DNA of 35,279 nt from Lysobacter antibioticus (GTDB lineage: Bacteria; Pseudomonadota; Gammaproteobacteria; Xanthomonadales; Xanthomonadaceae): contig NZ_JMTZ01000046.1 of NCBI RefSeq assembly GCF_000731095.1, positions 1 through 35,279 of the forward strand, in the 5' to 3' direction. Below, piece after piece: positions 1 to 35,279 of this stretch. The notes below the pieces were generated by a model. That model saw only the letters and a list, made by a program, of their open reading frames with translations. It searched no databases and was not told the DNA's origin. The first letter of the stretch is position 1, and each line of letters begins with the position of its first letter. Both the position numbers and the translations under genes were made by a program.

Positions 1-13
1 TCCCTGTCCCGAT

Positions 14-40
14 GAAAAACGGCCCGCATCCATGCGGGCC
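14..40 (-). terminator. hairpin with short T-tract at left edge
   Basis: Nine-base arms (GGCCCGCAT at 21-29 and ATGCGGGCC at 32-40) enclose a two-base centre. On the minus strand the hairpin is followed by GTTTTTC, so it looks like an intrinsic terminator for leftward transcription. No gene lies between it and the oleA terminator at 192-230, so it may be a second stop for oleA read-through. Confidence 0.45.
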
Positions 41-92
41 GCCCTCCGGGTCTTCCGTTGCCTTCGCGAGTGCGAATCGGCGCACAGCAAGG

Positions 93-121
93 GGCAACGG
101 CAACGGCAACGGCAACGGCAA
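93..121. repeat. GGCAAC hexanucleotide repeat
   Basis: Four perfect GGCAAC units plus a partial fifth. Read on the minus strand the unit is GTTGCC, related to the TTGCNN hexamer runs at 2144-2161, 8030-8100 and 35177-35224. Bases 1-277 hold no credible gene; this run and two terminator-like hairpins are all that is visible there. Confidence 0.85.
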
Positions 122-191
122 GCAGAGCACCCCGATAAGCAACATCGCGCACGCCAAAGGCTCACTCGACGCGACACCGACACCCGAACCC

Positions 192-230
192 CCAAAAGCA
201 AAAAGCCCGGCGCTTTCGCACCGGGCTTTT
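192..230 (-). terminator. intrinsic terminator of oleA
   Basis: AAAAGCCCGG (201-210) pairs with CCGGGCTTTT (221-230) around a ten-base loop. On the minus strand the stem runs into a T-rich tail. It lies 48 bases beyond the oleA stop codon and points the same way. Confidence 0.8.
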
Positions 231-277
231 GGTATTCGACTGCACCGCCGGCTCGCGCCGCACGGCTCAAGCAGGCA

Positions 278-1300
278 TTACCAGACCACTTCGGCCATCG
301 AGCAGTTCAGGCCCGAACCGATGCCGAGCAGCGCAACGCGGCTGCCCTTCTTCAGGCGACCCATCTCGCGCAGCTTGCTCAACACGATCGGCACCGAGGC
401 CGGACCGATGTTGCCGTGCTCGCCGAAGATGGTCATGACCTTCTTCGGGTCGATGCCGAAGGCCTTGAGGAAGGCCTGGGTGTGGGCGCGGCTGACCTGG
501 TGGATGACGAATTCGTCGAGCTCTTCGACCGCCCAACCCAACGCGGCCTTGGCCGCGGCGAAGGTCTTGTGGCCGAGCTTGAGGCCTTCGATCATCAGCA
601 TGCGGCCGTCGGCCACCATGCGGTCGTGATGCAGGTCGCCCAGGCACAGCTGGTTCCACTCGGTCGCCGAACGGGTCACGCCGCCGCGGTAACGCGGGGC
701 GCCCGGGGCGAGTTCGGCGCGCGCGAGCACCATCGCGGCGGCACCGCTGCCGAGCGTCAGGGTCGCCATCTCGTCGCGCAGCTGCGACTCGGTGACGTCG
801 GCCTTGCTCAGGCGCTCGATGGTCTTCTCGTAGGCGAGGTTGGCGGTTTCGCCGTCGACGACCAGGGCGTAGTCGATCTCGCCGCGCTCGATCATGCGGC
901 CGGCGATGTCCATGCCGTTGAGGAAGGCGAGACAGGCGTTGGCGACGTCGAAGTTCTGGCAGTTCTCGCCCAGGCGCAGATTGCCAGCGACGATGCTGGC
1001 CGTGGACGGCTCCAGGTAATCGCGGCTCACCGAGGTGTTGACGAGCAGGCCGATGCGATCGGTATCGACCGCGGCATCGGCGAGCGCCTTGACGGCGGCC
1101 AGGGTTGCGGCGTCGGATGCGCGCATTTCGCCGTCCCACAGACGACGCTCGTGCACGCCGGCGACATCCTGCAGCACATTGACCTTGATGCCGAGGCGAT
1201 CGAGGGTGGGCTTGAGGCGGGCGTTGATTTCGTCGGAGGTCAGCTTGCGCGGAGCATCGACATGAGCGAGCCCGGCAATAGCGACGTGTTGGAACAGCAT
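278..1300 (-). CDS. oleA: OleA, acyl-CoA condensing thiolase for head-to-head olefins
   Basis: OleA joins two fatty acyl-CoAs by non-decarboxylative Claisen condensation to a 2-alkyl-3-ketoacyl product, the first step of long-chain olefin synthesis by OleABCD. The 340-residue protein begins MLFQHVAIAGLAHVDAP and closely matches the Xanthomonas campestris OleA sequence as I recall it. Catalytic Cys123 lies in NACLAF, the substrate-channel Glu97 in YLEPST, His267 in VIHQVS and Asn297 in GEHGNIGP; these correspond to C143, E117, H285 and N315 in the tagged crystal numbering. The start at 1300 has AAGGG about ten bases upstream; an in-frame extension to 1408 lacks homology. The name 3-oxoacyl-ACP synthase III (FabH) is the likely automated label. 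A terminator follows directly, so oleBCD, if present, are outside the window. Confidence 0.93.
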   Translation of the reverse strand: MLFQHVAIAGLAHVDAPRKLTSDEINARLKPTLDRLGIKVNVLQDVAGVHERRLWDGEMRASDAATLAAVKALADAAVDTDRIGLLVNTSVSRDYLEPSTASIVAGNLRLGENCQNFDVANACLAFLNGMDIAGRMIERGEIDYALVVDGETANLAYEKTIERLSKADVTESQLRDEMATLTLGSGAAAMVLARAELAPGAPRYRGGVTRSATEWNQLCLGDLHHDRMVADGRMLMIEGLKLGHKTFAAAKAALGWAVEELDEFVIHQVSRAHTQAFLKAFGIDPKKVMTIFGEHGNIGPASVPIVLSKLREMGRLKKGSRVALLGIGSGLNCSMAEVVW

Positions 1301-1484
1301 GGGCGCAAACCCTTCGCGGACAAAGTGCGACAGATTAACGCCTTCACGACCCCTATGCATTAGCCATGCTTGGCCTGCGGCCGGTACCCGGCGCTCGCCC
1401 TGTGCCATAAACCCCTTGAAAAACAGCGGATTAGGACAGCGCGAGAGGCCTTAACAGGCCGTACGCGAGAGTTTGGAAATGCGC

Positions 1485-1874
1485 TCAGCCGCCCACAGGA
1501 TAGGTCTGAGCGGCCGCCGAAGGCGCCGATTGCGCAGCCGGGGCCGCGCCGGGGCCGCAGCGGTAGGCGGCAAAACGCTGCTGGCCGTCGGCCGGCGCTG
1601 CCACCGGCTGGATGGTATCGGCCTGCAGACCGGGGGCTTCGTTGCGCGCCAGGGTCTCGAGTTCTTCGCGCACGCGCAGGGCGTTGCGCTCGTAGAAGGC
1701 GACGTTGTGCTTGACCGCGACGACGACTTCGCCGCGCTTCTCGCAACCCGACGGCGCCGGGCCGCCGGAGAGCACGCGCACCGCTTGTGCGCCGGGCGCC
1801 ATCTGCACCCAGGTGCAGGCCGAGCCCATCAGGGCCAGGGTCGAAGCCAGGGAGACGATTGCCAACGCGCGCAT
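1485..1874 (-). CDS. small DUF4156-like lipoprotein
   Basis: The 129-residue product starts with a lipoprotein signal peptide, a hydrophobic stretch ending in LMGSAC, so Cys20 would be lipidated after signal peptidase II cleavage. The mature part opens TWVQMAPGAQAVRVL and has later cysteines in SGCEKRGE and YRCGPG, the layout of DUF4156 proteins such as E. coli YjeI; this is recognition by pattern, not by search. The tail is Ala/Pro-rich. The start at 1874 has GAGG about eight bases upstream; a longer frame to 1997 runs into a repeat element and is unlikely to be coding. It lies upstream of oleA with a 184-base gap, so co-transcription is uncertain. Function unknown. Confidence 0.8.
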   Translation of the reverse strand: MRALAIVSLASTLALMGSACTWVQMAPGAQAVRVLSGGPAPSGCEKRGEVVVAVKHNVAFYERNALRVREELETLARNEAPGLQADTIQPVAAPADGQQRFAAYRCGPGAAPAAQSAPSAAAQTYPVGG

Positions 1875-1964
1875 GGAAACCTCGTTAGGGATGCGATCGC
1901 GCGCATTGTCACCGGAATCGGCTGAGCGCGGTAGGAATGGGGCGCTGGGCGGAGAGAGCGAAGG

Positions 1965-2165
1965 CGGAAGCAAATCCCCCCTGCCCCCCTTTTGCAAAGG
2001 GGGGAATCCGTCTTGGGGATGCGAAGTGACGAGTGCAGCGCTGCTCCGCTTGCTGCCATCGAAAGTACAACTGCAAAAAGCGCCCCGCCCATGCCCCCTT
2101 TTAGAAAGGGGGCGGCGACCGCGAAGCGGGCGCGGGGGATTTAGCTTTTGCTTTTGCTTTTACTA
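1965..2165. repeat. composite intergenic repeat, copy 1
   Basis: This fills most of the gap 1875-2252. It holds a hairpin at 1984-2004 (CCCCCCTTT/AAAGGGGGG), a second at 2094-2112 (CCCCCTTT/AAAGGGGG), a GC-rich core at 2113-2140 (GCGACCGCGAAGCGGGCGCG) and a GCTTTT hexamer run at 2144-2161. The same parts recur at 8030-8230 (copy 2). No open frame in it looks coding. It resembles the non-coding hairpin repeats common in Lysobacter and relatives; copy number could not be counted here. Confidence 0.8.
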
Positions 2166-2200
2166 CAGCCGCCACTGCGTCTGCTCCACAAACGCCAACG

Positions 2201-2222
2201 GGCCGCCTCCGAAGAGGCGGCC
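2201..2222 (-). terminator. hairpin after the M16 peptidase gene
   Basis: Perfect nine-base arms GGCCGCCTC (2201-2209) and GAGGCGGCC (2214-2222) around CGAA. It lies about 30 bases past the peptidase stop. The T-tract on the minus strand is weak (CGTTGGCGTTTG), so termination efficiency is uncertain. Confidence 0.55.
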
Positions 2223-2252
2223 AGTCGCGTTGCATGACATCAACCGATCGGC

Positions 2253-5159
2253 TCAGTGCACCGGCTTGCCGTCCTGGTCGATCACTTCGACTTCGCCGAG
2301 CTTGAGCGCGCGGATCGGCTGTTCGATCTTCGACAGGTCGCCGACCACCACCCAGGTCAATGCGGCCGGGTCGAGGGTCTTCGCCGCGGCCTGCGCCAGC
2401 GCCGGGGTCATCGCTTCGTTGCGCGCCTTGTACTCGAGGATGTAGTCCGCAGGACGGCCGTAGCGCTGGTCGGCGCTGACCTGGGCCATCAGGGCGTCGG
2501 TGGTCTCGTACGCGCCCGGCAGGCTCAAGGTATTCGAGGCGCGGATCTTGGCGACCTCGGCGGCGCTGATCGGCGCGCTGCCGCTGGCGAAGGACTCGAT
2601 CTCGCGCTTGAGCTCGGCCAGCGACTCCACGGTCTTGTCCGACTGCACCGCGGCCTGGGCGATCCACGGCCGCTGGCCCTTGGCGTTGCCCGAGCCGCTG
2701 TAGGAACCGTAGGCCCAGTGCTTGTCCTCGCGCAGGTTCATGTTGAGGCGCGAGCTGAATTCGCCGCCGAGCACGCCGTTGGCGAAATCGAAGTCGATGG
2801 TGCCGGCATCGCCGGTCGGTGCGATCAGCTCGCCGACGTAGAGGTTGGACTGGATCGCGCCGGGCTGGTCGACCAGGAACACGCGCGGCGCCTTCGGGCG
2901 CGCCACCGTGGCCAGTGCCGGCAGGGCCGGTGCGTTGGCGCCGGCTTTCCAGTCGCCGAAACGGCGCTCCAACTGCGGCACGATCTGCGCCAGGGTGGTG
3001 TCGCCGACCACGAACACGCGGGCACGGTCGGGCTGCAGCCAATCGCGATGGAAGGCGACCAGGTCGTCGCGGCTCAGCGACGCGATCGAGGCCTCGGTGC
3101 CGGTGCCGGTGAACGGAATCGCATAGGCATGGCCGGCGCCGTACAGCAGCGGCGGCAACACGCGCAGCGCCGCAGTCTGCGGACGCGCCTTCTCCTGCTT
3201 GATCCCGGCCAGCCATTGCGCGCGCACGCGTTCGATCTCGGCGGCCTCGAAACGCGGGCGACGGACGACATCGGCGAACAGGTCCAACGACGGTTCGAGC
3301 TTGTCGGTCAGCGCCGACATCGCGACGTTGGCGCTGTCGAGGCTGGCATTGGACGACAGCTCGACGCCGAGCGCTTCCTTGCGCGCCGACAGTTGCAGCG
3401 CGCCGTAGTCGCCGGCGCCTTCGTCGAGCATCGCCATGCCGAAGCTGGCGGTGCCGACCTTCTTGCCGAGGTCGGCGCTGAAACCGCCGGGGAACTCCAT
3501 CGCCAACTGCACCACCGGGGTTTCGTGGCGCTCGATCAGCACCACTTCCATGCCGTTGCCCAGGCGTGCGTGCTGCGGGGTCGGGAAGTTGAGATCGGGG
3601 AAACGCTGGGTCACCGGCACGCCGGTGCTGCGGTCGACCGGGGAGGCCACGGTCTTGAAGCGCGGGTCGGCGGCTGGAATCGCCGCCGGCTGGGTCGCGG
3701 GCGCGGCGCGCACGGTTTCCGGCAGCGACGAGGCCGGCTTGTCGCCGGGCTGCACGATCAGGGTGTGCGAGCCGACGCCGAGCCAACGACGGCCCGCGGC
3801 CTGCACGCTGGCCGGGGTCGCCGCGGCGAGTTCCTTGAGTTCGTCGCGATAGCAGTCGGGCTTGCCGAGCAGCACCGCGCAGCGCGCGAGCACGTCGGAC
3901 TTGCCGCCGAAACCGCCGATGCGTTCGACCCCGCGGACGAAGTCGGCACGGCTCGCGGTCTTGGCCTGTTCGAGCTCCTGCGCGGTCGGGCCTTGTTCGA
4001 TCAGGCGCTTGATCTCTTCGTCGATGGCGGCGCGCACCTTGGCCGGGTCGACGCCCTGCTTGACGTTGGCGACCACCACCAGGGTGCCGCTGATCTCGGC
4101 GTCGTTGATCGACACGCTGGCGCTGTCGGCGATGCGGTCGGCGTGGACCAGCCGCGCGTCCAGGCGCGAGGCCGCGCTGCCGCCGAGGACCTGCGCGAAC
4201 AGGCCGAGCTCGGTGCCGTCGGGGCTGCCGAACTCGGCGACCGGCCAGGCGCGGTAAACGCGCGCCTGCGGCACGCGGTCGGGCACGGTTTCCTCGGTGT
4301 CGCGCTCGCGCTTGGGCACGCGCGCGGCCATGTCGGGCAGGGTCGCGCTGGCCGGGATGTCGCCGAAGTAGCGCAGCGCCTTGTCCTTGGCGGTCGCCAC
4401 GTCGATGTCGCCAGCGAGCACCAGCACCGCGTTGTTGGGGCCGTACCAACTGCGGAACCAAGTCTTGACGTCGTCGAGCGAGGCCGCATCGAGGTCGGCC
4501 ATCGAGCCGATGGTCTGCCAGCTGTAGGGGTGGTCGGCCGGATACAGCGCCTCGTAGAGCTTGGCGCTGATGCGGCGGCCGTAGGGCTGGTTTTCGCCCT
4601 GGCGCTTCTCGTTCTGGACCACACCGCGCTGTTCGTCGAGGGTTTTCTGGTCGATCGCGCCGAGCAGATGGCCCATGCGGTCCGATTCCATCCACAGCGC
4701 CATGTCGAGCGCGGTGGTCGGCACGTTCTGGAAGTAGTTGGTGCGGTCCTGGTTGGTGGTGCCGTTCTGGTCGGTCACGCCGACCAGCTCGAACGGCGCG
4801 AAGAACTCGCCCTTGTGGTTCTCCGAGCCCTGGAACATGAGGTGCTCGAACAGATGGGCGAAACCGGTGCGCCCGGCCTGCTCGTTCTTGCTGCCGACGT
4901 GGTACCAGACGTTGACCGCGACGATCGGCGCCTTGCGATCGGTATGGACGATCACCCGCAAGCCGTTGGGCAGGGTGAACTCTTCATACGGGATCGAAAC
5001 CTCGGCCTTCGAGTTCGCGTTGGCGCCGGCGGCCGGTGCCGCCAGCGCCGGCGCGCAGACCGTGCCGGCCAGGGCGGTCGTCAGCGCGAGAGCCAGCGCG
5101 GCGGCGCGCGGGCGGGCGGCGCGGAGCGCGTTCGGGGACAACGGGGACTTCGGCGACAT
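2253..5159 (-). CDS. secreted M16-family zinc metallopeptidase
   Basis: A 968-residue two-module insulinase/pitrilysin-family peptidase, probably periplasmic. Residues 1-41 form a long signal peptide with an Arg-rich N-region and a hydrophobic core ending APALA-AP. The first module carries the inverted zinc motif HLFEH (His102, Glu105, His106) with a likely third ligand Glu184 in NEKRQ. The second module, from about residue 500, has the M16 fold pattern (LGNGMEVVLIERHETPVVQL) but no HxxEH, so it is the usual inactive partner half. The start at 5159 is supported by AGGAG seven bases upstream. Substrates are unknown; M16 enzymes of this type degrade peptides inside a closed chamber. It stands alone, divergent from trmL. 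Confidence 0.92.
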   Translation of the reverse strand: MSPKSPLSPNALRAARPRAAALALALTTALAGTVCAPALAAPAAGANANSKAEVSIPYEEFTLPNGLRVIVHTDRKAPIVAVNVWYHVGSKNEQAGRTGFAHLFEHLMFQGSENHKGEFFAPFELVGVTDQNGTTNQDRTNYFQNVPTTALDMALWMESDRMGHLLGAIDQKTLDEQRGVVQNEKRQGENQPYGRRISAKLYEALYPADHPYSWQTIGSMADLDAASLDDVKTWFRSWYGPNNAVLVLAGDIDVATAKDKALRYFGDIPASATLPDMAARVPKRERDTEETVPDRVPQARVYRAWPVAEFGSPDGTELGLFAQVLGGSAASRLDARLVHADRIADSASVSINDAEISGTLVVVANVKQGVDPAKVRAAIDEEIKRLIEQGPTAQELEQAKTASRADFVRGVERIGGFGGKSDVLARCAVLLGKPDCYRDELKELAAATPASVQAAGRRWLGVGSHTLIVQPGDKPASSLPETVRAAPATQPAAIPAADPRFKTVASPVDRSTGVPVTQRFPDLNFPTPQHARLGNGMEVVLIERHETPVVQLAMEFPGGFSADLGKKVGTASFGMAMLDEGAGDYGALQLSARKEALGVELSSNASLDSANVAMSALTDKLEPSLDLFADVVRRPRFEAAEIERVRAQWLAGIKQEKARPQTAALRVLPPLLYGAGHAYAIPFTGTGTEASIASLSRDDLVAFHRDWLQPDRARVFVVGDTTLAQIVPQLERRFGDWKAGANAPALPALATVARPKAPRVFLVDQPGAIQSNLYVGELIAPTGDAGTIDFDFANGVLGGEFSSRLNMNLREDKHWAYGSYSGSGNAKGQRPWIAQAAVQSDKTVESLAELKREIESFASGSAPISAAEVAKIRASNTLSLPGAYETTDALMAQVSADQRYGRPADYILEYKARNEAMTPALAQAAAKTLDPAALTWVVVGDLSKIEQPIRALKLGEVEVIDQDGKPVH

Positions 5160-5312
5160 GGGCACTCCTGGCTGGGGTCGTCCGCGCGCGGACGAAAGCA
5201 CCATCCTAGGCGGGTCGAGGCGCCCAGGCACTAGGCCGGCGGTCATAGGGGGTGGCCGGTCGCATTTACGTTGTCGCTGCGGTCGAGCGGCCTCGCCGCG
5301 CATAATGCGCGG

Positions 5313-5777
5313 ATGTTCGACGTCATCCTTTACCAGCCCGAGATTCCGCCCAACACCGGCAACGTGATCCGCCTGTGCGCGAACACCGGCGCGCGCCTGC
5401 ACCTGGTGGCGCCGCTGGGGTTCACCCTGGAAGACAAACAATTGCGCCGCGCCGGGCTCGACTATCACGAGTACGCCGCCGTGCAGGTGCACGACAGCCT
5501 GGCCGCGGCGCTGGACGCGATCGCGCCGCCGCGGCTGTTCGCGCTGAGCACGCGCGGCCGGGTCCGCCACGACCAGCCCCGCTACGCCGCCGGCGACGCC
5601 TTTGTGTTCGGCCCGGAAACCCGCGGCCTGCCCGAGGACGTGCTCGACCGGATCCCGGCCGAACACCGCCTGCGCCTGCCGATGCGCCCGGACAACCGCA
5701 GCCTGAATCTGTCCAACGCGGTCGCGGTGGTGGTGTTCGAGGCCTGGCGCCAGCACGACTTCGCCGGCGGCGCCTGA
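5313..5777 (+). CDS. trmL: tRNA (cytidine/uridine-2'-O-)-methyltransferase TrmL
   Basis: A 154-residue SPOUT methyltransferase that 2'-O-methylates the wobble base (C34/U34) of leucine tRNAs using S-adenosylmethionine. Family landmarks are the N-terminal MFDVILYQPEIPPNTGN, the SAM-binding knot segment FGPETRGLP and the C-terminal RSLNLSNAVAVVVFEA. Length matches E. coli TrmL/YibK (157). The ATG at 5313 gives the conserved N-terminus; a longer in-frame start at 5271 adds non-conserved residues. A CATAAT box at 5301-5306 lies so close to the ATG that the transcript could have a very short leader; no clear -35 was found. Confidence 0.95.
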   Translation: MFDVILYQPEIPPNTGNVIRLCANTGARLHLVAPLGFTLEDKQLRRAGLDYHEYAAVQVHDSLAAALDAIAPPRLFALSTRGRVRHDQPRYAAGDAFVFGPETRGLPEDVLDRIPAEHRLRLPMRPDNRSLNLSNAVAVVVFEAWRQHDFAGGA

Positions 5778-5785
5778 GCCGCACG

Positions 5786-5828
5786 AAGAAAAAGACTCCC
5801 CCTTCCCCTCGGGTGCGGGAAGAGGGAG
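5786..5828 (-). terminator. terminator at the end of the metallophore operon
   Basis: Hairpin arms CTCCC-CTTCCC and GGGAAG-GGGAG (5796-5828, with one-base bulges) lie just beyond the MFS stop. On the minus strand the hairpin is followed by TCTTTTTCTT, a good U-tract for leftward termination. It lies between the convergent trmL and MFS genes. Confidence 0.75.
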
Positions 5829-5853
5829 CAAAGCTATCGAACCGGGTCGGGTC

Positions 5854-7083
5854 TCATGCGGCCGGCAGCGCCTGCGCGCGCGGCGCGCGCAGCAGCAGCG
5901 ACAGGCCCAGCGCGTTGAGCAGGCCGATGGCGCAGAACACCGTCCACGGCAACCACGGCCAGTGCCTCGCCGTCGCCACATCGACCAGCCAACCGCCGGC
6001 GACGTTGCCCAAGCCGCCGCCGATGGCGAGGCTGAGCGAACTCACGCCGAGAAACGTGCCGAGCGCGCGCGGGTCGGCCATGCCGGCGATCAAGGTCTGT
6101 TGGGTCGGGCGGGTCATCACCGCGCCGACCGCGAAGCCGCCGATGCACAACAGGAAACCGGCGAAGCCGTCGGTGAAGCCGATCGCGCCGACCGCCAGCG
6201 ACATCAGCACCACGCCGAGCACCAGCACCTGGGCGGTGCTGAGACGCTGTTCGAGCCAGCGCACCAAGCCGTATTGCAGCAAAACCGTCAGGCCGGCGCT
6301 GACCGCGAACATCACCCCCACGCTGTCGACTTCGCCGGTCAACCGCTGCGCCAGCAGCGGCAGGCTGATGTTGATCTGCACCGCGAGAAACCAGTACAGC
6401 ATCATCAGCACGACCAGGCTCAGGAAAGCGCGGTCGCGGCGCACCAGGTCGAGGCCGTGGCGCAGCGGCGGCGGCTGCTCCGGCATCTCCACCGACGGCA
6501 ACAGGCGCAGGGCGATGACGAAGTTGAGCGCGAAACAGGCCGCGGCGACCAGGCAGACCACGCGGAAGTCGAAACGCAACAAGGCGACCCCGAGCAAGGG
6601 CCCGAGCGTGGTCGCCACGCCACTGACCCAGTTGCTGATCGCGTAATAACGCGGCCGCGTGCGCTCGTCGGTGAGCGCGGCGATGGAAGCCTGGTACGGC
6701 GCCTCGAACATCGCCCCGCCGAGCGCCGACACCGCCATCGCGAACAACAGCAGCGGCAGATCGTCGGCGAAGGCCACGCTGGCGAAGCCGGCCGCGCGCA
6801 GCAACACGCCGAGGCAGATCATGCGGCGAGCGCCGAAGCGGTCCGAGAGCATGCCGCCGACCAGGGCCAATCCCTGCTGGGTCAGTTGCCGCACCGCCAG
6901 GGCCAGGCCGACCGCCGCCGCGGCCAGGCCGACGTCGTTGACGAAGTGCACCGCGACCAGCGGCATCAACATGGCGAAGCCGGTCACCATGAAGAAGGTG
7001 TAGACCAGCAAACCGTTGAGGCCGCGCCGGCGCGCGTCGGCGCCGAGCGGAACGGGTGCGTGCAGCGGCGGGCTCGCGCTCAT
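5854..7083 (-). CDS. MFS transporter, probable metallophore exporter
   Basis: A 409-residue inner-membrane protein with about twelve hydrophobic segments. The loop between segments 2 and 3 has the major facilitator motif A in the form GGMLSDRFGARR, typical of proton-driven drug/metabolite antiporters (DHA1-like). The start ATG at 7083 lies 8 bases past the stop of the DUF364 gene, so the two are translationally close. It is the last gene of the run starting at 19469 and is followed by a terminator. MFS exporters commonly end siderophore gene sets, so I infer export of the product made by the upstream genes; the sequence alone does not fix the substrate. An MdtH-like multidrug role is the alternative. 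Confidence 0.85.
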   Translation of the reverse strand: MSASPPLHAPVPLGADARRRGLNGLLVYTFFMVTGFAMLMPLVAVHFVNDVGLAAAAVGLALAVRQLTQQGLALVGGMLSDRFGARRMICLGVLLRAAGFASVAFADDLPLLLFAMAVSALGGAMFEAPYQASIAALTDERTRPRYYAISNWVSGVATTLGPLLGVALLRFDFRVVCLVAAACFALNFVIALRLLPSVEMPEQPPPLRHGLDLVRRDRAFLSLVVLMMLYWFLAVQINISLPLLAQRLTGEVDSVGVMFAVSAGLTVLLQYGLVRWLEQRLSTAQVLVLGVVLMSLAVGAIGFTDGFAGFLLCIGGFAVGAVMTRPTQQTLIAGMADPRALGTFLGVSSLSLAIGGGLGNVAGGWLVDVATARHWPWLPWTVFCAIGLLNALGLSLLLRAPRAQALPAA

Positions 7084-7091
7084 GGCCGTGC

Positions 7092-7970
7092 TCAGGCCGC
7101 CGCGCGCACCGCGCCGGCGGCGCGATACAGATGGATCGGCGTCGGGTCGGCGCTGAACTGCGAAAACGGAAACGGCTCGGCCGACACCGCGGCGACGCCG
7201 TGGCCGAGAAAGCGCGGCACGATCGCGCTGCCGGTCTGGGCGTAGACGATCAACGGAATGCCGCGTGCGCGCACGCTGGCGAGGATCTCGTCGAAGGAAC
7301 CGTTGCTCAGGGTCATACCGGTGGCGATCACCAGGTCCGCCTGCGCCAGCACCGGCCGCATATCGCGCACCACCTCGGTACCGTCCTGGGTGCGTTGCAG
7401 ATTGAAATCGCAGGGCAGGCAAACGCCGCCCTGGGCCTGGATCGCCGCCACCAGCGGGTTGACCACGCCGATCAGACCCACGCGCATGCCCGGCTCGATC
7501 TTGAGCAGGCCGGCAATGGCCTCGTCGCGCGCCCGCGCCCGCTCCAGCGGCGTTCCGTGCGGCAGCATGAACACCTGCGCCTCGGCCGCCTCGCGATGCG
7601 GCCGCACCAGCGACAGGTACGCATCGAGCGCGGCGACCCGCACCGGCGTGCGTTGATCGCGCAGCAACTCGGCGACGCTGCGCCCGGACAATTCCTCGGC
7701 GATCACCGAGTCGAGCTGATCGCGTTCGACACAACAACCGCCGAAGCCCGACTCCACCCGCAGCACCAGATAGTAGTTGCGGTATTTGGTCTCGGTGCCC
7801 GGGAACTGGGTGCTCTGGCGCACCCAGAACGCGCCGACGGCATGCAGGCCTTCGGGATTCGGGCCGTAGTCGCCGCGCAGCACCGCCTCGGTCAGGGCGG
7901 CGACGTCGATGGGCGGCAGTTGGCCGGTGGAAGGTGCGGCAGCGACGGCCGTCGGTGCGGAAAGCGTCAT
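7092..7970 (-). CDS. DUF364 (putative heavy-metal chelation) protein
   Basis: A 292-residue soluble protein. The C-terminal half fits DUF364: a Rossmann-like start RVGLIGVVNPLV (163-174) and the signature ATGMTLSNGSFDEIL (216-230). The N-terminal half (about 62-105) resembles the DUF4213 enolase-N-like part that precedes DUF364. Two cysteine pairs, Cys79-Cys80 in GFGGCCVE and Cys184/Cys187 in CLPC, are possible metal ligands. The family has structures but no firm function; a role in binding metal or finishing the ligand is inference from context. The start at 7970 is the best choice (GAGAA about nine bases upstream); an in-frame extension to 8030 enters repeat DNA. A 299-base gap with a repeat separates it from the ATP-grasp gene. 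Confidence 0.8.
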   Translation of the reverse strand: MTLSAPTAVAAAPSTGQLPPIDVAALTEAVLRGDYGPNPEGLHAVGAFWVRQSTQFPGTETKYRNYYLVLRVESGFGGCCVERDQLDSVIAEELSGRSVAELLRDQRTPVRVAALDAYLSLVRPHREAAEAQVFMLPHGTPLERARARDEAIAGLLKIEPGMRVGLIGVVNPLVAAIQAQGGVCLPCDFNLQRTQDGTEVVRDMRPVLAQADLVIATGMTLSNGSFDEILASVRARGIPLIVYAQTGSAIVPRFLGHGVAAVSAEPFPFSQFSADPTPIHLYRAAGAVRAAA

Positions 7971-8269
7971 GTCGTCGTTCTCGGAGAAGTGGTGCCGGGG
8001 AGGCGCGGCGGATTGCGGTCGATGGAGCAATTGCGGTTGCGGTTGCGGTTGTTGTTACTGCTGTCGTTGCTCCTGCTATCGCTTCTATTGCCCTTGCTGT
8101 TGCCGTTGCCCCCTTTGAGTAGGGGGCCGCGACCGCGCAGCGGACGCGGGAGGATTTGCTGTTGCTGTTGCGGCTACTTGGCCTCGAACTAAAAGCGAAA
8201 GCCCCCCCGCCCCCTTTTCAAAGGGGGGAACAGCAATGGCATAGCGGAAGCGATTCCGTGCAGTCATGC
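7971..8269. repeat. intra-operon gap with composite repeat, copy 2
   Basis: The gap between the ATP-grasp and DUF364 genes has no credible gene. It holds degenerate TTGCGG/TTGCTG-type hexamers (8030-8108), a CCCCC..GGGGG hairpin (8109-8126), the core GCGACCGCGCAGCGGACGCG followed by GGATTTGCTG, and a second hairpin at 8210-8228 (CCCCCTTT/AAAGGGGG). Parts and spacing match copy 1 at 1965-2165. Because the other gaps in this gene run are 0-27 bases, the element looks like a later insertion into an operon. Confidence 0.8.
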
Positions 8270-9610
8270 TCACGCCGCAGTCGACGCCAGTTCTGCAGCA
8301 GCGCGAGTCCGGGCCTCCTCCCTGTCATCCGCTTGCGTATCCGGGCCCGCGCTCGTGTCCGCATAACGCAGCGTGACCTCGGCCAGCGCCCGCTCGGCAT
8401 ACCCGCGCGCCTGTCCGCCTACCCGATCGACCGCGATCACGTGGCCGAGGTAACAGGCATTGTCGATCGGCGCCGCGACTTCGCTGCCGGCCACCGCGCT
8501 CAGGCTCCAGCGCTCGATGTTCGGATCGGCCTCCAGGCTCGCGGCGCCGTCCATCGCCAGCACGTAGCCGCCGCGCGGCGGCACCAGGAACTTGATCGCG
8601 GCGCTGGCGACGCCGGTGTCGCGACGCCGCAGGTCCGGTTCGCGGCCCAGGGCGAGCTCGATCTGCGCATCGAGCAGGTCGATGCCGGTCACGCGCTGGA
8701 TCAACTCGGCGATGTAGTTGCCGCCCGGGCGCGGATTGATCTCGACGACGCGCGGCCCGTCCGCAGTCAGCTTGACCTCGGTGTGGCTGATGCCGTGGTC
8801 GTGTCCGACCGCGTCGAGCGCGCCGAGCACCAAGGCTTCGATGGCCGCGGCGTCGGCCGGATCGAGCCGGGCCGGGAACATATGCCCGTCCTCGATGAAA
8901 TACGGAAACCCGGTCAGGCTCTTGTCGGTGATGCCGATGACCGTGGTCCGGCCCCGATAGGTGCAGGCCTCGACGCTGAACTCCTCGCCGCGCAGGTACT
9001 CCTCCAGCAACAGCAAGGGAACGCGTGCCTGTTCGCGGAAATTACGCGGAAACTGTTCGAGCGCGTCGAAAGCCGCGCACAGCTCTTCCTCGTCGTGGAT
9101 CAGGCGTACGAACGCGCTCGATGCCAGGTCGGTCGGCTTGACGATCAAGGGATAGCCGATCCGCTGCGCCTCGCTGCGGGTCTCGTCCCAGGAGCGGGTC
9201 ACCGCAAACTTCGGGTTCGGCAGGCCGGCGCCTTCGATCGCCTCGCGCACCCGGTCCTTGCGCCGCTCCATCACCACGTTGGCCGAGAACGCCTGCGGCA
9301 GCCCCAGCGCCTGCGCGACCTGGGCCACGGTGTCGATGTAGTAATCGCAGATCGTCACCACGCCGTCGAACTTGAGGATGGCGTGCTGGGCGCGCAGGAA
9401 TTCGATCAGCGCCGGCACGTCGTTGGTCTCGGCGGTCAGCACGTGATCGGCGTGGTCGATTACCGGGTGGATCTCCTGCGAACGCGCGTCGCGGTAATGA
9501 CCGCGGTTGCGGGTGACGAAGGTGTAGCGGTGGCCGAGCCGGCCGATCGCGGGCGGGAAGATGCGGCCGGTGCCGCCGACCCAGCTTTCGATCATCAACA
9601 GGTGCGCCAT
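8270..9610 (-). CDS. ATP-grasp amino-acid/peptide ligase
   Basis: A 446-residue ATP-grasp enzyme that would activate a carboxylate as acyl-phosphate and join it to an amine. Visible landmarks: an N-terminal pre-ATP-grasp domain (1-115), the ATP-binding lysine Lys158 in YPLIVKPTD, the adenine-contacting EEYLRGEEF (203-211), and the metal-binding ending EVKL...VVEINPRPGG with Glu290, Asn292 and Arg294. This is the layout of stand-alone ligases such as carnosine synthase or dapdiamide synthetase rather than of purine or cell-wall enzymes. GGAG lies about nine bases before the ATG at 9610, which is 23 bases past the stop of the PLP gene. In context it probably condenses the PLP-enzyme product with another acid; substrates are not predictable from sequence. 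Confidence 0.88.
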   Translation of the reverse strand: MAHLLMIESWVGGTGRIFPPAIGRLGHRYTFVTRNRGHYRDARSQEIHPVIDHADHVLTAETNDVPALIEFLRAQHAILKFDGVVTICDYYIDTVAQVAQALGLPQAFSANVVMERRKDRVREAIEGAGLPNPKFAVTRSWDETRSEAQRIGYPLIVKPTDLASSAFVRLIHDEEELCAAFDALEQFPRNFREQARVPLLLLEEYLRGEEFSVEACTYRGRTTVIGITDKSLTGFPYFIEDGHMFPARLDPADAAAIEALVLGALDAVGHDHGISHTEVKLTADGPRVVEINPRPGGNYIAELIQRVTGIDLLDAQIELALGREPDLRRRDTGVASAAIKFLVPPRGGYVLAMDGAASLEADPNIERWSLSAVAGSEVAAPIDNACYLGHVIAVDRVGGQARGYAERALAEVTLRYADTSAGPDTQADDREEARTRAAAELASTAA

Positions 9611-9633
9611 GAGGGGTTGCTCCAGGGAGGGAT

Positions 9634-10695
9634 TCAGTGCGCGGCGACGAGCGCCGCATCGCGTTGCGGCGGCGCTACGGCGTCGTTGGGATCGGCGGCG
9701 AAGTCGGCACGCGCCCAGGCCATCGCCGACCACGGCAGGGCCAGTTCGTCGAGCGAGGCGATCGGCTTGGGCTCCAGGCCGCGCGGGTCCAGAGCTTGTT
9801 CGTAATGGGCGAACACGCCCTCGACGTAGCGGTGGCCGGTGTCGGCGGCGAGAAAGACGATATTGCGTTCGGGCCGGCGCGCGGCTTCGCGCGCGGCGAC
9901 CAGATAACAACAGCCCGTCGATAATCCGGCGAACACCGCGTGTTCGCGCAGCAGGGCCACCGAACCCGACAGACCGTAATCGAACGAGACCCAGTGAATC
10001 TGGTCGTACAAGCGATGCTGCACGTTGCGGAACGGAATCGAACTGCCGATGCCGGCGATGATGATGCCGGGGTCTTCGATGTGCTGGCAGCCGAAGGTCA
10101 TGCTGCCGAACGGTTGCACGCCGATCAGTTCGACCGCGGCATCGTGCGCGCGCAAGGCTCTGGCCAGACCGCCGGTGGAACAGCCCGAGCCGACCCCGCC
10201 GACCACGCTGAGCGCGCTGTCGCCAAGAACATCGGCGAACAAAGCCGCGACCGGCTCGTAACCGTCGTAATGGATGTCGTCGTGGTACTGCTGCATCCAG
10301 TGCACGTCGGGGCGGCTGTCGAGCAGCTCGCGGATGCGCGCCACGCGCAGGCTCTGGTCCATCTTCAGGGTCGCCTGCGGCTCGACCTGCTCGATGGTCG
10401 CGCCGAGGATGCGCAGCTGCAGCATCAAGGTGCGGTCGACGGTCTTGGAGCCGACGATGTGGCAATGCAGGCCGTACTTGTGACAGGCCAGGGCCAGTGC
10501 GTACGCGTAGATGCCGCTGGAGCTGTCCATCAGGGTCGCGCCCGGGCGGATGCGGCCGCTGGCGAGCAGGCGCTCGACCGCGACCAGGGTCGAATAGACC
10601 TTCATGGTCTCGAAGCGCGCGACATAGAGATTGGCACCCAGCCGGACCAGGTCGGGCGCCTTGATCGCGTCGGCGATATGCGTGTGCATGCTCAT
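9634..10695 (-). CDS. fold-type-II PLP enzyme, cysteine-synthase/SbnA-like
   Basis: A 353-residue pyridoxal-phosphate enzyme of the cysteine synthase superfamily. Lys32 in FETMKVYSTL sits where the Schiff-base lysine of NPTGSxK is expected, and GGVGSGCSTGG (166-176) is the phosphate-binding glycine loop. The substrate loop, normally TSGNTG, reads SSSGIYA (58-64), so the enzyme is diverged and probably not an ordinary cysteine synthase. Relatives such as SbnA (staphyloferrin B) and the aspergillomarasmine and EDDS enzymes use O-phosphoserine and an amine to make diamino or aminocarboxylate units. The ATG at 10695 shares one base with the kinase stop (TGATG), indicating coupled translation. I infer beta-replacement on a phospho-amino acid made by that kinase. 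Confidence 0.85.
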   Translation of the reverse strand: MSMHTHIADAIKAPDLVRLGANLYVARFETMKVYSTLVAVERLLASGRIRPGATLMDSSSGIYAYALALACHKYGLHCHIVGSKTVDRTLMLQLRILGATIEQVEPQATLKMDQSLRVARIRELLDSRPDVHWMQQYHDDIHYDGYEPVAALFADVLGDSALSVVGGVGSGCSTGGLARALRAHDAAVELIGVQPFGSMTFGCQHIEDPGIIIAGIGSSIPFRNVQHRLYDQIHWVSFDYGLSGSVALLREHAVFAGLSTGCCYLVAAREAARRPERNIVFLAADTGHRYVEGVFAHYEQALDPRGLEPKPIASLDELALPWSAMAWARADFAADPNDAVAPPQRDAALVAAH

Positions 10696-11639
10696 CAGAA
10701 CCCCGTTTCGGCGAAACGGCACTGGTGGCCCAGGCCGCGGAAGAAGGCCGACAGCTCGCCCATGCGCGCCGGGTCGGGCCGCTCGACGAACAGATAGCCG
10801 AGCAGGCTGCCGGTGTGGGCGACGACGATGCCGTCGGCGGCGAAATCGCTGCGCCGTTCGAGCAAGGCATCGAGGTGGCGCTTGGCGATCACCCCCTGCG
10901 CCAACTGCGCGCTCTGGGTCGCGCAGGCGCAGATGGCGGCGAGGTCGTGCGCGGCGAAGGCCTGCAGCGCGCGCTCGAGATTGTCCCGATAGGCGTCGAG
11001 ATGGCGCTGGTAGTGGGCCAGCAAGGGATGCGCGCACTTCTCGGTCTCGACCGTGCCGCCCTCATCGATGTAACAGGCATGCAGGCGCAACGGCGTATCG
11101 AAGGCCTGCACGATCTGCTGGCGTCCGCTCAGGTACAACGCGTGGGTGTCGAGGAACACGCTGTCGGAACGCTCGATGCCGCGCAGCAGGTCGGCGATCG
11201 CCGCCGGCGCCGAGGCCAGGCCGAAGATCCGATCCAGGCAGCGAATGGTGGCGACGATGTCGGCGGTCGAACTGGCCATGCCCTTGCCGAGCGGCAGTTC
11301 CGAGTCGTGGCTCCAGCGCCCGCTCGGCAGGCGCTTGCCGTGCGCTTGCAGGTATAGCGCGATCGCCTGCCGGCATTTGTCCTTGCCGGCCAGGTCGACG
11401 GCGATGTCGCCCTCGTCGCCCGGGGCGAAATGGATCCAGCTGTATTTGCGCACCGGCAAGGAGATCAGGCCGATGTGCAATTCGCCGTCCTGCGCGTACG
11501 GCCCCTGCAACAGCTCGCCGAGCGTGCCGTGGCAGACGCCGCTGTAGATCTTCGAAGTCCGCTCGCACGACGAGCGCACCTGCGCGCGGGCCCCACCCCG
11601 CGCGTGGTCGTTATCGCGATACCGCTCCTGCCTCAGCAT
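10695..11639 (-). CDS. PduX-like GHMP kinase (L-threonine/serine kinase type)
   Basis: A 314-residue GHMP kinase. The ATP-loop motif PLGKGMASSTADI (116-128) is nearly the PduX form, the N-terminal SGVCHGTLGELLQG matches the family's CGE(I/L)LQG start, and VVAHTGSLLGYLF near the C-terminus matches motif 3. PduX phosphorylates free L-threonine for the cobalamin linker, but no cobalamin genes are present here. Its one-base overlap with a PLP enzyme suggests it makes O-phospho-L-threonine or O-phospho-L-serine for that enzyme, as the serine kinase SbnI does for SbnA. The first 25 or so residues (Arg/Asp-rich) are unconserved, so a start nearer residue 21 (GTG) is possible. The start lies 27 bases after the TonB receptor stop. 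Confidence 0.85.
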   Translation of the reverse strand: MLRQERYRDNDHARGGARAQVRSSCERTSKIYSGVCHGTLGELLQGPYAQDGELHIGLISLPVRKYSWIHFAPGDEGDIAVDLAGKDKCRQAIALYLQAHGKRLPSGRWSHDSELPLGKGMASSTADIVATIRCLDRIFGLASAPAAIADLLRGIERSDSVFLDTHALYLSGRQQIVQAFDTPLRLHACYIDEGGTVETEKCAHPLLAHYQRHLDAYRDNLERALQAFAAHDLAAICACATQSAQLAQGVIAKRHLDALLERRSDFAADGIVVAHTGSLLGYLFVERPDPARMGELSAFFRGLGHQCRFAETGF

Positions 11640-11666
11640 GGCCGCACGCTCCCCAAAACCGCCGAA

Positions 11667-13604
11667 TTAACCGTCGAAATCGACCGCGAGCTGGGCCACG
11701 TAGCGCCGCCCGTCGGTGAGTCCGAAACTGTTGTTGCCGTAGATGTTCCAGGTGTAGGTGTCGCCGACGTTGGCGACCAGCAGGCGCAAGGTCGCCGGCG
11801 CCGAACCGAGCCGGAACCGATAGCGCGCGCCGACATCGACCAAGGTGTAGTCGGGCACGCGGTTACGTCCGTCGCGCGACGCGATGCGTTCGCCGTAGTG
11901 ACTCATCGACAGATCGAACGAAAGCCCCGCCCACGACGGCGGGCGGTATTCGAGATCGGCGCGCAGCACGCGCTCGGTCTGGCCGATCGGGCGATCGCCG
12001 ACCCGGCCCAGGCGTACCGCTTCGCCGCTCACCCGCGGCCGCATCAACACCGCGCCGGCGACCAGGCTCAGGGAGTCCATCGGCCGACCGCTCAGGCTCA
12101 ACTCGACGCCGCGGTGGCGCACTTCGCCGATCGCGCCGTAAACGTTGCGCTCGTCGGTGGTGAAATAGGGTTTACGCACGTCGAAGGCACCGGCCACCAG
12201 CTTCATGCCGTCGGCGAAGGCCCAACGCAGGCCGGCATCGCTCTGCCGCGTGCGGATCGCCGGCAGGGCTTCGTTGCGATTGGCCGCGTCGTCGGGCGCG
12301 ATGCCGCTTTCCTCCAGGCCGCGGGTGTGGCCGGCGTACAAGGCCAGGCGCTTGCCGAGATAGACCGAGACATTGGCGTTCGGCAGCCAGGGCTGATCGC
12401 GCGTTGCGGTGCGCGGCAGGCCCGGTTGGTCGACGCTTTTTTCATAGCGGCTGCGCTGGATGCCGAGGCTGAGTTCGCCGACCTCGCGCCAGCGCCCTTC
12501 ATAGGCCAGGCCGCCGGTCCATTGGCGGACCTGGTCGTGGGTGCGCGGGCGGAACGCGAACGCTGCGGGTTCGGGCATCGGCAAGGGTTCGCCGAGCGGC
12601 CGCACGCCGAAATCCAGGGCCGGCGCCGAACCGCCGTACTCGCTGTCGAGGCGACGGCCGCGTGCGGCGAGGTGCAGCACATGCAGGCGCGGGCCTTCGC
12701 GAAAACTGCGGCTCAGGCGCAGCTCGCCGCTGGTCGAGGCCGAGCGCTGGCGCGGATCGGCGATGACTTTCTCGCGCGCCAGGCCATCGCGGGTGGTGTC
12801 GACGAACAACTCGGCGAAACCGCTCGGCATATTATTGATCGAGCGGAACACGCCGCCGGTCAGGGCCCAGTCGTCGCCGAAGCGCGCCTTGCCGAGCACG
12901 CCGTAGTTGCGGCTGTCGTACTCGTTGTCCGACCAGGTCTGGCCGAAATGACGGCGGCGTTTGATCTTCGGCGGAAGATGATTGCCGGCAGTAATGATCG
13001 TCGGCGCGACTTCCTCGTCGCAGCCGCGCGAGATGCTCCAGAACGGCAGGATCTCGATGTTCTCGGTCGGGCGCCAACGCGGCACCACACCGGCGCGCAG
13101 ATAGCGCGCGTCGGCGCCGTCGTAATACTCCTCGCGCGCATACGAGACACCGGCGGCGATCCCGAGCCGGCCCGGGATCACGGGCAGCTTGGCGTCGAGT
13201 TCCAACGCCGGCGCGCCGTAGGCATTGAGCGCGCCGACCACGCTGATCACGCGCTGGTCGCCGGCCTTCTGCAGGCGATAGTCGACGATGCCGGTCGGCG
13301 CCGGGAACGGATAACTCAACGCCGACAGGCCGACGCGAATGGTCGAGCCCTCGACCAGGCGCGGCGGCACCGTGCCCTGGCGATCGAAATAGACTCCGTC
13401 CATGCGCACGTTGCCGGCGTCGACCGGCGAGAAGCCGCGTACCTGCTTGGTGCTGTACAAGCCGATGGTTTCGTTGCCGAGGGTGGCACCGAACGCGTCC
13501 TCGGCCGCGGTGACGGCGTTGTCGTCGGTGCGTTGCGCCTGCACCGCGCCCGTCGCGGTCGCAGCGATCAGGGCCAAGGCCCAGGCCAGTGCGTCTCGTC
13601 TCAT
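11667..13604 (-). CDS. TonB-dependent receptor with atypical plug
   Basis: A 645-residue outer membrane barrel protein with a signal peptide ending GAVQA-Q (about residue 23). The plug opens at once with AEDAFGATLGNETIGLYS and VRGFSPVDAGNVRMDGVYFD; no ordinary TonB box (DTVTV-like) is evident, and NAVTAAED may serve instead. The rest is a long series of alternating beta strands ending LAVDFDG, without the usual terminal Phe. A NVGDTYTWNIYGNNSFG segment near the end fits the last strands of siderophore receptors. The gene starts three bases after the permease stop, and the kinase gene follows 27 bases later, so it ties the transport genes to the synthesis genes. Ligand unknown; a metal-loaded product of the operon is the natural guess. 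Confidence 0.85.
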   Translation of the reverse strand: MRRDALAWALALIAATATGAVQAQRTDDNAVTAAEDAFGATLGNETIGLYSTKQVRGFSPVDAGNVRMDGVYFDRQGTVPPRLVEGSTIRVGLSALSYPFPAPTGIVDYRLQKAGDQRVISVVGALNAYGAPALELDAKLPVIPGRLGIAAGVSYAREEYYDGADARYLRAGVVPRWRPTENIEILPFWSISRGCDEEVAPTIITAGNHLPPKIKRRRHFGQTWSDNEYDSRNYGVLGKARFGDDWALTGGVFRSINNMPSGFAELFVDTTRDGLAREKVIADPRQRSASTSGELRLSRSFREGPRLHVLHLAARGRRLDSEYGGSAPALDFGVRPLGEPLPMPEPAAFAFRPRTHDQVRQWTGGLAYEGRWREVGELSLGIQRSRYEKSVDQPGLPRTATRDQPWLPNANVSVYLGKRLALYAGHTRGLEESGIAPDDAANRNEALPAIRTRQSDAGLRWAFADGMKLVAGAFDVRKPYFTTDERNVYGAIGEVRHRGVELSLSGRPMDSLSLVAGAVLMRPRVSGEAVRLGRVGDRPIGQTERVLRADLEYRPPSWAGLSFDLSMSHYGERIASRDGRNRVPDYTLVDVGARYRFRLGSAPATLRLLVANVGDTYTWNIYGNNSFGLTDGRRYVAQLAVDFDG

Positions 13605-13607
13605 CGC

Positions 13608-15104
13608 TCAGAGCTCCGTCGGCCAGCGACGCAAACGCCGCCAGGCGAGTGCGGTCAGCAGACCCGCCAGCAGGCACAGCCAACCGATCATCGGCAGCAC
13701 CGCGGCGACCCGCGCGCGCGCTGGCGCCTCGGTGCCGAGATACGCGGGAATGCCGTCGTAATCGGCGAAGTTCATCCGCCCGTAGCTATTGGCCACCGCG
13801 CGCGGCGTCGGCGCGGCGATTTGCCCTTGGATGCGCGGGTAGAACCAATCGCGCAGGCGCAGTTGGTATGCGCGGGTCTGCTGTTCGAAGCGTTCATGAC
13901 GGGTAGCATCGGTGCCGGCAAGCACCGCCAGGGCTTCTTCCAGTCCCAACGGCGGCGCGAGATAGCCGGCCCAGTCCGAGACCCGGCCGCGCCATTCGCG
14001 TGCGGCCTGTTGGCGCTCGCGCAAGGGCAGCAGGCGCCGTTCGAGCTCCGGGGTCAGGAAGGTCATGCGCGTGGCGTAGTCGATCTCGGCCACGCGTTCG
14101 GTCGCCGCGGCGAGTACGGAAGAGCGGCGGAAGGCCGCGCCCACGATCGCGTCGCGCTGCTCGGCGATGGCGTCGTTGGCGCGCCGTTGCGCATCGACAT
14201 AGGCCACCGGCGACGGCGCGTCGCCGAGCCGGGTCGCGAGCGCGTTGCCGAACAGGGGCAGGCCGATCGCGAGCAGCGCCCACACCGCGCTCATCAGGCT
14301 GATCGCGCCGGCGGCGCTGGGCCAGGCCGAGACCACGACGAATCCCAGCGCGGCCCAGAACGACAGGTAAGCCACCACCAGTACCGCCGACGCGATCAGT
14401 TCGGGCCAGGCCGCGGCGAGATCGGCGCCGGCGACCAGGAGTGAGGCAGTCGCCAACACCATCGTCGCCGGCGCGAGCCAGGCGACGATGGCGGCGACGC
14501 GCGCGCCGAGCCAGGTCCGCGGACCGACCCGTTGCGCGGCGATCAAACGCAGCATGCCGTGGTCGCGCTCGAAGGTGGCGAGCAAGCCGATCAACAGCAC
14601 CACCGCGATCGGCAGCAAATACACCAGCACGAAGCCGAGGTCGAAACGTCCCAACCCGAGCCCGCGCGGGTTCTCGAAGTCGTACACCGGTTCGACCCCG
14701 AACGGCGTTTCCAACTTGACCGGCAAGCGCCCGGGCATCAGATCGCTGACCCCGACCGCGAGCGGCGACAACGGCAGGTTCGGCTTGTAGCTGTGCGTAC
14801 GCAGGAAATAGCGGCTGAAGCCCGCGGCGTCGGTCGGGTCCTGCCAGTACGGCACTTCGCTCTCGGCCGGCTCGGCGTAGCGGCGCGCGCGTTCGCGGAT
14901 CTGCGCGGTCCAGGCCGCATCGCTGGCGCGGCTGCGTTCGATCGCCGCGTCCTGGCTTCGATGCAGGGCGGCGCCACTGAGCGCGCCCCACAGCATCGCC
15001 ACGCCGAGCAGGCCGATCACCATCCACAGCAAGCGATTACGTCCGACGTGGCGCAGCTCCCAGCGCCACAACGCGACGAAACCGATGTCGACCGTCGCGC
15101 TCAT
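13608..15104 (-). CDS. ABC permease, DUF3526-type, second subunit
   Basis: A 498-residue membrane protein: one N-terminal membrane span (about 25-45), a roughly 120-residue external loop, then a block of five spans, another extramembrane stretch and a C-terminal span. This is the ABC-2/NosY-like layout with a DUF3526-type insert. It starts in the ATGA overlap with the stop of the preceding permease and is clearly a diverged paralogue of it (shared loop and ERDHGMLRL/RERGTLRL segment after span 3). Together with the ATPase it should form one heterodimeric transporter in the inner membrane. Such units often lie beside TonB receptors in proteobacteria; direction of transport and substrate are not established. 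Confidence 0.85.
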   Translation of the reverse strand: MSATVDIGFVALWRWELRHVGRNRLLWMVIGLLGVAMLWGALSGAALHRSQDAAIERSRASDAAWTAQIRERARRYAEPAESEVPYWQDPTDAAGFSRYFLRTHSYKPNLPLSPLAVGVSDLMPGRLPVKLETPFGVEPVYDFENPRGLGLGRFDLGFVLVYLLPIAVVLLIGLLATFERDHGMLRLIAAQRVGPRTWLGARVAAIVAWLAPATMVLATASLLVAGADLAAAWPELIASAVLVVAYLSFWAALGFVVVSAWPSAAGAISLMSAVWALLAIGLPLFGNALATRLGDAPSPVAYVDAQRRANDAIAEQRDAIVGAAFRRSSVLAAATERVAEIDYATRMTFLTPELERRLLPLRERQQAAREWRGRVSDWAGYLAPPLGLEEALAVLAGTDATRHERFEQQTRAYQLRLRDWFYPRIQGQIAAPTPRAVANSYGRMNFADYDGIPAYLGTEAPARARVAAVLPMIGWLCLLAGLLTALAWRRLRRWPTEL

Positions 15105-16504
15105 GGCCGCATCCTCCGCGCCGCCAGCGCCAACGCCGCCCAGGCCGCCGCGCACCAGCCCAGCAAGGCCAGCAAGGCCGGCGTGCTCACGCCCCAGGCG
15201 CTCGCCAACGGCGGCACGCGATGGCGGAACTCGGGGATCTGCGCCCACAGCGAAGCATCGTTGGTATGACGCGGCCCCTCGCCGTTGAGCGGATGCGCCA
15301 TCACGTCCTGGTTCATGCGATTGACCAACTCGCGCCGGTAGCGTTCGGCGCCATCGACGAAGCGTCGGTGATGGACGAAGTCGCTGCCGGCCAGGGCCGG
15401 CGACAGACTCTGCATCGCCGCCATCGGCGACAGCAGGCCCAGCACGGCATAGCCGCGATCCTGCGCTTCGACGCGGTCGTAGAAACCGCCGAGCACGCGG
15501 TCGAACACCGCATGCGAATGCCGCTCGCTCAGATCGAGTTCGGCGCCGCGCAGATCGACCCGCAACTCGTCCTTGCTCGCCGCGCCGTACTGCGCCAGCA
15601 GCTTGGCCTGGTTGGCCTTGGCATCCTCGGCGGTCCAGAACGCCGGCGCCTCGTCGAGCAAACGCTGCTTGACCGCCTGGGTCGACGGCAACGGCTGCGC
15701 GCTGTCGACCGCGCTGTTGGCCCAGCGCGGCAAGGCCAGGCCGAACACGATCCACAGACCGAACAACAGCGCCAACGCCGCGCGCACACTGCCGGCGAGC
15801 ATCGACACCGCAATGCCGACCGCGGTCAGCAAGGCCAGATACAGCGCCATCGTCAGCGTCCATAAGCCCAGGCGCGTGGCGGTGTCGAGGTCGAACACGC
15901 CCAGGACGAAGCTCGATGCAGCGGTCGCAGCGGTCACCGGCAGCAGCAAGACCAACACGAGTGCAGACCAGATCGCCAAGGCCTTGCTGATCACGATCGC
16001 GCGCGGCCGGATCGCCGCGCCCAGCGCCAAGCGCAAGGTGCCGCGTTCGCGGTCCATCGCCACCGCGGTGAAGGCAAGCAGGAAAGCGACCAAGGGCGCG
16101 AAGCCGATCAGCAGCCCGGCCGGACTGACCAGGCCGGCGCGCTGCAGCATCGAGGCCTCGCCTTGCGGCCGGTACAGCATGTCGTTCTGCACATGCGCTT
16201 CCAGCCAGACCGCCTGGCCCACGAAGGGCTCCACGCCGGGATCGAGCGCGGCCAGCACCGGCGTCGGCTTGAAGGCGTAGATGCTGTAATGCGCGGCCGA
16301 GTGCGGGTCTTTCTCGCCCTGGCCCAGCCAGCGCGCGCGCTCGGCGCGGCCGATCTCGCTCTTGGCCGCATTGGTCGTGGCGATCGCATCCAGATTGACC
16401 GCGAACGCCAGCAACACCAAGGCGCCCAGGCAAAGCAAGGCCCACCACGCCCGACGGTCGCGACGCAGCAGCGTCCATTCGTAACCGGTCAGCGACGCGC
16501 TCAT
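15101..16504 (-). CDS. ABC permease, DUF3526-type, first subunit
   Basis: A 467-residue inner-membrane protein with an N-terminal span (about 21-40), a large periplasmic loop, a cluster of five hydrophobic segments in the middle, a second soluble stretch and a last span near the C-terminus. The short cytoplasmic segment MDRERGTLRLALG after an early span is typical of ABC-2/NosY-type permeases, which couple to NosF-like ATPases. Its ATG at 16504 overlaps the ATPase stop by four bases (ATGA), and its own stop overlaps the next permease in the same way, so the three subunits are made in step. Substrate unknown. Confidence 0.85.
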   Translation of the reverse strand: MSASLTGYEWTLLRRDRRAWWALLCLGALVLLAFAVNLDAIATTNAAKSEIGRAERARWLGQGEKDPHSAAHYSIYAFKPTPVLAALDPGVEPFVGQAVWLEAHVQNDMLYRPQGEASMLQRAGLVSPAGLLIGFAPLVAFLLAFTAVAMDRERGTLRLALGAAIRPRAIVISKALAIWSALVLVLLLPVTAATAASSFVLGVFDLDTATRLGLWTLTMALYLALLTAVGIAVSMLAGSVRAALALLFGLWIVFGLALPRWANSAVDSAQPLPSTQAVKQRLLDEAPAFWTAEDAKANQAKLLAQYGAASKDELRVDLRGAELDLSERHSHAVFDRVLGGFYDRVEAQDRGYAVLGLLSPMAAMQSLSPALAGSDFVHHRRFVDGAERYRRELVNRMNQDVMAHPLNGEGPRHTNDASLWAQIPEFRHRVPPLASAWGVSTPALLALLGWCAAAWAALALAARRMRP

Positions 16505-17229
16505 GCGGCGAGCTGCTCCAGATACAGGGCTTCGATCTCGGTCGCCGACAGTTCGTCGGTATGACGTTCGACCAGCAGACGCCCGGCGCGCAGGATGCCG
16601 AGCCGATGCGCCACATCCTTGACCCGATACAGATCGTGGGTCGCCATCAGCACCGCGATGCCGCGCTTGGCCGCCGCGCGCACGCCTTGCGAGAGGTCGT
16701 TGGCGGCGCTGGCGTCGAGCCCCGAGGTGGGTTCGTCGAGCAGCAACAACTGCGCATTCTTGGCCAGGGCGATCGCCAGGCCGACCTTCTGGCGCATGCC
16801 TTTCGAAAATCCGGCGGCGCGGCGACTGTGCGCCTCCTCCTGCAAACCGGCTTCGCTGAGCAACGCGCGCGCCTGCGCATCGTCGAGACGGCGCCCGCCG
16901 AGCAGGGCGAAATAGCTCAGGTTCTCGATCGCGTTGAGAGTGGGATGCAGCATCACCGTTTCCGGCAGGTAGGCGATCTTGGCCCGTGCCGCGAGCGGGT
17001 CGCGGTCGACGCGGGTGCCGGCGACGTCGATATGGCCCGCCTCCGGCGCCAGGAAGCCGAGGATCAGGTTCAAGGCGGTGGTCTTGCCGGCGCCGTTCGG
17101 GCCGAGCAAGGCATAAACCTCGCCCGGCGCGATCGCCAGCGACAAGGCTTCTAGCGCATGGCGCGCACCGAAGTCCTTGCGCACCTCGTGCAGGCGCAGC
17201 GCGTCGCTGCGGGTTTCCAGCAGACTCAT
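16501..17229 (-). CDS. ABC transporter ATPase (NosF-like)
   Basis: A 242-residue nucleotide-binding subunit. Walker A is GPNGAGKTT, the signature loop is FSKGMRQKV, Walker B with the catalytic Glu is LLLLDEPTSGLD, and the switch His is in MATHD. Sequence style fits ATPases that power ABC-2/NosY permeases. The ATG at 17229 lies inside the stop of the upstream TonB receptor (ATGA), and the stop at 16501 overlaps the first permease. Longer open sequence to 17943 in this frame is antisense shadow. Expected at the cytoplasmic face, energising the two DUF3526-type permeases. Confidence 0.93.
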   Translation of the reverse strand: MSLLETRSDALRLHEVRKDFGARHALEALSLAIAPGEVYALLGPNGAGKTTALNLILGFLAPEAGHIDVAGTRVDRDPLAARAKIAYLPETVMLHPTLNAIENLSYFALLGGRRLDDAQARALLSEAGLQEEAHSRRAAGFSKGMRQKVGLAIALAKNAQLLLLDEPTSGLDASAANDLSQGVRAAAKRGIAVLMATHDLYRVKDVAHRLGILRAGRLLVERHTDELSATEIEALYLEQLAA

Positions 17230-19469
17230 AGGTTCACCCGGAAAGTCAGTTCGACGCTGCGCGGCGGCGCGATCACCAATTGGTCGGCAGCGCCGCCGGA
17301 CCAGTCGGCATAGAAGGCATCGCCGAGGTTGCGCCCGTGCAGGGCGATCTCGCCGAACGGCAGGCGGTAGGCGACGGAGGCGTCCCAGACGTCGTGGCCG
17401 CCGACGCGGATGCTGTTGGCGTTGTTGGTGTAGAAGGCGCCGACATGACGCACGCCGCCGCCGAGGGTCAGCGGGATCGCCTCGAAGCGATAGCTCGCGT
17501 ACAGGTTGGCGACGCGCTCGGGCACGTTCGGCGGCACGTTGCCGGCGCGGTCGACGCCGCCGGCTTCGCGCAGTTCGTCGAAGCGCGCATCGAGCGCGGC
17601 CAAGCTCGCATCCAGACGCAGGCCGCGGGTCAGCGCCGCCGATGCCGACAGTTCGATGCCGCGCGAGGACTGGCGCCCGCCCTGCACCGACAGATTCGCA
17701 TTGAGCGGATCGCGGGTGACGATGTCGTCCTGCTCGATCCAGTAACCGCCCAGGCTGAGGTCGATGCGGTCCTGCCAGAAGCTGCTCTTGATGCCGGCGT
17801 CGACGGCGCGGCCGTGGGTCAGCTCGAAGCGCGAATTGGCCAGCGACAGCAGCGGCAGGCTGCCGACCGGCGCGACCGCCTCGCTGTACTGGGCGAACAA
17901 CTGGGTCTTCGGGCTGAGGTCGAATACCGTGCCGAGCCGCCACGACAAGGGTTCGTAACGCCGCTCGAACCGGGTCAGCGCTGCGGTGTTGAGGTCGCGG
18001 ATGCTGCGTTCGAGTTCGATGCGGTCGTAACGCAGCCCGGCCAGCAGCAACCAGCGCGGACTCAGGTTGAGCGCGTCTTCGGCGAACACCGAGGCGACCC
18101 GGGTCGTCGAGTCGAAATCGACGCGGTTGCCGGTGCCGGGAAAGTTGCGCGCAACGTCGTCGAAGGACACCCGGCCGCGGACCGGCGCGAACGGGTCGAC
18201 CGCCGTGGTCGTGCCGAAACGGCGCATGACGAAGAAGTCGCCGTCGCTGAACTCGACCCCGACCGAGGCCCGGTTGCGACGCCCGGCCAGGCGGTGCTCC
18301 GAGAACAGGGTCGCGCGTTCCACCCAGAAGCGATGTTCGTGTTCGATCCGGGTGGTGCCGCGATCGAGCAGGCCGCTGCGGCGGTTATAGGTATAGGTCT
18401 CGGAATTCAGCCAGCGCCGCTTGGCGTCGTAATAGCCGAACTCGTTGCTGAAACGCAGACCGTCGCTGAGCTGCCAGCTCACCCGCGAGCGCAGCCAGTC
18501 GCTGCGTGCGTCCTGTACGCCGTTGTCGACGTTGTAGTTGCGCTTGCGCAGGGAGCGGTCGAGCACGTAGTCGCTGCCGCTGCGCACCAGCCCGCTCGGC
18601 TCGCGGGCGATGGCACGCGGCAGCAGGGGCGTGCCCCAGTAGGCGGTGTCGTAGTCGTCTTCGTAATGATCCAGGGCCAGATCGATGTCGAGCGCGTCGC
18701 TCGGACGCCAGCGCGCGGCCAGCGTCGCCGAGGTCGCCTCACTGGCGGTGTCGTCGACATAACCGTCGCTGCGACGATGGCTGGCCACCGCGCGCAAGGC
18801 GAAGCGATCGCTGAGCGGAATGTTCGCGTCGAGCGCATAACGCTGGCTGCCGAAGCTGCCCCAGCCGGCCATGCCTTCGAAAGCGCGGGCATCCACAGCA
18901 CTGTCGCCGAGCTGCGGCCGCTTCGGCACCAGGTTGATCGCGCCGGCCAGCCCGCCCTCGCCGTACAGCACCGAGGCCGGGCCCTTGAGCACTTCGATGC
19001 GCTCGAAGCTCCAACTGTCGAAGTCGCGCGTGACCAACGGCGCCGCGGTCTGGCGCACGCCGTCGTAGAGCAAGGCGATGGCGCCGCCGGTGAACCCGCG
19101 CATCGAGGTCATGCCCGGCGACGACGGCAACTGCCCGGCCAATACGCCGGGCGCGGCGTTGAGCGCATCGACGCTGCCGCGCAGGCCGCGGGCCTGGATC
19201 GCGTCCTGGCTCAGCACTTCGACCATCGCCGGGGTCTCGCGCGCGGTCAGGCCGAGCCGCGAACCGGTGGCGTTGGCGGTGTCGAGCGGCGCGGTGGCGG
19301 CGCGCCGGCCCTCGACGGTGACCGTGTCGAGCAGGGTCGCCGCCGCGCCGCCGGCGGCCTCCTGTGCCGCCGCCGGCGACGCCAACGTCACCGATGCCAA
19401 AGCCGATGCGAGCGTCATCCGCCCGAAGTACGCCGCACCTGCCCGGCTGCCCTGCTTGCCTGCGCTCAC
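17226..19469 (-). CDS. TonB-dependent siderophore-type receptor
   Basis: A 747-residue outer membrane receptor and the first gene of the operon. A signal peptide ends near ASPAAAQ (about residue 36). The TonB box is LDTVTVEG, followed by the plug (ETPAMVEVLSQD, the GFTGGAIALLYDGVRQ strand, and VLKGPASVLYGEGGLAGAINLVPKRP), which is the FhuA/FoxA-like siderophore-receptor pattern. The barrel ends VELTFRVNL. Translation starts at GTG 19469 with GAGGA about six bases upstream; no ATG fits. The stop overlaps the ABC ATPase start by four bases. A palindrome and promoter-like boxes lie directly upstream, implying metal-responsive control. Confidence 0.93.
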   Translation of the reverse strand: MSAGKQGSRAGAAYFGRMTLASALASVTLASPAAAQEAAGGAAATLLDTVTVEGRRAATAPLDTANATGSRLGLTARETPAMVEVLSQDAIQARGLRGSVDALNAAPGVLAGQLPSSPGMTSMRGFTGGAIALLYDGVRQTAAPLVTRDFDSWSFERIEVLKGPASVLYGEGGLAGAINLVPKRPQLGDSAVDARAFEGMAGWGSFGSQRYALDANIPLSDRFALRAVASHRRSDGYVDDTASEATSATLAARWRPSDALDIDLALDHYEDDYDTAYWGTPLLPRAIAREPSGLVRSGSDYVLDRSLRKRNYNVDNGVQDARSDWLRSRVSWQLSDGLRFSNEFGYYDAKRRWLNSETYTYNRRSGLLDRGTTRIEHEHRFWVERATLFSEHRLAGRRNRASVGVEFSDGDFFVMRRFGTTTAVDPFAPVRGRVSFDDVARNFPGTGNRVDFDSTTRVASVFAEDALNLSPRWLLLAGLRYDRIELERSIRDLNTAALTRFERRYEPLSWRLGTVFDLSPKTQLFAQYSEAVAPVGSLPLLSLANSRFELTHGRAVDAGIKSSFWQDRIDLSLGGYWIEQDDIVTRDPLNANLSVQGGRQSSRGIELSASAALTRGLRLDASLAALDARFDELREAGGVDRAGNVPPNVPERVANLYASYRFEAIPLTLGGGVRHVGAFYTNNANSIRVGGHDVWDASVAYRLPFGEIALHGRNLGDAFYADWSGGAADQLVIAPPRSVELTFRVNL

Positions 19470-19497
19470 TGTGATCCTCGCCCCATGCCTTGCGTGA

Positions 19498-19521
19498 AAT
19501 GAAACGATATATCATTTCATT
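19498..19521. promoter_or_regulatory. 24-bp palindrome, candidate metalloregulator operator
   Basis: Left half AATGAAACGATA and right half TATCATTTCATT pair at 11 of 12 positions. The AT-rich palindrome stands out in GC-rich DNA and lies 29-52 bases before the receptor's GTG, just downstream of the candidate promoter. Its GAAA..GATATATC..TTTC layout recalls Fur-superfamily (Fur/Zur) operators but is not a textbook match to either; the regulator is unknown. Confidence 0.7.
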
Positions 19522-19529
19522 GACGAGGC

Positions 19530-19558
19530 AATGTAAGTCGAGGTGAAGGGCGCGTCAA
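19530..19558 (-). promoter_or_regulatory. candidate sigma-70 promoter of the metallophore operon
   Basis: On the minus strand TTGACG (19553-19558) and TACATT (19530-19535) are 17 bases apart, fitting -35 and -10 boxes. Predicted transcription start falls at the edge of the palindrome at 19498-19521, so a bound repressor would block initiation. An alternative -10 inside the palindrome (GATATA) cannot be excluded. Confidence 0.5.
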
Positions 19559-19562
19559 TACG

Positions 19563-19588
19563 CCCCGCCAACATTTCGTCTGGCGGGG
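19563..19588 (-). terminator. hairpin after the CHAP gene
   Basis: Perfect eight-base arms CCCCGCCA (19563-19570) and TGGCGGGG (19581-19588) around a ten-base loop, between the CHAP gene and the operon promoter. There is no T-tract on the minus strand, so it may be a weak or factor-assisted terminator. Confidence 0.4.
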
Positions 19589-19672
19589 ACGGGCGAAAAC
19601 GGAACCAGGACGCTCCGCCCGTTCGGCGGGCGGAACGCGGGAAGACGGCGCGGCGGCGGGGCAGCGCCCCGC

Positions 19673-20452
19673 TTAAGCGAGGCGGATGAAATCGTTGGCG
19701 GCGGTGCGGCGGGTGCGGCGCGCGACCTCGAAGCCGTTCGCCGAACCCTTGTGGTCGGTGTTGCCTTCGATGCTGAGGAAGCTTTCCTCGCCGCCGTCGA
19801 AGGCGAAACCGGTGTGGATCCAGTCGCTCGAGGTCTTGCGCACCAGGAAGATGCCGCAAGCGCCGAGCGCGCCGAAACCGCCGTTATGGGCAACGTTCTT
19901 GCCGGCGACGAAACGCCCCGCCGCCTTCGCCTGGCGCGCGAGTTCGTCGCAGCCGAAGCTGCCGGCGATCGGCGCGGCGCGGCCGGCCTTCTCGGCGGCC
20001 TGCTGCATGACGAAGCTGACGAAGCCGGCGCACCAGAGCATGGCTTCGCCCTCGCTGCCCTTCATGTACATGCGTACCCACGGCCCACGGTTGGCGCCGC
20101 CGAGTTCGACCGGATGCTCGGCCAAGTGCTGCTCGGCGAACCAACGCACGAGTTGCGGATACGACTTGTTCGGCGCCTTCGCCGGCAAACCGACCACGCG
20201 CGCCATCGGCTCGGTCAGCGCCGCCCACACCTCGTGGGTCAAGATGCCGGCGTAACTCAGATGCTTGCGTGCGGCGAAGGCCTCGATAGCGCGGTTGGTG
20301 GCCGGACCGAACTTGCCGTCGATCGGCGTGCCGTTGCCGTGAAACCCCAGCCATTCCTGGACCCGTCTTGCGCCCGCCCCGCTCGCGCCATTGCTCAAGG
20401 CCCCCGGAAACTCCAGTTCGCGACGGATATACGCTTGTTCGTGCAATGCCAT
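19673..20452 (-). CDS. peptidoglycan-binding and CHAP-domain protein
   Basis: A 259-residue protein. Residues about 27-80 form a PG_binding_1 repeat (RVQEWLGFHGNGTPIDGKFG...ATNRAIEAF), and about 120-245 a CHAP/NlpC-P60-like amidase or peptidase domain with Cys141 in MLWCAGF, His213 in DWIHTGF and Glu229 or Asn231 in SIEGNTD as the likely catalytic set. No signal peptide is visible at the N-terminus, so it either stays inside or leaves by a non-Sec route such as type VI/IV secretion or lysis. It is not obviously in a phage setting. The ATG at 20452 is the only credible start; upstream and downstream gaps suggest a single-gene unit. Confidence 0.85.
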   Translation of the reverse strand: MALHEQAYIRRELEFPGALSNGASGAGARRVQEWLGFHGNGTPIDGKFGPATNRAIEAFAARKHLSYAGILTHEVWAALTEPMARVVGLPAKAPNKSYPQLVRWFAEQHLAEHPVELGGANRGPWVRMYMKGSEGEAMLWCAGFVSFVMQQAAEKAGRAAPIAGSFGCDELARQAKAAGRFVAGKNVAHNGGFGALGACGIFLVRKTSSDWIHTGFAFDGGEESFLSIEGNTDHKGSANGFEVARRTRRTAANDFIRLA

Positions 20453-20733
20453 GACCTGACTCCCTGACGGCGACTACGTCCATGGACGCGCGAAGCCTCC
20501 GGCGTCGGCGCGTGCCGCCAGGCGCGCACCGCGATCGGCCATCGTCGCGTCGTCGCGGCGCATGGGCCGCGACTCCATAGCCAACGCCGTGGCCGCGCGA
20601 ACACGGTCACGTCCGAGTCGTTCATGCATGAAACACCGGCGCTGGCCGCCGTAACCTGGCGTCGCCGGCGCCGTCGACGGCGCCAACGCTGGCCGTGCCC
20701 GGCACGCCTCGACGTTATCGCCGCGACCTCGGC
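20453..20733. other. intergenic region, no gene seen
   Basis: This 281-base GC-rich stretch lies between two minus-strand genes. Small open frames here have no recognisable start context or motifs. A GC-rich inverted repeat (GGCGCCGTCGACGGCGCC, about 20666-20683) may help end the oxygenase transcript, though no T-tract follows. Confidence 0.5.
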
Positions 20734-21492
20734 TCAGCTCGCGTCGTGGAAGATCACGCCCAGGGTATGCCGCTGTCCCGAATGCAGGCGGCTGACGCCG
20801 TGACGCATCGCCACGCGGTAATGGCCGCGCGCGCCGCGCACCGGCCGTTGGTTGACCGCGAACACCACCGCGTCGCCCTGCTGCAGCGGCACCACCTCGA
20901 CCCGCGACTGCATGCGCGGGCGCTGCTCGGTCAACACGAACTCGCCGCCTTCGAAATCGCGTCCCGGCTGCGACAGCAGGATCGCCGCCTGCAAGGGGAA
21001 CACATGCTCGCCGTACAGATCCTGGTGCAGGCAGTTGTAGTCGCCGCTCGCGTAACGCAGCAGCAGCGGCGTCGGCCGGGTCTGGCCCGCAGCATGGCAG
21101 CGCGCGAGAAAGTCCTGCAGCCGCGGCGGGTAGCTCACAGCGATGCCCATGGCCTGGTTCCAGCGCTCGGCGATCGGCGCGAGCCGCGGATACAGGGCGC
21201 CGCGCAAACCTTGCACGAGATCGGGCAAGGGATAGCGGAAATAACGGTATTCGCCGCGCCCGAAACCATGCCGGGCCATGACCACGCGACTGCGGTAACG
21301 GGCCTCATCGTGGTAAGCGCCGGCGATGGCGTCGCACTCCTCGCGCGTCAGCAACTGCCGCATCAGCGCATGACCGCCGCCATCCAACGCGGCGGCGATG
21401 GCGCCCCAGTCCTGCGCTCCGATGCGTTCGTCAAGCGCCAGGAATTCGTCCGACGGCATCGGGCGTAAGGGGTGATCGGTGACAAACGTCAT
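20734..21492 (-). CDS. 2-oxoglutarate/Fe(II)-dependent oxygenase
   Basis: A 252-residue protein with the prolyl-4-hydroxylase-like jelly-roll pattern: the iron motif HQD (His156, Asp158) in NCLHQDLYG, a distal His231 in MRHGVSRLHSG, and Arg241 in RHTLGVIFHD placed to bind 2-oxoglutarate. Such enzymes hydroxylate protein or small-molecule substrates using Fe(II), O2 and 2-oxoglutarate. The start is a choice: 21492 (MTFVTDHPLRPMPSDEF) gives a clean N-terminus with weak GCGAG upstream, whereas 21570 has GGAG only four bases before ATG but adds 26 residues with atypical codons (several GGA, CGA, CCT). I prefer 21492. Substrate unknown; no clear link to its neighbours. Confidence 0.85.
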   Translation of the reverse strand: MTFVTDHPLRPMPSDEFLALDERIGAQDWGAIAAALDGGGHALMRQLLTREECDAIAGAYHDEARYRSRVVMARHGFGRGEYRYFRYPLPDLVQGLRGALYPRLAPIAERWNQAMGIAVSYPPRLQDFLARCHAAGQTRPTPLLLRYASGDYNCLHQDLYGEHVFPLQAAILLSQPGRDFEGGEFVLTEQRPRMQSRVEVVPLQQGDAVVFAVNQRPVRGARGHYRVAMRHGVSRLHSGQRHTLGVIFHDAS

Positions 21493-21857
21493 GGGTCGGC
21501 GCTCGCGGAACAAACCAGGTCCGCTCATGTTCGGGCCGCGATCGGGTCCGGCGATATCCGTTCCTTGCATTTCACTCCGATCGATTCGCGCGGCTTTGCC
21601 GAATACGGCGAAACAAGACATTCAGCCGCGGGCAAGATTGCCTCGTCATTCGCTGAACCGAGCGGAAAAAACCATGACTTAAGGCCTAGGTAAATGTCCA
21701 AGTACCGTAAGCAGAACGTTTAGTTCCTGTAAAAAGGCACACAAAATTCAGGTTCGATTGAAGCGCGATGCCGATACTGCGCACACCGAATCCACACGGA
21801 CGCCTTACTCCGAGGCGCGAGGATTCGGAATAAAACCAATAAAGAGGCTTAGACCTT
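21493..21857. other. divergent intergenic region
   Basis: This 365-base gap separates the minus-strand oxygenase from the plus-strand Ax21 gene. It is less GC-rich from about 21680 to 21760 and should hold both promoters, but no pair of boxes with good spacing could be picked with confidence. No gene is seen. Confidence 0.5.
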
Positions 21858-22460
21858 ATGAAGCGTGCATTGCTTGCCCTCACCCTCGCCGCCGCCCTGC
21901 CGTTCGCAGCTTCCGCGGCCGAAGGCGTGTCCTACAACTACGCACAGGCCGGTTACGCCAAGACCGACGGCGAAACCAAGTACACCGACTCCGACGGCTG
22001 GGCCATCGGCGGTTCGTACGCGTTCCACCCGAACTTCCACGTCTTCGGCAGCTACAGCCAGCAGAAGACCGATTCGTACAACTTCGGCACCTTCCGCGTT
22101 CCCGGCTACGACGTCGATCATCTGCGCGTGGGCGTGGGCTACAACCACGAGCTGAGCAAGCGCGTCGACCTCGTGACCCGCCTGGCTTATGAGCACAACA
22201 AGTCCGACTTCGACTCGTTCGGCGACTACAAGCTCAAGGGCGGCAGCGTCGAAGTGGGCGTCAACGGCACCCTGACGCCGAACTGGGAAGGCTATGCCTT
22301 CGCCGGCTACCAGGACTACGACAAGTCCTACGACGGCAAGTTCTACGGCCGTGTCGGTACCTTGGTGAAGTTCAACCAGAACTGGGGCATCACCGCCGAC
22401 GCCAAGTTCCTCGACGGCGGCGAAAAGGAATTCTTCATCGGCCCGCGCTTCAGCTTCTGA
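21858..22460 (+). CDS. Ax21-family outer membrane beta-barrel protein
   Basis: A 200-residue exported protein with a clear signal peptide (MKRALLALTLAAALPFAASA, cleaved before AEG). The mature part alternates aromatic and polar residues in eight or so strands (YNYAQAGYAKT, WAIGGSYAFHPNFHVFGSYS, DHLRVGVGYNHEL) and ends FFIGPRFSF, with a terminal Phe for barrel assembly. This matches the Ax21 outer membrane protein family of Xanthomonas and Stenotrophomonas, found in vesicles and reported as cell-density controlled; the older claim that Ax21 triggers the rice XA21 receptor was withdrawn. AGAGG lies ten bases before the ATG. It is a single-gene unit with its own terminator. Exact role unknown. 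Confidence 0.88.
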   Translation: MKRALLALTLAAALPFAASAAEGVSYNYAQAGYAKTDGETKYTDSDGWAIGGSYAFHPNFHVFGSYSQQKTDSYNFGTFRVPGYDVDHLRVGVGYNHELSKRVDLVTRLAYEHNKSDFDSFGDYKLKGGSVEVGVNGTLTPNWEGYAFAGYQDYDKSYDGKFYGRVGTLVKFNQNWGITADAKFLDGGEKEFFIGPRFSF

Positions 22461-22531
22461 TAGAAAGCGCTACCGATAAGTATTCCGCAACACCGCGATC
22501 CGTTCTCTCTCTCCCCCGAAACGTCGCGATC

Positions 22532-22562
22532 GAGCCCGGCCGAAAGGCCGGGCTCTTTTTTT
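22532..22562 (+). terminator. strong intrinsic terminator
   Basis: Ten-base perfect arms GAGCCCGGCC and GGCCGGGCTC with a GAAA tetraloop are followed by seven T. It lies 71 bases after the Ax21 stop and faces the convergent gene ending at 22662. Confidence 0.95.
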
Positions 22563-22661
22563 GTCCGGGGTTCGGATCGGCGAAGCCGCTGGGCTGACTC
22601 GCTTCGTAGCGACGGCGCCAGGGCCCGCCGATAACGAACCTCGGCAGACCGGGCCTCGCGC

Positions 22662-24203
22662 TCAGCGCTCGCCTTCGGGCGCGTCCTGCGATTCGCCGTC
22701 TTTCGCGCCTTCCTGCAGCAGCTTCTGCAGCTCCTGCGCCATCTCGCGCTCCAGGCGCTTCTCTTCGACCTGCTGCGGGCTCGCCAGCTGCAGTTCTTCG
22801 CAAGCCACCGAGTCGGGGGTGTCCGCGCAAACCTTGCGGATGCCGGCGAGCAGTTTGTCGTCGCCGGTGTTGTGGTAGGCAGCGACGAGATTGCCGCAGC
22901 CTTCGCGCACGTGCATCGCGCAGACCTTGTCGTAAGAACGCGCGGCCACGGCCCAGTTGTTGTTGAGCGCGGCCATGTGGCCCTCGCCCATGCAGGCCGA
23001 CATCGAACCCTTCGCGCAACAGGCCGCGGCGCCGCCCGGATCGGTCAAGGCACAGTGGTCGACCTTGTACGGCGTTTCCCTGAGGCGCTTGCCGGCCACC
23101 GGCATGGCGATGGCCTCGCACTGCGCGGGCTCGGTGCGCCGATACGCCTTGTAGCGGGTCCACTCGTCCATGCCGATGAGGGTGTCGGCATCGAACCAGC
23201 GCAGCACGAAATCGTCGCCCTTGTCGTGGCGCACCAGCACTTCGTCTTCGCGCAGGCGATAGCGCATGTCGGCTTCGCCTTCTTCCGACATGCTCGCGCC
23301 CTGCCCATCGGTGAAACGGAACACGCCGAATAGGCTCGTTTCGGAATCGGGAAGGACGTAGCTGCCGCACGGCTGACGCGGCGGCTGGCGCGGCGCATCG
23401 TTGCGTAAGCTCAGTCCCCTCAGCTCTTGGACGCGCTTGCAGGCGTCCTTGGACAGCTTGCCGTCGCAGGCGAAGGCGAAGCTGTCGCGCGCATCGGCAT
23501 AGCGCCCGGCCAGCCATTGCTGGTCGGCCAGCGAGACGCAGGCCTTGCCGTCGCCGATGTCGCGGCAAGACACCCGCAACGCGGCCAGGCCGGCCTCGGA
23601 CACACGCTGGGTGCGGAACATGTATATCGGCGCGCCCGCTTCCTCGGCGCTCAGCGACTTGACCCATTGCTTGCAGGCGTAGGGGCTGCGGTCGCGGCGG
23701 CAGTAGGTTTCCAGTTTCGCCGCGCTTTGCGCCGGCGCGAGGGTGTGGCCGAAATCGATGACCGCGACGCAGGACTGGACGTCGCCGAGCGCGCAATCTT
23801 GCTGGTCGTCGCGGTGTTGCTTGCCTTCGAGGGGCGCGACCGCCACGACCTGGGTGCCCGCCGGCTGGCACTGCGCCTTGGCGACCTGCCGGTAGACCTC
23901 GCCGCCCTTGTCGAAGCGGTCGGCCTGCTGGATCAGACGGCCGTCGCTTTCGATCTTGTAGGTCTTGAGCACATTGCTGTCGGCGGAGCGCACCCACAAG
24001 GTGTCGCCTTCGACGCGGTAGGCGTAGGGCGAGAACTCGGAAAGGAAACCTTCCTCGTCGCGCAGCTCGACGCGGCTGCCGTCGAAGATCAGGCGATCGG
24101 GGGAGTCGTCGGTCACATAGCTGCCGCAGGGCGGCGGCGCGGCGAAGGCCGGCAACGACAACAGGGAGAGCACGAGCGGCCAGACGGCCCGCGTACGACG
24201 CAT
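22662..24203 (-). CDS. secreted Cys-rich protein with internal duplication, family unknown
   Basis: A 513-residue exported protein with a signal peptide ending LPAFA-AP. I do not recognise the family. The mature protein is a tandem duplication of a unit of about 250 residues: CGSYV at 26-30 recurs at 279-283, QCQP (112) answers QCEA (361), and DCALGD (137) answers HCALTD (384). Each unit has a beta-rich front half (VEGDTLWVRS / REDEVLVRH) and a Cys-paired helical back half with a Sel1/TPR feel (WLAGRYADARDSFAFAC / NNWAVAARSYDKVC). The C-terminus is a charged helix. About two dozen cysteines imply periplasmic disulfides. The start at 24203 has AGGAACTCCT upstream. It follows gpsA by 92 bases. 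Confidence 0.85.
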   Translation of the reverse strand: MRRTRAVWPLVLSLLSLPAFAAPPPCGSYVTDDSPDRLIFDGSRVELRDEEGFLSEFSPYAYRVEGDTLWVRSADSNVLKTYKIESDGRLIQQADRFDKGGEVYRQVAKAQCQPAGTQVVAVAPLEGKQHRDDQQDCALGDVQSCVAVIDFGHTLAPAQSAAKLETYCRRDRSPYACKQWVKSLSAEEAGAPIYMFRTQRVSEAGLAALRVSCRDIGDGKACVSLADQQWLAGRYADARDSFAFACDGKLSKDACKRVQELRGLSLRNDAPRQPPRQPCGSYVLPDSETSLFGVFRFTDGQGASMSEEGEADMRYRLREDEVLVRHDKGDDFVLRWFDADTLIGMDEWTRYKAYRRTEPAQCEAIAMPVAGKRLRETPYKVDHCALTDPGGAAACCAKGSMSACMGEGHMAALNNNWAVAARSYDKVCAMHVREGCGNLVAAYHNTGDDKLLAGIRKVCADTPDSVACEELQLASPQQVEEKRLEREMAQELQKLLQEGAKDGESQDAPEGER

Positions 24204-24295
24204 AGGAGTTCCTTTCCCGAGGGTTTCGAGGGGGTGGGTGGCCGCGATAGTCGCGGCGGACGCAGCGACGCCGGCAGCAGCGCCGGCGTTGCGAC

Positions 24296-25342
24296 TCAAC
24301 CGAACAGGTCGGTCGGGTATTCGGGTTTCTGCTCGCGCGAGAGCAGCTTGCGCAGACCGTCGGCCGGAGTGATCTCGCCGTGCAGCACGGCGCGCACCGC
24401 GCTGGAGATCGGCAGTTCGACGCCGTGCCGTTCGGCCTGGCGCATCACTTCGTCGGCGGTCTGCACCGATTCGACGACCTGGCCGATCTCGCGCACCGCG
24501 TCTTCGATCGACTGGCCGCGGCCGAGGGCCAGGCCCAGGCGGCGGTTGCGCGACAGATCGCCGGTGCAGGTCAGCACCAGGTCGCCGAGGCCGGCCAGGC
24601 CCATCAGGGTCTCGGGCTGGCCGCCGATGGCCTGGTTGAGGCGCAGCATTTCGTTGAGGCCGCGGGTGATCAGGCCGGCGCGCGCGTTGAGGCCGAGCTG
24701 CATGCCGTCGGCGACGCCGGTGGCGACCGCGAGCACGTTCTTCATCGCGCCGCCGAGTTCGGCGCCGAGCATGTCGTCGCCGGTATAGGCGCGGAACGCC
24801 GGCCCGTGCAGGGCATCGGCCACGCTCTGGGCGAAGGCGGCATCGTCGGAGTGCACGGTCAGCGCGGTCGGCAGGCCTTGCGCGACTTCCTTCGCGAACG
24901 AAGGCCCGGTCACCACCGCCAACGGCACGTCGTCGCCGAGCACTTCGCCGGCGACTTCGTGCAGGAACCGGCCGCTGCCGGGCTCGAAGCCCTTGGTCGC
25001 CCAGGCCACGCCCGCATGCGCGGGACGGTGCGGGGCGAGCTCGCGCAGGGTTTCGGCGAAGGCGTGCGAGGGCACCACCACCAGGACCAGGTCGGCGTCG
25101 CGCAGGGCGAGGGCCAGGTCGGTGGTCGCGCGCAGGGAGTCCGGCAAGGCGATGCCGGGCAGGTAGCGCGGGTTTTCATGCCGCGTATCGATGGCCGCGG
25201 CGCCGTCGGCGTCGCGGCCCCACAGCACGGTCGGATGACCGTGCCGGGCGATCAGCGCGGCGAGCGCGGTGCCCCAGGAACCGGCACCGAGCACCGCCAC
25301 GCGCGGTTTCGGCGCAGCGGCCGGCGACGGATCGTGGGTCAT
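24296..25342 (-). CDS. gpsA: NAD(P)-dependent glycerol-3-phosphate dehydrogenase
   Basis: A 348-residue cytoplasmic enzyme that reduces dihydroxyacetone phosphate to sn-glycerol-3-phosphate for phospholipid synthesis. The N-terminal nucleotide fold is [16 protein letters not shown]; the substrate and active-site regions [15 protein letters not shown] and [19 protein letters not shown] (with the conserved Lys) and [20 protein letters not shown] are all present. Length is normal (about 340). It begins 19 bases after the secB stop, so the two share a transcript, as in many gammaproteobacteria. Confidence 0.97.
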
Positions 25343-25361
25343 GCGCGAGGCGAGCCGTGGC

Positions 25362-25877
25362 TCAGGCGTTGCCAGCGGTTTCCGCGTCGGCCAGGCCGCC
25401 TTCGGACTGGGCGCCGCGCTGACGCACGCCTTCGGCGTACAGGGCGTCGAAGTTGATCGGCTGCAGGAAGAACGGCGGGAAGCCGCCGGCCTGGATCAGG
25501 TCGCTGACCAACTGGCGCGCGTACGGGTAGAGCACGTTCGGGCAGTGGGTGCCGAGCATCGCGTCGAGGGTCGCCGCGTCGAAGCCGATCAGGCCGAACA
25601 CGCCGGCCTGCTTCACTTCGGCCAGGTACATCGGCTTGTCGTTGGCGGTGCAGGTCAGGGTGATGCCGAGGACGACCTCGAAGGCGTTCTCGCCGACGCG
25701 CTGCACGTTCTGCGACAGGTTCAGCTGCAGCTGCGGCTGCGCGGCTTCGGCGAACACGGCCGGAGCGCCGGGCACCTCGAAGGAGACGTCCTTTACGTAG
25801 ATCTTCTCGACGGTGAACGCGGGGCCGGTTGCGGCTTCGGCCGGCGCGGTGGCGCCGTTGACGTTTTCTTCGGACAT
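25362..25877 (-). CDS. secB: protein-export chaperone SecB
   Basis: A 171-residue cytosolic chaperone that holds precursor proteins unfolded and hands them to SecA. Recognised by [19 protein letters not shown], the acidic/hydrophobic core strands, [40 protein letters not shown] and an acidic-to-Ala tail. The ATG at 25877 has GGGGAG about nine bases upstream; a longer frame to 25967 is not conserved. It lies 173 bases downstream of the rhodanese gene and directly before gpsA. Confidence 0.97.
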
Positions 25878-26050
25878 TCGGGTGACTCCCCAGCGGAATT
25901 CAGAAAAGAGGTCGATTATGCCCGCTCGCGCGGACCGGGACCAAACACCCGGACCGGGATCACGCACGGCGGCTATCGAGGGTGGACGAGGCGCAGTCTA
26001 GGCGGCGCCCGTGGCGGTGGCGCGACAGCGTCGCGGCCCCGCCGCAGGGC

Positions 26051-26488
26051 TCAGCCGCGGCCCTTGATCAAGGGCAGTTCGGCCTGTTGCCAAGCCTGGA
26101 TGCCGCCGTCGAGCCAATAGACCTGCTCGAAGCCGGCCTTCTTCAGGCGCTTGGCGGCGTCGGCCGAGGCCTGGCCGGTGCGGCACACCGCCACGACCGG
26201 CAGCGCCTTGGCATTGGCGAGCAGCTTGCTCTCCGGGTCGAACTGGCTCGGCTGGACCGAACGGCTGCCCGGGATGTGGCCTTTCTCGAACTCGGTGCTG
26301 GCCGACAGGTCGATGACCAGGGCGTTGTCGCGGTTGATCAGTGCGGTCAGCTCGGCCGGGCGCAGGGCCTTGTAGCCGCGGAACAGGCGCGCGATCTCGG
26401 TGTAGACGATGGCCAGGGTCAGGCCGGCGAAGCCCAGCGACAGGTACAGGTGGCGGCCGGCGAACGCCAGCAGTTCTTCAAGACTCAC
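26051..26488 (-). CDS. membrane-anchored rhodanese-like protein (YibN-like)
   Basis: A 145-residue protein with one N-terminal membrane span (about 13-32) and a rhodanese domain (about 40-140). The active-site loop is VCRTGQAS with Cys102, so it can carry a persulfide or act as a single-cysteine sulfurtransferase. Translation starts at GTG 26488, since no in-frame ATG is available. Its position before secB and gpsA matches E. coli yibN-grxC-secB-gpsA, except that no glutaredoxin gene lies in the 173-base gap here. YibN has been linked with the membrane-protein insertion machinery, which would fit its neighbours. Confidence 0.9.
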   Translation of the reverse strand: MSLEELLAFAGRHLYLSLGFAGLTLAIVYTEIARLFRGYKALRPAELTALINRDNALVIDLSASTEFEKGHIPGSRSVQPSQFDPESKLLANAKALPVVAVCRTGQASADAAKRLKKAGFEQVYWLDGGIQAWQQAELPLIKGRG

Positions 26489-26490
26489 GG

Positions 26491-26650
26491 GGTCATGCTC
26501 ACAGGATCGGGCTCACAAGGTCGGGCTCACGAAGTCGGACTCGCAGAGGCCCGAACGGGCGGCGATTGTCGCCCAGCGCGCGCGGCGGCGCAAAAGCGCG
26601 TTCGGAGCGGGCGCTCTGAGCGGGGCAGTCCGAGCGGGGCGGTGCGAGCG
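26491..26650. repeat. two sets of 14-bp degenerate tandem repeats
   Basis: Set one: GGATCGGGCTCACA (26504-26517), AGGTCGGGCTCACG (26518-26531), AAGTCGGACTCGCA (26532-26545), with a 13-bp partial copy before. Set two: GGGGCAGTCCGAGC (26622-26635) and GGGGCGGTGCGAGC (26636-26649), with a 13-bp related unit before. Both lie between the rhodanese start and the lipoprotein stop; the first abuts the rhodanese ribosome-binding region. Confidence 0.7.
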
Positions 26651-26651
26651 G

Positions 26652-26672
26652 GGCCGCCCATGCCGGGCGGCC
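26652..26672 (-). terminator. hairpin after the lipoprotein gene
   Basis: GGCCGCCC (26652-26659) pairs with GGGCGGCC (26665-26672) over a five-base loop, nine bases past the lipoprotein stop. No T-tract follows on the minus strand, so this is a stem-loop that may slow polymerase or protect the 3' end rather than a clear intrinsic terminator. Confidence 0.4.
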
Positions 26673-26680
26673 CGGAGCGG

Positions 26681-27130
26681 TTACTGGCCGGCCCAGAAGT
26701 CCGGCAGGCCGCTGACCAGCCACCAGGTCTTGGCTTCCGGGTCCCAGGTCCAGGCCTCGGTGTAGCGCACGGTGCGCTCGGCCAGGGTGTGGCGGTTGAT
26801 CACGCCGATGTCGATCAGGCGCACCGCGGTGCCCTTTTCCTTGTCCATCTCGGTGCCGACGTCGCGGTAGGAGGAGACCTGGATCTGCTTGTAGCGCTCC
26901 AGTTGCATCGTCGTCGGCGCCAGTTGCTTGCGCAGCTTGGGCTCGATCAGGTTGACCGCACCCTCGAAGTCGCCCCAGCGGATCGCCGCCGAATAGGCGT
27001 ACTGGGTCTCGCCGATCTTGTTGTTCTGGGTGCCGGTGGTCTGGCAACCGCCGAGCGCGAGCACGCACGACAACATCAGGGCGAGCTGCAACAAGCGCAT
27101 CAGGAGCGAGCTGTTCGAAAGCGGGCGCAT
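26681..27130 (-). CDS. small lipoprotein, family not recognised
   Basis: A 149-residue protein with a type-II signal peptide: a hydrophobic run ending LALGGC makes Cys29 the lipidation site. The mature domain of about 115 residues (YAYSAAIRWGDFEGAVNLIEPKLR ... EAWTWDPEAKTWWLVSGLPDFW) has an alpha helix followed by beta strands, a layout seen in small NTF2-like or SnoaL-like folds, but I cannot name the family. MRLLQL at residue 11 (27100) is an alternative start that would still give a good signal peptide. It is likely an envelope protein common to Xanthomonadaceae. Confidence 0.8.
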   Translation of the reverse strand: MRPLSNSSLLMRLLQLALMLSCVLALGGCQTTGTQNNKIGETQYAYSAAIRWGDFEGAVNLIEPKLRKQLAPTTMQLERYKQIQVSSYRDVGTEMDKEKGTAVRLIDIGVINRHTLAERTVRYTEAWTWDPEAKTWWLVSGLPDFWAGQ

Positions 27131-27178
27131 CGCGGACTCCGGCGGAAAGGACGTTCGGCGTGCATCCTACCGTTCGCG

Positions 27179-27646
27179 TCAGGGCTTAGCGATGGCCACG
27201 TAGCGCGCCGTGAACTCGGTCGCGATCCCGCCTTCGGGCAGCAGCGCGCGCGCGATCAGCGAGGTGCGGGCGCGACGGCGCTCGCGCAGGGTGGTCAGGA
27301 AGCTGCCCCAGTCGGCGCCCGGGGCGAGCTCGGCGTGCACGTCCAGGTCGGCGAACAGCGGCGCGAGGTAGCGGGTCTGGCTGTCGGCGACGAACACCTC
27401 GGCCTTGAGGCCGGCCTGTTCGATGCCGAGCGACATCACGCCCCAGGAGGCCAGGGTCATCATCGAGGCCAGACTGCCGCCGAAGGCGCAGCCCTTGTCG
27501 TTGACGTGTTGCGACAGCGGCGCGTGCAGGCGCAGGCGCGAGCCGTCGTAACCGGCGATGTTGACCTGCATGGCCGCGACCGGCGGCATCGATTGGTAGT
27601 GCTGATGAAGGCGTTGCAGAGCGGCGTCGGAAGTCATCGAAGGCAT
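27179..27646 (-). CDS. YiiD C-terminal-type thioesterase
   Basis: A 155-residue hotdog-fold protein. The pattern VNDKGCAFGGSLASMMTLASWGVMSLGIEQAG resembles the putative thioesterase domain found at the C-terminus of E. coli YiiD (FabY-type) and as stand-alone proteins in Xanthomonadaceae; such domains act on acyl-CoA or acyl-ACP thioesters. Two nearby ATG codons (27646 and 27637) lack good ribosome-binding sites, so the start is uncertain by three residues. It is divergent from hemD, with an 88-base shared promoter region. The substrate cannot be told from sequence. Confidence 0.8.
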   Translation of the reverse strand: MPSMTSDAALQRLHQHYQSMPPVAAMQVNIAGYDGSRLRLHAPLSQHVNDKGCAFGGSLASMMTLASWGVMSLGIEQAGLKAEVFVADSQTRYLAPLFADLDVHAELAPGADWGSFLTTLRERRRARTSLIARALLPEGGIATEFTARYVAIAKP

Positions 27647-27734
27647 TGCAGTTCGGGGGAGTATTGAGTGTCGCGCCGGAGACGGCGGCCACCGGCGAGT
27701 GCCGCGATCGGCAGCGCTGTGCGAAGCTGTTCGC

Positions 27735-28535
27735 ATGAGCCGCGAGCTGCGACAACCGCCGGGATGGTACGTGATCTCACTGCGTCCGAGCGGCGATCAC
27801 GAAGAACTTCGTCGTATCGCCGCACAGTACGGCGGCGGATTGATCGAGCTTTCGCCGTGGTCGGTGCGCACGCAGGACGATTCGGCATCCCGGCGTGCGT
27901 TATCGGATGCGTTGGCGGCGCCGCACGTACTCGTCACCAGTCCCGCCGCAGCGCGCGCGTTGCGCGATCTGCAACCGTCGTTGAGCACGCGCGCCGGCCA
28001 GCGTTGGTACGCCGTCGGCGCAGGCACCGCCGCGGTGTTGAACGAAATCGGCATCGCCGAAGTGCTGTGGCCGCGTCGCATGGACAGCGAAGGTCTGCTC
28101 GCGTTAGCGGAACTGCAACATTTCGATAACGAAGCATTCGGTTTGCTGACTGCGGCGGGCGGGCGCGGCGTGCTCGCGCCGGCCTTGCAGGCGCGCGGCG
28201 CGCGCGTGCTGCGCGCCGACATCTACGTGCGCGAACCGGCCGCGCCGTCGCGCTTCGAAATCGCGCGACTGCTCGGCTTCGACGGCCCGCTGTGGTTGGC
28301 GCTGTCGAGCGGCGAAGCGCTCGAACGCGTGCTCGCGCAATTGCCCGAAGCCGCCGGCGCGCGTCTGCGCCGGGCACGCGTCAGCGCCGCCAGCGCGCGT
28401 CTGGCCGAGCTCGCGCGCGGCCTCGGCTTCGCCGAGGTCGAGGTGGCCGCCGGGCCGCGCGCGCAGGACCTGCTGGCCGGCTGCGCCGCGCTCGCCGGCG
28501 GCGACGCCCCCGAGCGGCCGCCGCCGGCCTGCTGA
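27735..28535 (+). CDS. hemD: uroporphyrinogen-III synthase
   Basis: A 266-residue two-domain cytoplasmic enzyme that closes hydroxymethylbilane to uroporphyrinogen III in heme synthesis. HemD sequences vary widely, but the pattern of alternating Rossmann-like halves is visible: VLVTSPAAARAL in the first, WYAVGAGTAAVLNEIG at the hinge, and ALSSGEALERVLAQL in the second. Position immediately before hemX and hemY confirms it. The ATG at 27735 precedes MSRELRQPPGWYVISLRP; the frame could extend to 27699 without conserved sequence. The 48-base gap to hemX suggests one transcript. Confidence 0.9.
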   Translation: MSRELRQPPGWYVISLRPSGDHEELRRIAAQYGGGLIELSPWSVRTQDDSASRRALSDALAAPHVLVTSPAAARALRDLQPSLSTRAGQRWYAVGAGTAAVLNEIGIAEVLWPRRMDSEGLLALAELQHFDNEAFGLLTAAGGRGVLAPALQARGARVLRADIYVREPAAPSRFEIARLLGFDGPLWLALSSGEALERVLAQLPEAAGARLRRARVSAASARLAELARGLGFAEVEVAAGPRAQDLLAGCAALAGGDAPERPPPAC

Positions 28536-28583
28536 TCGCGTCAAGGCAGTCTTGATGCACCGATCCGGTAGCATGGCCGGGCC

Positions 28584-29594
28584 ATGAACACCCCCCTCGA
28601 TACCGTGTCCACGACTCCCGCATCCCCCGCTCCCGCATCGCCGACGCCGCGTCGCGGTTCCAACGGCTGGCTCTGGCTGCTCATCGTGCTGCTGATCGCC
28701 GGCGGCGGCGCCTGGTACGGCTGGCAGCAATGGCAGAACCGGCAGGCACAAGACCGCGCCGCCGAAGCCGATGCCGGCCAGCGCCTGGAAGCGCTCGGCG
28801 AGCGCCTGGACACGATCCGCACCAACCAGGAAGCGCAAAACCGCCGCATCGCCCAGGCCGACACCACCAACCGGGTGCTGCGCGACGAGTTGCACGGCAT
28901 CGGCCAGCGCGCCGCCCTGATCGAGGACAGCGTCTCCAAGCTCGCCGATCCCGACCGCCACGGCGCCCAGGCCATGCGCCTGGACGAGACCGAACTGCTG
29001 CTGACCCTGGGCCAGCAGCGCCTGCAGATCGCCGGCGACCTGGAAGGCGCACGCCGCGCCTATGCGCTGGCCGGCGGCGTCCTCGACGGCGTCGACGACC
29101 CGGCCTATCTCAGCCTGCGCCAGACCCTGCTGCAGGAAACCGCCGCGCTCAAGGAGCTCGGCATCGAACCGCGCGTGCAGGCGATGGCCAAGCTGGATGC
29201 GTTGGCGCAGAACCTGAGCCTGCCGCCGGAGCGCCCGAGCGCAGCGGCGCCGGCGCTGGCGCCGTGGTGGCGCCGCGCCTTCGGCACCCTGATCGAGACC
29301 CGCCCGGTCGACCGCACCGTCGCCACCCACCCCAGCGACCGCGCCGCCGCGCTCGCCGGCCTGCAACTGGAAATCTCGCTGGCGCGCGCCGCCGCCGAAC
29401 GGCGCGACGCCGACGGCTATCGCACCGCGCTCAAGCGTGCCGAAAGCTGGGTGCTGCGCCTGTCGGCGCCTTCGCCGGCCCAAAACCGCCAACTCGCGCA
29501 GTTGCGCGAACTGGCCGCGCTGCCGCTTTCACTGTCGGTTCCTACCCTGGGCACGACACTGCAGCAGTTGCGCCAGTTGCGCACGGCCCAATGA
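28584..29594 (+). CDS. hemX: HemX-family membrane protein
   Basis: A 336-residue protein with a Pro/Ala/Thr-rich cytoplasmic start, one membrane span (about 28-46, WLWLLIVLLIAGGGAWYGW), a coiled-coil stretch (about 50-130, rich in Gln, Arg and Glu heptads) and a C-terminal helical domain (RAAALAGLQLEISLARAAAERRDADGYRTALKRAESW). This is HemX, often annotated as uroporphyrinogen-III C-methyltransferase, but no methyltransferase motifs are present. It lies between hemD and hemY as in enterobacteria and pseudomonads. Its role in heme synthesis is not settled; a scaffold role is a common guess. Confidence 0.9.
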   Translation: MNTPLDTVSTTPASPAPASPTPRRGSNGWLWLLIVLLIAGGGAWYGWQQWQNRQAQDRAAEADAGQRLEALGERLDTIRTNQEAQNRRIAQADTTNRVLRDELHGIGQRAALIEDSVSKLADPDRHGAQAMRLDETELLLTLGQQRLQIAGDLEGARRAYALAGGVLDGVDDPAYLSLRQTLLQETAALKELGIEPRVQAMAKLDALAQNLSLPPERPSAAAPALAPWWRRAFGTLIETRPVDRTVATHPSDRAAALAGLQLEISLARAAAERRDADGYRTALKRAESWVLRLSAPSPAQNRQLAQLRELAALPLSLSVPTLGTTLQQLRQLRTAQ

Positions 29595-29651
29595 ACCGGC
29601 CGGGCCGCCGACACCCGATCAGGAAGCTGGCGCGATAAGGAGGTGCCGCAC

Positions 29652-30902
29652 ATGAATCTGTTCCGCAATCTGTTGTTCTGGATCGTCCTGGCCCTGGTCG
29701 GCGCGCTCGTCGCGCAGTTGCTGGTGCAGGACCCCGGCCACGTCGTGGTCACCTACGGCGGCATCGACTACGTCACCAACCTGCCGAAGGCCTTGCTGAT
29801 CCTGATCGGCGGCCTGCTCGCACTGTGGCTGGTGTGGAAAGTGATCAGCCTGCCGTTCGTGGCGATGCGCCGGCATCGCAAGAAGCAGGCACGCGCACGC
29901 CTCATCGACGGTCTCGAAGCGCTGCACCAGGGCCATTGGGCCCGCGCCGAGAAATCGCTCGGCCAGGCCGCGCGCAGCCGCGACGTGGCCGCGATCGCCG
30001 AAGTCGCCGCCGCACGCTCGGCCAGCGCGCGCGGCGACGCCGCCGCCGCGAGCCGCCATCTCGATGCGCTCGCCGTCGATTACCCGGTCGCGCGCGCGCT
30101 CGCCGTCGCCGACCTCGCCCTGGCCGAAGACCGCGCCGGCGATGCGCTCGCTGCGCTCGACGCCGCCAACGTGCAACCGCTGCCGCCGCGCGGCCTGGCC
30201 TTGCGCGCGCAGGCCCTGGCCGCACTCGGCCGCGCCGGCGAGGCTTACGGCCTGCTCGGCGCACTGCGTCAGCACAACGTGTGGCCGGCCGAACGCCTCG
30301 CCGAGCTCGAAGCCGCCTGGGCCGAAGCGGCGCTGCGCGAAGCCGCCGATGCCAACGTCCTCGCCGACCATTGGGAAACCCTGCCGAAGCCGCTGAAGAG
30401 CGAGCCGGCCACGGTCGCCGCTTATGCCGAACGCGCGGCCGCGCTGCGCTGGGAAGAAGCCGCGGCCAAGAGCCTCGAACAGGCGCTCGACACGCGTTGG
30501 GACGAATCGCTGGCGGCCTTGTACGGCCGCCTGCCGATCGGCCGCCTAGAGGCGCGCCGCGCCAATGCCGAGCGTTGGCTGCAGGCGCATTCGGGCAGCC
30601 CGGGCCTGCTGGTCAGCCTGGCCCGGATCAGCCGCGCCCAAGGCCAGTGGCCGCAGGCCGAAGGCTATCTGCACCGCGCGCTCGCCCAGGGCGCGAACAG
30701 CGAAGCCTGGGAAGAGCTCGGCCACGGCTACGCCCAGGCCGGCGACGAGAACCGCGCCCGCCTGAGTTACGTCAACGCATTGCGCGCGGCGCGCGGCGAA
30801 GCCGCCACCGAGTTGCCCGGCCGCGACCTGCGCCAGAAGATCTTCGACGAGGCGGTGATCGAAGAGCGCGACGAACACGGCATGCCGCGTTTGCGCGGTT
30901 GA
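29652..30902 (+). CDS. hemY: HemY-type TPR membrane protein
   Basis: A 416-residue inner-membrane protein: two N-terminal spans (about 4-24 and 39-60), a basic linker RRHRKKQARARL, then helical TPR-like repeats to the end (for example AAAASRHLDALAVDYPVARALAVADLALA and WPQAEGYLHRALAQG). This is the proteobacterial HemY of the hemCDXY operon, not the Bacillus protoporphyrinogen oxidase of the same name. A perfect AAGGAGG (29637-29643) lies eight bases before the ATG at 29652; a GTG at 29643 would overlap that site and is rejected. A terminator follows. Confidence 0.92.
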   Translation: MNLFRNLLFWIVLALVGALVAQLLVQDPGHVVVTYGGIDYVTNLPKALLILIGGLLALWLVWKVISLPFVAMRRHRKKQARARLIDGLEALHQGHWARAEKSLGQAARSRDVAAIAEVAAARSASARGDAAAASRHLDALAVDYPVARALAVADLALAEDRAGDALAALDAANVQPLPPRGLALRAQALAALGRAGEAYGLLGALRQHNVWPAERLAELEAAWAEAALREAADANVLADHWETLPKPLKSEPATVAAYAERAAALRWEEAAAKSLEQALDTRWDESLAALYGRLPIGRLEARRANAERWLQAHSGSPGLLVSLARISRAQGQWPQAEGYLHRALAQGANSEAWEELGHGYAQAGDENRARLSYVNALRAARGEAATELPGRDLRQKIFDEAVIEERDEHGMPRLRG

Positions 30903-30922
30903 GTCTCGCCCCCGACGAAAAC

Positions 30923-30949
30923 GGCCGCCTTCGAAGCGGCCCTTTTTTT
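30923..30949 (+). terminator. intrinsic terminator of hemDXY
   Basis: GGCCGC (30923-30928) and GCGGCC (30936-30941) form the stem, the loop is CTTCGAA, and a C plus seven T follow. It lies 20 bases past the hemY stop. Confidence 0.92.
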
Positions 30950-30986
30950 ATGCCTTGCCCGAATGCGCCCGGATCGACGCCGACGC

Positions 30987-31553
30987 TCAACGATCGCTGT
31001 CGCCGAAGCTCGGCAACGTGGCGAGGAACTCGTCGCCGCATCCGGCATAGCGCGCATAACGTTCGCTGATCCGCTTGGGGTACAGCAACCTCGCCTTGAC
31101 CAGGCCGACCGCGATCGCGGCGATCAACAGAGCCAGGCTCGCCAGATAAGCCGCGCCGCCAAGTTGCCCGCTCATCGCGACGAGCAAGGTCGCGACGCTG
31201 GCCGCCAGCAACAACGCCGCCGCCCACATCGCGACCAAGCGCTTGCGCGCATGCACGGCGCAGACCCCGACGTTCAGACGCGCGCTCTTCCGGATCGCGA
31301 CCTTTACGATCACATAGATCAACAGGTTGAACAGGATCAGCAGGTGCCAGCCGCGGTGATGCCAGTAATAGCGCTGCAGCAGCTTGGGCGCCGTCGCCTC
31401 GGCATTGCATTTGACGCAACGCGCCGGCAGCTCGCTGCTGCGCTGGGCCACCAGGTCCTTGCCGTCGCGCCACGGACCGGCCTGTTCGCCGGCGTCGCGA
31501 GGCGAATGGATCAGCGCGCTCTTCGGCGCCTCGTACGGATTGAAGCTCGACAT
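30987..31553 (-). CDS. small membrane protein with N-terminal NPYEAP motif and Cys pair
   Basis: A 188-residue protein of unrecognised family. It begins MSSFNPYEAPKSAL, a short N-terminal motif (NPYxxP) found in many uncharacterised bacterial membrane proteins. A CVKC pair at 46-49 and Cys97/His100 (VCAVHARKR) could form a zinc site on the cytoplasmic side. Three hydrophobic segments follow at about 67-85, 106-126 and 130-152, and the C-terminal tail is soluble. AGGGG lies about six bases before the ATG. It is convergent with hemY, sharing the terminator region. Function unknown. Confidence 0.75.
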   Translation of the reverse strand: MSSFNPYEAPKSALIHSPRDAGEQAGPWRDGKDLVAQRSSELPARCVKCNAEATAPKLLQRYYWHHRGWHLLILFNLLIYVIVKVAIRKSARLNVGVCAVHARKRLVAMWAAALLLAASVATLLVAMSGQLGGAAYLASLALLIAAIAVGLVKARLLYPKRISERYARYAGCGDEFLATLPSFGDSDR

Positions 31554-31714
31554 CGCGTCCCCTGTCGCATCCCCGATTTCGTAATCGTTTGGCGCGTCGC
31601 CGGCGCGACGGCGCGGATCGCAGCGGCGCCGCGCACTCGCCGTTGTAGTGCCTGCCGATTCCTTCGCAGCTCATCCTAGCCGGGCGCGGGCGCAACGCAA
31701 GCGCGGCGCCGACA

Positions 31715-31744
31715 CGACAACGGCGCCCTGGGGCGCCGTTGTCG
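31715..31744 (-). terminator. long perfect hairpin after the hydrolase gene
   Basis: Fourteen-base perfect arms, CGACAACGGCGCCC and GGGCGCCGTTGTCG, with a two-base centre (TG). It lies 22 bases past the hydrolase stop. No T-tract follows on the minus strand, so it is a stem-loop end rather than a classical rho-independent terminator. Confidence 0.6.
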
Positions 31745-31766
31745 CGAGCTGCGGTGGCGCCGAGAG

Positions 31767-33347
31767 TCAGCGCAACGGCACCGTCAGGGTCGAGGGGTTC
31801 GAGGCCGGCGAGCTGAAGCTGACCGAGCCGCCGATGCGCGTCGCCGCGGTGTAACGCGGGTCCACGGTGTCGACCACCAGCACCAGCTTGCGGCCGGCCG
31901 GGATGTCCCAGCTGGTCGCTTCCATGCGCAGGTCGATCGTCTTCGCCACGCCCGGCGTCGCCCCGCGCAGCGAGTACGGTTTGTGGCTCAACAGCGTGCC
32001 GTTGCCGAGCAGGTCGACGCTGTACAGATAGGCGAACAAGCTGACGTCGGTCTGGGTCGGCGTGACCGTGACATGCAACTGCGGCATGCCGCTGAGCTGC
32101 TTGCCGGTCCAGTAGGTCGGCGACGACCACACCCCGGCGCCGGCACGCGCCACCAGCGGGATCGAGGCCTGCGGCGCGATCTGCAGCGACTGCAGGAAAC
32201 CGCTGAGCATGGCCACGCCGGAGTCGGCGACGGTCGGCAGGCCGGTGAGGATCGAGTGGTTCCAGCCGGTGCTCGGCGAACCCGACAGTTCGCCGGTCGG
32301 CGCCAACAGGCCCGTCGGCCGGCTCAGCGCATACACGGTCGCGCCGCGTTGCACCGCGTTCCAGTCGGCGTAACCGCGCCAGTCGCCGTCCTGCGATTTC
32401 AGGCGCACCGGCGATTCGCTGTCGACGCCGTTGGCCAGGCCTTTGAGGTGACGATCGAACCAACGGCCGACCGCGTCGTAGATCTCGTTCGGCAGGCCGA
32501 GCGCGCCGGGCGCTTCGACCGTGGCGTGGTCGCCATGACTGAACAGCAATTGCTTCGGCCCGCTCAGGCCGTTGTAGAAATCGATGTACTGCCCCGGGGT
32601 GAACAGGCTGTCGTTGAAGGCGTTGGCGAGCAGCACCGCGGTGCCGTTGCGGTTCAAGGCCGCCGCCTCGGTGACCGGGCTGCGTTGCGGAATCACCGGC
32701 AGCAGGCCGTTGACCGCGCCCTCGAAGTCGCCGAACGCCATGCGCGCGGTGGCCTGGGCCAACTCCGGACCGGGCCGGCCGGTGAGGCTGCCGGCCACCA
32801 CCAACAAGGCCGCGCCCTGCTGGCTGACGGTGCGATTGGCATACAGCGAGGCTTCCAGGTCGGCCCAACCGCTCAGCGCCGCGACCGCCTTGATGCGCGG
32901 ATCGCGCTCGGCCGCGAGCAGGCTGATGCCGGCGCCGTAGGAAATGCCGCTGGCGCCGATCCGCGCCGGATTCGACGGCGTGTGCGCGAGCGCCCAATCG
33001 ATGACCGAGCTGACGTCCTCGACCGTGCCGGGCCCGGCGATGTCGATCTGCCCGGCCGAATCCCAGAACCCGCGCGAGGTGTAGCTGACGACGATATAGC
33101 CCTGGCTGGCGAGGATGCCGCCGCGGCCGACGTACTCCAGGTTCGGCACGGCCCAGCTGGCCGGCATCACCACGAGCGGAAACGGACCCGGTCCCTGGTC
33201 CTTGGGCACCATCACGAAGGCGCCCATCTCGGCCCCATCCCAGCCCGGAATGCGCTGGTAACTGCCTGTGAATCCGCCCGCCACGACCGGCAGGGCGACG
33301 ACGAACAGGGCCAAACACGACACGAACCACGACCAGATTCTGCGCAT
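31767..33347 (-). CDS. secreted alpha/beta hydrolase, CocE/dienelactone-hydrolase-like
   Basis: A 526-residue exported protein. A signal peptide spans 1-23 (SWFVSCLALFVVALPVVAG). The hydrolase core has the nucleophile elbow GISYG with Ser136, a probable acid in ANAFNDSLF and His in FSHGDHATVE. A C-terminal beta domain (about 400-526, LHVTVTPTQTDVSLFAYLYSV and SWDIPAGRKLVLVVDTVDPRY) matches the jelly-roll of X-Pro dipeptidyl-peptidase/CocE enzymes. It probably cleaves an ester or a peptide in the periplasm or outside the cell. GGAGGGG lies about ten bases before the ATG at 33347; the longer frame to 33482 is not needed. Substrate unknown. Confidence 0.88.
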   Translation of the reverse strand: MRRIWSWFVSCLALFVVALPVVAGGFTGSYQRIPGWDGAEMGAFVMVPKDQGPGPFPLVVMPASWAVPNLEYVGRGGILASQGYIVVSYTSRGFWDSAGQIDIAGPGTVEDVSSVIDWALAHTPSNPARIGASGISYGAGISLLAAERDPRIKAVAALSGWADLEASLYANRTVSQQGAALLVVAGSLTGRPGPELAQATARMAFGDFEGAVNGLLPVIPQRSPVTEAAALNRNGTAVLLANAFNDSLFTPGQYIDFYNGLSGPKQLLFSHGDHATVEAPGALGLPNEIYDAVGRWFDRHLKGLANGVDSESPVRLKSQDGDWRGYADWNAVQRGATVYALSRPTGLLAPTGELSGSPSTGWNHSILTGLPTVADSGVAMLSGFLQSLQIAPQASIPLVARAGAGVWSSPTYWTGKQLSGMPQLHVTVTPTQTDVSLFAYLYSVDLLGNGTLLSHKPYSLRGATPGVAKTIDLRMEATSWDIPAGRKLVLVVDTVDPRYTAATRIGGSVSFSSPASNPSTLTVPLR

Positions 33348-33654
33348 GAGTTCATCCCCTCCCAAGGATCGACCAGCACGATTGGATACGTTTGCGTATG
33401 GTTTGTTGCGCCACGACCGTACCACCGCGCATGGACGCCGGGCTAGCACCCGCAAACCGACTTTCGTGAACCCAGGCGACACCGGTCACGGAACCGCCCG
33501 ATCGATGCGGTTCCCGGCGCCCATCGAGCCGCAACCCGGCGCCGAGTGCCGCCATGGCGTGACCACGATCACGGCTTGATATCGCGCCGCGGCGTGCGCC
33601 GGCCTGAGCGCGGGGCATCGCGCGTTTGAGCTTGCACTTCACGGAGCGACCGTC
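33348..33654. other. divergent intergenic region with short inverted repeat
   Basis: This 307-base gap lies between the divergent hydrolase and sulfatase genes. It holds the inverted repeat ATACG-TTTG-CGTAT at 33386-33399, about 40 bases before the hydrolase start, a possible regulator site. No firm promoter boxes and no gene are seen. Confidence 0.5.
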
Positions 33655-35157
33655 ATGGCCCTGAGCGATCTGTTCTCGAACGGCAACAAACCGAATCTGA
33701 TCCTGATCGTCACCGACCAGGAACGTAGCCTGCTGCAGTGGCCAGCGACCTATCAGCCGACGCTCGCAGCGAAGATGCCGGCGATGCGTCAGCTCGCCGC
33801 CAACGGCATCGAGTTCGCCAACGCCTTCACCGGCGCCTGCATGTGCTCGCCGAGCCGCGCGACTTTTTTGACCAGCCAGTACCCGGCGCGCACCGGCTGC
33901 ACCACCACCGGCGGGCAGGCCCTGCCGCAGCCCGACGTGCCGCTGCCGCCGCACTTCCCTAACGGCGTACCGAACCTGGCCACCGTGCTGAAGGCCGCCG
34001 GCTACGACTGCTACTGGATCGGCAAATGGCATCTGCTCGGCGGCGAAGAACCCGGCTCGCTGAGCACCGATCTACAGCCCTGGGGTTTCCAGAGCTGGGA
34101 CCCGAACGATGCCGGACTCAACCTCGGCACCACCTTCCTCGGCGGCGGCACCCTGATCCCTTTGCAGCCGCTGCAACCGCCGGGCCAGCCGGTGCAACCG
34201 AACCAGAACGATCAACGCTACGTCGCCGACGCCCGCGCCTTCCTGCAAGCGCCGCCGGCGAGTCCGTTCTGCCTGGTGGTGTCGCTGGTCAATCCGCACG
34301 ACGCGCACCTGGGCTATTTGAACGAGGCCTCGACCTTTTACGACCAGGCGACCTACAGCCTCGCCGATGCGCCGATCCCCACCAATGCCGACGAAGATCT
34401 GTCGACCAAGCCGCGCGCGCAGTCGAGCTTCACCTGGGGCCAGATGAGCGAGGGACAGGCCAATCAACAGGATTTCGTCGACTTCTATGCGTATCTGGTC
34501 GAATACGTCGATTCGCAGATCCAGCAGGTGCTCGATGCGATGGGCAGCGACTTGATCGAGCAGAGCCTGATCGTGCGCTTCGCCGACCACGGCGAACTCG
34601 GCCTGTCGCACGGCATGGTCGAGAAATTCGTCAACGCCTACGACGAAGCGATCCATGTACCGCTGCTGTTCTCCAACCCGGTCGCCTGGCCGCAGGCGCA
34701 GACCACCCAGGCCCTGGCGAGCTCGGTCGACCTGTTGCCGACCCTGGCCAGCTTGCTCGGGGTGAGCGGGCAATTCGCCGACCTGGTCGGCACCGACCTC
34801 AGCACGGTGCTCGACGGCAGCAGCAGTTCGGTGCAGGACTACGTGCACTACACCTACGACGACATCGCCGGCGGCGGCCCGAGCCTGATCCGCGCGATCC
34901 GCTCGACGCAGTGGACGTATGCGGTGTATGGATCGGCATCCGACCCGGGCCAGGGCGGCGACTGGGAGATGTACGACCTCCTCGCCGACCCGCAGCAGAA
35001 CGACAACCTCGCCGGCAACCCGGCCTTCGCGATGCAGCAGCTCGTACTCGAGGCCGAACTGCAGGCGCAGATGCGGGCCAAAGGCACCACCCCGCCGAGC
35101 TCGGTGTGGCCGCCGCAATACATCGCCGGCACCAGCCGCGGTGCGCCGCCGGCTTGA
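33655..35157 (+). CDS. sulfatase-family hydrolase
   Basis: A 500-residue type-I sulfatase. The maturation motif CSPSR (Cys64-Arg68, in MCSPSRATFLTSQYPARTG) is intact, so Cys64 can become formylglycine. Other landmarks are the metal-binding NLILIVTDQE near the N-terminus, IGKWHL (Lys124), and FADHGELGLSHGM as the second metal site. It would hydrolyse a sulfate ester, or possibly a phosphonate ester. No signal peptide is visible, which points to a cytoplasmic enzyme of the choline-sulfatase kind; no formylglycine-generating enzyme or sulfate transporter lies nearby. GGAG lies about nine bases before the ATG. Substrate unknown. Confidence 0.92.
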   Translation: MALSDLFSNGNKPNLILIVTDQERSLLQWPATYQPTLAAKMPAMRQLAANGIEFANAFTGACMCSPSRATFLTSQYPARTGCTTTGGQALPQPDVPLPPHFPNGVPNLATVLKAAGYDCYWIGKWHLLGGEEPGSLSTDLQPWGFQSWDPNDAGLNLGTTFLGGGTLIPLQPLQPPGQPVQPNQNDQRYVADARAFLQAPPASPFCLVVSLVNPHDAHLGYLNEASTFYDQATYSLADAPIPTNADEDLSTKPRAQSSFTWGQMSEGQANQQDFVDFYAYLVEYVDSQIQQVLDAMGSDLIEQSLIVRFADHGELGLSHGMVEKFVNAYDEAIHVPLLFSNPVAWPQAQTTQALASSVDLLPTLASLLGVSGQFADLVGTDLSTVLDGSSSSVQDYVHYTYDDIAGGGPSLIRAIRSTQWTYAVYGSASDPGQGGDWEMYDLLADPQQNDNLAGNPAFAMQQLVLEAELQAQMRAKGTTPPSSVWPPQYIAGTSRGAPPA

Positions 35158-35175
35158 TGGTCGCAAACGCTTACC

Positions 35176-35224
<49 letters not shown>

Positions 35225-35279
35225 AGATTTTGATCTGCTTTGCCGCTTTACCGGTCAAGTGGAGACCCGGAGGGCGCCG

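What the first reader, a model, noticed from the sequence alone, without database searches (positions are those of the whole stretch)
5854..19469. Candidate undescribed NRPS-independent metallophore operon
Ten co-directional genes, several with 1-4 base overlaps, combine uptake (two TonB receptors), an ABC unit, four soluble enzymes/proteins (PduX-like kinase, fold-II PLP enzyme, ATP-grasp ligase, DUF364 protein) and an MFS exporter. No NRPS, NIS synthetase (IucA/IucC) or opine dehydrogenase is present, so it does not match the siderophore pathways I know. Seen: gene order, motifs, overlaps, flanking palindrome and terminator. Known: SbnA-, aspergillomarasmine- and EDDS-type pathways use PLP enzymes on O-phosphoserine to build metal ligands, and MFS exporters accompany them. 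Inferred: this set makes, exports and takes back a small amino-acid-based chelator.
Basis: partly seen in the sequence, partly recalled or inferred. Interest (0 to 1): 0.87.

Follow-up and report, generated by a model that had tools for sequence, protein, structure and literature searches.

The report
Zinc-controlled operon for a zinc scavenger
A soil Lysobacter carries a ten-gene operon, apparently switched on by zinc starvation, that looks built to make, release and take back a small zinc-grabbing molecule by a route we found no report of; relatives of its core genes sit behind zinc-type switches in several bacterial phyla.

Summary
In detail: ten co-directional genes at 5854-19469 (minus strand), four junctions overlapping by 1-4 bases, an operator before the first gene, a hairpin after the last. 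The palindrome 30 bp before the first gene matches the published E. coli Zur motif exactly; no other place in the 5.53-Mb genome comes within one mismatch. The genome has a Zur homologue and no detectable ZnuA. ATP-grasp and DUF364 genes adjoin in 49 of 51 loci found in Pseudomonadota, Bacillota, Actinomycetota and Chloroflexota, and are fused in five Massilia. Bacillus-type Zur boxes precede 13 of 19 Bacillota copies; some actinobacterial copies have Zur-like boxes. Neighbours in relatives include zigA, zrgA, a zur-like gene, metal-type importers and a dipeptide epimerase. Against: Massilia copies have GATAAT (Fur-like) sites, Chloroflexota and gut clostridial copies show no Zur box, and related enzyme sets without DUF364 occur elsewhere, e.g. 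beside nif genes. The product is unknown. Eight searches of an open-licence paper library found no description. Verdict: probably a new family of Zur-controlled zincophore pathways.

The parts
19500..19519 (-). Zur operator (TGAAATGATATATCGTTTCA; inside a 24-bp palindrome with one mismatched pair, 19498-19521)
   Evidence: 0 mismatches to the E. coli Zur motif TRWNAYRWTATAWYRTNWCA quoted in PMC6103462; only site with <=1 mismatch in the 5.53-Mb genome, reversed-pattern control 0; similar palindromes in other Lysobacter loci
19530..19558 (-). Candidate sigma-70-like promoter TTGACG-17-TACATT just upstream of the operator
   Evidence: 1 found; shuffles mean 0.8, so not significant on its own; only the position is suggestive
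17226..19469 (-). TonB-dependent receptor 1 (siderophore-receptor type)
   Evidence: TIGR01783 245 bits, above its cut-off 223.5; Plug and barrel in Pfam
16501..17229 (-). ABC ATPase of an ABC-2-type unit
   Evidence: PF00005
15101..16504 (-). ABC-2 permease 1 with DUF3526
   Evidence: PF12040, PF12679; the only two PF12040 matches of the genome both lie here, and among 14 control genomes only Caulobacter has the family
13608..15104 (-). Permease 2 with DUF3526
   Evidence: PF12040
11667..13604 (-). TonB-dependent receptor 2 (barrel matched, no plug matched)
   Evidence: PF00593 only; TIGR01783 122 bits, below cut-off
10695..11639 (-). GHMP kinase, likely an amino-acid (Thr/Ser) kinase
   Evidence: PF00288 6e-9; ASSTAD loop invariant in the 14 aligned sequences
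9634..10695 (-). Fold-II PLP enzyme, divergent SbnA/cysteine-synthase relative (beta-replacement inferred)
   Evidence: PF00291; TIGR03945 130 bits, below the 350-bit cut-off; K32 aligns with the lysine of the GGSIKD motif of the Bacillota enzymes
8270..9610 (-). ATP-grasp amide ligase (L-amino-acid ligase type)
   Evidence: PF13535, PF18603 LAL_C2; nearest solved sequences are L-amino acid ligase 3vot and BacD
7092..7970 (-). DUF364 protein, regular partner of the ATP-grasp ligase
   Evidence: PF04016; beside the ligase in 49 of 51 loci, fused in 5 Massilia; AlphaFold2 model pLDDT 92.7 matches DUF364 structures 3l5o and 3npg
5854..7083 (-). MFS protein, likely exporter
   Evidence: PF07690; MdtH model 291 bits, below its cut-off of 469
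5795..5829 (-). Hairpin with T-run, likely terminator, before the convergent SpoU-family methylase gene
   Evidence: Fold (13-bp stem, then CTTTTTC; z -1.8); convergent gene. The terminator scan does not list it (its loop limit is 8)

Best explanation
This is a Zur-repressed zinc-acquisition operon that makes a small amino-acid-derived zincophore and recovers it loaded with zinc. Step 1 (inferred from sequence, strong): with enough zinc, Zur binds the operator next to the promoter and blocks transcription; zinc starvation releases it. Step 2 (inferred from enzyme families, moderate): the GHMP kinase phosphorylates the side chain of threonine or serine; the PLP enzyme replaces the phosphate with an amino-acid amine, giving an N-linked aminocarboxylate; the ATP-grasp ligase joins it to another amino acid by an amide bond, so that the product is a dipeptide-like chelator; DUF364 performs a further, still unknown step (or holds the metal or the intermediate) in partnership with the ligase. 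Step 3 (inferred): the MFS protein exports it. Step 4 (inferred): one or both TonB-dependent receptors bring the zinc complex back, with the ABC-2/DUF3526 unit acting with them as proposed for Caulobacter znuK and znuGHI.
For: Operator: exact match to the E. coli Zur motif, unique in the genome at <=1 mismatch (about 0.0004 exact matches expected from the window's base composition). In 27 proteobacterial-type sequences scanned the motif is present with 0 mismatches in 7, 1 in 4, 2 in 3 and absent at <=2 in 13; five of the 13 are cut at or near the operon start (L012, L013, L015, L017, L026), L015 still showing half of the palindrome at its first bases. L008/L012 and L009/L014 have equal contig lengths and are taken as one contig each. 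Own genome: a Fur-family protein whose best model of four is Zur (121.8 bits, cut-off 167) and no PF01297 ZnuA. Bacillota: a Bacillus-type Zur box (recalled consensus) upstream of the ligase with <=5 of 20 mismatches in 13 of 19 loci; permuted palindromes mean 0.18, maximum 5 in 500 trials. Six Bacillota genomes were searched for the exact core TCGTAATNATTACGA: three have none, three have two places each; in Cohnella phaseoli and Saccharibacillus the two are this operon and a zinc-type ABC-3 permease or a ZigA-like GTPase. Actinobacteria: Zur-like boxes (recalled consensus; 2, 2, 2, 3 mismatches) precede the ligase in L055, L056, L085, L087, and sites with 2 and 3 mismatches precede the DUF364 genes of L095 and the importer genes of L097 (no shuffle control). 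Neighbours: Aliikangiella L029 continues into ZigA (693.6 bits, above cut-off 600), ZrgA and a Zur-like gene (86 bits, below cut-off); Exilibacterium L028 has ZrgA and an ABC-2/DUF3526 unit. The L034 binding protein is NikA/CntA-like (240 and 122 bits, below cut-offs). A dipeptide epimerase is annotated in two actinobacterial operons (family check). Caulobacter znuK and znuGHI are Zur-repressed (PMC4176598, passages).
Against: No expression, binding or metabolite data exist. Massilia copies carry GATAAT-type palindromes in 5 of 5 loci; the Fur-family gene of the Massilia copy tested (L025) scores 69 bits as Fur and 28 as Zur, which points to iron or another metal there. The gut clostridial copies L050/L051 show no Zur box (7 mismatches), nor do the Herpetosiphon loci L038, L053, L059, L062. 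L018, L020, L021 and L032 do not match the E. coli motif at <=2 mismatches. At 3 mismatches the related pattern AAATGTTATAACATTT does not exceed its reversed control in Aliikangiella (69 versus 98), Exilibacterium (13 versus 29) or the three Massilia genomes (3, 2, 1 versus 8, 9, 9). The actinobacterial boxes are only moderately better than permuted ones (20 of 1000 do as well in sum). Related enzyme sets without DUF364 occur beside nif genes, an NRPS gene or cysK/epsC. The import role of an ABC-2-type unit is unproven.
Confidence: 0.79

Rival explanations
1. The operon makes a metallophore for another metal (iron, cobalt, nickel or copper), with Zur-like control reflecting only cross-talk.
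For: Massilia loci have Fur-like GATAAT palindromes (5 of 5) and, in the one tested, a local Fur-family gene; Sulfitobacter L043 lies near a cobW gene (538 bits as CobW) and a large ORF that looks like cobN (not tested); opine zincophores are described as binding a broad range of metals (PMC7438024, passages).
Against: Zur-type boxes of the lineage's own kind in Pseudomonadota, Bacillota and some Actinomycetota; zigA, zrgA and zur-like neighbours; L043 itself has two GTTA-N5-TAAC sites before its genes (read by eye), the Zur motif used for Caulobacter (PMC4176598).
Confidence: 0.12
2. The enzymes make a secreted non-metal product (a dipeptide antibiotic or toxin of the bacilysin/dapdiamide type) and the receptors import something else.
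For: BacD and dapdiamide synthase are homologues of the ligase, and MFS exporters accompany bacilysin-type pathways (recalled); partial sets of these enzymes sit in other settings.
Against: The biosynthetic genes follow the receptor and ABC genes behind one Zur operator; importers annotated or matched as metal or peptide/nickel type accompany the core in other lineages.
Confidence: 0.05
3. DUF364 and the ligase serve internal zinc storage or trafficking and nothing is exported.
For: DUF364 is labelled 'Putative heavy-metal chelation' in Pfam, a label, not a tested function.
Against: An MFS homologue lies in the locus in 30 of 51 loci, and importers accompany the core.
Confidence: 0.04

Closest known systems
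Caulobacter crescentus znuK and znuGHI (Zur-repressed TonB receptor and ABC-2 transporter, PMC4176598)
   Same: TonB receptor next to an ABC-2 ATPase and two permeases under a Zur box; DUF3526 found in Caulobacter alone among 14 control genomes
   Different: No biosynthetic genes are named in the passages seen; the two sets were not compared sequence by sequence
Opine zincophores (staphylopine, pseudopaline, bacillopaline, yersinopine)
   Same: Zinc-linked, with exporter and dipeptide-type or other importers; the Bacillota binding protein tested is CntA/NikA-like
   Different: No opine dehydrogenase or nicotianamine-synthase-like family among the ten proteins; ATP-grasp, DUF364 and PLP enzymes instead
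[S,S]-EDDS of Amycolatopsis japonicum (Zur-controlled; PMC6103462 passage, other details recalled) and aspergillomarasmine-type pathways (recalled)
   Same: Zinc-controlled chelator; PLP beta-replacement on an activated serine is the recalled chemistry
   Different: ATP-grasp ligase and DUF364 imply an amide bond; no model of those pathways was at hand to test
Staphyloferrin B enzyme SbnA / L-Dap synthases
   Same: Same fold-II PLP family
   Different: 130 bits against a 350-bit cut-off; no NIS synthetase family hit in the operon
Rhizobial kinase / cysteine-synthase-like / ATP-grasp-lyase set (Sinorhizobium fredii plasmid, L099)
   Same: Homologues of kinase, PLP enzyme and ligase in the same order (33%, 33%, 27% identity)
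   Different: The ligase homologue is the N-terminal part of an 899-residue protein annotated as a lyase; nif neighbourhood; no DUF364, receptor or exporter annotated in the stretch read

Membership tests
Zur regulon member | Zur box in the promoter region | tested here: met
   Exact match to the published E. coli motif, unique in the genome at <=1 mismatch
Zur regulon member | Zur encoded in the genome | tested here: met
   L066, best of four models PRK11639 Zur, 121.8 bits, though below that model's 167 cut-off
Zur regulon member | Zur binds the promoter and zinc represses it | not testable with these tools
   Needs EMSA and expression data
Opine zincophore cluster | Opine dehydrogenase (CntM) and nicotianamine-synthase-like CntL | tested here: not met
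   No such family among the ten proteins
NRPS metallophore cluster | Adenylation/condensation/carrier domains | tested here: not met
   None in the ten proteins
NIS siderophore cluster | IucA/IucC synthetase | tested here: not met
   None in the ten proteins
SbnA (2,3-diaminopropionate synthase equivalog) | TIGR03945 above cut-off | tested here: not met
   130.2 of 349.95 bits
PduX L-threonine kinase | Match to a PduX model or solved PduX | tested here: inconclusive
   Only GHMP-type kinases matched; no solved relative below E 0.01; PduX likeness is recalled
L-amino-acid ligase (ATP-grasp) | ATP-grasp plus LAL_C2 domains | tested here: met
   PF13535 and PF18603 above cut-off
DUF364 | Sequence family and fold | tested here: met
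Zincophore biosynthesis | A secreted zinc-binding metabolite | not testable with these tools
   Needs metabolomics
Caulobacter znuGHI-type unit | ABC-2 ATPase plus two permeases beside a Zur-controlled TonB receptor | tested here: met
   At the level of domains and Zur box only; orthology not tested

The most novel reading that the evidence does not exclude
A whole undescribed family of zincophore pathways, spread over several phyla and built around DUF364 with a fold-II PLP enzyme and usually an ATP-grasp ligase, most lineages having wired it to their own Zur and their own importer (TonB plus ABC-2, Opp/Nik-type, or FecCD-type). The products would be aminocarboxylate dipeptides unlike the NRPS, NIS and opine classes, and DUF364 would receive its first function.
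Probability: 0.66. Interest if true: 0.85.

Novelty: new variant of a known kind. Interest (0 to 1): 0.78.

Why it matters
Few zinc-scavenging metabolites are known, and genome-mining rules for metallophores look mainly for NRPS, NIS or opine enzymes (recalled). A Zur-linked family lacking all three would be missed, yet loci were found in Lysobacter, Paenibacillus and relatives, Streptomyces and a gut clostridial element. It gives DUF364, a family with solved structures titled 'unknown function', a testable role, and a clear target for metabolomics under zinc starvation. It may also show how a bacterium with no detectable ZnuA gains zinc.

Tried and rejected

Rows dropped before counts: one search left out L009, L011, L012 (contig present twice by length), L026 (operon start missing) and L048 (short contig), and did not cover the Herpetosiphon and actinobacterial loci (scanned); its 19 Bacillota rows include two near-identical pairs (L047/L060, L050/L051). 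One search left out L011, L012, L051, L059, L060; the DUF364 alignment A1 used 33 of the 50 proteins it listed plus the window's, A5 used 30.
Full report
WHAT IS THERE. The window (68.6% G+C) is contig C46 of a 5.53-Mb genome; its closest named relatives by the ligase are Lysobacter species (79-87% identical in L012-L017). Ten genes run on the minus strand from 19469 to 5854: TonB receptor 1, ABC ATPase, two DUF3526 permeases, TonB receptor 2, GHMP kinase, PLP enzyme, ATP-grasp ligase, DUF364, MFS. Four junctions overlap by 4, 4, 4 and 1 bases; the ligase-DUF364 junction has a 299-base gap. The operon ends in a hairpin with a T-run facing a SpoU-family methylase gene.

THE OPERATOR. Thirty bases before the first start codon lies TGAAATGATATATCGTTTCA. 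The review PMC6103462 (passages seen) quotes the E. coli Zur motif TRWNAYRWTATAWYRTNWCA; the site matches at every position. In the whole genome no other place comes within one mismatch, and the reversed control gives none; the window's base composition predicts about 0.0004 exact matches in a genome of this size, and 100 shuffles of the window gave none at <=1 mismatch. A promoter-like pair lies just upstream, so bound Zur would sit near the transcription start; that pair is not significant alone. In other Lysobacter loci the site varies but stays largely palindromic: GAAATGATATAACGTTTC, GAAATGTTATATCGTTTC. With the motif, 27 sequences were scanned: 7 have it exactly, 4 with one mismatch, 3 with two, 13 not; five of the 13 (L012, L013, L015, L017, L026) are cut at or near the operon start. 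The genome encodes a Zur homologue and no ZnuA was found; Caulobacter, among the 14 controls, has none either.

RELATIVES. A pattern-based scan of genome contigs with the ligase gave 51 loci (a scan by six peptide patterns, so not a census). By tblastn at E <= 1e-8, DUF364 adjoins the ligase in 49 of 51 (not L059, L060), the kinase and the close PLP homologue occur in 24 of 51, and an MFS homologue in 30 of 51. In five Massilia loci ligase and DUF364 are one 691-residue frame. Going by the organism names in the record titles (phyla recalled), the loci fall in Pseudomonadota, Bacillota, Actinomycetota and Chloroflexota (Herpetosiphon); L018 (titled Bacillus), L020 (an Acidobacteria MAG) and L021 (a Sphingomonas MAG) carry the proteobacterial-type cluster, so their labels may be wrong. 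In Paenibacillus L034 the pair is followed by a methyltransferase, a NikA/CntA-like binding protein, permeases (by reading), a double ABC ATPase and a conventional SbnA/CysK-type enzyme; L050 reads alike with an MFS gene added. In Streptomyces and Rhodococcus plasmids the annotated order is ligase, DUF364 (unnamed in Rhodococcus), cysteine-synthase-like, dipeptide epimerase, MFS, methyltransferase, binding protein, ABC genes. In Streptomyces SGAir0924 and Tsukamurella plasmids DUF364 (57% and 54% identical to the window's), kinase (30%, 29%) and PLP enzyme (60%, 50%) sit with an annotated MFS gene (not similar to the window's at E 1e-3) and annotated iron-type ABC importers (FecCD-type by my reading), with no ATP-grasp gene annotated. 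DUF364 plus PLP enzyme is therefore the most constant core.

ZINC LINK IN OTHER PHYLA. In 13 of 19 Bacillota loci a Bacillus-type box (recalled consensus) lies upstream of the ligase with at most 5 of 20 mismatches; permuted palindromes give 0.18 on average and at most 5. For the proteobacterial set and consensus, 10 of 25 have at most 4 of 18 mismatches against 0.16 on average (maximum 10); one of 500 permutations reached the observed mean, and the loci are related, so these are not independent events. Six Bacillota genomes were searched for the exact core TCGTAATNATTACGA: three had none, three had two places each. In Cohnella phaseoli and Saccharibacillus deserti one place is this operon and the other stands before a zinc-type ABC-3 permease or a ZigA-like GTPase; in the third both lie on the operon's own contig. 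Actinobacterial Zur-like sites lie 24-104 bases before the ligase in L055, L056, L085 and L087 (2, 2, 2, 3 mismatches to the recalled box), weaker in L058 (4) and not in L086 (5); 20 of 1000 permutations did as well in sum. L095 and L097 have sites with 2 and 3 mismatches before the DUF364 genes and the importer genes respectively; no DtxR-type site with <=5 mismatches was seen in the eight actinobacterial or rhizobial stretches scanned. The Aliikangiella locus runs on into ZigA, a DUF1826 gene, ZrgA and a Zur-like gene, with a second Zur-like site before ZigA. Exilibacterium has ZrgA and a DUF3526 unit beside the cluster. ZrgA is a Zur-repressed zinc-uptake protein in Vibrio (PMC9817125, passages), and znuK and znuGHI of Caulobacter are Zur-repressed (PMC4176598, passages); DUF3526 was found in Caulobacter alone among 14 control genomes.

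RESULTS AGAINST. Massilia copies have GATAAT...ATTATC palindromes in 5 of 5 loci, 8-9 mismatches to the Zur consensus, and in the one tested (L025) a Fur-family gene that scores 69 bits as Fur and 28 as Zur. L050/L051 and the four Herpetosiphon-type loci show no Zur box. L018, L020, L021 and L032 miss the E. coli motif, although L018 and L021 have a 5-mismatch site and L032 a GTTA-N5-TAAC site read by eye. The 3-mismatch pattern is not enriched in most of the less GC-rich genomes. Related enzyme sets without DUF364 occur in other settings. In Paraburkholderia phymatum a GHMP kinase (Bphy_7478) and a neighbouring PLP enzyme (Bphy_7479) are strongly NifA-dependent (PMC8305402, passages); I did not check that they are homologues.

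CHEMISTRY (inferred). The kinase keeps a GHMP phosphate loop. The PLP enzyme keeps the lysine position but lacks the PGGS lead-in and the asparagine of the substrate loop that the Bacillota enzymes have, so its substrates may differ from SbnA's. The rhizobial set pairs homologues of kinase, PLP enzyme and ligase with a lyase part (the ligase matches the first half of an 890-residue ligase-lyase model); here the lyase is missing, so I infer that the amino-acid adduct is kept as a chelating arm. A dipeptide epimerase in actinobacteria supports a dipeptide-like product. DUF364 has invariant P186-C187-D188, T194, M219-T220, N223-G224, Q245-T246-G247-S248, E265 and P268, among others, in 34 and 31 aligned sequences and a confident model with the DUF364 fold; its step is unknown.

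NOVELTY. Eight searches of the open-licence library (listings and abstract starts seen) showed no paper describing this gene set; the main text of the opine-zincophore survey PMC7438024 does not contain the words ATP-grasp, DUF or Lysobacter. Subscription papers are mostly not held, so a description elsewhere cannot be excluded. It works like a Zur-controlled zincophore system; it is not a member of the opine, NRPS or NIS classes.

Noticed in passing
L050 and L051, 1-21245: Hungatella hathewayi and Eisenbergiella tayi carry the cluster in 21,245-base stretches that differ at one base, with what looks by eye like a mobilisation gene at 6968-8383: a recently moved element among gut clostridia, or a shared assembly source.
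   Followed up: partly
L023, L024, L025, L031, L057 (about 3600-3840; second site near 7950-7980 in four of five): Massilia versions have GATAAT-type palindromes instead of Zur boxes, and L025 has its own Fur-family gene, suggesting that the pathway was rewired to another metal sensor.
   Followed up: partly
L099:7797-12638: Sinorhizobium fredii plasmid has a kinase, a cysteine-synthase-like enzyme and an 899-residue ATP-grasp/lyase protein beside nif genes; kinase homologues are common on rhizobial plasmids. Product unknown.
   Followed up: no
L095:5127-13026 and L097:6317-12999: DUF364, kinase and PLP enzyme with iron-type ABC importers and no annotated ATP-grasp ligase: a possible second product type of the same family.
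   Followed up: partly
L043:1286-18233: Sulfitobacter copy with an Opp-type binding protein lies near a cobW gene and a cobN-like ORF.
   Followed up: no
window 7971-8269: The gap between ligase and DUF364 holds G-runs and CAACAGCAA-like repeats not expected in a tight operon.
   Followed up: no
window 11667-13604: The second TonB receptor matches only the barrel in Pfam, with no recognisable plug.
   Followed up: no
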